Positions 1-64,000 of a DNA stretch of 64,000 nt are shown here, piece by piece. Made by a program: the position numbers and the translations under genes. The stretch's first letter is position 1, and each line of letters opens with the position of its first letter. The notes under the pieces were generated by a model. The model saw only the letters and a program-made list of their open reading frames with translations. It ran no database searches and was not told where the DNA came from. Source of the DNA: Roseivivax isoporae LMG 25204. Lineage in GTDB: Bacteria; Pseudomonadota; Alphaproteobacteria; Rhodobacterales; Rhodobacteraceae. Where the stretch lies: positions 62,001 to 126,000 of the forward strand of contig NZ_JAME01000009.1 of assembly GCF_000521865.1 (NCBI RefSeq), written 5' to 3'.

Positions 1-351
1 CCCGCGCTCGAGAGCTTCGACCCGCGCCGGTTCGAGCAGATGTGGCCGACCATGCCCAAGGACGCCATGGAGATGTGGTTCGGCAAGGGCATCTCGAAGG
101 ACGGCCTCGACGCCAAGACGCGGCTGCTCTTGACCTTGGCGGGGCTGACGATGCAAGGGGCGCAGGCGGACACGCAGGTGCGCATGACCGTGCGCCACGC
201 GCTCGAGGCGGGGGCCACGCGGGACGAGATCGCCGAGACCATCGCGCAGATGTCGATGTTCGCCGGTATCCCCGCGATGACCCGCGCCATGGAACTGGCC
301 CGCGAGGTCATGAACGACGCTGAGTCCAAAGGAAAGGACGAGGAGACATGA
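1..351 (+). CDS. Carboxymuconolactone decarboxylase-like protein, 5' end missing
   Basis: The reading frame is open from the first base, so the start lies upstream of the window. The visible 116 residues form one helical CMD/AhpD-like domain (stretches around [13 protein letters not shown] and [15 protein letters not shown]). No cysteine is present, so the CxxC redox pair of AhpD is absent from the visible part and peroxidase activity is unlikely. It ends in an ATGA overlap with nuoJ, so it belongs to the nuo transcription unit. A CMD-like gene at this place in the nuo operon is something I recall from Rhodobacteraceae. Its role is unknown; a part in complex I assembly or function is only inferred from position. 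Confidence 0.75.
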
Positions 352-950
352 GCGCCTTTGCCTTCTACCTCTTCGCGGTGAGCTGCCTTGCGGGCGGTCT
401 CTTCACCGTCATCAGCCGCCACCCGGTGCATTCGGTCCTTTGGCTGATCCTCGCCTTCCTCTCGGCGGCGGGACTGTTCGTGCTTCTGGGCGCGGAATTC
501 GTGGCGATGCTGCTCGTGATCGTCTACGTGGGCGCCGTCGCGGTCCTGTTCCTGTTCGTGGTCATGATGCTCGACGTCGACTTTGCCGAGCTCAAGGCCG
601 AGATGGCGCGCTTCATGCCGCTGGCGCTGCTGATCGGGATCATCATCCTGATGCAGTTCGCCGTGGCCTACGGCGCGTGGGAAAGCTCCGAGGGCGCGCG
701 CGTGGCGATCCAGGCGGCGATCCCCGAGGCGCGCCACAACACCGAGGCGCTGGGGATCATCCTCTACGACCGCTACTTCCTGCTGTTCCAGCTCGCCGGG
801 CTGATCCTGCTCGTGGCGATGATCGGGGCGATCGTGCTGACGCTGCGCCACCGCACGGACGTCAAGCGGCAGGACGTGCTGGCGCAGATGTACCGCGATC
901 CGAAGAAGGCGATGGAACTGCGCGACGTGAAGCCCGGGCAGGGGCTCTGA
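348..950 (+). CDS. nuoJ: NADH-quinone oxidoreductase subunit J
   Basis: Membrane subunit of respiratory complex I, homologous to mitochondrial ND6. The 200 residues show about five hydrophobic segments, including the conserved third helix region ([18 protein letters not shown]), which contributes the pi-bulge and part of the central proton path. The charged C-terminal tail is usual for alphaproteobacterial NuoJ. The ATG overlaps the stop of the preceding CMD-like gene (ATGA), which indicates translational coupling. nuoK, L, M and N follow in the standard order. Confidence 0.96.
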
Positions 951-1066
951 TGCGCGCGCGACGCCCGCCGGCACGACCGGCGGGGCGCCGCGCGGCCCGG
1001 GCGCTCGAGGCGCCCGTGGGATGGACGCTGTGGACCCGGCTGCGGTCCGTCCGCGGCAAGAAGTGA
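950..1066 (+). CDS. Possible small basic peptide between nuoJ and nuoK
   Basis: A 38-codon frame begins with an ATG sharing one base with the nuoJ stop (TGATG) and ends with TGA at 1064-1066. The product is very Arg/Ala/Pro-rich, with a C-terminal part containing VGWTLWTRLRSV and ending RGKK. No family is recognised. The overlap and the 175-base nuoJ-nuoK spacing, long for this operon, are the arguments for it. Composition typical of random high-GC frames is the argument against. It could equally be untranslated spacer. Confidence 0.3.
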   Translation: MRARRPPARPAGRRAARALEAPVGWTLWTRLRSVRGKK

Positions 1067-1125
1067 GGCAGGCCGCGGCGGCGGCCCTGCGATGAACCAA
1101 GCGGGCAAAGGCCCGGAGGGACGAG

Positions 1126-1431
1126 ATGATCGGACTCGAACATTACCTGACGGTGGCGGCGGCTCTCTTCGTCATCGGCATCTTCGGGCTATTCCTCAAC
1201 CGCAAGAACGTCATCATCCTGCTGATGTCGATCGAGCTCATGCTGCTCGCGGTGAACATCAACCTCGTCGCCTTCTCGGCGCATCTCGGCGATCTCGTTG
1301 GGCAGGTCTTCACGCTGTTCGTCCTGACGGTCGCCGCGGCCGAGGCGGCCATCGGCCTTGCCATCCTCGTCTGCTTCTTCCGCAACCGCGGCACCATCGC
1401 CGTGGAAGACATCAACGTGATGAAAGGCTGA
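1126..1431 (+). CDS. nuoK: NADH-quinone oxidoreductase subunit K
   Basis: Small antiporter-like membrane subunit of complex I (ND4L homologue). The 101 residues form three transmembrane helices, the usual length for the family. Conserved glutamates lie in the membrane: one in the second helix ([15 protein letters not shown]) and one in the third ([11 protein letters not shown]). These are the proton-path carboxylates known for NuoK. A purine-rich GGAGGGACGAG element precedes the ATG. nuoL follows after six bases. Confidence 0.97.
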
Positions 1432-1437
1432 CGCGCC

Positions 1438-3627
1438 ATGGAGTCGATCATCCTCTTCGCCCCGCTGGCGGGCGCCATCATCGCGGGCTTCTTCTGGAAG
1501 CTGACGGGCATCCGCGGCGCCCAGTGGATCACCACGGGCCTGCTGTTCCTCGCGTGCGCGTTCTCGTGGATCGTGTTCTTCACCCACGGTCCGGAAACCC
1601 AGCACATCCAGGTGCTGCGCTGGATCGAGAGCGGATCGCTGTCGACCGACTGGTCGATCCGGCTCGACCGGCTGACCTCGATCATGCTGATCGTCGTGAC
1701 CACGGTCTCGGCGCTCGTGCACCTCTACAGCTTCGGCTACATGGCCCATGACGAGAACTTCCGCGAGGGCGAGGAAAGCTACAAGCCGCGCTTCTTCGCG
1801 TACCTGTCGTTCTTCACCTTCGCCATGCTCATGCTGGTGACCGCCGACAACCTCGTGCAGCTCTTCTTCGGTTGGGAGGGCGTGGGCGTCGCATCCTACC
1901 TGCTTATCGGCTTCTACTACCGCAAGCCCTCGGCCAACGCCGCGGCGATGAAGGCCTTCGTGGTCAACCGGGTGGGCGATTTCGGCCTCGCGCTCGGGAT
2001 CTTCGCGCTGTTCTTCCTGGTCGACTCGATCCGCTTCGACGACGTCTTCGCCGCCGCGCCGCAGATCGCCGAGACGCAGATGACCTTCCTCTGGATGGAG
2101 GTGAACGCGGCCGAGCTGATCTCGATCCTGCTGTTCATCGGCGCCATGGGCAAATCGGCGCAGCTCCTGCTGCACACCTGGCTGCCCGACGCCATGGAAG
2201 GCCCGACGCCCGTCTCCGCGCTGATCCACGCGGCGACCATGGTGACGGCGGGCGTGTTCCTCGTATGCCGCATGTCGCCGCTGATGGAATTCGCGCCGAA
2301 CGCGCTGGCCTTCGTGACCTTCCTCGGCGCAACGACCGCGTTCTTCGCGGCGACCGTCGGCCTCGTGCAGAACGACATCAAGCGCGTGATCGCCTATTCG
2401 ACCTGCTCGCAGCTCGGCTACATGTTCGTGGCCGCCGGCGTGGGCGTCTACTCGGTCGCCATGTTCCACCTCTTCACGCACGCCTTCTTCAAGGCGATGC
2501 TGTTCCTCGGGGCGGGCTCGGTCATCCACGGCATGCACCACGAGCAGGACATGCGGAACTATGGCGGCCTGCGCCACAAGATGCCCTACACCTTCTGGGC
2601 CATGATGATCGGCACGCTCGCCATCACCGGCGTCGGCATCCCGCTCACCCATATCGGCTTTGCCGGCTTCCTGTCGAAGGACGCGGTGATCGAGAGCGCG
2701 TGGGCCGGCACCGCGGGCGGCTACGCCTTCTGGATGCTGGTGATCGCGGCGCTGTTCACGAGCTTCTACAGCTGGCGGCTGATGTTCCTGACCTTCTTCG
2801 GCACGCCGCGCGGCAACAAGCACACGCACGAGCACGCCCACGAAAGCCCGAAGGTCATGCTGATCCCGCTGGGCGTCCTGTCCATCGGCGCGGTCTTCGC
2901 CGGCATGATCTGGTACGGGTCGTTCTTCGGCGAAAGCGACAAGGTCGCGCGGTTCTTCGCGATCCCGGCCGCCGAGGATGCGCACGGCACCGAGGGCGGG
3001 CACGATGAAGCCGCGGCCGAAGGTGGCCACGCGGACGGCGAGGGTGTGGCCGAGGCCGCCGAGGAGGCCGCCCAGGGCGACCTCGAGGGCGCGGGCGAGG
3101 CCATCACCACCACCGAGGGCACGGGCGACAGCCCGAGCGCGGAGGGTCACCACTTCGCCTTCGGCGGCGCGCCGGGCGACGGTGCGATCTACATCGGTCC
3201 CGAGAACCACACGCTCGACGACGCGCACGAGAGCCCGGTCTGGGTGAAGGTGTCGCCGTTCATCGCCATGCTGATCGGGTTCGCCGTGTCGTACCTGTTC
3301 TACATCGTGAACCCGTCCCTGCCGAAGCGGCTCGCCGAGACGCAGCGCCCGCTGTACCTGTTCCTGCTGAACAAGTGGTATTTCGACGAGGCCTACGACT
3401 TCCTGTTCGTCCAGCCGGCCAAGAGCGTCGGGCGGATGTTCTGGCGTCGCGGCGACGGGGACGTGATCGACGGGTCGATCAACGGTGTCGCCATGGGGAT
3501 CATTCCCTTCTTCACGCGCCTCGCGGGCCGGGCGCAGTCTGGATACATCTTCACCTACGCCTTCGCGATGGTGATCGGGATCGCGGTTCTCATCACCTGG
3601 ATGAGCTTCACCGGAGGAGCGCGGTAA
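1438..3627 (+). CDS. nuoL: NADH-quinone oxidoreductase subunit L
   Basis: Distal Mrp-type antiporter subunit of complex I (ND5). It spans 729 residues, longer than the roughly 610 of E. coli NuoL. The conserved core is clear: [20 protein letters not shown] with the key Glu near residue 145, the [20 protein letters not shown] segment and the [20 protein letters not shown] segment with the proton-path lysines. Residues about 510-590 are a low-complexity, acidic and His/Gly/Ala-rich insertion before the last membrane segments and the lateral amphipathic helix. The stop shares one base with the nuoM start (TAATG). Confidence 0.97.
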
Positions 3628-5192
3628 TGGACAACCTGCTTTCCATCGTCACGTTCCTGCCGGCACTGGCCGCGCTGATCCTCGGCGTCTTCCTCAAGGG
3701 GGGCGACGCCGCGGCGGACCGCAACGCGCGCTGGCTCGCGCTCATCGCGACGTCGGCGACGTTCCTGATCTCGCTCTTCATCCTGGCGCAGTTCGACCCG
3801 GCCAATCCCGGCTTCCAGATGGTGGAAGAGGGCGAATGGCTGCTCGGCATGACCTACAAGCTGGGCGTCGACGGCATCTCTGTGCTGTTCGTGATGCTGA
3901 CCACCTTCATCATGCCGCTGGTGATCGCGGCGAGCTGGGAGGTGAAGGACCGCGTCAAGGAATACATGATCGCGTTCCTGCTGCTCGAGACGCTCATGCT
4001 GGGCGTGTTCATGGCGCTCGACATCGTGCTGTTCTACCTCTTCTTCGAGGGCGGCCTGATCCCGATGTTCCTGATCATCGGCATCTGGGGCGGCAAGAAC
4101 CGCATCTACGCGGCGTTCAAGTTCTTCCTCTACACCTTCCTCGGGTCCGTCCTGATGCTGGTCGCGCTCGTGGCGATGTATGCCGATGCGGGCACCACCG
4201 ACATCCCGACGCTGCTCAACCACGAGTTCGCGTTCGAGAGCTTCAGCCTCCTCGGCATCCAGGTGATCGGCGGCTTCCAGACGCTGCTGTTCCTCGCCTT
4301 CTTCGCCTCGTTCGCGGTGAAGATGCCCATGTGGCCGGTGCACACCTGGCTTCCGGACGCGCACGTGCAGGCGCCGACGGCGGGCTCGGTGGTGCTGGCC
4401 TCGATCCTGCTGAAGCTCGGCGGCTACGGTTTCCTGCGCTTCAACCTGCCGATGTTCCCGGTGGGCTCCGAGGTCGTGGGGCCGCTGGTCCTGTGGCTGT
4501 CGGCCATCGCCATCGTCTACACGAGCCTCGTGGCGCTCGTGCAGGAGGACATGAAGAAGCTCATCGCCTACTCGTCGGTCGCCCACATGGGCTACGTGAC
4601 CATGGGCATCTTCGCGGCCAACCAGCAGGGCGTCGACGGCGCGATCTTCCAGATGCTGTCGCACGGCTTCATCTCGGGCGCGCTGTTCCTCTGCGTGGGC
4701 GTGATCTACGACCGGATGCACACCCGCGAGATCGACGCCTATGGCGGGCTCGTGAACCGGATGCCGGCCTACGCGCTCGTCTTCATGCTGTTCACCATGG
4801 CGAATGTCGGGCTGCCCGGCACGTCGGGCTTCATCGGCGAGTTCCTGACGCTCATGGGCGTGTTCCAGGTGAACACCTGGATCGCGGTCCTCGCGACCTC
4901 GGGCGTGATCCTGTCCGCCGCCTACGCGCTCTGGCTCTACCGCCGGGTGGTGATGGGCGATCTGGTCAAGGAATCCCTGCGCACCATCACCGACATGTCG
5001 CGGCGCGAGCGCGCGATCTTCGCGCCGCTGGCCGTGATGACCATCTGGCTCGGCATCTACCCGGCGCCCATCCTCGACCGCATCGGCCCCTCGGTCGAGG
5101 CCCTGCTCGAGACCTATGACGACCGCGTCGCGGCCGCCGACCTCGCCGGTCCGCGGGTCGCCGAGGCTCCGGCCGCAGCCGCAGACCATTGA
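3627..5192 (+). CDS. nuoM: NADH-quinone oxidoreductase subunit M
   Basis: Second Mrp-type antiporter subunit of complex I (ND4), 521 residues. The ATG at 3627 overlaps the nuoL stop and follows a GGAGGAG ribosome site inside nuoL. The protein starts [19 protein letters not shown]. Diagnostic segments are present: [20 protein letters not shown] with the membrane Glu, [20 protein letters not shown], and [20 protein letters not shown]. The Ala-rich tail after about residue 495 is poorly conserved. Confidence 0.97.
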
Positions 5193-5205
5193 GGACGTGA
5201 CCCCC

Positions 5206-6648
5206 ATGCTTTCTGCCGACCTCACCCTCATCCTTCCCGAGATCCTCCTGTCGGTCTACGCGATGCTCGCGCTGATCGGGGCGGTCTACACCGGCAAGGA
5301 CCAGCTCGCGCGGCCGCTGATCTGGCTCACCTCGGCGCTGTTCGTGGCGTTCGCGGTCTGGATCGCCACCTCGCGCGGCGGCACCGCCAACGCGTTCGGC
5401 GGCATGTTCGTCGTGGACGGCTTCGCGCGCTTCGCCAAGGTGACGATCCTCGTCTCGGCCGCCGCCGTGCTCGCCATGAGCGAGGAGTACATGGCGCGCC
5501 GCGGGCTCCTGCGGTTCGAATACCCGATCCTCGTGGCGCTCGCCGCGGTCGGCATGATGGTCATGGTGTCCGCGGGCGACCTGATCGCGCTCTACATGGG
5601 TCTCGAGCTGCAGTCGCTGGCGCTCTACGTGGTCGCGTCGCTGCGGCGCGACAGCGCGCGCTCGACCGAGGCGGGGCTCAAGTATTTCGTGCTGGGCGCG
5701 CTCAGCTCGGGCCTCCTCCTCTACGGCGCGTCGCTGACCTACGGTTATGCCGGCACGACGCTCTTCTCGGGCATCCTTGCCGCGGCGGGCGAGGGCACGG
5801 TGTCGCTGGGGCTCCTCTTCGGGCTCGTGTTCCTGACCTCGGGCATCGCGTTCAAGGTCTCGGCCGTGCCGTTCCACATGTGGACGCCCGACGTCTACGA
5901 GGGCGCGCCGACGCCCATCACCGCCTTCTTCGCGACGGCGCCGAAGGTCGCGGCCATGGGGCTCTTCGCGCGGCTCCTGCACGACGCGTTCGGGGGCGTG
6001 ACCGGCGACTGGAAGCAGATCGTCGCGTTCCTGTCGCTCCTGTCCATGTTCCTCGGCTCCATCGCCGCGATCGGGCAGACCAACATCAAGCGGCTGATGG
6101 CCTACTCGTCCATCGCCCACATGGGCTACGCGCTCATGGGGCTCGCCGCGGGAACGGCACTCGGGGTGCAGGCGCTGCTCATCTACATGGCTATCTACGT
6201 GACCATGAACGTGGGCACCTTCGCCTTCATCCTGTCGATGGAGCGCGACGGCCAGCCGGTCACCGACATCGCCTCGCTCAACATGTATTCGCGGACCGAA
6301 CCCGGAAAGGCGCTGGCCATGCTGGTGCTGCTCTTCTCGCTCGCCGGCGTGCCGCCGCTCGTGGGCTTCTTCGGCAAGCTCTACGTGCTGCGCGCGGCCT
6401 ATGACGGCGGCCTCGCCTGGCTGGCGCTTGCCGGCGTGATCGCGAGCGTGATCGGTGCCTACTACTACCTGCGCATCGTGTTCCTGATGTATTTCGGGTC
6501 GGAACGCGACGACCGGCTCGATGCCGGCGGGTCGGGCGTGCTGTGGCTGTTCCTGGCGGTGCCGGCCATCGCCATGGTCGCGGGCGTGGTGAACCTCTTC
6601 GGGATCGAGGGCGCGGCGGCGGCCGCGGCGGCGTCGCTTGTCAACTGA
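5206..6648 (+). CDS. nuoN: NADH-quinone oxidoreductase subunit N
   Basis: Third antiporter-like subunit of complex I (ND2), last gene of the nuo operon. The ATG at 5206 is chosen because the protein then starts [19 protein letters not shown], as NuoN proteins do; the frame is open further upstream only inside nuoM. The 480 residues match the family. Conserved parts: [40 protein letters not shown] and [21 protein letters not shown] stable hairpin follows at 6675-6699. Confidence 0.97.
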
Positions 6649-6674
6649 CGCCCGCGCGGCGTCCCCGTCGGTGA

Positions 6675-6733
6675 CCGCGCCTGCGTGCCGCAGGCGCGGG
6701 GCTTCCGGCGGGGATATTTCCGCCAAGAAGAAG
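6675..6733 (+). repeat. Intergenic hairpin plus GATATTT element between nuoN and birA
   Basis: Positions 6675-6685 (CCGCGCCTGCG) and 6689-6699 (CGCAGGCGCGG) form a perfect 11-bp stem with a TGC loop. Only GGCTTCC follows, so it is at best a weak terminator or a 3'-end stabiliser. From 6706 comes GGCGGGGATATTTCCGCC, itself partly palindromic, then AAGAAGAAG. From memory, this GGGATATTT..AAGAAGAAG pattern recurs between genes in Rhodobacteraceae genomes. It occurs once in this window, so the repeat status cannot be shown here. Confidence 0.45.
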
Positions 6734-6756
6734 CCCGCAGGTCCGGGGAGGATCGC

Positions 6757-7503
6757 GTGAGCTGGCCGCAGGGCTACGGCCTCGTCACGCTCGAAAGCGT
6801 TGACAGCACCATGGCCGAGGCGGCGCGGCGCCTGCCCGAGGCGCGGGGGCCGTTGTGGATCTTCGCGGGGGTGCAGACCGCGGCGCGCGGGCGGCGGGGC
6901 CGGCCCTGGGCCAATCCCCCCGGCAACCTCGCGGCGACACTGCTGATGCCCATGGCCGAGCCGCCGGGCGTCGCGGCCCTGCGGTCCTTCGTGGCGTCGT
7001 TGGCGCTTCTCGACGCCTTCGTGGGCGTGACCGGGCGGGCGGAGCCCTTCGCGCTGAAGTGGCCGAACGACGTGCTCCTGAACGGGGGCAAGGTGGCGGG
7101 CATCCTGCTCGAGACCCTCGGGGGGCGCGGGGCGGCGTCGCACCTCGCCATCGGGATCGGCGTGAACCTCGCCGCGGCGCCGGCCGCGGAGGCGGTCGAG
7201 CCCCGGGCCCTGCGACCAACGGCGCTCGGTCCTGAGACGGGCGTGGTGGTCGATCCCGTGGACTTCCTCGGCGCGCTGGCCGCCGCCTATGCCCGGCGCG
7301 AGGCCGAGTTCGCGGCCCTCGGATTCGCCCCGGTGCGCACGGCGTGGCTTGCCGCGGCCGCGCGGATCGGCGAGGCGGTGACGGCGCGCACGGGCACGTC
7401 CGAGACCACGGGCACGTTCGAGACGGTGGACCCGTCCGGCAATCTTGTCCTAAGGACGCCACGGGGCCGCGTCGCCATCGCCGCGGCCGACATCTTCTTC
7501 TGA
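6757..7503 (+). CDS. birA: Biotin--[acetyl-CoA carboxylase] ligase
   Basis: Activates biotin with ATP and attaches it to carboxylase carrier domains. The likely clients are the acetyl-CoA carboxylase carrier and PccA, encoded at 35945. A GTG at 6757 is chosen because GGGGAGGA sits 5 bases upstream and the protein then begins with the catalytic domain (LVTLESVDSTMAEAARR). Signature segments: AARGRRGRPWANPPGNLAAT for biotinyl-AMP binding and KWPNDVLLNGGKVAGILLE. At 248 residues there is no N-terminal helix-turn-helix domain, so this is a monofunctional ligase rather than a BirA repressor. Confidence 0.93.
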   Translation: MSWPQGYGLVTLESVDSTMAEAARRLPEARGPLWIFAGVQTAARGRRGRPWANPPGNLAATLLMPMAEPPGVAALRSFVASLALLDAFVGVTGRAEPFALKWPNDVLLNGGKVAGILLETLGGRGAASHLAIGIGVNLAAAPAAEAVEPRALRPTALGPETGVVVDPVDFLGALAAAYARREAEFAALGFAPVRTAWLAAAARIGEAVTARTGTSETTGTFETVDPSGNLVLRTPRGRVAIAAADIFF

Positions 7504-7516
7504 CGGGGGCCGCGCC

Positions 7517-8284
7517 ATGCTGCTAGCCATCGATTGCGGCAACACCAACACCGTCTTCTCGATCTGGGACGGCGAGAGTTTCCTCGCGACCTGGCGCACG
7601 TCGACCGAACACCAGCGCACGGCGGACCAGTACTATGTCTGGCTCTCGACGCTGATGAAGCTGCGCGGGATCGACGCCGAGATCACCGACGTGATCGTGT
7701 CCTCGACCGTGCCGCGCGTGGTGTTCAACCTGCGGGTGCTCGCCGACCGGTATTTCGGAACCCGCGCGATGGTGGTCGGCCGGCCGGATTGCGCGCTGCC
7801 CGTGGACGTGCGCGTCGACGCGGGCACGCAGGTCGGGCCCGACCGGCTGGTCAACACGGTGGCGGGCTTCGACCTCTATGGCGGGGACCTCATCGTCGTG
7901 GATTTCGGCACGGCCACCACATTCGACGTGGTGGATGCCGACGGCGCCTATGTGGGCGGCGTGATCGCCCCCGGCGTGAACCTGTCGCTGCAGGCGCTGC
8001 ACGAGGCGGCGGCGGCGCTGCCGCACGTGGACATCTCGCGGCCGCAGACGGTCGTCGGCACCAACACCGTCGCCTGCATGCAGTCGGGCATCTTCTGGGG
8101 ATATGTGGGTCTCGTCCGCGAGATCTGCGCACGGATCAAGGCCGAGCGGGATCGGCCCATGAAAATCATCTCGACCGGCGGGCTGGCGCCGCTCTTCCAG
8201 CAGACCGAAGCACTGTTCGACGACTTCAAGGACGACCTGACGATGCACGGACTGACCGTCATCTACAGCCACAACAAGACATAA
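7517..8284 (+). CDS. coaX: Type III pantothenate kinase
   Basis: Catalyses the ATP-dependent first step of coenzyme A synthesis. The 255-residue protein has the acetate/sugar kinase-hsp70-actin fold marks of CoaX: AIDCGNTNTVFSIWDG at the N-terminus (phosphate 1), VGPDRLVNTVAG in the middle and VDFGTATTFDVVDADG (phosphate 2). It sits 13 bases after birA and 13 before rnj. This birA-coaX-rnj order behind the nuo genes is common in alphaproteobacteria. Confidence 0.95.
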   Translation: MLLAIDCGNTNTVFSIWDGESFLATWRTSTEHQRTADQYYVWLSTLMKLRGIDAEITDVIVSSTVPRVVFNLRVLADRYFGTRAMVVGRPDCALPVDVRVDAGTQVGPDRLVNTVAGFDLYGGDLIVVDFGTATTFDVVDADGAYVGGVIAPGVNLSLQALHEAAAALPHVDISRPQTVVGTNTVACMQSGIFWGYVGLVREICARIKAERDRPMKIISTGGLAPLFQQTEALFDDFKDDLTMHGLTVIYSHNKT

Positions 8285-8297
8285 GGACATCCACCAC

Positions 8298-9965
8298 ATG
8301 AGCGGTGAACGCATCATCTACCTGCCCCTGGGCGGGGCGGGTGAAATCGGCATGAACTGTTACGTCTACGGCTACGGCCGGCCGGGCGAGGAGGAGCTGA
8401 TCGTCGTCGACATCGGCGTGACCTTCCCGGACATGGAGACGACGCCGGGTGTCGATCTCATCTTTCCCGACATCACCTGGCTGAAGGAGCGGCGGGACCG
8501 CATCCGCGGCATCTTCGTCACCCACGCGCACGAGGACCACGTGGGCGCGGTCGCGCATCACTGGCAGGCGCTCGGCGCGCCCGTCTACGCGCGCGCCTTC
8601 ACCGCCAATATCGCGCGGCGCAAGTTCGAGGAGCAGGGCCTGCCGGTCGAGACGGTGCGCACCGTCTCGGCCTGGCCCGAAACGGTGGACGCGGGTCCCT
8701 TCACCGTGGGCTTCGCGCCGATCTCGCATTCGATCCCAGAGAGTTCCGGCCTCGTCATCGACGTGGGCGGCGAGCGGCTCGTGCATTCGGGCGACTTCAA
8801 GATCGACGTGACGCCGGTCGTGGGCGAACCCTTCGACCGCGAGATGTGGTCGGAGATCGGCAAGCGCGGCGTGCGGGCGCTGATCTGCGATTCGACCAAC
8901 GTCTTCTCGACCCACGAGGGGCGGTCCGAGGCCACGGTCGGCCCGGAGATCGAGAAGCTCCTGTCGGAATCGAAGAGCCTCGTGGTCGCCACGACCTTCG
9001 CCTCGAACGTCGCGCGGCTCAAGACGCTGGCCGAGGCCGGGCGCAATGCCGGGCGGTCCATCGTGCTGCTCGGCCGCGCCATGCGGCGGATGATCGAGGC
9101 CGCCGTCGAGACCGGCGTGCTCAAGGACTTCCCCACTACCGTGCCGGTGGAGGAAGCTGGGTCGATCCCGCGCGAGAACCTGATGCTGCTCGTGACCGGC
9201 AGCCAGGGCGAGCGGCGGGCGGCGTCGGCGCAGCTGGCCCGTGGCAAGCACCACGGCATCGAGCTGGCGGACGGCGACCTCTTCCTGTTCTCGTCGAAGA
9301 CCATTCCCGGCAACGAGAAGCCGGTGATCCGCATCATGAACATGCTCTCGGAGAAGGGCGTCGACGTGGTGGACGACAGCAGCGGGCGCTACCACGTCTC
9401 GGGCCACGCCAACCGGCCGGACCTCGAGGCGATGCACGAGATCCTCGATCCCGCGGTCGTCGTTCCGAACCACGGCGAGCACCGCCACCTGCGCGAGCAC
9501 GTCAAGCTGGCGCAGTCGCGCGGTCGCAAGGGCATGCTGGCGGTCAACGGGACGATGATCTCGCTCTCGGGCAACGCGCCCGAGGTCGTTGACTATGTGG
9601 AGACCGGGCGCACCTATCTCGACGGGTCGGTGCAGGTCGGCGCGATGGACGGCGTGATCCGCGACCGCATCCGCATGGCGCTGAACGGGCATGCCACGGT
9701 GACGCTGGTTCTCGACGAGGACGACGAGGCGCTCGGCGATCCTTGGGTCGACACGATGGGCCTGCCCGAGACAGGGCGTTCGCGCCAGCCGGTGATCGAG
9801 GTGCTGGAGGAAGCGCTCGCCGCCGCGATGACCCGCGCCGGCAAGAAGACCCTGCGCGACGACGATGCGCTCGAGGAGACGCTGCGGCGCGCGCTGCGCA
9901 ACGCCGCGCAGGACGAGATCGGCCGCAAGCCCGAGGTGACGGTGGTGATCAGCCGCCTGACCTGA
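8298..9965 (+). CDS. rnj: Ribonuclease J
   Basis: Metallo-beta-lactamase/beta-CASP nuclease of 555 residues with 5'-3' exonuclease and endonuclease activity in mRNA turnover and rRNA maturation. The zinc motif HAHEDH is at residues 76-81. Other marks are the phosphate-pocket/metal histidine segment around ISHSIPESSG, HSGDFKID, and the beta-CASP end motif with SGHANRPDLEAMHEIL and VPNHGEHRHL. The C-terminal domain is complete. It is the last gene of the rightward run, facing a minus-strand gene across a hairpin. Confidence 0.95.
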   Translation: MSGERIIYLPLGGAGEIGMNCYVYGYGRPGEEELIVVDIGVTFPDMETTPGVDLIFPDITWLKERRDRIRGIFVTHAHEDHVGAVAHHWQALGAPVYARAFTANIARRKFEEQGLPVETVRTVSAWPETVDAGPFTVGFAPISHSIPESSGLVIDVGGERLVHSGDFKIDVTPVVGEPFDREMWSEIGKRGVRALICDSTNVFSTHEGRSEATVGPEIEKLLSESKSLVVATTFASNVARLKTLAEAGRNAGRSIVLLGRAMRRMIEAAVETGVLKDFPTTVPVEEAGSIPRENLMLLVTGSQGERRAASAQLARGKHHGIELADGDLFLFSSKTIPGNEKPVIRIMNMLSEKGVDVVDDSSGRYHVSGHANRPDLEAMHEILDPAVVVPNHGEHRHLREHVKLAQSRGRKGMLAVNGTMISLSGNAPEVVDYVETGRTYLDGSVQVGAMDGVIRDRIRMALNGHATVTLVLDEDDEALGDPWVDTMGLPETGRSRQPVIEVLEEALAAAMTRAGKKTLRDDDALEETLRRALRNAAQDEIGRKPEVTVVISRLT

Positions 9966-9978
9966 GCCGGTCGGGCGG

Positions 9979-10005
9979 GCGCCGCGGGACCTAGTCTCGC
10001 GGCGC
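9979..10005. terminator. Convergent hairpin between rnj and the exported-protein gene
   Basis: An 11-bp stem with one G-T wobble (GCGCCGCGGGA against TCTCGCGGCGC) and loop CCTAG lies between the convergent rnj stop and the minus-strand stop at 9991. No T run follows on either side, so it is either a weak bidirectional terminator or an end-protecting structure. Confidence 0.5.
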
Positions 10006-10701
10006 GGTTCCGCCCTGGCCGAGGGGGATGTCCGCGGCAGGATCGGCTGCATCCTCCTCGCCGTCGTGGCAGAGGTAGACGGCACCGCCGATCGCCACGA
10101 CGCTGACCGCCGCCGCACCCGCGACCGCGGGAGCCGCGAGCGCGGTCGCCACGCTGCTCGCCGCGCCCGAAAGGGTGCCGGCGATGCCCGAGGCCGTTCC
10201 GGACAGGATCGCCGCTCCCGAGGCATGCAGCACCGCACCGGTCCGGCTCTGCCCGGCCTCGACGTCGCGGCGGGTGACCACGTCGACCACGCGGCCGGCG
10301 GCGGCGGCGGTGCCGCCCGCGGCGGCATTCACCCGGTCGCAGGTCGTCACGGTGCAGCGTCCCCGGTAGTTCCGCACGCCCGGCACGAGCAGGTCGCCGC
10401 CACCCGACGGATCGTCGGCGAGGCAGTAGCCGTCAAGGTCCTCTGCCGGGACCTCGCGGCCGAGATAGGCGATGAGGGTGCGGCTGTCGCAGGCGGGCGG
10501 GGCCCCCCAGGCGCGCTTCCAGGTGCGCGAGGGCCAGGCCCTCATACGTTCGCGCAGGCCGGCGCCATCCGCGGCGACCGCCTCGGTGTCGACCACCACG
10601 TCCTGATGGTTAACGCGGGCAAGACAGGTCTCGGCCGCCGCAAGACCGGGCAGGGCGAGGAAAGCGGTGCAGACGAGCGCGAGGCGCAGGGACATTGGCA
10701 A
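9991..10701 (-). CDS. Exported protein of unknown function, Cys- and Gly/Ala-rich
   Basis: I do not recognise a family. The 236 residues start with a good Sec signal peptide (MSLRLALVCTAFLALPGLAAA, cleavage near AAAE). The mature N-terminal half, to about residue 130, carries six cysteines and could be disulphide-linked. Residues about 130-215 are low in charge and Gly/Ala/Val-rich with a long hydrophobic stretch (AGTLSGAASSVATALAAPAV and following), suggesting a glycine-zipper-like membrane insertion. The acidic tail is DGEEDAADPAAD. It stands alone between rnj and the helicase gene, so context says little. Confidence 0.7.
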   Translation of the reverse strand: MPMSLRLALVCTAFLALPGLAAAETCLARVNHQDVVVDTEAVAADGAGLRERMRAWPSRTWKRAWGAPPACDSRTLIAYLGREVPAEDLDGYCLADDPSGGGDLLVPGVRNYRGRCTVTTCDRVNAAAGGTAAAAGRVVDVVTRRDVEAGQSRTGAVLHASGAAILSGTASGIAGTLSGAASSVATALAAPAVAGAAAVSVVAIGGAVYLCHDGEEDAADPAADIPLGQGGTAPRD

Positions 10702-10790
10702 TCCTTCCGACGTCGATGGCGGGTACCGCCGGACAGTCGCATCCCGGGTGCAGGGAAGGAAGGCACGCCTTCGAGAGGTCGTGCGGGGAG

Positions 10791-10813
10791 CCGCCGCCCG
10801 GTCCGGGCGGCGG
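10791..10813 (-). terminator. Hairpin downstream of the DEAD-box helicase gene
   Basis: CCGCCGCCC and GGGCGGCGG form a 9-bp pure-GC stem with loop GGTCC, 24 bases past the helicase stop in the minus direction. No T run follows, so intrinsic termination would be weak; Rho-assisted ending or 3' protection is possible. Confidence 0.35.
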
Positions 10814-10836
10814 TCGTCATGCAGCGGGGGACGGCG

Positions 10837-12303
10837 TCAGCTGGCCCGCCGCTCCTCGAAGCTCATGGCGATGAACGAGGGCAGGTGGTCGCCCATGCCG
10901 ACCACGTTGTTGTCGCGGTCGTTCTTGCCGCCGCGGCCGCGGTCCTGCGACCGGCCGCCGCGTGCGCCGCCTTCGGGCTTCGGATCGGGACGGGGCTCGT
11001 CGGCGCTCTGCTCGACCGTCTGCTCCACCGCCTGGTCCGCCTTCGGCTCGGGCTTCGGATCGGCCTTCTTGTCGCTGCGCCGGCTGCGCGTGCGCTTGGG
11101 CTTCGGAGCCTCCTCGACCTCGGCGGCCTCGGGCGTCTCGACGTCCGCCGCAGGCGCGGCGGGGTCCGCCATGCGCGGGATCTGCTTCTGGAGCAGGCGT
11201 TCCACGTCCTCGAGGTTCTTGTCGTCCCGCGGGCCGCAGATGGTGATCGCGCGGCCCTCGCGGCCGGCACGGCCGGTGCGGCCGATGCGGTGCACGTAGT
11301 CCTCGGCGTGGCTCGGCACGTCGTAGTTGAAGACGTGGCTGACCGACGGCACGTCCAGACCGCGCGCCGCCACGTCCGAGGCGACGAGCAGCTTGAGTTC
11401 GCCCTTGCGGAAGCCGTCGAGCGTGCGCGTGCGCACCGACTGGTCCAGGTCGCCGTGGATCGGCGCCGCGTCGAGCCCGTACTTCTTGAGCGACTTGGCG
11501 ACGATGTCGACGTCGACCTTGCGGTTGCAGAACACGATGGCGTTCGTCAGCTTTTCGCCCTCGGCCTCGATCAGCGCGCGCAGCGTGCGGCGCTTCTCGC
11601 TGTCCGCGCGGTCACGGCGCGACGGCTTGAAGAGCGCGACGAACTGGTCGATCGTCTCGGACGCCGTGGCCTGGCGGGCCACCTCGACGCGCGCAGGGCC
11701 CTGCAGGAAGGTATTGGTGATGCGCTCGATCTCGGGTGCCATGGTGGCCGAGAAGAACAGCGTCTGCCGGGTGAACGGCGTCAGCGAGAAGATGCGCTCG
11801 ATGTCGGGGATGAAGCCCATGTCGAGCATGCGGTCGGCTTCGTCGACCACCATGATCTGCACGCCGGTCAGCAGGAGCTTGCCGCGCTCGAAATGGTCGA
11901 GCAGGCGGCCGGGCGTCGCGATCAGCACGTCCACGCCCTTGTCGATCAGGAGGTCCTGCTCCTTGAACGACACGCCGCCGATCAGCAGCGCCTTGGTGAG
12001 CTTCACGTGCTTGGCGTAGGTGTCGAAGTTCTCGGCCACCTGCGCCGCAAGCTCGCGCGTCGGGCAGAGCACGAGGCTGCGCGGCATGCGCGCCCGCGCA
12101 CGTCCGCGGGCCAGCATGGTGATCATCGGCAGCGTGAAGCTTGCCGTCTTGCCGGTGCCCGTCTGGGCGATGCCCAGCACGTCGCGCCCCTCGAGCGCAG
12201 GCGGGATGGCCCCTGCCTGGATCGGCGTCGGGGTTTCGTAGCCGGCTTCCTCGACGGCTTGCAGCACCTTCGGGCTGAGGTTCAGGTCGGTGAATTTTGT
12301 CAT
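10837..12303 (-). CDS. DEAD-box ATP-dependent RNA helicase (RhlE-like)
   Basis: Unwinds RNA duplexes, with likely roles in ribosome assembly, cold adaptation or the degradosome. All core motifs are present in order: Q motif (GYETPTPIQ, residues 21-29), Walker A AQTGTGKT (46-53), VVDEADRML, FFSATM, and the C-terminal RecA domain with HRIGRTGRAGREG. The ATG at 12303 gives the family's usual MTKFTDLNLSPKVLQAV start. Beyond about residue 375 the 488-residue protein has a long charged tail: an acidic/proline part, an Arg/Lys patch (RTRSRRSDKK), EQ/DP-rich low complexity and a GGRSQDRGRGGK RNA-binding-like segment. It stands as a single gene. Confidence 0.93.
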   Translation of the reverse strand: MTKFTDLNLSPKVLQAVEEAGYETPTPIQAGAIPPALEGRDVLGIAQTGTGKTASFTLPMITMLARGRARARMPRSLVLCPTRELAAQVAENFDTYAKHVKLTKALLIGGVSFKEQDLLIDKGVDVLIATPGRLLDHFERGKLLLTGVQIMVVDEADRMLDMGFIPDIERIFSLTPFTRQTLFFSATMAPEIERITNTFLQGPARVEVARQATASETIDQFVALFKPSRRDRADSEKRRTLRALIEAEGEKLTNAIVFCNRKVDVDIVAKSLKKYGLDAAPIHGDLDQSVRTRTLDGFRKGELKLLVASDVAARGLDVPSVSHVFNYDVPSHAEDYVHRIGRTGRAGREGRAITICGPRDDKNLEDVERLLQKQIPRMADPAAPAADVETPEAAEVEEAPKPKRTRSRRSDKKADPKPEPKADQAVEQTVEQSADEPRPDPKPEGGARGGRSQDRGRGGKNDRDNNVVGMGDHLPSFIAMSFEERRAS

Positions 12304-12428
12304 ATGTATCCGCTGTCTGCGGACACGTCGCGGCCCGCACGTCTTCGTCGTTTCCAAGGCCCACACGGCCTTGCGGCGGCAAAAGTCCGCCACCGGTGCG
12401 CGACTTTTAGCGGAATCCGTGGCTTGGG

Positions 12429-13406
12429 TCAATCTGACCCGCTCTGCATGCCGCAAGGTGCGCCGCGGGAGGCGGGAAAGTGCCGCAGGCGTGCCGCGTC
12501 GAGGTCGAGCGCGGCCCGGTGCAGGAGCCCTTCGGCCGCGAGCGCCGCGCAGAGTTCCGGCGTCGCGGTCGCCACCTCGCGGTGGAATGCCTGCAGCCCG
12601 GCGGTGCCCGCCTCGGCCTCGATCCGGGTGAAAAGGTCGTGCAGCGACAGCGCGCCGGCGCCGCGGGCCTGCGGTTTCAGGTCGGCGCGGTAGGATCCGC
12701 GGTCGCGCCGGAACCGGTAGGCCGCGTGGAACCTGTCCCAGCTGTCCGCGTGCAGGTGGGCGAGCGCCGTCCCGGCCAGCGCGACCTCGCCCGGGTTCTG
12801 CACGCCGTCGAGAATGGCGTTGTGGATGCGCACCCTGAGCCCGGGAATGCCGGTGCGCACGAACAGCTTGCCCGCGACGTGGCTCAGGAATCCGCCGGAC
12901 AGGTGGTCGGCCCAGCGCGGGAAACAGGCCCGCGTCGCGCGTGCGCGGGCGCGCTGGTCGAGGTGCAGCCGCTTGAACGACCGCAGGCCCGGCAGGTCGC
13001 CCGCGCCGGGCGCGAGTGCCTCCATCGGCCGGACGCGGGCGCAGAGCGCCGAGGCGGGCAGGGCGGCCAGCTGGTCGGCGACGGGGCTTTCCGGCATCAG
13101 GAACTCGTCCACGTCGATATGCGCGAGCCAGTCCGTCTCGGCGCGCCGGTTGAGCGCATGGCGCATGTTGGCGCCCTGCCGCACCTGGTGCATGTCGGGC
13201 CGCCCGCCGCGCCTGTCCCAGAAGCGCGTGTCGGTGGCCGTCACCCTGAGCCGCGGATGCGCCGACAGGATCGCCGCCTGGTCCGCGTCCGCGTCGTCGA
13301 GATAGAGATGCACGCGGTGCGCGCCGAGCTCGAGGTGCCAGGCCGCGAAGGCCGCGATCTCGTCGACCGGCGCCCTGACCGTCGCGACGAGGCCCCAGCG
13401 CGTCAT
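12429..13406 (-). CDS. Glycosyltransferase family 2-like protein (third of a tandem trio)
   Basis: Small GT-A-type protein of the Glyco_tranf_2_4 kind, 325 residues. It begins MTRWGLVATVRAP, followed by LGAHRVHLYLDDADADQ (nucleotide-sugar side) and the DxD-like HIDVDEFLMPES segment. Later segments (FLSHVAGKLFVRTGIPGLRV, LHADSWDRFHAAYRFRRDRG) are shared with the two upstream genes. Its ATG overlaps the stop of the middle paralogue (ATGA), so all three are co-translated. The family acts in surface polysaccharide or O-antigen assembly; acceptor and sugar here are unknown. Confidence 0.8.
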   Translation of the reverse strand: MTRWGLVATVRAPVDEIAAFAAWHLELGAHRVHLYLDDADADQAAILSAHPRLRVTATDTRFWDRRGGRPDMHQVRQGANMRHALNRRAETDWLAHIDVDEFLMPESPVADQLAALPASALCARVRPMEALAPGAGDLPGLRSFKRLHLDQRARARATRACFPRWADHLSGGFLSHVAGKLFVRTGIPGLRVRIHNAILDGVQNPGEVALAGTALAHLHADSWDRFHAAYRFRRDRGSYRADLKPQARGAGALSLHDLFTRIEAEAGTAGLQAFHREVATATPELCAALAAEGLLHRAALDLDAARLRHFPASRGAPCGMQSGSD

Positions 13407-14338
13407 GCCGCCGCCCGCCCGAAGAGGCGCGCGGCCGCCGGGCCGGGATCGAGCGGGTGCACGTGCAGGAGCCCGTGCGCATCGAGCCGCGCGCGGAGTT
13501 CCGGATGGTCGCGGCACACCTCGTCGAAGAACGCGCGCAGGCCCGCCATCCCCTCCGTCTCGTGCACGAGGGCGAGGATGTCGCCGCGCCCGAGGCGGCC
13601 GCCCGACGACCTGTCGGGCCGGTAGGAGCCGCGCGTGCGACGGAACTCGAAATGCCGCTCGAACAGATCCCAGCTCGGCGCGTGGGCATGGCCGAGAAGG
13701 ACGTGGGCCAGCCGGAAGGGCGTGCGCAGCGCGGCGCCGTCGCGGCGCAGCGTGTGCACGCCGAGCCGGGTGCCGGGCCGGCCGGGGCGGGCAAAGACCT
13801 TGCCGGCGCTGTGGGACAGGAACCCCTCGCGCAGGTGCATCCCGAAGGTCGGGTAGATGTCCTGCAGCACCTGGCGCGACACGCCCATGTGCCGCGGCGC
13901 CCGCTTGAAATGCCGGGGCTGCGCGCCGGGCTCTGGCGCCAGGAGCTCGGCCGGCAGGATCCGCGCGAACTCCGCCTCTGGCGGCAGCGCGTCCAGCGCC
14001 TCGGCCACCGGGCGTTCGGCCAGCAGGAACTCGTCCACGTCGATGTGCCCGAGCCAGTCGAGCCGGCCCGCCACCGCGCGGTAGCTCAGCGTCGCGTTGT
14101 GCAGCTGGCGCAGCTGGTGCGCCGCCATCCGCGGCCGCCGCCGGGTGGCCCACCACGCGTCGTCGCAGGCCACGGCCGTGATCCGCGGATCGGCCGAGAG
14201 CATCGCGATCGTCGCCGGATCGGGCGCGTCGAGGTAGAGGTGCAGCTCGGCCGCGCCGAGCGCGAGGTGGTGTGCCGCGAACCGCGCGATATCGGCCGCC
14301 GGCGCCCGCACGGTCGAAACGAGGCCCCAGCGCGTCAT
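13403..14338 (-). CDS. Glycosyltransferase family 2-like protein (second of a tandem trio)
   Basis: A 311-residue paralogue of its two neighbours. It starts MTRWGLVSTVRAPAADIARF, has LGAAELHLYLDAPDPATI, the metal/nucleotide motif HIDVDEFLLAERPV, GFLSHSAGKVFARPGRPG and LGHAHAPSWDLFERHFEFRR. Both ends overlap the neighbouring genes by four bases. The near-identical start (MTRWGLV.TVRAP) in this gene and the next indicates tandem duplication followed by divergence. Substrate unknown. Confidence 0.8.
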   Translation of the reverse strand: MTRWGLVSTVRAPAADIARFAAHHLALGAAELHLYLDAPDPATIAMLSADPRITAVACDDAWWATRRRPRMAAHQLRQLHNATLSYRAVAGRLDWLGHIDVDEFLLAERPVAEALDALPPEAEFARILPAELLAPEPGAQPRHFKRAPRHMGVSRQVLQDIYPTFGMHLREGFLSHSAGKVFARPGRPGTRLGVHTLRRDGAALRTPFRLAHVLLGHAHAPSWDLFERHFEFRRTRGSYRPDRSSGGRLGRGDILALVHETEGMAGLRAFFDEVCRDHPELRARLDAHGLLHVHPLDPGPAAARLFGRAAA

Positions 14339-16086
14339 GCGGCGTCCGGGAAATGGCGCGCCAGCGCGCCCTCGAGGTCGAGCGGGTGGGACAGGAGCAG
14401 GCCCTGCGCCGCGAGGGTCGCGCGCAGATCGTCGCGGTCGCTGCAGACCTCGTCGTAGAACTGGCGCAGACCCGCGTCGCCCTCCTGCGTCGAGAGGAAG
14501 TCGAGAAGCTCGTGCAGCGGCATCGGCGCCCGGTCGCGCCGTTTCGGCCGGTAGCAGCCGCGGGCGCGCCGGAAATCCAGATGCGCCCGGAAGGCCTCGA
14601 AGCTCGGAGCGTGCAGGTGGCCCACATGCACCCCCGCAAGCAGCGCGCGGTTCGTGACCCCGCGGCCCTGCCAGCGCAGCCGGTGGATGCCGAGCTTGGC
14701 GTCGGGAATGCCCGTGCGGACGAAGATCTTGCCGTTCGTGTGGCTGAGGAACCCGTGTTCGAGGTGGTCGCCGAAGGTCGGGTAGAGCGCGCGCAGCACG
14801 TCGCGGCCTTGCAGGTCTGCGTTTCGCGGCAGCTTGAAATGCCTGACCGTCCCGTCCCGCCGCGACAGGAGTTCCGCCGGCACCATGCGCGCGACCGCGA
14901 TGCCCGAGCGCAGCGCCGCCAGGGCCTCGGCCACCGGCCGCGCCGGCAGGAGCATCTCGTCCACGTCCACGTGACCGATCCAGTCGAACGTGTCCGCCGT
15001 TGCCTCCATCGCATGGGTGGCGTTCACCACCTGCCGCAGCTGGTGTTCCTCGGGGCGCTGCACGCCGCGCGCCTGCCAGTAGGCGTCGTCGCAGCGGATC
15101 GTGGTGACCCGCGGATGCGCCGCGAGCCGCGCCTCGGCCTCGGGATTGGGGGCGTCGAGGTAGAGCCGGATCCCCGTCGCGCCGCAATCGAGGTGATGCG
15201 CGACGAAGCGGAGGATCGCCGCGGCCGGGGCCTTGGCCGTCGCCACGAGGCCCCAGCGCAGGGCCTGCGCGTCCTGCGCGTGGGCGCGGAACGGCGCCGG
15301 CGCGACGTTGGGCAGGGGGCCCGAACGGTCGCTCTCGATCTTGCGCGCGCGGCGCTGGCGCATGGTCGCGAGGCGACGGAACACCGAGCGCTCGTCCTCC
15401 ACGACGCGCTCGAGCAGCGCGCGGGCGAGGGGTCCTGCGACCGCGTCCTCGGACGCTTCCGACCAGAGTCGCGCCAGCAGGTTCGCGTCGATCCCGCTCG
15501 AGGTGAGCGACACGCCGTCCATCTCGAGCGGCAACGTGGCCTTGGCCATGTCGCCGATGGCAAAGGCGCGCTCGGGCGGAAAGCCGGAATAAAGCCGTTC
15601 GCTCTCGTAGATCTTCATCGTCGAGAAGAGCGCGTGCAGCGACAGCCCGAGGCTGCGTTCCCGCGGTGTCGCGCCGTGGTCGCCGAAGGTCGCCATCGAC
15701 GAGACGAGCCAGCGCGGATCGAGGCTGTCGAGGAGGGGCCCGGCCTGTTCGGCCCAGATCCGGCGGAAGAGCACGGGCGCCTCGTCCGGCCACGACCGCT
15801 TGCGCAGGTGGGCGATCAGGAACGCGTTGAGAAAGGCGAGTTCGCTCTGGCCCGTGAAGGCGCGGCGCAGCGCGTGGCGCTTGCGGTGGAAATCCGACCG
15901 GAAGGGCGGCGCCTCGGCCGGGTCCGCGTCGGGGTCGCCCACGCGCGGGGCGACGAGCGCGGCGAGGTCGGCATCGGCAGGCGGCAGGCCTTCCCCCGGG
16001 GCCGGCGCGAACGGGTCGCGCCGCGCTTCCCACAGCGCGAGAAACGTGTCGATGGCGGCTGTGCCGGTCTCGCTCGGATGCGTCAT
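14335..16086 (-). CDS. Two-domain protein: unknown N-terminal domain plus family 2-like glycosyltransferase
   Basis: First gene of the trio, 583 residues with the ATG at 16086. Residues about 280-583 are a glycosyltransferase domain like the two following genes: LRWGLVATAKAPAAAILRF, CGATGIRLYLDAPNPEAEAR, HVDVDEMLLPARPV, GFLSHTNGKIFVRTGIPDAK. Residues 1-about 275 are a helical, mostly soluble domain I do not recognise (segments FHRKRHALRRAFTGQSELAF and LGLSLHALFSTMKIYESERL). It may select the acceptor or bind a partner. The fusion looks like the ancestral or most complex member, with the smaller genes being copies of the catalytic part only, but that is inference. Confidence 0.75.
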   Translation of the reverse strand: MTHPSETGTAAIDTFLALWEARRDPFAPAPGEGLPPADADLAALVAPRVGDPDADPAEAPPFRSDFHRKRHALRRAFTGQSELAFLNAFLIAHLRKRSWPDEAPVLFRRIWAEQAGPLLDSLDPRWLVSSMATFGDHGATPRERSLGLSLHALFSTMKIYESERLYSGFPPERAFAIGDMAKATLPLEMDGVSLTSSGIDANLLARLWSEASEDAVAGPLARALLERVVEDERSVFRRLATMRQRRARKIESDRSGPLPNVAPAPFRAHAQDAQALRWGLVATAKAPAAAILRFVAHHLDCGATGIRLYLDAPNPEAEARLAAHPRVTTIRCDDAYWQARGVQRPEEHQLRQVVNATHAMEATADTFDWIGHVDVDEMLLPARPVAEALAALRSGIAVARMVPAELLSRRDGTVRHFKLPRNADLQGRDVLRALYPTFGDHLEHGFLSHTNGKIFVRTGIPDAKLGIHRLRWQGRGVTNRALLAGVHVGHLHAPSFEAFRAHLDFRRARGCYRPKRRDRAPMPLHELLDFLSTQEGDAGLRQFYDEVCSDRDDLRATLAAQGLLLSHPLDLEGALARHFPDAA

Positions 16087-16140
16087 GGCGGGCAGAGTGC
16101 CGCAGCGATCCGGCCCAAACAAGGCGGCGCGTGGGCGGGA

Positions 16141-16158
16141 CGGGGGCGTGTGCCCCCG
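16141..16158 (-). terminator. Small GC hairpin just after prfC
   Basis: CGGGGGC and GCCCCCG form a 7-bp stem with loop GTGT, starting three bases beyond the prfC stop in the minus direction. No T run follows. It is a weak terminator candidate between prfC and the glycosyltransferase genes. Confidence 0.35.
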
Positions 16159-16161
16159 CCC

Positions 16162-17769
16162 TCAGACCATCAGTTCCTTGGTCGCCGACAGGGTGATCTC
16201 GGGGTGGTCGCGCACCACGCGGTCGATGTCCCACTGCATCCGCGTGAGGTAGACGAGGTCGCCGTCATTGTCGGCCGCCATGTGCTGCATGTTGCGCGCG
16301 GCGAAGGCCTCGACCGCGGGCTTGGCGCCCGACACCCAGCGGGCCGATGTGAACTGCGTCGATTCGAATCGCACCGGCAGGCCGTATTCCTGCTCGATCC
16401 GCGCGCCCAGCACCTCGAACTGCAGCGCGCCCACCACACCCACGATGAAGCCTGAGCCGATCTGCGGCTTGAACACCTTGGCGGCCCCTTCCTCGGCGAA
16501 CTGCATCAGCGCCTTCTCGAGGTGCTTGGCCTTCATCGGGTCGCCCGCGCGCACGCCCTGCAGAAGCTCGGGGGCGAAGGACGGGATCCCCGTGACCTTC
16601 AGCGTCTCGCCCTCGGTCAGCGTGTCGCCGATCCGCAGCTGGCCATGGTTCGGGATGCCGATGATGTCGCCGGCCCAGGCTTCCTCGGCCAGTTCGCGGT
16701 CGGCGGCGAGGAACAGCACCGGCGCCGAGACGGTCATCGGCTTCTTGGTGCGGACGTGGGTCAGTTTCATCCCGCGCTCGAAATGGCCCGAGGCGAGCCG
16801 GACGAACGCGACGCGGTCGCGGTGCTTGGGATCCATGTTCGCCTGCACCTTGAAGACGAAGCCCGTGACCTTGCTTTCCTCGGGCGCGATCTCGCGCGGC
16901 TCGGCGCGGGCGGGCTGCGGCTCGGGCGCGTAGGCGCCGATGCCCTGCATCAGCTCCTTCACGCCGAAGGAATTGATGGCAGAGCCGAACCAGATGGGCG
17001 TCATGTGGCCCTCGAGAACCGCCTTCGGATCGAGCGCGGGCAGGAGCTCGCGCGCCATCTCGATCTCCTCGCGCAGCTGGTCGATGAGGTTCGCGGGCAC
17101 GCACTCCGCAAGCTTCGGGTCGTCGAGGCCCGTGATCTTGATGCTTTCGGCCACGCGGTTGCGGTCGGCGCGGTCCATGATCTCGAGCCGGTCGTTCAGC
17201 ATGTCGTAGGCGCCGACGAAGTCGCGGCCCATGCCGATCGGCCAGGAGGCGGGCGTCACGTCGATGGCGAGGTTTTCCTGGATCTCGTCGATGATGTCGA
17301 ACGTGTCCCGGCTTTCCCGGTCCATCTTGTTGCAGAAGGTCAGGATCGGCAGGTCGCGCAGGCGGCAGACCTCGAACAGCTTCTGGGTCTGGCTCTCGAC
17401 GCCCTTGGCGCCGTCGATGACCATGACCGCCGCGTCGACCGCGGTCAGCGTGCGGTAGGTGTCCTCGGAAAAGTCCGAGTGGCCGGGGGTGTCCACGAGG
17501 TTGAAGCGGAAGTCGCCGAAATCGAACGACATGGCCGAGGCCGAGACGGAGATCCCGCGCTCCTTCTCCATTGCCATGAAGTCCGAGCGCGTGCGGCGGG
17601 CTTCGCCCTTGGCGCGGACCTGGCCGGCCATCTGGATGGCGCCACCGAACAGCAGGAACTTTTCGGTCAGCGTGGTCTTGCCCGCATCCGGATGCGAGAT
17701 GATGGCGAAGGTGCGGCGCCGGGCGATCTCGGGCGGCAGGGCGGGGCGGTTCGGGGCGGCCTGTTGCAT
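16162..17769 (-). CDS. prfC: Peptide chain release factor 3
   Basis: Translational GTPase that recycles RF1/RF2 after peptide release. Start at 17769 gives MQQAAPNRPALPPEIARRRT and 535 residues, close to the 529 of E. coli RF3. The GTPase motifs are clear: G1 HPDAGKTT (26-33), switch region with ERGISVSASAM, G3 DTPGHSDF, G4 NKMDRE. Domain 2 (FVFKVQANMDPKHRDRVAFV) and the C-terminal domain (VVGALQFEVLGARIEQEYG) are RF3-specific and separate it from EF-G and TypA. Confidence 0.96.
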   Translation of the reverse strand: MQQAAPNRPALPPEIARRRTFAIISHPDAGKTTLTEKFLLFGGAIQMAGQVRAKGEARRTRSDFMAMEKERGISVSASAMSFDFGDFRFNLVDTPGHSDFSEDTYRTLTAVDAAVMVIDGAKGVESQTQKLFEVCRLRDLPILTFCNKMDRESRDTFDIIDEIQENLAIDVTPASWPIGMGRDFVGAYDMLNDRLEIMDRADRNRVAESIKITGLDDPKLAECVPANLIDQLREEIEMARELLPALDPKAVLEGHMTPIWFGSAINSFGVKELMQGIGAYAPEPQPARAEPREIAPEESKVTGFVFKVQANMDPKHRDRVAFVRLASGHFERGMKLTHVRTKKPMTVSAPVLFLAADRELAEEAWAGDIIGIPNHGQLRIGDTLTEGETLKVTGIPSFAPELLQGVRAGDPMKAKHLEKALMQFAEEGAAKVFKPQIGSGFIVGVVGALQFEVLGARIEQEYGLPVRFESTQFTSARWVSGAKPAVEAFAARNMQHMAADNDGDLVYLTRMQWDIDRVVRDHPEITLSATKELMV

Positions 17770-17820
17770 GGCGCGCGATATAGCGGTGCGCCGGGCACGC
17801 CGCAATCGCCCGCGCGCGTC

Positions 17821-18969
17821 TCAGCCTCCGTCGAGCCAGCGCAGGATCTCGCCGCGGTTGCCGTCGAGCTCCGGAGCGGGTCCGCGCGCGGTCCGGTCCT
17901 CGGCATCGGACATCTTGATCGGGTTGCCCGCAGCCTTGAACGCCTGCCGCCCGTTCCGGTCGAGCACGTCCACCACCATGTTCCGCGCCACGATCTGCGG
18001 GTCCTTCATGACCTCGGCCACGTTCTGGATCGGCCCCGTCGGGATGCCCGCCGCCTGCAGCCGGGCGATCCAGTGCGCCCGCGTGTCGCCGAGCGTCACC
18101 GCCTCGATCAGCCGCTTGAGGAGCCGCGCATGTTCGACGCGCGCCGGATTCGTGGCAAAGCGCGGGTCGTCCGCCAGGGGCAGGTTCAGCGTGATGCAGA
18201 GCTTCTCGAAGAGGACATCGTTGCCGGCGGCGATCACGAAGAGCCCGTCCGAGGCGTGGAAGGTCTCGAACGGCGCGATCGAGGGGTGGCGCGCCCCGGT
18301 CGGCCCCGGCGGCTTGCCGGTGGCCGAGGTGATGGCGATGGCGTGTTCGAGGATCGCGAGCTGCGCGTCGAGCATGGCCACGTCGACCTTGCGCCCACGG
18401 CCGGTCCGCGCCCGGTCGACGAGGGCCGCCAGAACGCCCTGCGTCAGATACATGCCCGCGACGATGTCGCCGATCGACGCGCCGACCCGCACCGGGTCGC
18501 GCCCGTCCTCGCCGGTGATCGACATGACGCCGCCGCGCGCCTGCACCACCATGTCGTAGGCCGGCCGCCGCGCCTCGGGCCCGGTATGGCCGAAACCCGA
18601 GACCGCGCCGTAGATCAGGCCCGGATAGCGCGCATGCAGGCTGTCCCAGCCGTAGCCCAGCCGTTCCATCACCCCCGGGCGGAAGTTCTCGAGCAGCACG
18701 TCGGCCCGCTCCAGCAGGCGCTCGAAGATCGCGCGGTCGGCTTCGCCCTTGAGGTCGAGCGCGATCGACGCCTTGCCGTGGTTGATCGCGGCGAAATAGG
18801 CGCTCTTGCCCTTTGTGAAGGGGGGGAACGCGCGGGTGTCGTCGCCGGTCCCGGGTTTCTCGACCTTGATGATCCGCGCGCCGAGATCGCCGAGCGTCAA
18901 GGACGCGAACGGCCCCGCGAGCACGTGGGTGAGGTCTAGAACGACGAGGCCGGCGAGGGGCAGGGGCAT
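17821..18969 (-). CDS. CaiB/BaiF-family (type III) CoA transferase
   Basis: Moves CoA between carboxylic acids. The 382-residue protein begins MPLPLAGLVVLDLTHVLAGP and shows the family's ENFRPGVMERLGYGWDSL segment, SGFGHTGP, and the catalytic-aspartate stretch PAYDMVVQARGGVMSITGE with Asp139 expected to form the acyl anhydride. GRGRKVDVAMLDA and GIPTGPIQNVAEVMKDPQ are also typical. Substrate cannot be told; formyl-, succinyl- and carnitine-type enzymes all look alike at this level. It is 52 bases downstream of prfC's start region on the same strand and divergent from guaB. Confidence 0.88.
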   Translation of the reverse strand: MPLPLAGLVVLDLTHVLAGPFASLTLGDLGARIIKVEKPGTGDDTRAFPPFTKGKSAYFAAINHGKASIALDLKGEADRAIFERLLERADVLLENFRPGVMERLGYGWDSLHARYPGLIYGAVSGFGHTGPEARRPAYDMVVQARGGVMSITGEDGRDPVRVGASIGDIVAGMYLTQGVLAALVDRARTGRGRKVDVAMLDAQLAILEHAIAITSATGKPPGPTGARHPSIAPFETFHASDGLFVIAAGNDVLFEKLCITLNLPLADDPRFATNPARVEHARLLKRLIEAVTLGDTRAHWIARLQAAGIPTGPIQNVAEVMKDPQIVARNMVVDVLDRNGRQAFKAAGNPIKMSDAEDRTARGPAPELDGNRGEILRWLDGG

Positions 18970-19171
18970 CGGGTCCTCCGCTGCTTGGTCCTGAATCCTG
19001 CGCGATGGTGAACGCGGTTGCCCCCATGCGCGCAAGGCGCAATTCCGCAACGCGGCGATACCGGGCGGCGACCGCGTCATAGGTGCCGCGCCCGGCCGGC
19101 GCACACGCATGGCGGGACTGCCGGGGTGAGCGGCCGCGTCCCCTTTCCTTTGCCGCGCGTGCGTGCAATAG

Positions 19172-20659
<1,488 letters not shown>

Positions 20660-20680
20660 ACCCGGTCTCCGGAACGGAAA

Positions 20681-20718
20681 CGACCCGCCGCGTCCATGCG
20701 CGGCGGGTCGACGTTTTT
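20681..20718 (+). terminator. Intrinsic terminator of guaB
   Basis: CGACCCGCCGCG (20681-20692) pairs perfectly with CGCGGCGGGTCG (20699-20710) around loop TCCATG, followed by ACG and TTTTT (20714-20718). It lies 22 bases after the guaB stop and faces the convergent gene at 20744. Confidence 0.88.
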
Positions 20719-20743
20719 GGGGGAATGTCGCGCCGGGGCGCGA

Positions 20744-22351
20744 TCAGCCCTCGTAGCGCTCCATGTTCTCGAGCTCTTCGCGCGTCATGTCGGTGTAGAT
20801 GCGGACGTCGTCCCCTTCGGACGATTGCATGACCTGCATCTCGTCCAGATCGAGCGCGACCTGACGTTCGCCGAGGCCGAGGAAGCCGCCGACGCCCACG
20901 ACGATGCGCTGGAGCCCGGTGCCTTCGTCGGTGATCAGCTCCTCGATGTCGCCGATCCGCTCGTTGTTCTCGCTCCAGAGCGCGCCGCCCTGCAGGCGGT
21001 CGTTCGAGATGTCGGCTGCCGGCACGGCCTCGTAGCCGTCGACCTGCAGGTCCGGACCGGTCGTCGTGCCGGCCGTCGCATCGGCGCTCTGCATGTCACC
21101 CGACTGCTCGGAGGTGTCGGTGCCCTCCGCGTCGTCGGCCATCTGCATGTCGCTCGACTGGGAGTCCCCGCCACCCGTCTCCGATGCCTGCATGTCGCCC
21201 GACTGCTCGCCGGACTGCGCCGCGTCGGTCTCGGCGTCCGCGCTCTGCATCTCGTCGGACTGGGCGTCCTGCGCGCCGGTCTCGGCCGACTGCATGTCGT
21301 CAGACTGGCTGTCCTGACCCTGCATGTTCTGCGCCTGGTCGTCCTGCTCACCCGACTGGGCGGTCTGGAACGTGACCTGCGGCTCGCCCGACTGGTTGAA
21401 CTGGATCTGCGGCTCGCCCGTCATGCGGAACTCGACGTTCGGCTCGGACTGCTCGAAGTTCACGGTGGGCTCGCCGCCGCCTTCGATGGTCACGTTGCCG
21501 GACGTGGCCTCGCCGTCCTGCTCGTTCGAGGCCTGCTCGTAGGTCACCTGGGGGTCGGACCGCGTCACCTGCACCTGGGCGTCGTCGAGCGGCTGCAGCT
21601 CCTGCGCCTCGCCGGTCGAGTAGGTCGAGCCGGACTGTGCGTCCTCGACCTGCACGCCGCTGCCGGATGCGTCCGCGTTCTCGACCACGCGCAGATCGAG
21701 GTCCACCTGCGGCGGCGCCTGGCTCACGGTGATGTTCGGCTCGGACTGCTGGACCTCCACCTCGGGCTCGGCGTTGGCCACGTCGACATTCGGGTCCGGC
21801 ATCGTGATGATGATCTCGGGCGCCGGCTGGTCGATGGTCACGGTGGGCTGCGCCATCTCCATGGTCACGGTCGCCTGCGGATGGCGCACGGTGATCTCGG
21901 GGCGGGGCTGCGACACGGTCACGTCGGGCTCGCCGCCGCGGACCGTCACGTTCGCCTGACCTTCCTCGACGTCCACCTGCGGGGATTCGCGCTCGAGGCG
22001 CACGACGCCCTCGACCACCCGTTCCTCGTCGATCTGGACCGTGGTCCGCTCGCGTTCGGCCACTTGGCCTTCCGCTTCGGCATCGGCTTCGGCCTGCGCG
22101 GCGTCGCCCGACATGTCGGTGTCGGCCTGCGCCTGCTCGATGGTCGTCAGGCGCGTTTCGCAGGCCTCGGCGTCGCCGTCTTCGACGACGGCGCGCAGGT
22201 CCTGCTCGGTCATCGACACGCCCTCGGGCAGACCGTCCTCGATCATCGCGGACAGGTCGTCGCAAGGTGTGTCGGATTGCTGGGCAAGTGCCGGTCCGGC
22301 AAATGCCGGAAGCGTCAGTGCCGAGGTCAGCAGAAGACCCTTGAGCGTCAT
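20744..22351 (-). CDS. Secreted PRC-barrel protein with short beta-like repeats
   Basis: The start at 22351 gives a clean signal peptide (MTLKGLLLTSALTLPAFAG, cleavage near ALAQ); 535 residues. After a short Cys-containing head, residues about 95-340 contain many imperfect 9-11-residue units of the form x-V-x-V-x-x-x-x-P (PTVTIDQPAP, EPEVEVQQSEP, EPNITVSQAPP). These alternate hydrophobic residues suggest stacked beta strands. Residues about 345-445 are Gln/Ser/Asp/Met-rich low complexity with recurrent SDDMQSAE-like units. The last about 95 residues form a PRC-barrel (GGALWSENNERIGDIEELI, RIVVGVGGFLGLGERQVALD). The mature protein is strongly acidic. Role unknown; an envelope-stress or matrix protein is possible. 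Confidence 0.82.
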   Translation of the reverse strand: MTLKGLLLTSALTLPAFAGPALAQQSDTPCDDLSAMIEDGLPEGVSMTEQDLRAVVEDGDAEACETRLTTIEQAQADTDMSGDAAQAEADAEAEGQVAERERTTVQIDEERVVEGVVRLERESPQVDVEEGQANVTVRGGEPDVTVSQPRPEITVRHPQATVTMEMAQPTVTIDQPAPEIIITMPDPNVDVANAEPEVEVQQSEPNITVSQAPPQVDLDLRVVENADASGSGVQVEDAQSGSTYSTGEAQELQPLDDAQVQVTRSDPQVTYEQASNEQDGEATSGNVTIEGGGEPTVNFEQSEPNVEFRMTGEPQIQFNQSGEPQVTFQTAQSGEQDDQAQNMQGQDSQSDDMQSAETGAQDAQSDEMQSADAETDAAQSGEQSGDMQASETGGGDSQSSDMQMADDAEGTDTSEQSGDMQSADATAGTTTGPDLQVDGYEAVPAADISNDRLQGGALWSENNERIGDIEELITDEGTGLQRIVVGVGGFLGLGERQVALDLDEMQVMQSSEGDDVRIYTDMTREELENMERYEG

Positions 22352-22649
22352 GGTGCGGCTCCTTCGTCCATTTTGGTTACGCTCGGCCAACAAGGACAGA
22401 CTGGCGATGTTCCGCCCATTCTTGCATGAAGGTCCAAAAAAGATTCTCGAAAAACCCGTGGTTTAGCCGCGCCAATGCGATATCGGGCCGCCGATGCACG
22501 GTGTCTGTGCGTCGAAAAACACGTGGCATTTCGCCGCGTTGGGGGGCGCAGCGCGGGGGCCGGAAAAGTTCCTTGGCCGATCGGCGCGAAGGTGCCGAAA
22601 AAATTCGCGGGACGGCACGCCCGGACCGGGATCCGGACGTGCGGGCGGC
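22352..22649. other. Gene-free spacer between metY and the PRC-barrel gene
   Basis: About 300 bases between two minus-strand genes. The half next to the PRC gene is A/T-richer than its surroundings (around 22430-22460) and probably carries its promoter. I could not assign convincing -35/-10 boxes. No coding frame here has a ribosome site or recognisable product, and I see no T-run hairpin after metY. Confidence 0.5.
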
Positions 22650-23951
22650 TCACGCAGCGGCGCGGTGGGCCTTGGTGAGAGCCTGATCGAGGTCGCGGAT
22701 CAGGTCGTCGGCATCCTCGATCCCGATCGAGATGCGCACGACGTCGGGCGCGGCACCGGCCGCCTTCTGCTGTTCGGGGGTGAGCTGCCGGTGCGTGGTC
22801 GAGGCCGAATGGATGATGAGCGACCGCGTGTCGCCGAGATTGGCCACGTGGCTGAAGAGCTCGAGCCCGTCGACCAGCCGCACGCAGGCGTCGTACCCGC
22901 CCTTGAGCGTCACGGTGAAGAGCCCGCCCGCGCCCTTGGGGCAGATCCGCGCGACCCGGTCGTGCCACGGGGAGGAGGGAAGGCCCGCATAGGTCACCGC
23001 CGCCACGGCCTCGTGTCCCTCAAGCCAGGCCGCGATCTTCTCGGCGTTCTCCACGTGCTTGCGCATACGCAGCGACAGCGTCTCGATCCCCATGAGCGTG
23101 TAGTGCGCGGCCTGGGGGTTCAGCGTCATGCCGAGGTCGCGCAGACCGACCGCGATGCCGTGGAAGGTGAAGGCCAGCGGCCCGAACGTCTCGTGGAACT
23201 TGAGACCGTGATAGGCGGGCTCGGGCGCGCTGAGCGAGGGGAACTTGTCCGAGGCCGACCAGTCGAACGTGCCCGCATCGACCACGCAGCCGCCGGTGAC
23301 GGTGCCGTTGCCGGTCAGGAACTTGGTCATCGAATGCACGACGAGCGTCGCGCCGTGCTCGATCGGGCGGCAGAGATACGGCGTGGCCGAGGTGTTGTCG
23401 ACGATGAGCGGCAGGCCCGCCTCGGCGGCGACCTTCGCGGCCGCGTCCAGGTCGGTGACGTAGCCGCCCGGGTTCGCGATCGATTCGCAGAAGATCGCCC
23501 GCGTGTCCTCGTCGATGGCCGCCTTGACCGCGTCCATGTCGTCGAAGTCGACGAAGGTCGCGCGCCAGCCGAAACGGTGGATGGTGTTCGAGAACTGCGT
23601 GACCGACCCGCCGTAGAGCCGGGTCGAGACGACGATATTGCGCCCCGGTCCCATGAGCGGGAAGAGCGCCATGATCTGCGCCGCGTGCCCGGACGAGCAG
23701 CAGACCGCGCCGGCGCCGCCCTCGAGCGTCGCCATGCGCTCCTGCAGGACCGCCACGGTGGGGTTGGTGAGCCGCGAGTAGATGAAACCCACTTCCTGCA
23801 GGTTGAAAAGCGCCGCCGCGTGCTCGGCGTCGCGGAAGACGTAGGCGGTGGTCTGGTAGATCGGTGTCTGGCGCGCGCCGGTGGCCGGGTCGGGCCGGCT
23901 GCCGGCATGGATCTGCAACGTGTCGAAGCCGTAGCGCGGAGTATCGGTCAT
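22650..23951 (-). CDS. metY: O-acetylhomoserine sulfhydrylase/aminocarboxypropyltransferase
   Basis: PLP enzyme making homocysteine (or methionine) from O-acetylhomoserine and sulfide (or methanethiol). The 433 residues match MetY rather than the shorter cystathionine enzymes, which have about 390. Features: [13 protein letters not shown] at the start, [23 protein letters not shown]-phosphate region SSGHAAQ, and Lys210 in [16 protein letters not shown] as the Schiff-base lysine. Cytosolic. Only about 70 bases separate its start from the next minus-strand gene; I saw no SAM-II riboswitch pattern there. Confidence 0.92.
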
Positions 23952-24021
23952 GCTGTCCTCCCTCGGGGTCCTGTCCGGGGCCGACGCTAGCCGCTGACGG
24001 CGGGGGCGTCCATCGCGGCCG

Positions 24022-25026
24022 TCAGCGCATCCAGAGTCCCTCGCGCTTCAGCCGATTGCGGATCGCCTGTTCCTTGCGCGGCAGCGCGTCACGGTCGAAA
24101 AGCGCGCGCGCCCTGGCCCCGCGGCCCTGGTACACCATGCGGCGCATCGGCTCGTGCGCCTTGAGGACCCGTTTCACCCGGTTGGGAGCGGCGATGCGTT
24201 CCAGCGTCTCGACCACGCGGTCGTCCTCGCGCGCGTAGAGAAGGGGCAGCGTGCGGTAATGGCAGGTGGTCCGCCCGTCGATCCAGCCCGGTTCGAGCGC
24301 GTCGCGCCCGCCGCCCAGCCCGTGGATCACGAGCGGCAGCGCCACCTGGTCGAGCCAGGGATCTAGACTCTGGCACACGAGCTCGGGCAGTGGATCGTCG
24401 CGGATCGAAAGCGCGGTCTCGAGAAAGAGCCGGCCGAAGTCCCGCGGGCTGCGATGGTAGAACGCTCCGGCGTTGAAGTAGAGGTAGCGCTGCCAGTACT
24501 CGTCGGGCCACGCGGGGTCGAGCGAGCTCTCGAAATCGAGCCCGAAGCGGTCGTAGAGCGCGCGCCAGATCTGCGTGTAGCCCGGCCCGTAGAGCTCGAT
24601 CCGGGGCCAGGTCCCCTCGCGGCGCAGCGACGCGGACGGCCGGTCGAAATCGAAGGGCACGGCGTCGAGCGGCCCGGTGACCAGCGTGTCGGTGTCGAGG
24701 AACAGGAAGGGACGGCCTTCGGGCAGCGCCTGGAGCGCCTCGATCTTGTTTCCATAGGGATAGGCCGCGCCGAAATGCCTGCTGTCGAACGGCACGAAGG
24801 TGCCGCCCGCCTCCTCGATCAGCGCGCGCGGCTCGGGCGCCACGCGCGGGTCGTCGGGCCAGAGCGGCCCGGGCTGCGGTTCGGCGACGAGCAGCCGGAC
24901 AGAGGACGACGTGCCGCTGTCGGCCAGGGACAGGGCAAGCAGCGCCGCCTCGTATTGCAGCCGCCCCGCCTGTGCCACGACGACGACATCGAAGCCGCCG
25001 TCGCGCGATGTGTCGGTCCCGGACAT
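24022..25026 (-). CDS. Putative GT-A-like nucleotide-sugar transferase
   Basis: A 334-residue soluble protein that I recognise only by fold-like features. It has an N-terminal beta-strand with VVVVAQAGRLQYEAALLALS, the segment PYGNKIEALQALPEGRPFLF, and the metal-binding-like FLDTDTLVTGPLD motif with DxD. Then comes FNAGAFYHRSPRDFGRLFLE, a layout like GT-A glycosyltransferases of the glycogenin/GT8 kind. The C-terminus is basic. No signal peptide. Neighbours (metY, a UPF0173 hydrolase) do not indicate a pathway, so acceptor and donor are unknown. Confidence 0.6.
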   Translation of the reverse strand: MSGTDTSRDGGFDVVVVAQAGRLQYEAALLALSLADSGTSSSVRLLVAEPQPGPLWPDDPRVAPEPRALIEEAGGTFVPFDSRHFGAAYPYGNKIEALQALPEGRPFLFLDTDTLVTGPLDAVPFDFDRPSASLRREGTWPRIELYGPGYTQIWRALYDRFGLDFESSLDPAWPDEYWQRYLYFNAGAFYHRSPRDFGRLFLETALSIRDDPLPELVCQSLDPWLDQVALPLVIHGLGGGRDALEPGWIDGRTTCHYRTLPLLYAREDDRVVETLERIAAPNRVKRVLKAHEPMRRMVYQGRGARARALFDRDALPRKEQAIRNRLKREGLWMR

Positions 25027-25100
25027 GTCCTCTCCCGCCGTACCCCGTGCCGCGCGCAGCCTAGCGCCGCGCGCGGGCGGGGGAAACGGCGGGCTGCGGG

Positions 25101-25796
25101 TCAGATCTCGATGGCGACCAGCACCTCGGGTTCGATCACGTCCACGCCGGGCAGACCCGCCGCAAGCTCTTCCGCCGACTGCGCGAGGGCAGGGAAGGTC
25201 TTGTAGTGGCAGGGAATCACGGTCTTGAAGTCGAAGAACGTCTTGGCCGCATAGGCCGCGCGGCGCATGTCCATCGTGTAATGGCCGCCCGCGCTCAGGA
25301 TGCCGATGTCGGGCGCGTGCAGCGCGTTGAACACGCCCATGTCGGCCATCACGTCGGTATCGCCCGAGAAGTAGATCGTGTGGCCCTCGCCCTCGATCAT
25401 GAAGCCCGCCTCGCTGCCCGCGACCCGCGGACCGCCGTCACGGAAGTCGAGCGACGAGGAATGCGTCGCGTGCACCATCGTCACCTTCACGTCGCCGAGC
25501 GCGATCGTGCCGCCCTTGTTGAAGCCCAGCGTCTGCACGCCGTCCTCCTCGCCGAGGATGTTGGCCAGTTCGTGGATCGCGTTGATCGGCGCGCCGGTCT
25601 CTCGCGCGATGGCCACGGCACCGCTGGCGTGGTCGCCATGCGCGTGGCTCAGCAGGATCTGCGTGGCGCCACGCAGGGCGTCGTCGCGGCGGTCCTCGGG
25701 AAAGACGGGGTTGCCCTCGATCCACGGGTCGACGAGCAGCACCTCGCCCGCGATCTCGATGCGGAAGGACCCGTGTCCGAGCCAGATGATCTTCAT
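25101..25796 (-). CDS. UPF0173 metal-dependent hydrolase
   Basis: Metallo-beta-lactamase-fold protein of 231 residues. The start at 25796 (MKIIWLGHGSFRIEI) is preferred over the ATG two codons upstream, because AAGGAGG at 25804-25810 is 7 bases from the former and only 1 from the latter. Zinc ligands: HAHGDH at 51-56, a His in MVHATHSSSL, the Asp in YFSGDTDVMADM and the His of VIPCHYKTFP. The family is widespread and its substrate is unknown. It is divergent from gatC-gatA. Confidence 0.9.
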   Translation of the reverse strand: MKIIWLGHGSFRIEIAGEVLLVDPWIEGNPVFPEDRRDDALRGATQILLSHAHGDHASGAVAIARETGAPINAIHELANILGEEDGVQTLGFNKGGTIALGDVKVTMVHATHSSSLDFRDGGPRVAGSEAGFMIEGEGHTIYFSGDTDVMADMGVFNALHAPDIGILSAGGHYTMDMRRAAYAAKTFFDFKTVIPCHYKTFPALAQSAEELAAGLPGVDVIEPEVLVAIEI

Positions 25797-25937
25797 GCAC
25801 ATGCCTCCTTTTCGCTTCGGCAGTGCAGCCTAGGCCGAACGCGGGGCGGGTCTAGGGCACAGCGGCTTGCGGGCGGACGCGGGCGGGTTTAAACGCGGGG
25901 CCTGATACGAGAGACGGCTTGCACAGAGGTCACAGAC

Positions 25938-26225
25938 ATGTCCATCGACACCGCGACCGCCGCGCGGGTCGCCAAGCTCGCCCGGATCCGGGTGGACGAC
26001 GACGCGCTCCCGGCCCTGGCCGGCGAATTCAACACCATTCTCGGGTTCATCGAGCAGCTGAGCGAGGTCGACGTCGACGGCGTCGAGCCCATGGTGTCGG
26101 TGACGCCGATGCGGCTCAAGCGGCGCGACGACACCGTGACGGATGGCGGCGACGCCGGGTCCGTCCTGTCGAACGCGCCCGATGCGCGCGAAGGTTTCTA
26201 CGCGGTCCCGAAGGTGGTGGAATGA
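25938..26225 (+). CDS. gatC: Asp/Glu-tRNA amidotransferase subunit C
   Basis: Small subunit of GatCAB, which converts mis-acylated Asp-tRNA(Asn) or Glu-tRNA(Gln) to the amide form. At 95 residues it has the standard helical layout ([43 protein letters not shown] with LRDD-like turn). It ends in an ATGA overlap with gatA. gatB is not in the window, so the operon is only gatCA here. Confidence 0.95.
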
Positions 26226-27709
26226 GCGATCTGACCTCGATGACGGTCGCCGCGGCCCGCGACGCACTGCGCGCGGGCAAGGTGACGAGCGCGGAACTGA
26301 CCGAGGCGTGCCTTTCGGCGATCGAGGGTGCCTCGGCCCTGAACGCCTTCGTGCACCGCACGCCCGAGCGGGCGCAGGAGATGGCCGCCGAGGCGGACAA
26401 GCGCATCCGGTCGGGCGACGCTCCCGCGCTCTGCGGCATCCCGATGGGGATCAAGGACCTCTTCTGCACCAAGGGCGTGCCGAGCCAGGCTGCGAGCCGG
26501 ATCCTCGAGAACTTCGTGCCGGAATACGAGTCGACCGTGACCCAGCAGCTCTTCGACGCGGGCGCGGTCATGCTGGGCAAGCTCAACATGGACGAGTTCG
26601 CCATGGGCTCGTCGAACGAGACCTCGGTCTACGGCAACGCGGTGAACCCCTGGCGGCGCGGCAACGAGGCGACCGAGCTGACCCCCGGCGGGTCGTCGGG
26701 CGGCTCCGCCTCGGCGGTCGCCGCGGGGCTGTGCCTTGCCGCGACGGGCACGGACACGGGCGGGTCGATCCGCCAGCCGGCCGCCTTTACCGGCATCACC
26801 GGCATCAAGCCGACCTACGGGCGCTGCTCGCGCTGGGGCATCGTCGCCTTCGCGTCGTCGCTCGACCAGGCGGGGCCGATGACGCGCGACGTGCGCGACG
26901 CGGCGATCGTGCTTCAGGCAATGTGCGGGCACGACCCCAAGGATTCGACCTCCGCCGACCTGCCGGTTCCGGATTTCGAGGCGATGCTGACCGGTGACAT
27001 CCGCGGCAAGACCATCGGCATCCCGCGGGAATACCGCATGGACGGCATGCCCGAGGAGATCGAGGCGCTCTGGGCCGAGGGCCGGCGCATGCTCGAGGAT
27101 GCGGGCGCGCGGATCGTGGACATCTCGCTGCCACACACGAAGTACGCGCTGCCCTGCTACTACGTGATCGCGCCCGCCGAGGCGTCCTCGAACCTCGCGC
27201 GCTATGATGGCGTCCGCTACGGCCACCGCGCCAAGCTCGCGCAGGGCGACGGCATCGTGGAGATGTACGAGAAGACGCGCGCCGAGGGGTTCGGCCCCGA
27301 GGTTCAACGCCGCGTGATGGTCGGAACCTACGTGCTGTCCGCCGGTTTCTATGACGCGTATTACAACCGGGCCCGCAAGGTGCGCACGCTGATCAAGAAG
27401 GACTTCGAGGACGCCTTCGCCGAGGGGGTCGACGCGATCCTCACGCCGGCGACGCCCTCTGCCGCGTTCGGGCTCGGCGAGATGACGGAGGCCGATCCGG
27501 TCGCCATGTATCTCAACGACGTGTTCACCGTCACGGTGAACCTTGCCGGACTGCCGGGGATCTCGGTGCCCGCCGGCCAGGACCGCAGCGGCCTGCCGCT
27601 CGGCCTGCAGCTCATCGGCCGGCCGTGGGAGGAGGGCGACCTCCTCAACACGGCATATGCACTCGAACGTGCGGCGGGTTTCACGGCCAGACCCGAGAAA
27701 TGGTGGTAA
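26222..27709 (+). CDS. gatA: Asp/Glu-tRNA amidotransferase subunit A
   Basis: Amidase subunit of GatCAB that releases ammonia from glutamine. The 495-residue protein has the amidase-signature Ser-cisSer-Lys triad: Lys78 in [11 protein letters not shown], Ser158 in GGSSGGSAS, Ser182 in [11 protein letters not shown], spaced as in known GatA proteins. The ATG at 26222 overlaps the gatC stop. The C-terminal segments ([20 protein letters not shown] and [20 protein letters not shown]) are GatA-like, separating it from other amidases. Confidence 0.96.
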
Positions 27710-27748
27710 CGGCCGCCCGACCGGCGCCCGAGACGAGGTGAAAGCCGC

Positions 27749-28507
27749 ATGCGTCCCTTCCTGATCACGACTGCTGTCGCGCTGGCGCTGGCCGCCTGCG
27801 CGCCGGTTCCCGACAGCAACCCCGAGGCGGGATTCGACGGGTACGACGCCTCGCGCCGCGCCGAGGTCGACGCCCAGCTGCAGGGCCGGACCGATCCCGG
27901 GACCGGGCGCATCGCGCCCGCGCCCGAGGTGAGCGGCTCGGCGATCGACGGCGGCGCCGGCGGTGACGACATCGCCGCGATGGCCGAGGCGGCATTGTCG
28001 CGGGGCCAGACCCAGGGAGGCGTCGACGCCTCGCCGGGCAATCCGCCGCCGCAGCAGACCACCACATCGTCCGGGGTCTTGACGGGCGGCACGCAGCCGC
28101 AGGCGGTGACGAACTCCGCCGGCATTTCGGTCGAGAACGATTTCGACGCGGTGTCCTCGGAACGCTCGATCGAGGCCGACGCGGCACGGCTGGCGCAGAA
28201 CCGCGCCCAATACCAGGTGGCCCGGCCCGAGGCGCTGCCGACCCGGTCGGGATCGTCGGTCAACGTGGTGCAATACGCGCTGCAGACCTCCCACGGCGTG
28301 GGCCAGCCGATGCACAGCCGCGGACCCTTTTCCTCGAAGGCCAAGGAACAGCGCAACTGCGCGCGATACCCGTCCGCCGACGCGGCGCAGGAGGCCTTTC
28401 TCGAGGCCGGCGGCCCGGAGCGTGACCGCGAGGGGCTCGACGCCGACGGCGACGGCTTCGCCTGCGGCTGGAACCCCGCCGTCTACCGCCAGGCCCGCGG
28501 CAACTGA
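27749..28507 (+). CDS. Lipoprotein with C-terminal Excalibur domain
   Basis: The N-terminus is a lipoprotein signal with lipobox LAAC (Cys17). Residues 18 to about 200 are low complexity (Ala/Gly/Ser/Gln, with GNPPPQQTTTSSG), probably a flexible linker. The last about 45 residues are an Excalibur-type calcium-binding domain: NCARYPSADAAQEAFLEAGG then DADGDGFACGW, with two cysteines flanking an EF-hand-like acidic loop. 252 residues in all. The next gene is an amidase apparently coupled to its stop codon, which suggests a shared task in the cell wall; this is inference. Confidence 0.85.
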   Translation: MRPFLITTAVALALAACAPVPDSNPEAGFDGYDASRRAEVDAQLQGRTDPGTGRIAPAPEVSGSAIDGGAGGDDIAAMAEAALSRGQTQGGVDASPGNPPPQQTTTSSGVLTGGTQPQAVTNSAGISVENDFDAVSSERSIEADAARLAQNRAQYQVARPEALPTRSGSSVNVVQYALQTSHGVGQPMHSRGPFSSKAKEQRNCARYPSADAAQEAFLEAGGPERDREGLDADGDGFACGWNPAVYRQARGN

Positions 28508-29178
28508 CCCCGGTCCGCTGGCCGAGCACCAATTTCGGGCCGCGCCGCGACGGGGCGCGGCCCGACCACGTGGTCATCCACTACACCGCGATGAAAAGCG
28601 CCGAGCGGGCGCGCGACTGGCTCTGTGACGGCGCGAGCGGCGTCTCGGCGCATTACGTGATCTCCGAGACGGGGTGCCTCTGGCAACTCGTCGACGAGGA
28701 GATGCGCGCGTGGCACGCGGGCGCGGGCCGCTGGGGCGGCATCGTCGACATGAACTCGCGCTCGATCGGCATCGAGCTTGCCAATGACGGGGCCGAACCC
28801 TTCTCGGAGCCGCAGATGGACGCGCTCGAACGGCTCCTTTCCGGCATTCTCGAGCGCTGGCGCATCGCGCCGGAACGGGTCATCGGGCATTCCGACATGG
28901 CGCTCGGGCGCAAGATCGATCCGGGACCCCGGTTCGACTGGCGCCGGCTTGCCCGACGGGGCCTGTCGATCTGGCCCGAGCCGCGGCAGCCCGGCGATTT
29001 CTTCGCCGATGCCGCGCGTTTCGGCTACGCGGCCGATCCCGACCTCAGGGAGGCGCTGCTGCAGGCCTTCCGCGACCGGTTCCGGCCCGGCGCCGCGGGG
29101 CCCTGCGGCCCGGCCGATGCCGCCCTCATGGCCGATCTCGCCGCGCGCTGGCCCGCCGCGGATCAGCCGACCTCGTAG
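28504..29178 (+). CDS. AmiD-like N-acetylmuramoyl-L-alanine amidase, probable CTG start
   Basis: Zinc amidase of the Amidase_2/AmpD family, cutting the MurNAc-L-Ala bond. The domain shows HYTAMKSAERARDWL, VSAHYVISETGCLWQLVDEE, AWHAGAGRWGG, NSRSIGIELAND and GHSDMALGRKIDPG, with zinc ligands expected at the His of HYTAM, the His of GHSDM and the Asp of KIDPG. The first usual start codon (GTG 28570) would begin inside the core strand just before HYTAM. The conserved WPSTNFGPRRDGARPDHVV lies in frame upstream, and the only candidates there are CTG codons. CTG 28504 overlaps the lipoprotein stop (CTGA). No clear ribosome site; no signal peptide, so it is probably cytosolic. Confidence 0.8.
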   Translation: MTPVRWPSTNFGPRRDGARPDHVVIHYTAMKSAERARDWLCDGASGVSAHYVISETGCLWQLVDEEMRAWHAGAGRWGGIVDMNSRSIGIELANDGAEPFSEPQMDALERLLSGILERWRIAPERVIGHSDMALGRKIDPGPRFDWRRLARRGLSIWPEPRQPGDFFADAARFGYAADPDLREALLQAFRDRFRPGAAGPCGPADAALMADLAARWPAADQPTS

Positions 29179-30560
29179 GGCAGGACGCCCCGGCGGTCGG
29201 GCCGGATCGTCAGCCGGCGCTCGAGCGGCGGGACCGAGCGCTGGTGGCAATCCGCCCGGTCGCAGATCCGGCACGAGATGCCGATCGGCTCGAACGCCCC
29301 GTCGCGCCCGAGGTCGAGCCCGTCGGCATAGACCAGCGCCCCCGCATGCGCGATCTCGCAGCCGAGCGCGATGGCGTAACGCCGCCGCGGCGCGCCGAAC
29401 TGCCCGCCGGGTTTCGAGACGTCGCGCGCGAGGCTGATGTAGCGCACGCCGTCCGGCGTCTCGGCCAGCTGGCGCAGGAACTGGCCCGGCGTCTCGAACG
29501 CGCGGTGCACGTTCCAGAGCGGGCAGGCGCCGCCGAACCGGGCGAATTGCAGCCGCGTGGCCGAATGACGCTTGGTGATCGTGCCGGCCTGGTCGACGCG
29601 CACGAAGAAGAACGGCACGCCCTTGGCGCCGGGGCGCTGCAGTGTCGACAGTCGATGCGCCACCTGTTCGATCGACGCGCCGAAGCGCAGCGCCAGAAGC
29701 TCGAGATCGTGCCGCGTCTCCTGCGCCGCGGCGAGGAACCGCCGGTAGGGCATCATCGCGGCCCCGGCAAAATAGTTGGCGAGCCCGATCTTGGCGATGG
29801 CGCGCGCCGCGTCGGACTGGAACCGGGCAAGGTCGAGCGTCGCCTCCAGCAGCGCGTCATGTTCAAGGAGCGCCACCTGCAGCATCAGCTGGAAGGTCTG
29901 CGTCTCGACCGCGCTCAGCGCCGACAGCCAGAGCGTGCCGGTCGCCGCGTCGAAGCGACGCAGCGCGCTGTCCTCGGCCAGCCGCACCTCGATGCCGCGC
30001 GCGGCGAGCCGCGCCACCGTCGCCGTCCGCAGGTCGCCCGGCGCATCGGCCTTGAGCCCCGCGCGTTCCGCCGCGCGATCCACCGCGTCGATGTAATTGT
30101 CGCAATAATGGAAGAAGTCGCGCACCTCCTCCCACGGGCTGGGCTGGAGAGGCGCGCCTTCGCGCCCGAGCGCATCGTCGAGCGAGGCGAGGCGCTCGTG
30201 CGACTGGCGGTAAGCGCGGTGCAGCTCGAGAAAGGCGCGCACGAAGGCCGGCGCGTTCGAGGCTGCGAGCCGCAGATCCGCGAGCGGCGGCGCCTCGGAG
30301 AACACGGTGTCGGTCAGCGCCTCGCGCAGGTCCGCCACCAGCCGCTCGGTGTCGCCGTGGCCGAGCTCGGTCACGTCGAAGCCGAATTCCTGCGCGAGCG
30401 ACAGAAGGACCGTCGACGACACCGGCCGGTTGTTGTTCTCCATCTGGTTCAGGTACGGCAGCGAAATCCCGAGCTTGGTCGCGAAATCCTTCTGCGTCAG
30501 CGACAGCCGGCCGCGCAGGTCGCGCAGCTTGGCACCGGCATAGAGTTTCTGGACGGGCAT
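29163..30560 (-). CDS. pccR: ScfR/PccR-like XRE-family short-chain acyl-CoA regulator
   Basis: Transcription factor of 465 residues. Residues about 8-62 are a Cro/C1 helix-turn-helix (LRDLRGRLSLTQKDFATKLG, LPYLNQMENNNRPVS). The middle is an IrrE/ImmA-peptidase-like segment that seems degenerate. The C-terminal part is the DUF2083-type domain with cysteine motif ISCRICDRADCHQR. This is the architecture of the RamB/PrpR/ScfR regulators. In Rhodobacter sphaeroides such a protein, PccR, controls propionyl-CoA carboxylase. Here pccB, pccA and the mutase gene are close by, and TTTGC-type sites sit in its own upstream region. The symbol is given by analogy. Confidence 0.87.
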   Translation of the reverse strand: MPVQKLYAGAKLRDLRGRLSLTQKDFATKLGISLPYLNQMENNNRPVSSTVLLSLAQEFGFDVTELGHGDTERLVADLREALTDTVFSEAPPLADLRLAASNAPAFVRAFLELHRAYRQSHERLASLDDALGREGAPLQPSPWEEVRDFFHYCDNYIDAVDRAAERAGLKADAPGDLRTATVARLAARGIEVRLAEDSALRRFDAATGTLWLSALSAVETQTFQLMLQVALLEHDALLEATLDLARFQSDAARAIAKIGLANYFAGAAMMPYRRFLAAAQETRHDLELLALRFGASIEQVAHRLSTLQRPGAKGVPFFFVRVDQAGTITKRHSATRLQFARFGGACPLWNVHRAFETPGQFLRQLAETPDGVRYISLARDVSKPGGQFGAPRRRYAIALGCEIAHAGALVYADGLDLGRDGAFEPIGISCRICDRADCHQRSVPPLERRLTIRPDRRGVLPYEVG

Positions 30561-30571
30561 GGCGGCATCGC

Positions 30572-30601
30572 TTTGCAGATCAAGTCACGTGACTTTGCAA
30601 A
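30572..30601. promoter_or_regulatory. Candidate autoregulatory PccR site
   Basis: In the 66-base gap upstream of the regulator gene are TTTGCAGA (30572-30579) and TTTGCAAA (30594-30601). Between them lies the perfect palindrome AGTCACGTGACT (30583-30594). PccR-type regulators are reported to bind paired TTTGCAAA-like sequences. The location, 12-41 bases before the regulator's ATG, fits autoregulation. Not proven from sequence alone. Confidence 0.6.
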
Positions 30602-30626
30602 ACCTGCCGGTGCGCCGCAAGGGCGC

Positions 30627-31853
30627 TCAGAGCGCGTCCTTGCGGGCCAGTTCGCCCTCGCGCCGGATGACAATGCCGATCGCCACCACGCCGCAGATGC
30701 CGGTCAGCAACTGGATCCACAGAAGCGGCCAGGCGCCGGTGCCCGGTTGCAGCAGCAGACCCGCCAGCGCCGAGAGGGCCGCGCCGCCGCTGATCATGAT
30801 GGCGCCCGACAGCCCCGAGGCGGTGCCGGCCAGGCGCGGGCGCACCGACAGCGCACCGGCGGTGGCGTTGGGGATGGTCATGCCGTTGCCGACCCCCACG
30901 AAGCACATGAAGCCGAAGAAGCTCAGCGCCGTCCCGAGACCGGCGGCGAAGACCAGCATGGACGCGGCGACGCCGGCCGCGTTGATGAAGGCGCCGATCA
31001 GGACCATGCGGTTGACCCCGACCCGCGCCGAGAAGCGGCCGGAGACGAAATTGCCGATCAGGTAGCCGATCGCCGGCGCCCCGAAATAGAGCCCGAGCTC
31101 CGCCGGTTCGAGCGCGAAGACCACCGAGCCCACGAAGGGCGCGCCGCCCAGGTAGGAAAAGAACGCACCCGACGAGAACGCCGCCGCCAGCGCGTAGCCC
31201 CAGAACCGCGGCGACCGCAGGAGCTCGGGATACTCGCTGAACTGCTCGCGCAGGGTCAGGCCCGAGGGCTGCGCGGTCTCGCCGAGATCCCGCCAGGTCA
31301 GCCAGTAGAGCGCGATCCCGAGAAGAAGGAGCAGCCAGAAATTGGCCTTCCATCCGAAGACCTCGTCGAGAACGCCACCGATCGCCGGGCCGATCATCGG
31401 CACCACCGCCATGCCCATGGTCACGTAGCCGATCATCGACGCGGCCTGGTCCTGCGGGACGATATCCCGCACCACCGCGCGCGACAGGACCAGCGCGGTG
31501 ACGATCGTGGCCTGCGTCATGCGGAAGGCGAGGAAGACCCAGATGTCCTGCGCGATCAGGCAGCCGATGGTGGCCAGCACGAAACACGCGATGCCGCCCA
31601 GGATCACCGGCCTGCGGCCGAGCTTGTCCGAGATCGGGCCCACGAAGATCTGCAGGACCGCGTTCACCCCGAGATAGACGGCGACCGACAGCTGCACGAG
31701 CCGGTACTCGGTGTCGAAATAGGCCACCATGGCCGGGAGGCTTGGCAGGAAGATGTTCATCGCGAGCGCCGAGAGGCCCGAGAGCATGATCAGCGTGACG
31801 ATGTGCGGCGGGGTGGCGCGGTCGAGGAACCGCGCGGCGTGTGGGCTCTGCAT
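30627..31853 (-). CDS. Bcr/CflA-type MFS exporter
   Basis: Proton-driven 12-helix exporter of 408 residues. The start at 31853 gives MQSPHAARFLDRATPPHIVT before the first helix. MFS motif A is seen as GPISDKLGRRPVILGG between helices 2 and 3, and the helix 5 motif-C-like region is GMAVVPMIGPAIGGVLDEVF. These match the Bcr/CflA drug-resistance subfamily. It lies between pccR and pccB, reading away from pccB, and the TTTGC sites in the shared upstream region could also control it. Exporting an organic acid or toxic intermediate is possible, but the substrate is unknown. Confidence 0.88.
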   Translation of the reverse strand: MQSPHAARFLDRATPPHIVTLIMLSGLSALAMNIFLPSLPAMVAYFDTEYRLVQLSVAVYLGVNAVLQIFVGPISDKLGRRPVILGGIACFVLATIGCLIAQDIWVFLAFRMTQATIVTALVLSRAVVRDIVPQDQAASMIGYVTMGMAVVPMIGPAIGGVLDEVFGWKANFWLLLLLGIALYWLTWRDLGETAQPSGLTLREQFSEYPELLRSPRFWGYALAAAFSSGAFFSYLGGAPFVGSVVFALEPAELGLYFGAPAIGYLIGNFVSGRFSARVGVNRMVLIGAFINAAGVAASMLVFAAGLGTALSFFGFMCFVGVGNGMTIPNATAGALSVRPRLAGTASGLSGAIMISGGAALSALAGLLLQPGTGAWPLLWIQLLTGICGVVAIGIVIRREGELARKDAL

Positions 31854-31916
31854 GACGCAAGGTGGTAGGTCGCGCACCGGGGATTGTCCATCTGGGCGGG
31901 CGCGCGGGACATGTGC

Positions 31917-31973
31917 TTTGCGAGTTTGCGTATATGCGGCACGTTCCTTTCCATGCTTTGCAAATTTGCGCAA
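31917..31973. promoter_or_regulatory. TTTGC operator array upstream of pccB
   Basis: TTTGC occurs four times: at 31917 and 31925 (TTTGCGAGTTTGCG) and at 31957 and 31965 (TTTGCAAATTTGCGCAA). Members of each pair are 8 bases apart and the two pairs 40 bases apart. TTTGCAAA and TTGCGCAA are each palindromic. The second pair ends seven bases before the proposed pccB -35 box. This resembles the binding sequence reported for the Rhodobacter propionyl-CoA regulator PccR. Confidence 0.75.
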
Positions 31974-31979
31974 TTCCCG

Positions 31980-32007
31980 TTGAGACCGGGGATCGGCGCT
32001 GTATGGT
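31980..32007 (+). promoter_or_regulatory. Candidate pccB promoter
   Basis: TTGAGA at 31980-31985 and TATGGT at 32002-32007 are separated by 16 bases, placing transcription start near 32014 and the pccB ATG at 32039. The boxes sit directly downstream of the TTTGC operator array, a position suited to activation by a bound regulator. Confidence 0.5.
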
Positions 32008-32038
32008 CGCGGCGCGGCCGGAACAGGGAGCAGGCGAC

Positions 32039-33571
32039 ATGAAGGACATTCTGCAGGTGCTCGAGGACCGTCGCGCCGAGGCGCGGCTCGGCGGCGGCGA
32101 GACCCGGATCGCGGCGCAGCACGCCAAGGGCAAACTGACCGCGCGCGAGCGGGTCGAACTGCTGCTCGACGAGGGCTCCTTCGAGGAGTTCGACATGTTC
32201 GTCGCGCACCGCTGCACCGATTTCGGCATGGACGAGACGCGCCCCTACGGCGACGGCGTCATCACCGGCTGGGGCACGATCAACGGACGGCTGGTCTACG
32301 TCTTCAGCCAGGACTTCACCGTCTTCGGCGGCTCGCTGTCCGAGACGCATTCCAACAAGATCTGCAAGATCATGGACATGGCGATGCAGAACGGCGCGCC
32401 GGTGATCGGGCTCAACGATTCGGGCGGCGCGCGCATCCAGGAGGGCGTCTCGAGCCTCGCGGGATATGCCGAGGTGTTCCAGCGCAACGTGCTGGCCTCG
32501 GGCGTGATCCCCCAGATCAGCGTCATCATGGGTCCCTGCGCGGGCGGGGCGGTCTATTCGCCGGCGATGACCGACTTCATCTTCATGGTGAAGGATTCCT
32601 CCTACATGTTCGTGACCGGCCCCGACGTGGTGAAGACGGTGACGAACGAGGTCGTGACGGCCGAGGAGCTCGGCGGCGCCAGCACCCACACGCGCAAGTC
32701 CTCCGTCGCCGACGCGGCCTTCGAGAACGACGTGGAGGCGCTGGCCGAGGTGCGCCGCCTCGTCGATTTCCTGCCGCTCTCGAACCGCGAGAAGCCGCCG
32801 GTGCGGCCGTTCTTCGACGAGCCCGGCCGGGTCGAGCCCTCGCTCGACACGCTGGTGCCCGAGAACGCCAACACCCCTTACGACATGAAGGAGCTGATCC
32901 TGAAGGTCGCGGACGAGGGCGATTTCTACGAGATCCAGGAAAACTTCGCCAAGAACATCATCACCGGCTTCATCCGTCTCGAGGGCCAGACCGTGGGCGT
33001 GGTGGCGAACCAGCCGATGGTCCTGGCAGGCTGCCTCGACATCGATTCGAGCCGGAAGGCCGCGCGCTTCGTGCGGTTCTGCGACTGCTTCGAGATCCCG
33101 ATCCTGACCTTCGTGGACGTGCCGGGCTTCCTGCCGGGGACGACGCAGGAATATGGCGGCGTCATCAAGCACGGGGCAAAGCTGCTTTACGCCTATGCCG
33201 AGGCGACGGTGCCGAAGGTCACGGTCATCACCCGCAAGGCCTATGGCGGCGCCTACGTGGTGATGGCATCCAAGCACCTGCGCGGCGACTTCAACTATGC
33301 CTGGCCCACTTCCGAGGTCGCCGTGATGGGGGCCAAGGGCGCGACGGAGATCCTCTACCGCTCCGAGCTGAACGATCCCGAGAAGATCGCGGCGCGCACC
33401 AAGGAATACGAGGACCGCTTCGCCAACCCCTTCGTCGCCGCCGAGAAGGGCTTCATCGACGAGGTGATCCAACCGCGGTCGACCCGGCGCCGCGTCGCGC
33501 GGGCCTTTGCCGCGCTGCGCGGCAAGAAGCTGTCGAACCCGTGGAAGAAGCACGACAACATCCCGCTGTGA
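32039..33571 (+). CDS. pccB: Propionyl-CoA carboxylase beta subunit
   Basis: Carboxyltransferase half of propionyl-CoA carboxylase, which forms (S)-methylmalonyl-CoA from carboxybiotin and propionyl-CoA. 510 residues from the ATG at 32039, behind AGGGAGCAGG. Typical segments: [77 protein letters not shown] and [18 protein letters not shown]. These are the oxyanion-hole and acyl-CoA regions of the family. The presence of pccA and methylmalonyl-CoA mutase nearby supports propionyl- over acetyl-CoA as substrate. Confidence 0.96.
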
Positions 33572-33573
33572 CC

Positions 33574-33951
33574 ATGGACGCGCCACTCTCTCCGCCGCCC
33601 CGCCGCCACGGCTGGTTCACCGCCCGGCAGGGGGCGCGCATCGTGCATGCGCGCCACTGGCCGCCGCGGTTCGACGTGTCGGCCACGGCGCGGCTGCCGC
33701 ACGCGAATCTCCACAGGCTCGCCCGCGCGGTGCGCCAGGATCTGTGGCGCAAGCTGCAAGGCTTGCGCGGGTTCTCACCTGTGGTAGAAATCGAACGGCA
33801 AGGTGACGATCTGAGCATTCGCGCCGGTGGGCGCCTGCACGACAGGCAGTTTCCGCCTGACGTGGAGGAGCGGATCCGGGACCTGCTGCACTCGGCCGAC
33901 GCCCGCGCACGATGGCTGTCGTGGGCTCAAGACGATCGGACGCGGACATGA
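33574..33951 (+). CDS. Small conserved-looking protein of unknown function in the pcc cluster
   Basis: A 125-residue basic protein. The ATG at 33574 is two bases after the pccB stop, and its own stop overlaps the next gene (ATGA), so it is firmly inside the pccB transcription unit. No signal peptide or membrane segment. Visible features are an N-terminal PPPRRHGWFTARQGARIVHAR stretch (21 residues shown only in part as PPPRRHGWFTARQGARI) and a C-terminal region with FPPDVEERIRDLLHSAD. Family not recognised. Confidence 0.65.
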   Translation: MDAPLSPPPRRHGWFTARQGARIVHARHWPPRFDVSATARLPHANLHRLARAVRQDLWRKLQGLRGFSPVVEIERQGDDLSIRAGGRLHDRQFPPDVEERIRDLLHSADARARWLSWAQDDRTRT

Positions 33952-34442
33952 CACGCAGGTCCGTCACGACTTTCAGAGTTGCGGGCTGGTCCCGCGCCAG
34001 TGCAGCCCCGGCGGGAGGAGCTCCGAAAGGGGGCCGGGGCTGCCGCAAGAGGACGGGACCGATCCGCCTGTCCGTCGCGGCGTTGGCTGCCGTGCTTCCG
34101 ATGCCGGCTTCCGCGCAGGACGCGACCGTGGCGCTGCCGGGCGGGCAGCCGGCATCGATTCTCGAGACATTGGCGGAGGAGGGCGGCGTCTACCGCCTGC
34201 GCCTGGTGGTGCCGGCGCTCGCCGATCTCGTCGGCGCACCCGCCGACCTGTCCGCGGCCATGGACATGGCCTGCACCGACATCGCGCTGCCGGCGCTTGC
34301 CGACGCGGCGCCCGCGCCGGCGCGCATCGTCGTCAGCATGTCTGAAATTCCAACCGAATTCGGGATCGCCAACCCGGGCGTGCTGCAGGTTTTCGAGGCC
34401 TACACCGTCGACGGCGACCGCTGCATCTGGGAGCCGTTCTGA
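33948..34442 (+). CDS. Exported DUF6497-like protein
   Basis: 164 residues. The N-terminus is basic (MTRRSVTTFRVAGWSRA) with a delayed hydrophobic stretch (IRLSVAALAAVLPMPASAQD) that reads as a long signal peptide cut after ASA. The mature part, about 110 residues, has two cysteines (DMACTDIALP, DRCIWEPF) and the segment IVVSMSEIPTEFGIANPGVL. It resembles a Rhodobacteraceae family I know as DUF6497, sometimes mislabelled acetolactate synthase; there is no ThDP enzyme here. Four-base overlap with the preceding gene. Function unknown. Confidence 0.65.
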   Translation: MTRRSVTTFRVAGWSRASAAPAGGAPKGGRGCRKRTGPIRLSVAALAAVLPMPASAQDATVALPGGQPASILETLAEEGGVYRLRLVVPALADLVGAPADLSAAMDMACTDIALPALADAAPAPARIVVSMSEIPTEFGIANPGVLQVFEAYTVDGDRCIWEPF

Positions 34443-34656
34443 TGGCCGCACAACATTTTGGAGCCGAACCGGTCGCTCGGCGGAAGATTGCGACTTTCCA
34501 GACACAGGGAAAGTCAGTGCTGGGGGCCGGATACCCATGGCTAAAAAATTCATTTAACTTGGGGGGTGGTCGCAAATTCGTGACTACTACATCGGGAGAG
34601 AGGCAGTCGGCGCCCGGGGTGTCCGGCTGCGTCTTGAACACATACAGGAGAACTAG

Positions 34657-34797
34657 ATGTCCAAGAGCATCAAACTGGTCGCCATGCTGGGTTTCGTTGC
34701 CGCCGTTTCCGCTTGCGGCCAGCAGGAAGAAGAAGAAGTTGTCGTGGTCCAGCCGCCGGTCACGACCGAGCCGGTCTACACGGGCAAGTACAAGTGA
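34657..34797 (+). CDS. 46-residue lipoprotein
   Basis: A complete small frame: basic N-terminus MSKSIKLVAML, lipobox V-S-A-C (Cys20), then an acidic QQEEEEVVVVQPP stretch and the end TEPVYTGKYK. ACAGGAGA six bases upstream is a good ribosome site. Similar tiny lipoproteins ending in PVYTGKYK are, from memory, common in Rhodobacterales. It sits in an A/T-richer pocket with its own terminator at 34807, so it is probably a single short transcript. Function unknown. Confidence 0.8.
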   Translation: MSKSIKLVAMLGFVAAVSACGQQEEEEVVVVQPPVTTEPVYTGKYK

Positions 34798-34806
34798 TCT
34801 GATCTC

Positions 34807-34833
34807 GGGACGGACCGTCCTTCGGTCCGTTCC
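34807..34833 (+). terminator. Hairpin after the 46-residue lipoprotein gene
   Basis: GGGACGGACCG pairs with CGGTCCGTTCC (one G-T wobble) around loop TCCTT, nine bases past the stop. No long T run, but stability and position fit a terminator. Confidence 0.6.
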
Positions 34834-34878
34834 GCCTTCGGGCGCGCCGCGGCGCTTCGTGCAGCTGGAGCGCGCCCG

Positions 34879-35238
34879 ATGATCAAGCACCGCGGCTTTC
34901 CCGGGCGCCTGCCCGGATCGGATTTCCAGTTCACCATCCGACGCGCGAACCCGCGGGGCGTCACGCCGATCGTACGGCGTGACAGATATGCCGACCGCAA
35001 ACCCGCGGACCGGCGCGCGGACCTCCACTTCATGGCGGCGCTCTGGCACCATTTCGGCACCGAGCCCTTCGCCCGCGGCAACCTCGATGCCGGCCGGCTG
35101 TCCTGGCTCTTCGGCCGCGAGGTGCTGCCCTACGACGATCCTTTCGATCCCGAGGACTACGACGCGCAGCTCGTGATCGACGAGCGGGCCGCCCGCATGG
35201 CCTTTCCCGAGGCGTTCGATCCGGAGTTCTGGGCGTGA
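34879..35238 (+). CDS. Hypothetical protein, 119 residues
   Basis: Soluble, without signal or membrane segment. It has a basic N-terminal half (RRANPRGVTPIVRRDRYADR) and an aromatic/acidic C-terminal half (MAALWHHFGTEPFARGNLDA, LPYDDPFDPEDYDAQLVID). It ends FDPEFWA. No family recognised. It follows the small lipoprotein gene after a hairpin and precedes a 364-base gene-free stretch. Codon use looks genuine for this genome. Confidence 0.6.
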   Translation: MIKHRGFPGRLPGSDFQFTIRRANPRGVTPIVRRDRYADRKPADRRADLHFMAALWHHFGTEPFARGNLDAGRLSWLFGREVLPYDDPFDPEDYDAQLVIDERAARMAFPEAFDPEFWA

Positions 35239-35602
35239 TTCTGCCTATTCCGGTTCCCCGTGCGCAGGAAGGAGCCGAAACCCGCGCACGTTGCATTCTC
35301 CGCTTGGCGGCATCGGAAACGGTTGCAATGGTTTCGGTGTCCCGAACAGGGTCACATACGACGTGTCACGGCCCGTCCTTGGCGCGTATTCACCGTAACC
35401 CTTCCCCTTCCGGGCGGCTTGGCGTTTCCCCTGACCGGCCGCCCGTTTTTTCCCGACAGCCCGGCAGTCTCCCGCCTCACACTGGGCGGCTTCCCGCTCA
35501 AGTTCCGGTGAACAGGGGGTTTTCACGGAACGACGTTCGACGGAAAAGCGTTCCCGGCGCGTATACACCAGACGCCAATCCGGAACGAAGGGAGTTCTTC
35601 CA
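35239..35602. other. Gene-free 364-base region with terminator and possible sRNA
   Basis: No convincing coding frame: frames on both strands here are Arg-rich and lack ribosome sites. The region holds an intrinsic terminator at 35411-35451, about 170 bases beyond the previous gene, so either the preceding mRNA has a long 3' end or a small RNA ends here. A TATACA box at 35562-35567 could be the -10 of the following lipoprotein gene. Confidence 0.5.
35411..35451 (+). terminator. Intrinsic terminator in the intergenic region
   Basis: CGGGCGGC (35411-35418) pairs with GCCGCCCG (35438-35445), with a 19-base loop, followed immediately by six Ts (35446-35451). Confidence 0.75.
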
Positions 35603-35809
35603 ATGCGCAAATTTGCACTCGTCGCCGCCGTCCTCAGCCTTGGTGGCGTTGCCGCCTGCGAAAGCAGCGACCTGCCGCGTGCGGGCGTCGGCGCCGGCGC
35701 CGGCTACCTCATCGACCGCGCTGCGGGCGGTGACGGCGTCACCGGCGCCGCGATCGGTGCGGCTGGCGGCGTCGTCTGCGACGACGTCACCCCGGGCCTC
35801 TGCAACTGA
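35603..35809 (+). CDS. Small glycine-zipper lipoprotein
   Basis: 68 residues. Lipobox V-A-A-C with Cys19 after MRKFALVAAVLSLGG. The mature part is Gly/Ala-rich with repeated GAG/GxxxG spacing (GVGAGAGYLIDRAAGG, GAAIGAAGGVVC), like the small glycine-zipper outer-membrane lipoproteins. Two more cysteines near the end. GAAGGGAG precedes the ATG. A very strong terminator follows at 35864, so it is probably monocistronic. Confidence 0.8.
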   Translation: MRKFALVAAVLSLGGVAACESSDLPRAGVGAGAGYLIDRAAGGDGVTGAAIGAAGGVVCDDVTPGLCN

Positions 35810-35863
35810 GGGCGACATCCACCGCGCCGCGGCCCTGAGGGCCGTCGGCACGGACAGAGACGA

Positions 35864-35897
35864 GGCCACCGGAGCTGCCAGCTCCGGTGGCCTTTTT
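35864..35897 (+). terminator. Strong intrinsic terminator before pccA
   Basis: GGCCACCGGAGCT (35864-35876) pairs perfectly over 13 bp with AGCTCCGGTGGCC (35880-35892) around a GCC loop, followed by TTTTT. It ends only 47 bases before the pccA start. Confidence 0.93.
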
Positions 35898-35944
35898 CGT
35901 GCGGACATGGCGCGCAAGACGCCACCACAAGCAAAGGGACGTCC

Positions 35945-37993
35945 ATGTTCAAGAAGATCCTGATCGCCAACCGGGGTGAGATCGCCTGCCGGGTCATCAA
36001 GACCGCGCGCCGCATGGGCATCGCGACGGTGGCGGTGTATTCCGATGCCGACAGGAACGCGCTGCACGTCGCCATGGCGGACGAGGCGATCCATATCGGC
36101 CCGGCGCCCGCGAACCAGTCCTACATCGTCATCGACAGGGTGATGGAGGCGATCCGCCAGAGCGGCGCCGAGGCAGTGCATCCCGGCTACGGCTTCCTGT
36201 CCGAGAACCCGAAATTCGCCGCCGCGCTCGAGGAGGCCGGCGTCGCGTTCATCGGTCCGCCGGTCAGGGCGATCGAGGCGATGGGCGACAAGATCACGTC
36301 GAAGAAGATCGCGCAGGATGCCGGCGTCTCGACCGTGCCCGGCTACATGGGCCTGATCGGGGATGCCGACGAGGCGGTGCGCATCTCGACCGAGATCGGC
36401 TACCCGGTCATGATCAAGGCCAGCGCCGGCGGGGGCGGCAAGGGCATGCGGATCGCCTGGGACGACGCGCAGGCGCGCGAGGGATTCCAGTCGTCCAGGA
36501 ACGAGGCCGCGTCGAGCTTCGGCGACGACCGCATCTTCATCGAGAAGTTCGTGACCCAGCCGCGCCACATCGAGATCCAGGTGCTGGCGGACACTCACGG
36601 CAACGCGGTCTACCTGCACGAGCGCGAATGCTCGATCCAGCGGCGGAACCAGAAGGTGGTGGAGGAGGCGCCGTCGCCTTTGCTCGATCCCGAGACGCGA
36701 GCGGCAATGGGCGACCAGGCCGTCGCGCTGGCCAAGGCCGTGGGCTACGCGAGCGCGGGGACCGTCGAATTCATCGTGGACGGCGACCGGAACTTCTATT
36801 TCCTCGAGATGAACACGCGCCTGCAGGTGGAACACCCGGTGACCGAGCTCATCACCGGCGTCGACCTCGTCGAGCAGATGATCCGTGTCGCCGCGGGCGA
36901 GACGCTGCCCTTCGCGCAAGGCGACCTCAAGATCGGTGGCTGGGCGATCGAGAACCGCCTCTATGCCGAGGACCCTTACCGCAACTTCCTGCCCTCGATC
37001 GGACGGCTGACGCGCTACCGGCCGCCGGCCGAGGTGGCCGCGGGCCCGCTGTCCGATGCCGGCAAGTGGCACGAGGCCGGGATCCCGGAGGGCGAGGCCG
37101 CGGTGCGCAACGATACCGGCGTCTACGAGGGCGGCGAGATCAGCATGTACTACGACCCCATGATCGCCAAGCTCTGCACCTGGGGCCCGACGCGCGAGGC
37201 GGCGCTGGCGCGCATGCGTGTCGCGCTCGACGCCTTCGAGGTCGAGGGGATCGGGCACAACCTGCCGTTCCTTTCGGCGGTGATGGACCATCCGCGCTTC
37301 GTCGCGGGAGACATGACCACCGCCTTCATCGCCGAGGAGTATCCCGACGGGTTCGAGGGCGTCTCGCTCGACGACGCGGCCCTGCGGCGGATCGCGGCGG
37401 CCGCCGCGGCGATGAACCGGGTGGCCGAGATCCGGCGCGCGCGCATCTCGGGGACGCTCGACAACCACGAGCGCCGGGTGGGCGAACACTGGAACGTGGC
37501 CCTGCAGGGAACGGATTACGACCTGAGCGTGGCCGCGGACCGGGAGGGCGCGACCGTGCGCTTCGCCGACGGCCTGTCGCACCGGGTAACCGGCGCCTGG
37601 ACGCCGGGCGAGACGCTGGCGCGGATGCAGGTGGACGGCGCCGACCTGGTGCTCAAGGTCGGCAAGATCTCGGGCGGCTTCCGCCTGCGGTCGCGGGGCG
37701 CGGACCTGAAGGTGCATGTGCGCAGCCCGCGCCAGGCCGAGCTCGCCCGCCTCATGCCGGAAAAGGCGCCGCCCGACACCTCGAAGATGCTGCTTTGCCC
37801 GATGCCGGGTCTCGTGGTGAAGCTGCACGTGGGCGAGGGCGACGAGGTGCAGGAGGGCCAGGCGCTGGCCACCGTCGAGGCCATGAAGATGGAGAACATC
37901 CTGCGCGCCGAGCGCCGGTCTACCGTGACCAGGATGCACGCCGCCGAGGGCGACAGCCTTGCCGTCGACGACGTGATCATGGAATTCGAGTGA
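35945..37993 (+). CDS. pccA: Propionyl-CoA carboxylase alpha subunit
   Basis: Biotin carboxylase and biotin carrier half of propionyl-CoA carboxylase, 682 residues. Biotin carboxylase domain about 1-450: KILIANRGEIACRVIKTARR, EAVHPGYGFLSENPKFAAAL, ATP-grasp glycine loop KASAGGGGKGMR, and EMNTRLQVEHPVTELITGVD. A middle BT-type domain follows. The C-terminal carrier domain has VEAMKMEN with the biotinylated Lys648, 35 residues from the end as in other carriers. BirA at 6757 would modify it. It is separated from pccB by about 2.4 kb and by terminators, so it needs its own promoter. Confidence 0.96.
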   Translation: MFKKILIANRGEIACRVIKTARRMGIATVAVYSDADRNALHVAMADEAIHIGPAPANQSYIVIDRVMEAIRQSGAEAVHPGYGFLSENPKFAAALEEAGVAFIGPPVRAIEAMGDKITSKKIAQDAGVSTVPGYMGLIGDADEAVRISTEIGYPVMIKASAGGGGKGMRIAWDDAQAREGFQSSRNEAASSFGDDRIFIEKFVTQPRHIEIQVLADTHGNAVYLHERECSIQRRNQKVVEEAPSPLLDPETRAAMGDQAVALAKAVGYASAGTVEFIVDGDRNFYFLEMNTRLQVEHPVTELITGVDLVEQMIRVAAGETLPFAQGDLKIGGWAIENRLYAEDPYRNFLPSIGRLTRYRPPAEVAAGPLSDAGKWHEAGIPEGEAAVRNDTGVYEGGEISMYYDPMIAKLCTWGPTREAALARMRVALDAFEVEGIGHNLPFLSAVMDHPRFVAGDMTTAFIAEEYPDGFEGVSLDDAALRRIAAAAAAMNRVAEIRRARISGTLDNHERRVGEHWNVALQGTDYDLSVAADREGATVRFADGLSHRVTGAWTPGETLARMQVDGADLVLKVGKISGGFRLRSRGADLKVHVRSPRQAELARLMPEKAPPDTSKMLLCPMPGLVVKLHVGEGDEVQEGQALATVEAMKMENILRAERRSTVTRMHAAEGDSLAVDDVIMEFE

Positions 37994-38048
37994 CGCGGAT
38001 GATCCGGTCGGCGGCATCGCGGGCGGACGGACGTGCGGGGCTGGCGGC

Positions 38049-38501
38049 TTACGGCTGCCCCTCGGCCCGCCGGTCGCGCACTTCCTGCTGGCGGACCGGC
38101 AGCTTGTCGATCGAGCGGCTGAGTTCGCGCACGTCCCACGGGAAGGGCTTGCGCAGGACCGTGCTGCCATCCTTGGCGATCAGCACCAGCATGAAGCCGC
38201 GCGGGCGCAGGGCCTGCCGGATCGCCGAGCGGTCCCCGGGGCTCGTGTCGGTCAGCACCACCACGTCGCGGTCGCGCAGCGCGTCGGCGCGGTCGGTGAT
38301 GTACTGCATCTGCTGCACGTATCGCGGATCGGCGGGGTTGTCGGCAAAGACCACGACCGGACGCCTGACCCAGAGATACTCGTCGAGCGTCCGGCCCTCC
38401 GCCGGCACGATCAGGTCGTCGGCCCCCGGTCCGTCCGCGGCTAGGACCGGCGCGGCCAGCAGGGTGGCGGCAAGCGCCGCGATGCGTCCCATCCGTGTCA
38501 T
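38049..38501 (-). CDS. Exported DUF4174-like protein
   Basis: 150 residues with the start at 38501: signal peptide RIAALAATLLAAPVLAADG, cut after VLA. The mature domain fits DUF4174, a thioredoxin-like-fold family of unknown function: LDEYLWVRRPVVVFADNPAD, YITDRADALRDRDVVVLTD, and FMLVLIAKDGSTVLRKPFPW. No CxxC motif is present, so it is not a thiol oxidoreductase. It opposes pccA (convergent) and is divergent from the sulfotransferase-like gene. Confidence 0.75.
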   Translation of the reverse strand: MTRMGRIAALAATLLAAPVLAADGPGADDLIVPAEGRTLDEYLWVRRPVVVFADNPADPRYVQQMQYITDRADALRDRDVVVLTDTSPGDRSAIRQALRPRGFMLVLIAKDGSTVLRKPFPWDVRELSRSIDKLPVRQQEVRDRRAEGQP

Positions 38502-38638
38502 GCATGGCAATATAGGCGCGACCTTGCCCGATGGGTATGACAACGCCGGGCAAGCGCACGAAAATTTTAGTGTTTACAGCTTGCTCACCCCGATCCGCGC
38601 ATCCTCGCCATGGCCGACCGGCCGCCGCGAGGACCCGC

Positions 38639-39562
38639 ATGGACGTCATTCTGCATCTCGGGGCGCATCGCTGCGCCACGACGAGCTTCCAGGCCTATCT
38701 CCGCGACCATCGCGCGGCGCTCGCCGCGCGGGGGATCGGCATCTGGGATCCGCGGCGCACGCGCAACGGGCTGCTGCACAACGTGACGGCACGCGACGCG
38801 CAGGCACGGGACCGCGGCCGGGTACGCCTCGCGCTCGAGGCCGAGGTGGCGCAGGGCCGGTCGACGGTGCTCGTCAGCGACGAAAACATGATCGGCACGC
38901 CGCGGGCCTGCCTGCGGGAGGGATGCCTCTACCCGGCGGCGGGCGAACGGCTGGCGCGGCTCGGCGCGGCGTTCGGGCCGGTCGCGCGCGCGGTCCTTCA
39001 GGTGCGCGCGCAGGACGCGTTCTGGGCGTCGCTCTGGGCCTATGCGGTGGCGCGGGGCATGGCGCTGCCCGACCCGGCGGAGCTTGCGCGGATCCTCGAG
39101 CGGTCGGCGCGCTCCTGGCGGGGCGTGGTATCCGACATCGCCTGCGCGTTGCCCCGGGCGTCGATCGTGGTGACGCCGTTCGAGCGGTTCGCGGACCGGC
39201 CGGACGCGCTTCTCGCGCGGACGGCCGGCCTCGCGGATCCGCCGCCGGCGCGGCCCGGCACCTACTGGGCGCACCGCGCACCGGACCTGCCGGCGCTGCG
39301 CCGGGCCGTGCTGGCGCGCGGCGGCGATCCCCGGACGCTTGCGGGCGACGGACGCTGGCGGCCCTTTCCGCCCGAGGCGGCAGCACTCCTGAGGGAGATG
39401 TGGCTCGACGATCTGTACTGGCTGCGCGCCGGGGCCGGGGGCCTCGCCGCTTACGTGGAGTGTCCGGAGGCAGAGGAAACCGGCCTGAACCGGCCCCCGT
39501 CGGACGACAGAAGAGGACAGGACGATGAACGCGACCAAGGACGAGTGGCGGGCGCTGGCTGA
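38639..39562 (+). CDS. Sulfotransferase-like P-loop protein
   Basis: 307 residues from the ATG at 38639 ([20 protein letters not shown]). The [11 protein letters not shown] segment resembles the 5'-phosphosulfate-binding loop of PAPS-dependent sulfotransferases, and [20 protein letters not shown] and [20 protein letters not shown] fit the later helices of that fold. Acceptor unknown; carbohydrate or lipid sulfation is possible. The 3' end overlaps the mutase gene by 38 bases in another frame, so it may help drive the mutase gene. Confidence 0.65.
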
Positions 39563-41657
39563 AAAGGAACTCAAGGGCCGTTCCGCCGACACGCTGACGT
39601 GGAAGACGCTCGAGGGCATCGACATCAAGCCCCTCTACACCGCCGAGGACGTGCAGGACCTGCCGCATCTCGGGTCGCTGCCGGGGCTCGAGCCCTTCAC
39701 CCGCGGCGTCAAGGCGACCATGTATGCCGGCAGGCCTTGGACCATCCGGCAATACGCGGGCTTTTCCACCGCGGAGGAATCGAACCGCTTCTACCGGCGC
39801 GCGCTCGAGGCCGGGCAGCAGGGCGTGTCGGTGGCCTTCGACCTCGCGACGCATCGCGGCTACGACAGCGACCATCCGCGCGTGGTGGGCGATGTGGGCA
39901 AGGCCGGTGTCGCCATCGATTCGGTCGAGGACATGAAGGTGCTGTTCGACGGCATCCCGCTCGACCGCGTGTCCGTGTCGATGACCATGAACGGTGCGGT
40001 GATCCCTGTGCTCGCGAATTTCATCGTGACCGGAGAGGAGCAGGGCCATGACAGGAGCCTGCTGTCCGGGACCATACAGAACGACATCCTGAAGGAGTTC
40101 ATGGTCCGCAACACCTACATCTATCCGCCCGAGCCCTCGATGCGGATCGTCGCGGACATCATCGAGTACACCTCGGACCACATGCCGAAGTTCAACTCGA
40201 TCTCGATCTCCGGCTACCACATGCAGGAGGCGGGCGCGAACCTGGTGCAGGAACTCGCCTTCACGCTCGCCGACGGCAAGGAATACGTGCAGGCGGCCGT
40301 GGCGCGCGGCATGGACATCGACCGCTTCGCTGGCCGGCTGTCCTTCTTCTTCGCCATCGGCAAGAACTTCTTCATGGAGGCGGCCAAGCTGCGGGCGGCG
40401 CGCATGCTCTGGCACCGGATCATGACCGATCTCGGCGCCAAGAACCCGCGCTCGAAGATGCTGCGCACGCATTGCCAGACCTCGGGCGTGAGCCTGGCGG
40501 AACAGGACCCCTACAACAACGTCATCCGCACCGCCTACGAGGCCATGTCGGCGGTCCTCGGCGGGACCCAGTCGCTGCACACCAACGCGCTCGACGAGGC
40601 GATGGCGCTGCCGACCGACTTCTCCGCCCGGATCGCGCGCAACACCCAGCTCATCCTGCAGGAAGAGACCGGCGTGACGAAGGTCGTCGACCCGCTGGCG
40701 GGCTCCTACTACGTCGAGCGGCTGACCCACGACCTGGCAGAGGCCGCCTGGACGCTGATCGAGGAGGTCGACGGCATGGGCGGCATGACCAAGGCCGTGG
40801 CCTCGGGCATGCCCAAGCTCAGGATCGAGGAGGCCGCGGCCACGCGGCAGGCCAAGATCGACCGCGGCGAGGACGTGATCGTCGGTGTGAACCGGTACCG
40901 CCTCAAGCAGGAGGAGGAGCTCAACATCCTCGACATCGACACCGCCAAGGTGCGCGAGGCGCAGGTCGCGGCGCTGGAGCGCATCCGCGCGGGCCGCAAC
41001 GCGGCAGCATGCGAGACGGCCCTGGCCGAGGTGGAGCGTGCGGCGAAGGAGGGTGGCAACCTCTTGGCCGCCGCGGTCGAGGCGGCGCGCGCCCGCGCCA
41101 GCGTGGGAGAGATCAGCATGGCGATGGAAAAGGTGTTCGGCCGCCACCGGGCAGAGGTCAAGACGCTCGCCGGCGTCTACGGTGCGGCCTACGAGGGCGA
41201 CGAGGGCTTTGCCGCGATCCAGAAGGCGGTCGAGGCCTTTGCCGAGGAAGAGGGCCGCCGCCCGCGCATGCTGGTGGTCAAGATGGGCCAGGACGGTCAC
41301 GACCGCGGCGCCAAGGTGATCGCAACGGCCTTTGCCGACATCGGCTTCGACGTGGACGTGGGCCCGCTGTTCCAGACGCCAGAGGAGGCCGCGCAGGACG
41401 CCATCGACAACGACGTGCACGTGGTGGGGATCTCGAGCCAGGCGGCGGGCCACAAGACGCTCGCGCCGCAGCTCGTGCAGGCGCTCAAGGACCAGGGTGC
41501 GGGAGAGATCCTCGTGATCTGCGGCGGCGTGATCCCGCAGCAGGACTACGCCTTTCTCCGGGAGGCTGGGGTCAAGGCGATCTTCGGACCCGGCACCAAC
41601 ATCCCAGATGCGGCGCAGGACATCCTGCGCCTGATCCGCGAGGCGCGTGCGGCCTGA
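39525..41657 (+). CDS. scpA: Methylmalonyl-CoA mutase
   Basis: Adenosylcobalamin enzyme rearranging (R)-methylmalonyl-CoA to succinyl-CoA, so propionyl-CoA carbon enters the citric acid cycle. One 710-residue chain: substrate barrel ([78 protein letters not shown]) and C-terminal B12 domain ([18 protein letters not shown] with the cobalt-ligand His at about 592). The single-chain form with both domains suggests a homodimer. Methylmalonyl-CoA epimerase is not in the window. Confidence 0.97.
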
Positions 41658-41676
41658 GCCGCCGCGCGCCCCGCGT

Positions 41677-41703
41677 CACCGCGGCCGTCAGGCGGCCGCG
41701 GTG
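41677..41703. terminator. Convergent terminator between scpA and ggpS
   Basis: CACCGCGGCCG pairs perfectly over 11 bp with CGGCCGCGGTG, loop TCAGG, between the convergent scpA (ends 41657) and ggpS (ends 41688). It overlaps the last codons of ggpS. No T run, so it would work in both directions but weakly. Confidence 0.55.
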
Positions 41704-43202
41704 CCGTCCTTCGACGCGTCCTTGCCGAAATCCTTGGGCGACAGCAGCGCCAGCTGATCGCGCGCCCAGGCACGGGTGTTGTGCTTCTCGACCACCCGGC
41801 GCAGTTCGGCCATGCGGTCGCGGCGCTCGGCCTCGGGCATGGCAAGCGCCATCTCGATCGCGTGCAGCATGGACTTGTTGGAATAGGGGTTGGTCAGGAC
41901 CGCCGACGACATCTCCATCGCCGCGCCCGCGAATTCCGACAGGATCAGCACGCCGTCGCCGTCGGTGCGCGCCGCCGCGAATTCCTTGCAGACGAGGTTC
42001 ATGCCGTCGGCAAGCGGAGTGATCCACGCCACGTCGGCCGCGCGGTAATAGGCCACGAGTTCCTCGAACGGGATCGCGTTCGAGATGAGCGAGACCGGCG
42101 TGCGGTCGAAGGTGGCGAAGCGGCCGTTGATGCGGCCCGCGATCTGCTCGATCTCCGACTGGATCTCGGCATAGGCGGTCATGTTGCGGTTGGCCGACAC
42201 CGAGATGTGCAGAAGCTTGGTCTGCGACGCGAGCTCGGGATTGCGCTCGAGCAGCCGCTCGAAGGTCAGGAGCTGTTCGGCGCCGCCCTTGGTGTAGTCG
42301 GTCCGCCCGACCGACAGGATCAGCCGCCGGTTGGCCATGGCCGCCAGCACCTCGTCCCGGCGCACGTCGGTCTCGGGGCGCGCGGCGACCTCGGCGATGT
42401 AATCGGTGTCGACGCCGACGGGCGTGGTGCCGAGCCGCACGACGCGGTCCTCGGTGTGGATGGCGGTGGGCACCGTCCGGTCCGACAGGGCCGAGCCGTC
42501 AGAGATGAAGTCGGGATCGACCTTCTCGCGCGGGACGTTGCCCACGTCGCGCAGCGACCGCACGACGGAGACGAAGTTCGCCGCGTAGCGCGGGATGTGG
42601 AACCCGACCACGTCGCAGGCGAGCAGCGAATCGACGATCTCCCCACGCCAGGGCAGCACGTTGAACATGTCGGCCGCCGGGAACGGCGTGTGATGGTAGA
42701 ACGAGATCCGCACGTCGGCCCGCATCTGCCGCAGGTAGCCGGGCACCAGCCACAGGTTGTAGTCGTGCACCCAGACCGCCGCGCCCTGCGCCGCTTCCGC
42801 GGCGGCGGCCTCGGCGAACGCCCAGTTCACCTCCTTGAAGGTCGGCCAGTCGACGGGATCGTAATTGTACTTTTCCTTGAACCCGTGGAGGATCGGCCAG
42901 AACGCCTCCTTCGACGTCACGTGATAGAAGCTCGACACCTGCGCCTTGGTCAGCGGCAGGCGCGACACGGTGTACTTGCCGAAGCTGTCCTCGATCTGGA
43001 TCACCCGCTCGAACCCCGGGTTCGAGGTGTCCTCGGCTTCCTTCCAGGCGACCCAGGCGGCGTCGTCGACCTTGCCGAAGAAGCTCTTGAGCGTGGGAAC
43101 GATGCCGTTCGGGCTCTTGTTCTCCTTGAAGACGATCTTGCCGTCTTCCTCGACCTCCTCGTAGGGCTGGCGGTGATAGACGATGACGAGATCGCTGCTC
43201 AT
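41688..43202 (-). CDS. ggpS: Glucosylglycerol-phosphate synthase
   Basis: Retaining GT20 enzyme joining glucose (from ADP-glucose in cyanobacteria) to glycerol 3-phosphate. The 504-residue protein resembles cyanobacterial GgpS more than OtsA: it starts with [20 protein letters not shown], then [48 protein letters not shown] and [17 protein letters not shown]. The OtsA-type donor motif region is [10 protein letters not shown], with [18 protein letters not shown] near the end. It overlaps the phosphatase gene by four bases, and gpsA, which makes its acceptor, precedes both. Trehalose-phosphate synthase is the alternative, less likely. Confidence 0.9.
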
Positions 43203-43969
43203 TCCTGGGCTCCTTCGGGCAGGGGGTGCATGTTCCGCTTGGCCACGGCCTCGAGGATGCCGGCCGCGCCGATGCCCGAGGCCACATGCACGTGAGCTAG
43301 CCCGGACACCCGGTCGAGCAATGCCTGCTCGGACCCGCCGACCGCCACCGCGGGCAGGCCCGCCTCGAGCATCGACAGGTCGTTGAGCGTGTCGCCCGCG
43401 GCCAGCACGCGGTCCTCGGAGATGCCGTGATGCGCCACGAAGCGGCGCAGCGACGGCCCCTTGGACACGCCCCGCGGCAGTACGTCGAAGAACCGGTTGT
43501 CCGAGATCAGCGCGTCGAGGCCCATCTCGCGCACCATGTCCACGGCGCTGTCGTCGAAGGCATGTGGATCGAGGTCGAAACTGACGCGGTAGCGGAACTC
43601 GGTCGGCTGGAGCGTGAGGCCCGGATGGCCGTCGAGCGCCGCGCGCACCCGCGCGCCGGCATCTCCCCAGGCACGCGCGATCTCGTCCTCGAGTTCGGGG
43701 ATCGGCTCGACCCGGCCGCCGTCGATGCGCGCGATGGTCGTGCCCACGTCGCCGATGGCGTATTCCGGCCAGGGCACGCCGCCGTCGCAGAGTTCGGCGA
43801 TGAAGGCCGGGTCGCGGCCGGTGACGAAGACGAGCCCGATGGTCGCGCGGTTGTCCTCGATCCAGTCGTAGAGCCGGCGGCGGTCGGCGTCGCTGCCGCC
43901 GAGGAAGGTTCCGTCGAGATCGGTGGCAAGCACGAAGTCTTTCTGCGCCAGCGGCGCGTCCTTGGTCAT
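43199..43969 (-). CDS. HAD phosphatase, probable glucosylglycerol-phosphate phosphatase
   Basis: Cof/sucrose-phosphatase-like HAD hydrolase of 256 residues. Motif I is ATDLDGTFLGG (nucleophile Asp17, acid Asp19), motif II is VFVTGRDPAFIAEL, and motif IV is LAAGDTLNDLSMLEAGLP, with Lys in RGVSKGPSLRRF as motif III. Cap-type segments resemble sucrose-phosphate phosphatase and the HAD part of fused GgpPS proteins. It lies between gpsA (13 bases upstream) and ggpS (ATGA overlap), so it should remove the phosphate from glucosylglycerol phosphate. The substrate is inferred from context. Confidence 0.83.
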   Translation of the reverse strand: MTKDAPLAQKDFVLATDLDGTFLGGSDADRRRLYDWIEDNRATIGLVFVTGRDPAFIAELCDGGVPWPEYAIGDVGTTIARIDGGRVEPIPELEDEIARAWGDAGARVRAALDGHPGLTLQPTEFRYRVSFDLDPHAFDDSAVDMVREMGLDALISDNRFFDVLPRGVSKGPSLRRFVAHHGISEDRVLAAGDTLNDLSMLEAGLPAVAVGGSEQALLDRVSGLAHVHVASGIGAAGILEAVAKRNMHPLPEGAQE

Positions 43970-43982
43970 CGGGATGTGGTCC

Positions 43983-45128
43983 TCAACTGGTCTTCTGAAG
44001 GGCGGCGGGATGCGCAAGCTCGATGTCGAGCGCGCGCGGCTCGGATTCGATGGGCCGGGCCCAGAGTTCGGTGAAGGTGCGCGACAGGTTCGCGCCGTCG
44101 TAGAGGATGGCGTGCACCGCCTCGCAGATGGGCATCTCGACGCCGATCCGGCGGGCGAGGTCGACGACGGAGGCCGCCGAGATCTCCCCCTCAACCACCA
44201 CGTTGCGGCCGCCGAAACATTCCGCGCGGGTCTTGCCCTCGCCGAGCTGCACGCCAAGCGACATGTTGCGCGAGGTGAGCGAGGAACAGGTCAGCGTCAG
44301 GTCGCCCGCGCCCGAGAGGCCGGTCACCGTCTCGCGCTTGCCGCCGAGCGCCTCGGCGAGGATCTTCATCTCGTCGATGCCGCGGGTGATGAGCGCCGCG
44401 CGCGTGTTCTCGGCGAATCCCGCGCCGGTCATCATCCCGCAGGCGATGGCGACCACGTTCTTGACCGCGCCGCCGATCTCGACGCCCACGAGGTCGTCCG
44501 ACATGTAGGGGCGGAAGGAATGGGAGCTCATCGACACCGACAGCCGCGCCGCGGGGCTTTCGCCCGGGTCCAGCCGGTCGGTGTAGCGGAACTCGAAGGC
44601 GATGGTCGCCGCGGTGGGATGCCCGAGCGCGGTCTCGCGCGCGAAGGTGGGACCGGACAGCGCGCCGATCGGGTGGCCCGGCAGCTCTTCCTCGAGCACG
44701 TGGCTCAGGAGGTAGCCGGTGCCGCGCTCGATCCCCTTGCAGCACAGGACGAGCGGCACGCCGGAGTCGAGATGCGGCTTCAGCGCCGCGCACATCTCGC
44801 GCAGCGAACTCGACGGCGTGACGATCAGCACGGCGTCCGCGCCGCCTACCGCCGCACCGAGATCGGACGTCGGCACGATACCGTCGGGCAGCGGCGTGTC
44901 GGGCAGGTAGTCGGGGTTCTGGCCGGTGCTGCGGATCGTCTCGGCGAGCTCAGGCCGGCGTCCCCAGAGATGCGCGATCCGGCCTGCCTTGGCGGCCACG
45001 GCGGCGAGGGCTGTCCCCCAGCTGCCCATGCCGAGGACCGCGATGCGGTCGTAGGGGCGGGCGTAGACGATGCCGGGCCGTCGCGGGGAGGGGTTCTGAT
45101 CCGGGAGTTTCAGGGCGTGTCCGTCCAT
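43983..45128 (-). CDS. gpsA: NAD(P)-dependent glycerol-3-phosphate dehydrogenase
   Basis: Reduces dihydroxyacetone phosphate to sn-glycerol 3-phosphate. Nucleotide motif IAVLGMGSWGTALAAVAAK, then VLCCKGIERGTGYLLSHV, LSGPTFARE, KNVVAIACGMMTGAGFAENT with the catalytic Lys, and LSGAGDLTLTCSS. All are canonical. At 381 residues it is about 40 longer than common GpsA. About 28 residues precede the first strand (MDGHALKLPDQNPSPRRPGI..), with no better start in frame except internal Met. In this operon its product is the acceptor for GgpS, besides phospholipid synthesis. Confidence 0.94.
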   Translation of the reverse strand: MDGHALKLPDQNPSPRRPGIVYARPYDRIAVLGMGSWGTALAAVAAKAGRIAHLWGRRPELAETIRSTGQNPDYLPDTPLPDGIVPTSDLGAAVGGADAVLIVTPSSSLREMCAALKPHLDSGVPLVLCCKGIERGTGYLLSHVLEEELPGHPIGALSGPTFARETALGHPTAATIAFEFRYTDRLDPGESPAARLSVSMSSHSFRPYMSDDLVGVEIGGAVKNVVAIACGMMTGAGFAENTRAALITRGIDEMKILAEALGGKRETVTGLSGAGDLTLTCSSLTSRNMSLGVQLGEGKTRAECFGGRNVVVEGEISAASVVDLARRIGVEMPICEAVHAILYDGANLSRTFTELWARPIESEPRALDIELAHPAALQKTS

Positions 45129-45588
45129 GTCGAGAATGTCCGCAGCGTCGTGCAGCGGCGACGCAGGGTCAAGCGGTACGGGTCAGCGATGCTGCAACTG
45201 CGCAAGAGCTAGGCATTGCTGCCCGTTTGTCGAGTTTTCGCGCGAATACAACCGTGTCTGCCTGGCGTCGGCTTCGGGCGAGGCGCGTACAGCGCAACAT
45301 TTGAGCACTTTCCGCGCCTTTTGCATGCCGTTTGGGCAGGGAGGCGCCGAAAACATGCTGCACTGCGCCAAAAACCGCTGTCAACAGGTTCGCGCGCCCC
45401 TTGGTAAACGAGGGGGTGAGCATCCGCATGTGGTTGATTTCATTACATCTGAACGGCGTGTGAAAAGCCGTAACACCGGCGGGAACTTCCGCGCCTCACG
45501 CATGTTTTGACACGTGCGAGGGCTGCTTTAACCTCGCTGTGTGCCGCACCGCGGCATCGCACAACGCCCCGAGTCAAGGAGCCGACTG
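45129..45588. other. Divergent intergenic region between gpsA and galU
   Basis: A 460-base region without a credible gene, A/T-richer than the surroundings especially near 45430-45470. It must hold the promoters of the leftward gpsA-phosphatase-ggpS operon and of galU. A perfect TTGACA lies at 45507-45512 toward galU, but the matching -10 (TTTAAC at 45527-45532) has a short 14-base spacer. I see no obvious repeat or riboswitch. Confidence 0.5.
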
Positions 45589-46497
45589 ATGCAAGAGAAG
45601 ACCGATCGCAACCTGCCGAATGTTCGCACCGCGATCTTTCCAGTTGCGGGTCTCGGCACGCGCTTCCTGCCTGCCACCAAGTCGACCCCGAAAGAGCTTC
45701 TTCCGGTGCTCGACCGCCCGCTGATCCAGTTCGCCATCGACGAGGCGCGCGCGGCCGGCATCGAGCGCATGATCTTCGTGAGCCATCCGTCCAAGGACGC
45801 GATCGAGCGGTATGTCCGCGAGGACGTCGACCTCGAGGAGACGCTGCGCGCGAAGGGCAAGGACGCCCTCGCCGACATGCTGCACGACAACGCGCTCTGC
45901 GAAGGCTCGGTCGACGTGCGCTTCGTGATGCAGCCCGAGCCGCTGGGTTTGGGCCATGCGGTGCTCTGCGCCGCGGACGAGGTCCTGCCGGGCCCGGTGG
46001 CCGTGATCCTGCCCGACGATCTGATCCTCGGCGAGCCCGGCTGCCTGAGCGAGATGATCGCGGCCTACGACCCGGTCAAGGCGGGCCACATGGTCGCGAC
46101 CATGCAGGTCGAGGCGGAAGCGGTCAAAAGCTACGGCGTCCTGTCCGTCACCGGCCGCGACGGCGCGCTGATCCTGTCCGACGGCATGGTCGAGAAGCCC
46201 GATCCGGCCGACGCGCCTTCGCGCCAGGCCGTGGTCGGCCGCTACGTGCTCGACGGCACGATCTTCGACGACCTGCGAGGCCTCCCGCCCGGCGCGGGCG
46301 GCGAAATCCAGCTGACCGACGCCATCGCGCGCGGCGTGGGCACGGTGGGCCTGTGCGGCTTCCGGTTCACCGGCACGCGCTACGATTGCGGATCCAAGAA
46401 GGGAATGCTGCAGGCGACGATCGCCTATGCCGGCCAGCACCCCGAGTTCCGCGAGACGCTGGCCACCTCGAACGCGGGCATGCTTGCCGCCGAATGA
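45589..46497 (+). CDS. galU: UTP--glucose-1-phosphate uridylyltransferase
   Basis: Makes UDP-glucose from UTP and glucose 1-phosphate. The ATG at 45589 is chosen over an upstream GTG because AAGGAG lies 7 bases before it. 302 residues. Signature loop GLGTRFLPATKSTPKE, then LPVLDRPLIQFAIDEA, EPLGLGHAVLCA, ILPDDLILGEPGCL and YDCGSKKGMLQA. It is transcribed away from the glucosylglycerol operon and ends at a hairpin. Confidence 0.96.
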   Translation: MQEKTDRNLPNVRTAIFPVAGLGTRFLPATKSTPKELLPVLDRPLIQFAIDEARAAGIERMIFVSHPSKDAIERYVREDVDLEETLRAKGKDALADMLHDNALCEGSVDVRFVMQPEPLGLGHAVLCAADEVLPGPVAVILPDDLILGEPGCLSEMIAAYDPVKAGHMVATMQVEAEAVKSYGVLSVTGRDGALILSDGMVEKPDPADAPSRQAVVGRYVLDGTIFDDLRGLPPGAGGEIQLTDAIARGVGTVGLCGFRFTGTRYDCGSKKGMLQATIAYAGQHPEFRETLATSNAGMLAAE

Positions 46498-46518
46498 TCC
46501 TCCGGACACGGAGCGGAG

Positions 46519-46543
46519 AAGGCCGGCGCGGCGCGCCGGCCTT
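46519..46543. terminator. Terminator between galU and the PAS protein gene
   Basis: AAGGCCGGCGC pairs perfectly over 11 bp with GCGCCGGCCTT around a GGC loop. The flanking AA and TT give a weak U-tail in either direction. Positioned between convergent genes, it can serve both. Confidence 0.7.
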
Positions 46544-46555
46544 TCCTGTTCGGTG

Positions 46556-47263
46556 TCAGTCGTTCGACACGACCAGCCGCAGGTAGGGGACCGGCCCCGC
46601 GGCCGCCGGCGCGTGCAGGAAGGGCCGGGCGGGCTCCGACAGTCCGCGCTGGGGCGCGACGCCGGTGTCCGCATGGCCACGCGGGGCGTCGAGCGCCGGC
46701 AGCTGCAGGCCCTGCGGCGCCACCCGCCCATGGGTCGCATGCGCGACCTCGAACCGCCGCGGCGCACGGCCGAGCTGCCCGTGCGAGACAAGCCCGCCCA
46801 AGGCCCGGTCGATGCGTCCGGTATCCGAGCGCAGCGGCAGCAGGATCAGGTCGGCCGCCAGCGGCGGGTTGCGCAGCCGCCGTTCCGGCGCGAGGTCGAG
46901 CCGCAGCGTCTCGGGCCCCGCGAAGACGCGCTCGAGCGCCTCGGCCAGCGCGTCGCGGCTCGGCGGGGCGATGAAGGCCGAAAGCGGCAGACCTGCCGCC
47001 TCCATGCCCATGAGGTCGGACAGGTGCGTGCCGCTCACGCGCAGCCGGACGATGCCGCGCCCGATCCGCTCGGCGAGAAAGGCATGCGACAGCGCGTCCT
47101 GCATGCCGCGGGGGTCGACCTGGTCGCGGAACGGCACGTCGCCGCACTGGTCGGCCAGCGCCCGCCAATAGGTCTCGATCATGCGCAGCGGCGCCTGGCG
47201 CCGCTCACGCTCGCGCTCGGACATCGACACGACCCCCGACCCCCTCACGTCCTTCCCGAACAT
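46556..47263 (-). CDS. PAS_5-family PAS-domain protein
   Basis: 235 residues. One PAS-like domain of the alphaproteobacterial PAS_5 type, about residues 25-175: MIETYWRALADQCGDVPFRD, VDPRGMQDALSHAFLAERIG, RGIVRLRVSGTHLSDLMGME, PERRLRNPPLAADLILLPLR. No output domain is attached, so it may act as a free sensor or partner. The remaining tail is Pro/Ala/Gly-rich and poorly conserved. The start at 47263 has GAGAGGA seven bases before it. A perfect CtrA-type box lies 66 bases upstream of the start codon, which suggests cell-cycle or CtrA control. Confidence 0.8.
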   Translation of the reverse strand: MFGKDVRGSGVVSMSERERERRQAPLRMIETYWRALADQCGDVPFRDQVDPRGMQDALSHAFLAERIGRGIVRLRVSGTHLSDLMGMEAAGLPLSAFIAPPSRDALAEALERVFAGPETLRLDLAPERRLRNPPLAADLILLPLRSDTGRIDRALGGLVSHGQLGRAPRRFEVAHATHGRVAPQGLQLPALDAPRGHADTGVAPQRGLSEPARPFLHAPAAAGPVPYLRLVVSND

Positions 47264-47328
47264 CCCGCCGTCCTCTCAACGGGTGCGGATCGCAGGACCT
47301 CCGGCGATCGACGATGCACCCACGTGCC

Positions 47329-47343
47329 TTAACAAAACCTTAA
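47329..47343. promoter_or_regulatory. CtrA-type box (TTAA-N7-TTAA)
   Basis: TTAACAAAACCTTAA is a perfect match to the full CtrA recognition pattern TTAA-N7-TTAA. It lies in the divergent gap between the PAS-protein gene (start 47263, minus) and yicC (start 47470, plus). It is the only perfect instance I noticed in an intergenic region of this window. Confidence 0.65.
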
Positions 47344-47469
47344 TTAGACTTATTTGCGCCGCATTTCGCGCCATTTCGAACGAACTGGTTAACATCCGGC
47401 CGCGCTTGCCATGCGCGGACGGCTCGCGTAGGTCCGAGACCGGAAGTTGGGACGTTACGGGACTGTGAC

Positions 47470-48360
47470 ATGCGGCAGTCGATGACGGGATTTGCCTCCG
47501 GGCAGGGATCGGACGCCGGGTTTCGCTGGGCGTGGGAAATGCGCGGCGTCAACGGCAAGGGGTTCGACCTGCGCATGCGACTTCCGGACTGGGTCGAGGG
47601 GCTCGATCCGCTGCTGCGCGCGCTGGTGCAGGAGCGTGTGGCGCGCGGATCGGTCACCGTGAACCTGCGCGTGCAGGCCGACGACGCCGAGGCCGCGCCG
47701 GTCCTGTCCGACCGCAATCTAGACCGCATCCTGAAGGCGCTGTCGCGGGTCGAGGCCGAGGCAACGGTGCAGGGCGTGACGCTCGCACCCTCGAGCGCGG
47801 CCGACATCCTCTGCATGCGCGGCGTGATGGAGATCGCGCAGGAGCCGACCGATGTCGAAGCCCTGCGCACGGTTCTGGTCGCGGATTTCGAGCGGATCCT
47901 GAGCGAGTTCGTCGCCATGCGGCAGGAGGAGGGCCGCGCGCTCGACACGATGCTGGGTGCGCACCTGACCGAGATCGAGGCGCTCGTGCGCGATGCCGAG
48001 GCCGCGGCCGCGGCGCGGTCGGACGAGGCGCGTGCCCGCCTTGCCCAGCAGCTTGCCCGCGTGGTCGAGACCGTCGACAGCATCGACGAGGCCCGGATCG
48101 CGCAGGAACTGGCGCTCATTGCCGTGAAGGCCGACGTGACCGAGGAGATCGACCGCCTGCGCGTGCACGTGGATGCCGCGCGGGCGCTCCTCGCGGGCAG
48201 CGGGCCAATCGGGCGCAAGCTCGACTTCCTGATGCAGGAATTCAACCGCGAGGCCAACACGCTCTGCTCCAAGGCGGGGTCGGCACCGCTGACGCAGATC
48301 GGGCTCGCGCTCAAGGCGGTGATCGACCGCATGCGCGAGCAGGTCCAGAACGTGGAGTGA
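47470..48360 (+). CDS. yicC: YicC-family endoribonuclease
   Basis: 296 residues with the family's N-terminal [13 protein letters not shown] and the [16 protein letters not shown] segment, and the C-terminal DUF1732 part with [20 protein letters not shown] and ending in [10 protein letters not shown]. YicC/YloC proteins form a hexameric RNase in recent work. It is followed after five bases by gmk, a common bacterial pair. Confidence 0.94.
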
Positions 48361-48365
48361 CCGCC

Positions 48366-49016
48366 ATGGCCAGCGAGCGGCGGGGCCTGCTCATCATCCT
48401 GTCGTCGCCTTCGGGCGCGGGAAAGTCGACCCTCGCGCGGCGGCTGCGCGCCTGGGACGACCGCATCGTGTTCTCCGTCTCGGCGACCACGCGTCCACCG
48501 CGCCCGGGCGAGGAGGACGGCGTCGACTACCATTTCCTGACCGAGAGCGCCTTCAAGAAGGAGGTCGCGGCCGGCGGCATGCTGGAACACGCCCACGTCT
48601 TCGGCAATTTCTACGGCTCGCCGAAGCCGCCGGTGCGCGCGGCGATCGAGCAGGGGCATGACGTGCTCTTCGACATCGACTGGCAGGGCGCGCAGCAGAT
48701 CCGCAATTCAGAGCTCGGCCTGCACACGCTGTCGATCTTCCTGCTGCCGCCCTCCATCGCCGAGCTCAAGCGCCGGCTCGAGAGCCGCGGACAGGACAGC
48801 GCCGAAACCATCGCGCGCCGCATGCAGAAGAGCTGGGACGAGATCAGCCACTGGGACGGCTACGATTTCGTGCTCGTGAATGCGGATCTGGACGAGACCG
48901 AGGCGCGCCTCAAATCCATCGTCACCGCGGCGCGCCTGCGGCGCAGCCAGCAGCCGGGGCTCACCGAGCATGTCCGCCGGCTGCAGGCGGAATTCGAGGA
49001 CGGAGGCACGCCATGA
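48366..49016 (+). CDS. gmk: Guanylate kinase
   Basis: Phosphorylates GMP to GDP, linking to guaB in guanine nucleotide synthesis. 216 residues. P-loop SPSGAGKST (residues 14-22), GMP-binding [20 protein letters not shown], and [11 protein letters not shown] and [16 protein letters not shown] for the lid and core. It ends in an ATGA overlap with the carbonic-anhydrase-like gene. Confidence 0.97.
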
Positions 49017-49534
49017 CGCTCTACTCCCTGGACGGGCGGGTGCCCGAGATTGCCGAGGATGCCTGGGTCGCGCCCGATGCGAACGTGATCGGCGACGTGC
49101 GGCTCGCGCCGGGCGCGTCGGTATGGTTCGGGGCGACGCTGCGGGGCGACAACGAGCCCATCGCCATCGGCGAGGGCACGAACGTGCAGGAAAACGTCGT
49201 GTGCCATACCGACATGGGCTGCCCGCTCACGGTGGGCGCAGGCTGCACCATCGGACACAAGGTCATGCTGCACGGCTGCACCATCGGCGACAACGTCCTG
49301 ATCGGCATGGGCGCGACGGTGCTGAACCGGGCCCGGATCGGCGCGAACTGCCTGATCGGGGCGGGCGCGCTCGTTACCGAGGGCAAGGAGATCCCCGAGG
49401 GCAGCCTCGTGATGGGCATGCCGGGCAAGGTCGTCCGGGCGCTGACCGAGGACGAGATCGAGGGTCTGCGCCGCTCCGCCCGCGGCTACCGGGGCAACGC
49501 CGCCCGGTTCCGCGCGGGTCTCGCACCGCTCTGA
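49013..49534 (+). CDS. Gamma-class carbonic anhydrase-like protein
   Basis: 173 residues built of left-handed beta-helix hexapeptides ([39 protein letters not shown]). Possible zinc histidines are in VVCHTD and in [10 protein letters not shown], the usual three-His set of gamma carbonic anhydrases. The C-terminal helix ([16 protein letters not shown]) is typical of the YrdA/PaaY-like branch. Some members hydrate CO2; for others activity is unproven. Co-translated with gmk. Confidence 0.9.
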
Positions 49535-49557
49535 TCCCGCGTCCACCCCGCGGGATC
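49533..49557. terminator. Hairpin after the carbonic-anhydrase-like gene
   Basis: GATCCCGCG and CGCGGGATC form a perfect 9-bp stem with a 7-base loop, overlapping the stop codon of the preceding gene. No T run. A TATATA box at 49573-49578 just beyond may belong to a promoter for the next gene. Confidence 0.45.
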
Positions 49558-49622
49558 CGCCGAACGTACCACTATATAGATCCCGCGCGGCCAAGGTGCC
49601 CGCGGCCCGGAGGATGCGACAC

Positions 49623-50798
49623 GTGAAGAAGACCCTGATGCGGCCCGTCGGCCTGCCCGAGAGCGCCTCGCACCCGGTGGCGACGCCGCTCATGCCGTCG
49701 GTCGTGTACGCGAGCGACACGCCCGACGCGCTCGACGCGCAATACGAGGGGCGCGTCGCGGGCTACACCTATGCACGCGAGGGCCATCCGAACGCCGACG
49801 TGCTGGCCCGCCGCATCGACGCGCTCGAGGGCGCGGAAGGCGGCATCGTCACCGGGTCGGGCATGGCGGCGGTGACCGCGGCACTCATGGGGCTCCTGCG
49901 CGCGGGCGATCACGTGCTGGGGGGCGACCAGCTCTATGGCCGGTCGCTGCGGCTCATGCGGGACGACCTGCCGCGGCTCGGCATCGCCACGAGCCTCGCC
50001 GATCCGACGGACGTGGACGCGGTCGCCGCGGCGCTGCGTCCCGAGACGCGCATGGTGCTGATCGAGGTCGTCTCGAACCCGACCCTCCGCATCGCCGACC
50101 TCGACGGCATCGCGGCGCTCTGCGCCGAGCGCGGCATCCTCCTCGCGGTCGACAACACCTTCACCACGCCGGCCGCGATCCGGCCGATGGAGCGCGGCGC
50201 GGACATCGTCATCCAGTCGGTGACGAAGCTCCTTGCCGGGCACTCGGATGTCACGCTCGGCTGGGTGGCGGCGAGATCGCCCGAAGACCGCAAGCGGATG
50301 TACGATTTCGCGGTGACCACCGGCATGACCGCCAGCCCCTTCGACTGCTGGCTGGCCGAACGCGGGCTCATGACCTTCGGGCTGCGCTTCGCGCAGGCGC
50401 AGGCAACGGCCGAACGGCTCGCCGCGCGGCTGGCGGACATGCCGGGCGTCCGCCGCGTGCTCTATCCCACGCGCGAGGATCATCCCGACCGCGCGCGGGC
50501 GCAGGCGGTGTTGCGCGGGCAGGGAGGCAACATGCTGAGCTTCGAGATCGAGGGCGGCCGAGCGGCGGCCAACGCCTTTGCCGCGGGCGCCGCGGGCGTG
50601 GCGTTCGCGCCGACGCTCGGCGACGTGGGCACCACGCTCTCGCACCCGGCCTCGTCCTCGCATCGCGGGCTCACGTCCGAGGCGCGCGCGGCGATCGGCG
50701 TCACCGAGGGCTTCTTTCGCGTGTCGGTGGGGCTCGAGGACGCGGACGCGCTGGCCGCCACGTTCGAGGCCGGCCTCGCGGCGGCGCGGGGCGCCTGA
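49623..50798 (+). CDS. Transsulfuration-family PLP enzyme (cystathionine lyase/synthase type)
   Basis: Cys/Met-metabolism PLP enzyme, 391 residues from GTG 49623. CGGAGG at 49608-49613 is nine bases before this GTG but touches the alternative ATG at 49614. Motifs: YTYAREGHPNADVLARRI, GSGMAAVTAALMGLL, VSNPTLRIADLDGI, AVDNTFTTPAAIRPM and SVTKLLAGHSDVTLGW with PLP lysine Lys202. Its length and sequence fit cystathionine gamma-lyase or beta-lyase rather than MetY. Exact reaction undetermined. The stop overlaps phoR (TGATG), an unusual pairing. Confidence 0.88.
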   Translation: MKKTLMRPVGLPESASHPVATPLMPSVVYASDTPDALDAQYEGRVAGYTYAREGHPNADVLARRIDALEGAEGGIVTGSGMAAVTAALMGLLRAGDHVLGGDQLYGRSLRLMRDDLPRLGIATSLADPTDVDAVAAALRPETRMVLIEVVSNPTLRIADLDGIAALCAERGILLAVDNTFTTPAAIRPMERGADIVIQSVTKLLAGHSDVTLGWVAARSPEDRKRMYDFAVTTGMTASPFDCWLAERGLMTFGLRFAQAQATAERLAARLADMPGVRRVLYPTREDHPDRARAQAVLRGQGGNMLSFEIEGGRAAANAFAAGAAGVAFAPTLGDVGTTLSHPASSSHRGLTSEARAAIGVTEGFFRVSVGLEDADALAATFEAGLAAARGA

Positions 50799-51835
50799 TG
50801 GTCGCGGCGCCGGGCAGCGTGGTCGCGGCGCTGCCGATCGCCGCGCTCTTCGTCGACAGGGACGAGCGCATCAGTGCCGCCAATCCCGAGGCGCTGGCCC
50901 TGCTCGGCCAGGCCATCGAGGGACGCCACTTCATCACGGTCCTGCGGCAGCCGCAGATCCTCGACGCCGTGGAACAGGTGGTGCGCGACGGCACGCCCCG
51001 GACCGCGCGTTACCTCTCGAACGACGGGCGGCAGGACACCACGTTCCGCGCCAGCGTGCGGGTGGTGCGCGAGGGCGGGCTCGACGGCATGCTCGTCTGC
51101 TTCGAGGACGAGACGCCGCGCGAACATGCCGAGCAGATGCGCCGCGACTTCGTGGCGAACGTGAGCCACGAGCTCAAGACGCCGCTGACGGCGCTCATCG
51201 GCTTCATCGACACGCTGAAAGGCCCGGCGCGCGCGGATGCCGCCGCGCGCGACCGATTCCTGTCCATCATGGAGAGCGAGGCGAACCGGATGAACCGGCT
51301 GGTGTCGGACCTCCTTTCGCTGAGCCGCGTCGAGGCGGAGGAGCGCGTGCGCCCGACCGCCCGCGTCGACATCGCCGGGCTTATCCGCGACAGCGTGCGC
51401 GCGCTCGAGCCGCTGGCGCAGGAGGCGGGTGTCACGGTCGAGGCCGACCTGCCCGAGAGCACGCCGGGCATCCTCGGGGACCGCGACCAGCTGCGGCAGG
51501 TTCTGCAGAACCTGATCGAGAACGCGATCAAGTATTCCGGCCGCGGCGCCGTCGCGCGGGTCTCGCTGACCGGGCCCGCCTACGAGCCGCGGGTGCGCGG
51601 CCACGGCGTGCGCATCCAGGTGACCGACAGCGGGCCGGGAATCGACCCGATCCACATCCCGCGGCTCACCGAGCGGTTCTACCGCGTCGACGCCCACCGC
51701 TCGCGCGAGCGGGGCGGCACGGGGCTGGGGCTCGCAATCGTCAAGCACATCGTGAACCGCCATCGCGGCCGGCTGCTCGTGGACAGCACGCCGGGCGAGG
51801 GCGCGCAGTTCACCGTGGTCCTGCCCACCGGCTGA
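50798..51835 (+). CDS. phoR: Phosphate-regulon sensor histidine kinase PhoR (soluble form)
   Basis: 345 residues: an N-terminal PAS domain (about 8-105, VVAALPIAALFVDRDERISA), a HisKA domain with the phospho-acceptor His124 in FVANVSHELKTPLTALIGF, and an HATPase domain with N box LIENAIKYS, G1 DSGPGID and G2 GGTGLGLAIVKHIV. No transmembrane helix is present, unlike E. coli PhoR, so it would have to sense the Pst complex through PhoU or PstB. Identity as PhoR rests on the following pst-phoUB locus. Confidence 0.9.
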   Translation: MVAAPGSVVAALPIAALFVDRDERISAANPEALALLGQAIEGRHFITVLRQPQILDAVEQVVRDGTPRTARYLSNDGRQDTTFRASVRVVREGGLDGMLVCFEDETPREHAEQMRRDFVANVSHELKTPLTALIGFIDTLKGPARADAAARDRFLSIMESEANRMNRLVSDLLSLSRVEAEERVRPTARVDIAGLIRDSVRALEPLAQEAGVTVEADLPESTPGILGDRDQLRQVLQNLIENAIKYSGRGAVARVSLTGPAYEPRVRGHGVRIQVTDSGPGIDPIHIPRLTERFYRVDAHRSRERGGTGLGLAIVKHIVNRHRGRLLVDSTPGEGAQFTVVLPTG

Positions 51836-52290
51836 CGCTGCCCCCACGTCAGTGCGCCGCACCGGACGGACCGCGCAGCAAAATGTGCCGGATGACGTGG
51901 CGACAGGCCATTCTCGTCACACCGTCCGGGGCCGTGTCACGGGCGGTCGGGCCTCGCCCGTCATGGCTGCGCCGTCGGACGATCCGCGCGAGGTACGGAG
52001 CCCGATCGCGGCATCTGTGCCTCAATCCAGATAAAATATCGTGATAACAGATTCTTAAGGGCCAACCAGGGTGCTGCCCGGCTCGCTCATGTTCCGCGGC
52101 GTAAGTCGACCCGCGTCCCGACGTGCGGGCTTCCGCCGACGACCGCGGCGATGGCCAGCACCCCGCGGGGCGGGGCAAGGTGCGTCATAAAAGATTTACA
52201 ATTCCGTCACATACCCGAGACGGACGGCCTCTAGGCGGTGGCTGAGCCGGTCGTAAGGCCGGCCCGACAATCAAATTCCTGGGAGTCACC
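51836..52290. other. Intergenic region upstream of pstS
   Basis: 455 bases without a credible gene. The last about 110 bases contain the Pho box (52182-52210) and the pstS leader. An A/T-rich patch at about 52028-52057 (AAAATATCGTGATAACAG) may hold a second promoter. No phoR terminator with a T run is visible. Confidence 0.5.
52182..52210 (+). promoter_or_regulatory. Pho box (PhoB site) of the pst operon
   Basis: Three heptamers in 11-base register, separated by A/T-rich tetramers: GCGTCAT-AAAA-GATTTAC-AATT-CCGTCAC. This matches the alphaproteobacterial Pho box pattern of CTGTCAT-like direct repeats with four-base spacers. It lies 81-109 bases before the pstS ATG. PhoB, encoded at the end of the operon, would bind and activate in phosphate limitation. 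Confidence 0.8.
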
Positions 52291-53337
52291 ATGACCAACC
52301 TCAAACTGTCCGCCTCCGTGGCCGCGCTCGCACTCGTCTCCGCGACCGCAGTTGCCGCACAGGGCCGTGACGCGATCCGCATCGTTGGTTCTTCGACCGT
52401 GTTTCCGTACACGCAAGCGGTTGCCGAGCAATTCTCCAGCTCCACCGACTTCCCGTCGCCGGTCGTTGAATCGACGGGGACCGGCGGTGGCATGCAGATC
52501 TTCTGCGAAGGCATCGGCGAAGCGCATCCGGACATCACCGGCGCGTCGCGCGGCATGACCGCTGGCGAGTTCGAGCTCTGCCAGCAGAACGGCGTCGAGA
52601 GCATCACGCAGGCGAACATCGGTTCCGATGGCCTGTCGATCGCGATCTCGCGTGACAACGAGTTCGACTGGGACCTCAGCCTGGCCGAAGTCTACCAGGC
52701 GCTTGCCGCCCAGGTTCCGGTCGATGGCGAGTGGGTCGACAACCCGTACACCATGTGGAACGAGATCAACTCGGACCTGCCGGAAGTCGAGATCCTCGCC
52801 TACGGCCCCCCGCCGACCTCGGGCACCCGCGACGCCTTCGTCGAGCTGGCGATGCACGCCGGCTGTGAAGAGCTGCCCTACGTCCAGGAAGGCGGCTTCG
52901 ACGGCGACTGGGTCGAAGAGAACTGCTCGCGCATGCGCCAGGACGGCCCCTTCGTCGAGGCCGGCGAGAACGACAACCTGATCGTTCAGCGCCTGACCGC
53001 AGACGCGAACGCCGTGGGCATCTTCGGCTACTCGTTCCTCTTCGAGAACCAGGACGCCCTCAAGGCCGTGTCGATCAACGGCGTCCAGCCCGACCCGGAC
53101 ACCATCGCATCGGGCGACTACCCGATCTCGCGCCCGCTGTACTTCTACGTGAAGAACGCGCACCGCGGCGTGATCCCGGGCCTCAACGAGTTCATCGAAG
53201 AGTACATGTCGGAAGACGCCATGGCACCGGGCGGCTACCTGACCGAGCGCGGCATGGTTGCTCTGAGCGATGAGCGCCGCGCAGAGGTTCAGGAGAACGT
53301 CCTGAACGGCGCCGAGATGGAAGCGCCTGCCGAGTAA
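52291..53337 (+). CDS. pstS: Periplasmic phosphate-binding protein
   Basis: 348 residues with signal peptide 1-24 (MTNLKLSASVAALALVSATA, cut near VAA). Phosphate-binding loops typical of PstS: IVGSSTVFPYTQAVAEQF, ESTGTGGGMQIFCEGIG, ITGASRGM and PPPTSGTRDAFVEL. Compared with its neighbours, its codon use is less GC-biased, typical of a highly expressed gene. GGGAG sits before the ATG. It is followed by a hairpin that could let pstS be expressed above the permease genes. Confidence 0.96.
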   Translation: MTNLKLSASVAALALVSATAVAAQGRDAIRIVGSSTVFPYTQAVAEQFSSSTDFPSPVVESTGTGGGMQIFCEGIGEAHPDITGASRGMTAGEFELCQQNGVESITQANIGSDGLSIAISRDNEFDWDLSLAEVYQALAAQVPVDGEWVDNPYTMWNEINSDLPEVEILAYGPPPTSGTRDAFVELAMHAGCEELPYVQEGGFDGDWVEENCSRMRQDGPFVEAGENDNLIVQRLTADANAVGIFGYSFLFENQDALKAVSINGVQPDPDTIASGDYPISRPLYFYVKNAHRGVIPGLNEFIEEYMSEDAMAPGGYLTERGMVALSDERRAEVQENVLNGAEMEAPAE

Positions 53338-53361
53338 GGCGCCGGCGTACCGCACGCATCA

Positions 53362-53393
53362 GCCCGGTCGCCACACGTGGCGATCGGGCGTTT
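53362..53393 (+). terminator. Hairpin between pstS and pstC (attenuator)
   Basis: GCCCGGTCGCCA pairs with TGGCGATCGGGC (12 bp, one G-T wobble) around loop CACG, followed by GTTT. Located 25 bases after pstS, it probably ends or stabilises part of the pstS message and lowers downstream expression. Confidence 0.7.
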
Positions 53394-53412
53394 CCAATTG
53401 ACAGGGCTGGTC

Positions 53413-54789
53413 ATGACGACACTTGCATTCGCGCTCCTCTTCGTTCTGGCATGCACAGGCTACGTGATGAACCGGCGCGCCGCGCAGGCCATATGGGCGG
53501 ATGGCACGCGGCTTCATTCGCTTTCGAACTTCCACGGGCTCTATTCGCTGCTCCTGGTGGTCATCCCGATCTTCGTGCTCATCATCCTCTGGCTGCTGCT
53601 CGCGCCCTTCGTGATCAACGCGATCACCGTGGCGTCGCTTCCGGCGGACGTCATGTCCGAAGCCAGCTCCGGCCAGGCCCAGCTGATCCTCGCCGAGATC
53701 AGCTCGATCGCCGGCGGCCGCGTGTTCGGCGACCCCGAGCCCTGGAAGATCGACGCGGCCAACAGGCTTGTCTTCCTGAACGAGGCGTCCTCCTACGCGC
53801 TGGTCGCGGCGGTCGTCGTGCTCGGCGCGGCGCTCGCGTATTTTGCCCGCCAGCGGGTCTCGGCAGAGTTCCGGGCACGTCAGCGCGTGGAAACCATGGT
53901 TTCCGGACTGATGATCTTCTGCGCGACGGTCGCGATCTTCACCACGATCGGGATCATCGCGGCACTGGTCTTCGAGACCTGGAAATTCTTCTCGATGGTT
54001 CCGTTCACCGAGTTCCTCTTCGGCCTGAACTGGGAACCCCAGATCCCGATCCGTGAAGGCCAGATCGCCGGCGCGGGCGCCTTCGGCTGGCTGCCGGTCA
54101 TCCTCGGGACGCTCGTCATCACCGCCGTGGCGCTGATCGTCGCGGTGCCCACCGGCCTCATGTCCGCGATCTACCTCAACGAGTTCGCGCCGAAGAGCGT
54201 CCGCTCGGTCGTGAAGCCCTTCCTCGAGATCCTCGCGGGCGTCCCGACCGTGGTCTACGGCTTCTTCGCGATCCTCGTGGTCGCCCCCGCGATCCGGTCC
54301 TTCGGGCAGTCCATCGGCCTCGACGTGTCGCCCAACACCGCGCTTGCGGCAGGCAGCGTGATGGGCGTCATGCTGATCCCGTTCATCTCGTCCTTCGCCG
54401 ACGACGCCCTGTCCGCGGTGCCGAACGCCCTGCGCGAAGGGTCGCTGGCCATGGGCGCGACGCGCGGGGAAATGATGACCACGGTGCTCTTTCCGGCCGC
54501 GATCCCCGGGATCGTCGGCGGGGTGCTCCTGGCCGTCAGCCGCGCGATCGGCGAGACCATGATCGTTGTGATGGCCGCCGGCCTCATCGCCAAGATGACC
54601 ATCAACCCCCTCGACAGCGTGACCACGGTCACCGTTCAGATCGTGACGCTCCTGATCGGCGACACCTCCTTCGACAACCCCAAGACGCTGGCAGCATTCG
54701 CCCTCGGCCTGATGCTGTTCCTCGTCACACTTCTCATCAACGTGTTCGCGCTCCGCATCGTGCGGAAGTACCGCGAAGCCTACGATTGA
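53413..54789 (+). CDS. pstC: Phosphate ABC transporter permease PstC
   Basis: 458 residues with the ATG at 53413; the upstream GTG at 53377 lies in the hairpin and is rejected. An N-terminal extension of about 180 residues holds three hydrophobic helices, with a soluble segment between them (about residues 80-130). Then come the six-helix permease core and the coupling-helix region (SLAMGATRGEMMTTVLFPAA). Longer than the 319 residues of E. coli PstC, but this enlarged form is common in alphaproteobacteria. PstA follows after 10 bases. Confidence 0.93.
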   Translation: MTTLAFALLFVLACTGYVMNRRAAQAIWADGTRLHSLSNFHGLYSLLLVVIPIFVLIILWLLLAPFVINAITVASLPADVMSEASSGQAQLILAEISSIAGGRVFGDPEPWKIDAANRLVFLNEASSYALVAAVVVLGAALAYFARQRVSAEFRARQRVETMVSGLMIFCATVAIFTTIGIIAALVFETWKFFSMVPFTEFLFGLNWEPQIPIREGQIAGAGAFGWLPVILGTLVITAVALIVAVPTGLMSAIYLNEFAPKSVRSVVKPFLEILAGVPTVVYGFFAILVVAPAIRSFGQSIGLDVSPNTALAAGSVMGVMLIPFISSFADDALSAVPNALREGSLAMGATRGEMMTTVLFPAAIPGIVGGVLLAVSRAIGETMIVVMAAGLIAKMTINPLDSVTTVTVQIVTLLIGDTSFDNPKTLAAFALGLMLFLVTLLINVFALRIVRKYREAYD

Positions 54790-54799
54790 GGTACGGACC

Positions 54800-56095
54800 A
54801 TGACCGATCTTACAACAAGTTCCGGCGGAGCGGCCTCGGGCCAGACGGGCATCAGTTCGGCGGACCTCGGACTGCGCCGTCGGCATCGCAAGGAGCTGCG
54901 GCTCAAGATCCTCGGCATGGCCGCGATCCTGTTTGCCGCGACGATGCTCTTCATCCTCCTCGCGTCCATCGTCTCCAGCGGCTACAAGGCCTTCACCCAG
55001 ACGCATCTGGAACTGGAGATCGAGGTCCAGGAGGACCTGATCCCGGCGGACAACCCCGCGCGCGGCGACTATCAGGCGATGGTGGAAGCGGCGCTGCTCG
55101 ACTATTACCCCGACGCCGCGGACGACGAGCGCCGGGCCATCACCAGCATCCTCAGCAGCGGCGCCGCGCTCAAGCTCCGCGACAACGTCCTGTCGGACCC
55201 CGATCTCATCGGGACGCAGACGACCGTCAACGTTCCCGTGTCGGACAATTACGACCAGCTGAACAAGGACCTGCTGGACCGCGACCTGCCGGAGAACCGT
55301 CGCCGGCTGGACGACAGCCAGATCGCGTATTTCGATCGCCTGGAAGATGCGGGCATCGTGTCGGCGCCGATCAACTGGACCCTGGTCACCGCGGCGGATT
55401 CGCGTTTTCCCGAGCTTGCGGGCCTGAAGGGCGCGCTGATCGGCTCGTTCTGGGCGCTGCTCGTCTGCTTCCTGATCTCGTTCCCGCTCGGCATCGGCGC
55501 GGCGATCTATCTCGAGGAATTCGCCAAGAAGAACCGCACCAGCGACTTCATCGAGGTGAACATCAACAACCTCGCGGCGGTCCCGTCGGTCGTGTTCGGC
55601 CTGCTGGCGCTCGCGGTCTTCCTCGGGTGGTTCGGCATGCCGCGGTCGGCACCGCTGGTCGGCGGCATGACGCTGGCCCTGATGACGATGCCCACGATCA
55701 TCATCTCGACCCGCGCGGCGCTGAAGGCGGTGCCGCCCTCGATCCGCGAGGCCGCCCTCGGCGTCGGCGCGTCCAAGCACCAGGTCGTGTTCGGGCACGT
55801 GCTGCCGCTGGCCATGCCCGGCATCCTCACCGGGACGATCATCGGCCTCGCACAGGCCCTGGGCGAGACCGCGCCGCTGCTGCTGATCGGCATGAACGCC
55901 TTCATCACCTCGGCGCCGGCCTCTCCGGTGGATGCCGCGACGGCGCTGCCGACGCAGATCTACATCTGGGCGGACAGCCCGGAGCGCGGTTTCGTGAGCC
56001 GCACCTCGGCGGCAATCATGGTACTGCTGACATTCCTTGTGGCGATGAATGCCCTCGCAATTTTCCTCCGCTCCAAGTTCGAGCGCCGCTGGTAA
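54800..56095 (+). CDS. pstA: Phosphate ABC transporter permease PstA with N-terminal DUF3333-like domain
   Basis: 431 residues. After a short tail there is a basic stretch ([17 protein letters not shown]), the first membrane helix and then a soluble acidic region of about 150 residues that fits the DUF3333 domain found in alphaproteobacterial PstA. The C-terminal 210 residues are the permease core with the EAA coupling loop ([20 protein letters not shown]). It pairs with PstC. pstB begins 13 bases after its stop. Confidence 0.93.
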
Positions 56096-56108
56096 GGAGA
56101 TACCGAAC

Positions 56109-56912
56109 ATGTATGACGCCGATCAAAACCGGACGGAGCGCAAGGTGGGTCAGAAAGACATCAAGATCACCGCTCGGGACGTGCAGGTCTATTATGGCAC
56201 CAATCACGCCATCAAGGACGTCTCGGTCGAAATCGAGGACAAGACGGTCACCGCCTTCATCGGCCCGTCGGGCTGCGGCAAGTCCACGTTCCTGCGCTGC
56301 CTCAACCGGATGAACGACACGATCGACATCTGCCGCGTCGAGGGCAACATCGCCATCGACGGCGAGGACATCTACGACCGCCGCGTCGACCCGGTGCAGC
56401 TGCGCGCCAAGGTCGGCATGGTGTTCCAGAAGCCGAACCCGTTCCCGAAGTCGATCTACGACAACGTGGCCTACGGGCCCAAGATCCACGGCCTGGCCAA
56501 GAACAAGTCCGAGCTCGACGACATCGTCGAGCGCGCGCTGCGCCGCGGGGCGATCTGGGACGAGGTGAAGGACCGCCTGCAGGCGCCCGGCACCGGCCTC
56601 TCGGGCGGCCAGCAGCAGCGGCTCTGCATCGCGCGTGCGGTGGCGACGGAACCCGAAGTGCTCCTGATGGACGAGCCCTGCTCGGCGCTCGACCCGATCG
56701 CCACGGGTCAGGTCGAGGAGCTGATCGACGAGCTGAAGCAGAACTACTCGGTCGTGATCGTCACGCACTCCATGCAGCAGGCGGCCCGGGTCAGTCAGAA
56801 GACCGCGTTCTTCCACCTGGGCAACCTCGTGGAATACGACGACACCGAGAAGATCTTCACCAACCCCCAGGACAGCCGCACCGAAAGCTACATCACCGGA
56901 CGGATCGGGTAA
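56109..56912 (+). CDS. pstB: Phosphate ABC transporter ATP-binding protein
   Basis: 267 residues. Walker [10 protein letters not shown] at 52-60, Q-loop [20 protein letters not shown], signature [16 protein letters not shown], Walker [14 protein letters not shown] and the switch His in [13 protein letters not shown]. The [12 protein letters not shown] stretch is specific to PstB. The ATG at 56109 follows AAGGAGATACCGAAC, a clear ribosome site. Confidence 0.97.
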
Positions 56913-56915
56913 GAC

Positions 56916-57653
56916 ATGTCGGATCTCAAGAAACACATCGTCTCGGGCTTCGACCGTGATCTCGAGGGCATTCAGGCGCAGATCATGAAGATGGGCGGCC
57001 TCGTCGAGGCCGCCATCCGCGACGGCGCCCGCAGCCTCGAGACCCGCGACGAGGAACTCGCCCAGCAGGTCCGCACGGGCGACACCGCCATCGACCAGCT
57101 CGAGGAGCTGATCAACGAGGAGGCCGCGCGCGTGATCGCGCTGCGCGCCCCCACGGCGTCCGACCTGCGCGTGGTGCTGTCGGTCCTGCGGATGTCCGCG
57201 AACCTCGAGCGCATGGGCGACCTGGCCAAGAACATGGCCAAGCGGACCGGCGTGCTGGTGCAGCTCCAGCCCATCGAGGGATCGGCCGCGAGCCTGCGCC
57301 GCGTGGCGCGCGAGGTCGAGCTGATGCTGAAGGACGCGCTCGACGCCTACATCCAGCGCGACGCGGAACTGGCCCGCGACGTGATCGAGCGCGACCGCGA
57401 TGTCGACCAGATGTACAATACCGTGTTCCGCGAGTTCCTGACCTTCATGCTCGAGGACCCGCGCAACATCACCGCGTGCATGCACCTGCACTTCATCGCG
57501 AAGAACCTCGAGCGGATGGGCGACCACGTCACGTCCATCGCCGAGCAGGTCGTGTTCCTCGTGACCGGCGCCTATCCCGACGAGGACCGGCCCAAGGCCG
57601 ACATGACGTCGACCGACACGCGCTATTCGCCGCAATCGGCGGAGGAGGATTGA
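56916..57653 (+). CDS. phoU: Phosphate transport/signalling regulator PhoU
   Basis: 245 residues made of two PhoU repeats of three helices each, with metal-cluster segments ERMGDLAKNMAKRT in the first and ERMGDHVTSIAEQV in the second (the E/DxxxD-type motif). It links the Pst transporter to PhoR and keeps PhoB off when phosphate is ample. Starts three bases after pstB. Confidence 0.96.
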   Translation: MSDLKKHIVSGFDRDLEGIQAQIMKMGGLVEAAIRDGARSLETRDEELAQQVRTGDTAIDQLEELINEEAARVIALRAPTASDLRVVLSVLRMSANLERMGDLAKNMAKRTGVLVQLQPIEGSAASLRRVAREVELMLKDALDAYIQRDAELARDVIERDRDVDQMYNTVFREFLTFMLEDPRNITACMHLHFIAKNLERMGDHVTSIAEQVVFLVTGAYPDEDRPKADMTSTDTRYSPQSAEED

Positions 57654-57657
57654 AGCC

Positions 57658-58347
57658 ATGCCGGCGGATCAGCCGACGGTGCTCGTCGTCGAGGACGAGG
57701 AGGCACAGCGCGAGGTCCTGAGCTACAACCTCGAAGCCGAGGGCTTCCGCGTCGCGCGCGCCGGCAACGGCGAGGAGGCGCTGCTGCTCGTCGAGGAGGA
57801 GAATCCCGACATCATCGTGCTCGACTGGATGCTGCCGAAGACCTCGGGCATCGAGGTGTGCCGGCAGCTCAAGACCCGGCCCGAGACGCGCAACGTGCCG
57901 GTGATCATGCTCTCCGCGCGGTCCGAGGAGATGGACCGCGTGCGCGGGCTCGAGACCGGCGCGGACGACTACGTGGTCAAGCCCTACTCGGTGGTCGAAC
58001 TGATGGCGCGCGTGCGGGCGCAACTGCGCCGCACGCGTCCCGCGGCGGCCGGGCTCCGGCTCGAATACGAGGACATCGTCCTCGACAGCGAGACGCACCG
58101 CGTGACCCGCGACGGCGCCTCGCTGAAGCTGGGGCCGACCGAGTTCCGGCTGCTGTCGACCTTCATGGAGAAGCCCGGCCGCGTCTGGTCGCGCGAGCAG
58201 CTTCTCGACCGGGTCTGGGGGCGCGACATCTACGTCGACACGCGCACGGTGGACGTCCATATCGGGCGGCTGCGCAAGGCGCTCTGCCAGCATGGCGGCA
58301 GCGATCCGCTGCGAACGGTGCGCGGCGCGGGCTACGCGCTCGGATAG
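57658..58347 (+). CDS. phoB: Phosphate regulon response regulator PhoB
   Basis: 229 residues. Receiver domain with acidic pocket VVEDEE (11-15) and phospho-acceptor Asp56 in IIVLDWMLPKTSGIEVC, then an OmpR-type winged helix (LGPTEFRLLSTFMEKPGRVW, YVDTRTVDVHIGRLRKAL). It would bind the Pho box at 52182. Last typical gene of the pst-pho locus. Confidence 0.96.
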   Translation: MPADQPTVLVVEDEEAQREVLSYNLEAEGFRVARAGNGEEALLLVEEENPDIIVLDWMLPKTSGIEVCRQLKTRPETRNVPVIMLSARSEEMDRVRGLETGADDYVVKPYSVVELMARVRAQLRRTRPAAAGLRLEYEDIVLDSETHRVTRDGASLKLGPTEFRLLSTFMEKPGRVWSREQLLDRVWGRDIYVDTRTVDVHIGRLRKALCQHGGSDPLRTVRGAGYALG

Positions 58348-58427
58348 AGGGCAGGCGGCACGCGCAGGGCGTGCCGCTGCGCCGCGGCATCTTGCAGGGG
58401 CGGCGCACGCGGTCCAGAAAGAAGCCC

Positions 58428-59459
58428 ATGAAACGGATCAATCTGGCCCTGCAGGGCGGCGGCGCGCATGGCGCGTTCACCTGGGGCGTGCTCGACCGGC
58501 TGCTCGAGGACGAGGACATCGAGATCGCGGCGATCTCGGGCACCTCGGCCGGCGCGCTCAATGCGGCGGCGGTCAAGTCGGGCATGATGCGCGACGGGCG
58601 GGATGGCGCGCGCGCGATGCTCGACTGGGTCTGGTCCGAGGTCGGGCAGCTCGAATCGCTTTCGTTGCCGGCATGGATGAACGCGTGGCTGCCCGATCCC
58701 GGCATCCTGTCGCTGGCGGTGGAATACTCGACCGCCTATGCCTTCGGCGACACGCTGACCCGGGTTGTGTCACCCTACGCCTGGGGTCCGCTCTACCGGA
58801 ACCCGCTCGAGGACATCGTGGCGCGGCTCGATTTCGACGAGGTCTGCGCGGGGCAGGGGCCCGAGCTCTTCATCTGCGCGACGAGCGTCCGCGACGGCAA
58901 GATCCGCGTCTTCCAGGGCGACCGCATCTCCGCGCAGGCGATCATGGCATCCGCCTGTCTGCCGACGCTGTTCCAGGCGGTGACGGTGGAGGATCCGATC
59001 ACCGGCGAGGACGAGATGTTCTGGGACGGCGGGTATACCGGGAACCCGGCGCTCTTTCCGCTCTTTGCCGGGCACCTGCCCTCGGACGTGCTGATCGTGA
59101 ACATCAACCCGCTGGTGCGCACGCGGGTGCCGGTCACGCCTCAGGAAATCCAGAACCGGATCAACGAGATCAGCTTCAATTCCTCGCTTCTGCGCGAACT
59201 GCGCGCGATCGCCTTCGTGCAGCGTCTGATCGGGGCGGGCACCATCGCCGAGGGCGCGATGAAGAAGGTGCTGGTGCACATGGTGTCCGACGACGACCTC
59301 ATGAACCGGCTCTCGGTGGCGACCAAGGTGGTGCCGATCGCCACGATCATCCTGCAGCTGAAGGAATCGGGCCGCCGGGCGGCGGGCGAGTTCCTGGCCC
59401 GCCACCGCGACGACCTGAACGTGCGCCAGAGCGCCGACCTCGTCAGAATGTTCGGCTGA
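58428..59459 (+). CDS. Patatin-like phospholipase
   Basis: 343 residues of cytosolic or membrane-attached serine lipase. The oxyanion loop is LALQGGGAHGAFTWGVL (about 6-22). The nucleophile elbow is GTSAG with Ser40, and the dyad Asp200 is in WDGGYTGN. No signal peptide. Starts 80 bases after phoB on the same strand, so it may be cotranscribed and phosphate-controlled, but a separate promoter is possible. Substrate unknown; phospholipid or polyhydroxybutyrate-type esters are candidates. Confidence 0.9.
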   Translation: MKRINLALQGGGAHGAFTWGVLDRLLEDEDIEIAAISGTSAGALNAAAVKSGMMRDGRDGARAMLDWVWSEVGQLESLSLPAWMNAWLPDPGILSLAVEYSTAYAFGDTLTRVVSPYAWGPLYRNPLEDIVARLDFDEVCAGQGPELFICATSVRDGKIRVFQGDRISAQAIMASACLPTLFQAVTVEDPITGEDEMFWDGGYTGNPALFPLFAGHLPSDVLIVNINPLVRTRVPVTPQEIQNRINEISFNSSLLRELRAIAFVQRLIGAGTIAEGAMKKVLVHMVSDDDLMNRLSVATKVVPIATIILQLKESGRRAAGEFLARHRDDLNVRQSADLVRMFG

Positions 59460-60369
59460 GGATGGCGAGGTAGCCCGCGTAGACCGCGAGCAGCACGCCG
59501 CCCTCGACCCGCGTGACCCGCCGGCCGGTCGCCGCGAAGACCAGGAGCAGCACCGTCGCGCCGAGCATCGCGTAGATGTCGAAGCCCGCGATCTGGGGAT
59601 CGACGGGGAGGGGCCGCGCCAGCGCTGTCAGCCCGAGGATCCCCAGGATGTTGAAGACGTTCGAGCCGAGGATGTTGCCGAGGGCCACGTCGCCATGCCC
59701 GCGGCGCGCCGCGAGGAGCGAGGTCACGAGCTCGGGCAGCGACGTGCCGACCGCGACCAGCGTCAGGCCGATCACCGCCTCGGAGATCCCCGCGGAGCGC
59801 GCGAGGCCGCTTGCGCCGTCGACGAGCGCGAAGGCACCCACCACGGTCAGAACGAGGCCCGCCGCGGCGCGCACGAGCCCGTTCCAGAGCGGCGCGGGCG
59901 TCCCCGCCTCCTCGGTCGCGGTCGCGCCGCCCCCCTCCGAGCGCAGCGTGAGAAAGAGGAAGAGCGCGAGGCCCGCGACGAGGGCCGCCCCCGCGCCGCG
60001 CCCGATCACCGGCCAGAACACCAGCGCCGCGCAGGCGAGCGCCGCGCCCGCGACCCAGCGCCCGTCACGGATCAGCGCCGTGCGGTCGACGGCGAGCGGG
60101 CGCAGGAGCGCGGCGAGACCGAGGATCAGCAGGATGTTGGCGATGTTCGACCCGACCACGTTGCCGAGCGCGATGCCCGGACTGCCGGCGAAGGCCGCAC
60201 GCAGCGAGGTCACGAGCTCCGGCGCCGAAGTGCCGAAGCCCACGAGCGTGAGCCCGATGATCATGGGCGGCACCGACAGGCGCCGCGCGGTCGCGACCGC
60301 GCCGGTGACGAGAAGCTCGCCCCCGCCCAGGAGGGCGACGAGACCGAGCACGGCGAGAAGAATGTCCAT
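59443..60369 (-). CDS. Calcium/sodium antiporter (CaCA family, YrbG-like)
   Basis: 308 residues, ten hydrophobic helices in two inverted halves, each with an alpha-repeat: GFGTSAPELVTSLRAAFAG in the first half and AVGTSLPELVTSLLAARRGH in the second. The LGNVVGSNIANILLILG and LGNILGSNVFNILGILG partners are also present. These four segments form the ion site of Ca2+/cation exchangers. Its 3' end overlaps the convergent patatin gene by 17 bases. Confidence 0.93.
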   Translation of the reverse strand: MDILLAVLGLVALLGGGELLVTGAVATARRLSVPPMIIGLTLVGFGTSAPELVTSLRAAFAGSPGIALGNVVGSNIANILLILGLAALLRPLAVDRTALIRDGRWVAGAALACAALVFWPVIGRGAGAALVAGLALFLFLTLRSEGGGATATEEAGTPAPLWNGLVRAAAGLVLTVVGAFALVDGASGLARSAGISEAVIGLTLVAVGTSLPELVTSLLAARRGHGDVALGNILGSNVFNILGILGLTALARPLPVDPQIAGFDIYAMLGATVLLLVFAATGRRVTRVEGGVLLAVYAGYLAILSRTF

Positions 60370-60385
60370 GGGTGCGTTTCCATTC

Positions 60386-60406
60386 GGGGCGCGACCGTCG
60401 CGCCCC
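60386..60406. other. Perfect inverted repeat upstream of the antiporter gene
   Basis: GGGGCGCGA and TCGCGCCCC form a 9-bp perfect stem with a CCG loop, 17-37 bases upstream of the antiporter ATG. It could be a leader hairpin, an operator or the end of the DUF502 message. No T run. Confidence 0.4.
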
Positions 60407-60515
60407 AGCCGCGCATAGATCGAATTTCAGGCCCGCAAAGCAAGGGGTTGGGCGCGAAATTTCGGCGGCCGTGCCGACCGCGCAGGCCGGGGTCCGCCGA
60501 GGCGCGGGCCGGCTC

Positions 60516-61205
60516 TCAGGACGCGAGGCGCGCCGGTGGGGCCTCGGGCTCCTGCGGATTGGGGTAGACGAGGCCCGCCGAGATCACGAGCTTGGCCGCG
60601 TCCTCGAGGCTCATGTCGAGTTCGATCACGTCCTCCGCCGGAAAGAACAGCAGGAAACCCGAGGTCGGGTTCGGTGTTGTCGGCACGAAGACCGAGATCA
60701 TGCCGCCGCCGGTCAGGGCCTTGTGCGCCACCTCGCCTTTCGTCTCGGTCGAGATGAAGCCGATGGCCCAGATGCCGCGCCGCGGATACTCGATCAGGCA
60801 GGCCTTCTCGAAGCTGCGCTCGGACTGCACGAAGACGGTCTCGGCGATCTGCTTCACCCCGCCGTAGACCGAGCGCACGATGGGCATGCGCGCCACGAGG
60901 CTTTCCGCCCAGCGGATCAGCGACCGGCCGATCAGTCCCTTGGCCACCCAGCCCACGAGGATGGTGAACAGCAGGAAGAAGATGACGCCGATGCCGCGCA
61001 GGTTGATGCCGATATACTGCTCGGGATCCAGCCGGTCGGGCACCAGCGGCAGCACCACGCCGTCGATCCAGCCGATCACGGTCCAGATCAGCCACACCGT
61101 CAGGCCGACCGGCGCGATCACCACGATGCCCGTCAGGAAGCTGCCCCTGAGGCGCGACATGAACCCCGGTCGGCGCGGTTTCGTCGGATCGAAAGGCGTG
61201 TTCAT
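60516..61205 (-). CDS. DUF502-family membrane protein
   Basis: 229 residues. Two transmembrane helices: about 23-45 (FLTGIVVIAPVGLTVWLIWT) and about 73-95 (GVIFFLLFTILVGWVAKGLI). The conserved DUF502 parts are IPIV-like MPIVRSVYGGVKQIAETVF, RGIWAIGFIS and VFVPTTPNPTSGFLLFFPAE. The family is broadly conserved in bacteria and its function is unknown. Start MNTPFDPTKPRRPGF. Confidence 0.92.
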   Translation of the reverse strand: MNTPFDPTKPRRPGFMSRLRGSFLTGIVVIAPVGLTVWLIWTVIGWIDGVVLPLVPDRLDPEQYIGINLRGIGVIFFLLFTILVGWVAKGLIGRSLIRWAESLVARMPIVRSVYGGVKQIAETVFVQSERSFEKACLIEYPRRGIWAIGFISTETKGEVAHKALTGGGMISVFVPTTPNPTSGFLLFFPAEDVIELDMSLEDAAKLVISAGLVYPNPQEPEAPPARLAS

Positions 61206-61262
61206 GGCGAGCTTTCGCGGAAAATTGGACGCTCAGGAGAAGCTAGGCGGGGAGCGGTTCAG

Positions 61263-62207
61263 TTACAATGGCGTGCCCGCCCGCGTTGCGGCGCCGCCCG
61301 GCAGGCTGACCATTTCCGCGGCGATGCGTGCGCCGAGCGCGGCGTTGTTGAGGACGAGCGCCACGTTCGCGTCGAGCGAGCGGCCCTCGGTCAGCTCGAA
61401 GATCCGCTGCAGCAGGTAGGGCGTCAGGTCCTTGCCCGAAATGCCGTGATCCTCCGCGTCCTGCATGGCGCGGCCGATCACCGGCAGCATCTCGGCGCGC
61501 GGGATCTCCGCCTCGGCCGGGATCGGGTTCGCGACGAGCTGGCCGCCCGGCAGGTCGAGCCGGCCGCGCATGCGGTGGGCGCGCGCGATCTCGGCCGGGT
61601 CGTCCATGCGCAGCGGCGCGCGCAGGCCCGCCGAGCGCGACCAGAACGCGGGCAGCATGTCCTGCCCGAAGGCGATCACCGGCACGCCCAGCGTCTCGAG
61701 CACCTCGAGCGTCTTGGGGAGGTCGAGGATCGCCTTGGCGCCGGCGGCGACCACGGTGACCGGGCTCTGCGAGAGCTCCTGCAGGTCCGCCGAGACGTCG
61801 AAGCTCTGTTCCGCGCCGCGGTGCACCCCGCCGATCCCGCCTGTGGCGAAGACCTCGATCCCCGCGCTGGCGGCGGCGATCATGGTGGCGGCGACCGTCG
61901 TGGCGCCTGTGCGCCCCGCGGCCATGCAGACGGCGAGGTCGGCGCGGCTGAGCTTGGCCACGTGGCGCGCCTGCGCCAGCGCCTCGATCTGCGCGTCCTC
62001 GAGGCCCACATGCAGCGTGCCGTCGATGACCGCGACGGTGGCGGGTTCGGCGCCGTTCTCGCGCACCACCGCCTCGATCCGGCGCGCGATGTCGAGGTTC
62101 TGGGGCCAGGGCATGCCGTGGGTGATGATCGTCGATTCGAGCGCCACGACCGGGCGGTTCTGGCGCAGCGCCTGCGCCACGGCGGGGGAAAGGGTCAGGA
62201 TGGTCAT
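61263..62207 (-). CDS. psuG: Pseudouridine-5'-phosphate glycosidase
   Basis: Cleaves pseudouridine 5'-phosphate to uracil and ribose 5-phosphate. 314 residues. Conserved: VVALESTIITHGMPWPQN, TVAVIDGTLHVGLEDAQIEA, ATGGIGGVHRGAE with catalytic region, FGQDMLPAFWSR and LPGGQLVANPIPAE. Start at 62207 overlaps the kinase stop (ATGA), so the two work as a pseudouridine salvage pair. Confidence 0.95.
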   Translation of the reverse strand: MTILTLSPAVAQALRQNRPVVALESTIITHGMPWPQNLDIARRIEAVVRENGAEPATVAVIDGTLHVGLEDAQIEALAQARHVAKLSRADLAVCMAAGRTGATTVAATMIAAASAGIEVFATGGIGGVHRGAEQSFDVSADLQELSQSPVTVVAAGAKAILDLPKTLEVLETLGVPVIAFGQDMLPAFWSRSAGLRAPLRMDDPAEIARAHRMRGRLDLPGGQLVANPIPAEAEIPRAEMLPVIGRAMQDAEDHGISGKDLTPYLLQRIFELTEGRSLDANVALVLNNAALGARIAAEMVSLPGGAATRAGTPL

Positions 62208-63106
62208 GAGGGGGTGTCTCCCGAGACGTAGGCGGCCGCGGCCGCGAGCGCGCGCTCGAGCGCCGCGCCACGGTCCGCGCCCGCGCGTTCTGCCGCGACA
62301 TGCGCGGCCATGAAGGTGTCGCCGGCGCCGGTGACGCGGGTCACGAGCACCTTTGGGGGCTCGCGCAGCACGAGCCCGTCCGAGGCACCGTCGCAGGTCG
62401 GCCGGGCACCGTCCGTCACCAGCACCCGCAGCGCGCCCCGCGCGATCAGCGCCTCCGCCGCCGCCTCGGTCGTGGCAAAGCGGGTCTGGCAGAGGATGCC
62501 GGCCTCCTCGAGGTTGACGTAGAGCGTGCCGCGCCCGGCGCGCACGAAGGGCAGAAGCCGTTCGGCCTTGCCGGGCGAGGCGGGCGCGATGCGCAGGTCG
62601 GCCGCACGGAACGTCTCGCCGTGGGCGATGTCCTCGAGCAGCGTGAGCGTCAGGTTGCCGTCGAGCGCCACGAGGCCCGCATAGGGCGCGTCGGGGGCGG
62701 CGAGGCTGCCATCGGCCAGCGGGCGCAGGATCTTCGCGCCCGCGGCCTCGAGCGAGTGCGCGTCGGCGATTGCGGCAATGAGCCCGTTCGCCCCCTCGAC
62801 CGCCATGTAGCGGTCGGTGGGCAGGTCGTCCGAGCGGTAGAGATGCGCGGTCTCGAGCCCGAGCGCGGCGCAGGCCGCGACGAGCTCCTCGCCCTCGGGG
62901 TCGCGGCCGACGGCCGACAGCAGCGCGGGCCTGAGTCCGAACCGCGCGAGCGTCATCGCGATGTTGAGCGCGACGCCGCCCGGCAGGCGCAGGATCCGGC
63001 CGGGCACGTCCGCGCCCTTTTCCATGTGCGAGGCGGAGCGGCCGATCACGTCCCACAGGACGGAGCCGATGCAGAGGATGTCGGAACGGTCGGGCGCGCG
63101 GGTCAT
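62204..63106 (-). CDS. psuK: PfkB-family carbohydrate kinase, probable pseudouridine kinase
   Basis: 300 residues from the ATG at 63106 (MTRAPDRSDILCIGSVLWDV). PfkB signature 1 is seen around LRLPGGVALNIAMTLARFGL, and signature 2 is VTRVTGAGDTFMAAHVAAE with the catalytic Asp in GAGD. The overlap with psuG makes pseudouridine the likely substrate. Other PfkB substrates cannot be excluded by sequence alone. Confidence 0.88.
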   Translation of the reverse strand: MTRAPDRSDILCIGSVLWDVIGRSASHMEKGADVPGRILRLPGGVALNIAMTLARFGLRPALLSAVGRDPEGEELVAACAALGLETAHLYRSDDLPTDRYMAVEGANGLIAAIADAHSLEAAGAKILRPLADGSLAAPDAPYAGLVALDGNLTLTLLEDIAHGETFRAADLRIAPASPGKAERLLPFVRAGRGTLYVNLEEAGILCQTRFATTEAAAEALIARGALRVLVTDGARPTCDGASDGLVLREPPKVLVTRVTGAGDTFMAAHVAAERAGADRGAALERALAAAAAYVSGDTPS

Positions 63107-63349
63107 GACTGTCCTTGTGCCCGCGCCGCGCGACGCCCGCAAGCGCCCGGGACGCGCGTCAGTGCAGGGCCGGCAACGGTTCCGGGACCGCCGGGGCTTG
63201 CGGTGGGCGCGGAAAGGGCGTAAGGGCGCGGTCGTTCAATCCCGCAGGCGGGGTCGGGCGTCCGGGACAGACATCCCCGGCCGTCCACCGGTTGGGCCAA
63301 CACGGTCCCATTCCCCCGCCGAGGCGTCAAACCGGAAAGGAAAAACGGC

Positions 63350-64000
63350 ATGGCTCTTCCCGAGTTCTCCATGCGCCAGCTGCTCGAGGCCGGCGTTCAC
63401 TTCGGCCACCAGACGCAGCGCTGGAACCCCCGCATGGGCGAGTTCATCTACGGCGCGCGCAACGGCATCCACATCATCGACCTGACGCAGACCGTCCCGA
63501 TGCTGGACGCCGCGCTCAACGTGATCCGCGAGACCGTCGCAAAGGGCGGCCGCGTGTTGTTCGTTGGGACCAAGCGCCAGGCGCAGCAGCCCGTCGCCGA
63601 GGCGGCCGAGAAGTGCGCGCAGTACTACATGAACCACCGCTGGCTCGGCGGCACGCTGACCAATTGGCAGACCGTGTCCCAGTCGATCGCGCGCCTCAAG
63701 CAGATCGACGAGCAGATGGAGAACGGCGCCGAAGGCCTGACCAAGAAGGAACGGCTGAACATGGAGCGCGACCAGCAGAAGCTGCAGGCCTCGCTCGGCG
63801 GCATCCGCGAGATGGGCGGCCTTCCCGACCTGCTGTTCGTGATCGACGTCAACAAGGAATCGCTGGCCGTCGCCGAAGCCCGCAAGCTCGGCATCCCGGT
63901 CGTGGCCGTGGTCGACACCAACTGCGCGCCCGATGGCGTGGATTACGTGATCCCGGGCAACGACGACGCGGCCCGCGCGATCGCGCTCTACTGCAACCTC
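63350..64000 (+). CDS. rpsB: 30S ribosomal protein S2, 3' end outside window
   Basis: The frame runs from ATG 63350 to the window edge (217 codons) without a stop. It starts [20 protein letters not shown] and has [34 protein letters not shown] and [20 protein letters not shown], all typical of S2. GGAAAGGA precedes the ATG. tsf usually follows. The 243 bases upstream probably carry the promoter and leader; I found no clear boxes there. Confidence 0.97.

Follow-up and report, generated by a model that had tools for sequence, protein, structure and literature searches.

Within the window, as we call the whole stretch of 64,000 nucleotides of the Roseivivax isoporae LMG 25204 genome that was analysed, three minus-strand genes follow one another in the order gpsA, HAD phosphatase gene and ggpS, and a galU paralogue, here called galU2, lies on the plus strand and diverges from them (Table 1). 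These genes, the divergent galU among them, had been named in a preliminary description of the locus, and they were confirmed at the positions given there. The stop of the HAD gene overlaps the start of ggpS by 4 bp and the gap between gpsA and the HAD gene is 13 bp. For galU2, the ATG at 45589, which stands behind a CAAGGAG, was preferred over an upstream GTG at 45541, and this CAAGGAG is exact in five of seven aligned sequences, the window included. Mean column identity across the seven sequences is 45% in the intergenic region, which is best conserved near galU2, and the inverted repeat upstream of galU2 is recognisable in six of them, again counting the window. When one mismatch was allowed the repeat gave three matches against 1.57 expected, which is not significant alone. 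Promoter and terminator scans of 41500-45700 returned no site, and an Rfam search of the window returned nothing at the gathering thresholds.

Table 1. Features of the ggpS locus, with positions in the window and the basis of each assignment
Feature	Position	Strand	Basis
ggpS, glucosylglycerol-phosphate synthase (GT20), 504 aa	41688..43202	-	TIGR02398, tree
HAD-IIB (S6PP-type) phosphatase, predicted glucosylglycerol 3-phosphate phosphatase, 256 aa	43199..43969	-	Pfam S6PP, four HAD motifs
gpsA, NAD(P)H-dependent glycerol-3-phosphate dehydrogenase, operon-type clade, 381 aa	43983..45128	-	NF000942
Divergent gpsA/galU2 intergenic region, 460 bp	45129..45588	.	Alignment
Inverted repeat TGCCGC-N3-GCGGCA upstream of galU2, possible operator	45542..45556	.	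Exact match in window
galU2, specialised GalU paralogue, 302 aa	45589..46497	+	Tree, linkage

The synthase scores 665.7 bits against TIGR02398, whose equivalog cut-off is 569, and fails the OtsA model TIGR02400 with 406.8 bits against a cut-off of 564.85. In a quick tree of 33 GgpS rows and 12 OtsA rows, none of them cyanobacterial, it stands outside the OtsA clade with an SH-aLRT value of 100. The accessible part of PMC6879718 describes Arg324 of M. thermoresistibile OtsA as a C-domain contact to glucose 6-phosphate. In our alignment all 12 OtsA rows carry R at this position, against N or A in each of the 33 GgpS rows (N338 in the window synthase); among 56 ggpS genomes the residue is N, D or A. 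The window synthase shares with the OtsA/OtsB route of trehalose synthesis its GT20 family and most donor-site residues, but differs from it in clade, acceptor arginine and partner genes, and the donor-contacting Arg365 of OtsA is replaced by F. A reading as trehalose synthase was rejected because of the TIGR02400 failure, the tree placement and the loss of the acceptor arginine. The opinion that this is a GgpS and not an OtsA is thus upheld by model cut-offs, tree and acceptor residue, and the phylogeny that had been proposed as its check did not place the protein inside the OtsA clade. The likeness to cyanobacterial GgpS, claimed at the same time, stands with the TIGR02398 model as its sole basis, the tree having no bearing on it.

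The HAD phosphatase matches Pfam S6PP (PF05116) with 127.3 bits, the cut-off being 20.3, and all four HAD motifs are present. It is encoded in an open reading frame separate from that of the synthase, and not in one frame with it as in fused GgpPS, which the accessible text of PMC10873239 reports from the heterotrophs Stenotrophomonas, Pseudomonas, Azotobacter and Marinobacter. Fused GgpPS with no stops was found at two loci (L234 and L235), which are sister to the free GgpS rows in the tree; S6PP is common to the window phosphatase and the N-terminal half of fused GgpPS (noted for L234 and for genome G335), and genome G315 carries a fused enzyme. These results uphold the description of the phosphatase as a free sucrose-phosphatase-like HAD protein that is fused elsewhere. 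The order, S6PP then GT20, is unchanged between the fused enzymes of heterotrophs and the window, where however the genes are free and gpsA lies upstream. A 13-kb stretch surrounding the fused gene at L234 gave no gpsA match, and L235 begins at a contig end, with its upstream side out of view. A long open frame had suggested a fused enzyme in G165 (L236) also, but this was ruled out, the frames being separate. Synechocystis resembles the window in having separate synthase (GgpS) and phosphatase (GgpP, or StpA) genes, whereas the window differs in its S6PP-type HAD phosphatase, in the gpsA and HAD genes directly upstream of the synthase gene and possibly in a donor other than ADP-glucose. The 17 NCBIfam matches of the window phosphatase include no GgpP/StpA model, although such a model exists.

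Among the matches listed for the best 80 relatives in GTDB genomes, the HAD gene is immediately upstream of ggpS at all 78 loci with enough sequence, gpsA immediately upstream of the HAD gene at 70 of 77, and a divergent galU that shares over 60% identity with the window's copy is present at 40 of 75, so that the arrangement is not a matter of chance. Within the family, ggpS and operon-type gpsA are adjacent in every genome having both (18/18). A glucosylglycerol transporter was not seen as a constant partner of the operon; an ABC transporter set follows it in L236 only, and ABC transporter matches at the other loci were weaker, with 27-45% identity and in almost every case limited to the ATPase, and were not accepted as orthologues.

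GpsA scores 371 bits against NF000942 (cut-off 257) and has both the N and C domains of NAD_Gly3P_dh. Its presence in the osmolyte operon had been recognised before, but it is not an extra copy: in a genome that is 99.85% complete it is the sole PF01210 match over the cut-off and hence the only recognisable gpsA. Operon-type gpsA forms a clade apart from the tsaD-linked housekeeping gpsA (SH-aLRT 99), and the outermost rows of this clade (G181 and G165) are also linked to ggpS. The tsaD-linked housekeeping slot is empty in all 11 sole-copy genomes examined, that is, in this genome and in ten of ten others. A second, housekeeping gpsA is kept by 12 of the 20 family genomes that our survey found to carry operon-type gpsA, and two family genomes (G037 and G110) have operon-type gpsA without ggpS. 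In each genome the survey scored no more than 16 first-look candidates; in a recheck with PF01210 all candidates were scored in 28 genomes, namely the 20 carriers and eight genomes without a match. These eight, out of 100 family genomes lacking operon-type gpsA, gave no gpsA match of full strength, so sole-gpsA status is no proof of an essential role. As the only copy, the operon gpsA presumably also serves phospholipid synthesis, in which case it could not merely be switched off when salt is low. A figure legend in the accessible part of PMC6753628 includes gpsA among the genes of a drawing that shows how ggpS and gghA co-localise in cyanobacteria, and gpsA beside ggpS is therefore not new as such.

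The galU2 product scores about 266.6-266.8 bits against TIGR01099, below the equivalog cut-off of 326.8, as against 334.3 bits for an ordinary second galU in the same genome, which passes. In the galU tree galU2 forms its own group (SH-aLRT 92); this tree omits loci with even numbers below L036, rows identical to one another and two rows of 28% identity. An alignment shows GLGTRFLPATK, LGLGHAV, LPDD, EKP and DCGSK to be common to galU2 and the ordinary copies; we take these to be the conserved nucleotidyltransferase motifs of GalU. Five of 120 family genomes contain galU2, in all five beside the operon at 460-610 bp from gpsA, and each of them has the ordinary second galU too. The remaining 15 of the 20 ggpS-bearing family genomes are without galU2. 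Nowhere in the 120 genomes was galU2 found away from the operon, which weakens the idea that galU is a chance housekeeping neighbour.

The preliminary description had asked, in view of the divergent galU, whether this GgpS uses UDP-glucose instead of ADP-glucose, and the question is strengthened both by the restriction, in the 120 genomes searched, of a separate paralogue to the operon and by operons that persist without detectable glgC and glgA. The present genome has both genes. Among 56 ggpS genomes glgC is present in 43 and went undetected in 13; glgA too was undetected in 12 of these 13, and present in all seven glgC-positive controls. In ten alphaproteobacterial genomes the operon is kept although neither glgC nor glgA was detected, and their GgpS and HAD matches are free of stops; six of the ten are 98-100% complete, the completeness of the other four being not told. 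Yoonia vestfoldensis DSM 16212 is a strain with galU2 in which no glgC and no glgA were found. These synthases are thus probably independent of ADP-glucose made by GlgC, and UDP-glucose would be the simplest candidate for the donor. A lack of glgC does not go with a more frequent galU2 next to the operon (3 of the 10 glgC-free alphaproteobacterial genomes vs 23 of 43 with glgC). Three donor-pocket positions are reported to switch OtsA between ADP- and UDP-glucose use (accessible part of PMC6879718). The window has I/I/E at these positions, compared with L/V/E for the ADP type and I/F/L for the UDP type; one position is UDP-like and the other two, 363 and 367, come closer to the ADP type, so that the pocket is no more UDP- than ADP-like. 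The pocket looks the same whether or not a genome has glgC or galU2, and also in fused GgpPS.

The best explanation, to which we give a probability of roughly 0.57, is an alphaproteobacterial glucosylglycerol cassette with its own substrate supply, in which galU2 feeds in UDP-glucose and the cassette gpsA has taken the place of a lost housekeeping gpsA. GpsA would convert DHAP to sn-glycerol 3-phosphate, GgpS would transfer glucose to it from a nucleotide sugar, and the free HAD phosphatase would remove the phosphate to release glucosylglycerol; the three genes may be co-regulated. In the subset of Rhodobacterales that has it, this genome included, galU2 would most likely supply UDP-glucose as donor, and in this clade of GgpS the reliance on ADP-glucose known from the cyanobacterial enzyme has probably been given up. 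The operon is a variant of a known pathway and, as judged from its sequence, very likely makes glucosylglycerol.

It is conceivable that the product is trehalose 6-phosphate or another glucoside, as GT20 includes OtsA and VldE and the best solved relatives of the window synthase are OtsA enzymes. We regard this as very improbable in the face of the missed OtsA cut-off, the position outside the OtsA clade and the lost acceptor arginine, as well as the linkage of gpsA at most loci and a separate OtsA homologue elsewhere in the genome (35% identity). The operon gpsA might, on the other hand, be a relocated housekeeping gene whose place beside ggpS has no meaning for the pathway. Its status as the only gpsA of the genome and its survival without ggpS in G037 and G110 would agree with this, but operon-type gpsA is a single clade whose outermost rows are linked to ggpS too, and most carriers retain a housekeeping copy besides; a relocation of this kind is improbable.

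Concerning the donor, GgpS could simply use GlgC-made ADP-glucose as in cyanobacteria, with galU2 serving, for example, exopolysaccharide or lipopolysaccharide precursors. This would fit the glgC and glgA genes of this genome, the presence of glgC in most ggpS genomes, the residues at positions 363 and 367, the many ggpS-bearing family genomes without galU2, and the ADP-glucose specificity of Synechocystis GgpS, for which the accessible part of PMC6004087 reports no use of UDP-glucose. It is made unlikely by the ten alphaproteobacterial genomes that keep the operon with neither glg gene detectable and by the confinement of galU2 to the operon in the 120 genomes searched. A slightly likelier possibility, if still doubtful, is that either nucleotide sugar is accepted, the donor being what the cell has, and that galU2 raises flux in some lineages. 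The single type of pocket, irrespective of glgC and galU2, is in keeping with it, and for OtsA enzymes the use of several donors is known (PMC6879718 and PMC5247666, as far as their accessible parts go); yet the single cyanobacterial enzyme for which a test is cited shows strict specificity (PMC6004087).

Returning to the galU2-fed cassette, a wider proposal may be made tentatively. Alphaproteobacterial GgpS might be dependent on UDP-glucose, having switched to a donor outside the glycogen pool, and in some lineages a dedicated paralogue of GalU would be present; the cassette gpsA might repeatedly have displaced the housekeeping gpsA, so that osmolyte and membrane-lipid synthesis share one dehydrogenase; in two genomes gpsA would have outlived the loss of ggpS. 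Glucosylglycerol is a salt-protecting osmolyte known mainly from cyanobacteria, which make it from ADP-glucose, and from the fused enzymes of some heterotrophs. If our reading is true, osmolyte synthesis would be uncoupled from glycogen metabolism by free enzymes, an own acceptor supply and a probable UDP-glucose donor, the list of marine glucosylglycerol producers would be widened, and the locus would be a case where the enzyme of a metabolic cassette appears to replace a housekeeping gene. An osmolyte-gene survey covering Roseivivax and other Rhodobacteraceae assigns them no glucosylglycerol synthesis in its accessible text (PMC7824335). No paper on a gpsA-HAD-ggpS operon was found in the literature searched, which lay mostly outside subscription journals. 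The three-gene cassette recurs in other Alphaproteobacteria, plasmids included. The loci of Dinoroseobacter shibae pDSHI02 and of a Falsirhodobacter algicola plasmid differ from the window in being plasmid-borne and in having no galU2 match in the stretch examined, but they contain the three genes in identical order, with the synthase annotated as ggpS.

The operon is real, and represents a known pathway in a new form. In keeping with the preliminary description, three minus-strand genes (gpsA, an HAD phosphatase gene and ggpS) stand beside a divergent plus-strand GalU paralogue, here called galU2. A gap of 13 bp separates gpsA from the HAD gene, which overlaps ggpS by 4 bp, and 460 bp lie between gpsA and the galU2 start favoured by a preceding CAAGGAG, which 5 of the 7 sequences aligned carry unchanged. 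Our literature search, with most subscription journals outside its reach, found no publication on a gpsA-HAD-ggpS operon. For cyanobacteria, a figure legend dealing with ggpS/gghA co-localisation mentions gpsA (PMC6753628). For Rhodobacteraceae, a survey covering the osmolyte genes of phototrophs and their relatives deals with ectoine and betaine, and its available text attributes no glucosylglycerol synthesis to this family (PMC7824335).

The synthase scores 665.7 bits with TIGR02398 (cut-off 569) and 406.8 bits with the OtsA model TIGR02400, below the cut-off of 564.85. A quick tree of 45 proteins splits 33 GgpS rows from 12 OtsA rows (SH-aLRT 100); within GgpS, the 31 free and the two fused rows fall into separate groups (99 and 97, respectively). 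The synthase lies outside the OtsA rows, as had been claimed, and the core of the earlier reading is right, with glucosylglycerol as the predicted product. In the residue numbering of M. thermoresistibile OtsA (PMC6879718), the donor contacts His168, Arg286, Lys291, Asp385 and Glu393 are conserved in all 33 GgpS and 12 OtsA rows, as are Arg18, Tyr90 and Asp144. The donor contact Arg365 is R in 12/12 OtsA rows, whereas all 33 GgpS rows have F or L there. Arg324, described in that source as the sole C-domain contact to glucose 6-phosphate, is likewise retained in 12/12 OtsA rows and is N or A in 33/33 GgpS rows. A separate OtsA homologue (35% identity) is encoded elsewhere in the window's genome, which is 4.9 Mb in size and 99.85% complete.

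Among the matches listed, the closest relatives are Roseivivax species, the R. halodurans synthase being 90% identical. In the best 80 of at least 544 relatives, the HAD gene adjoins ggpS in all 78 loci with sufficient upstream sequence, gpsA is upstream of it in 70/77, and a galU of the window's type is divergent in 40/75. Among 120 family genomes (one per genus, at least 95% completeness), ggpS (at least 60% identity) and the operon-type gpsA (at least 57%; next match 46%) each occur in 20. They are found together in 18, and adjacent in all 18; G032 and G060 have only ggpS of the two, G037 and G110 only the gpsA. In G070, which is in neither count, decayed pieces of both lie beside an apparently open HAD gene, and directly downstream of this set is a gene read from the sequence as glgP (glycogen phosphorylase); this locus reads as a dying operon copy beside a glycogen gene. 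The three-gene set is also present in two other alphaproteobacterial families (G165, G181) and on plasmids of Tistrella, Dinoroseobacter and Falsirhodobacter, and 7/299 genomes across the phylum have a TIGR02398 match above cut-off.

The interest of the finding would lie in the apparent replacement of gpsA, together with a probable donor switch. A PF01210 search of the window's genome gives one gpsA above cut-off, the operon copy, and two other matches below it. Twelve of the 20 operon-type carriers have a second full-strength match; the other eight do not (G000, G037, G071, G088, G093, G102, G110 and G131; further matches at most 25.0 bits). The second gpsA of G044 appears as weak split pieces by PF01210, but gives 150.5 bits as a protein match. 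In another set of 30 ggpS genomes, 24 carry the operon type, nine of these with no other full-strength match, and each of the six that do not carry the operon type has a housekeeping gpsA. In a quick tree, the 41 operon-type rows come together as a single clade apart from the 34 rows of the housekeeping type (SH-aLRT 99). The usual housekeeping order is tsaD-gpsA-yciI-EVE, intact in three of four genomes known to have that copy (the fourth, G089, has only a weak tsaD match and is uninformative). gpsA is absent from this slot in 11/11 sole-copy genomes examined, of 17 known, with yciI not found in two of them and EVE not in one. On the operon-type tree, where the state is known for 29 of 41 rows (14 sole, 15 both), it requires eight changes, at least four being forced by well-supported branches, although this protein tree may differ from the species tree. 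No full-strength gpsA match of any kind is present in eight of the 100 family genomes that lack the operon type, so glycerol 3-phosphate supply has other solutions; the difference (8/20 vs 8/100) gives a Fisher p of 0.0008, uncorrected for kinship. G043, G046, G079, G082, G085 and G122 (loci L254, L259, L245, L255, L240 and L249) have neither a full-strength match nor one at tsaD in the yciI/EVE cluster; G048 and G116 also have no gpsA match, and no tsaD match was found in them.

Cyanobacterial GgpS is reported to require ADP-glucose and to accept no UDP-glucose in its place (PMC6004087). Among 56 ggpS-bearing genomes (55 if G020 and G092, which are probably one genome as their coordinates are identical, are counted once), 13 have no glgC match (E <= 1e-30), and 12 of these, the exception being G335, no glgA match either (E <= 1e-20); glgA is present in 7/7 glgC-positive controls. 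G315, which is among the 13, has a completeness of only 71%. Ten of the 13 are alphaproteobacterial, six of them 98-100% complete and four (G017, G024, G028, G029) with no completeness figure, and in all ten the ggpS and HAD matches are stop-free. One HAD motif, as the pattern was written, is missing in each of G029, G181 and the fused G335. Since ggpS occurs in genomes with neither glgC nor glgA matches, dependence of the GgpS clade on GlgC-made ADP-glucose seems unlikely. UDP-glucose would be the simplest alternative, and another source of ADP-glucose is possible.

Two observations speak against UDP-glucose. The three donor-preference positions (I/I/E in the window, V/I and E or D in most relatives) are alike with and without glgC, and galU2 is not commoner in glgC-free genomes, occurring in 3/10 of the alphaproteobacterial ones (G017, G028, G029) vs 23/43 with glgC. 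Use of both donors by GgpS and strict use of ADP-glucose are both live rivals. Weighing these points against the missing glgC and glgA, we consider it slightly more likely than not that UDP-glucose is the sole or preferred donor; the estimates for these readings overlap.

galU2 scores 266.8 bits, under the GalU equivalog cut-off of 326.8, which the genome's second galU passes at 334.3; its nucleotidyltransferase motifs are retained. It occurs (at least 65% identity) in 5/120 family genomes (G000, G089, G104, G095, G092), always beside the operon, and each also has an ordinary galU elsewhere (about 50% identity; remaining matches at most 55%). The paralogues form one group (33 rows, SH-aLRT 92) in a quick tree with long-branch warnings, and their nearest outsider, joined on a long branch, is the galU upstream of an otsA homologue in G036, a second instance of galU next to a GT20 gene. 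The inverted repeat is recognisable in 6/7 aligned sequences including the window, one being altered on both arms, and its one-mismatch matches within the window are close to chance. A homologue of the PAS_5 protein adjoins galU2 in 21 loci, which belong to Roseivivax, Puniceibacterium, Thalassococcus, Salipiger and Alloyangia. Across the window, Rfam at gathering thresholds found no RNA, and the ARAGORN tRNA call is probably spurious.

Features in the window and in compared loci
Feature	Sequence	Position	Strand	Remark
tRNA-Ala(ggc), 67 nt (ARAGORN)	window	23841-23907	+	probably spurious
Inverted repeat TGCCGC-N3-GCGGCA, possible operator	window	45542-45556		just upstream of galU2
galU2 start, favoured	window	45589	+	
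PAS_5-domain protein	window	46556-47263	-	converges on galU2
Decayed ggpS and gpsA, open HAD gene	L211 (G070)	~3500-8400		
HAD match in two reading frames	L239 (G152)	4686-5328		beside ggpS
galU paralogue	G036:C54 (L198, L284)	79393-80202		same strand as otsA homologue
otsA homologue	G036:C54 (L198, L284)	81152-82318		
MFS-transporter-like protein, 420 aa	L234 (G335)	7540-8802		same strand as fused ggpPS, adjoining

The HAD protein matches Pfam S6PP, has all four HAD motifs, and finds its best PDB match in sucrose phosphatase 1s2o. Its gene is separate, as described earlier. In the 752-aa GgpPS of G335 (locus L234), by contrast, S6PP makes up the N-terminal half, and L235 (G315) is likewise fused; identity between the window's phosphatase and these two domains is 36-39%. 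PMC10873239 reports the fused form, ggpPS, for the heterotrophs that it names. At L239 the HAD match is broken across two reading frames, by a frameshift or a sequencing error. The MFS-like neighbour of the fused gene in L234 recalls Stenotrophomonas rhizophila, in which a fused ggpPS gene and an MFS transporter gene are reported to increase in expression under salt (PMC3653106).
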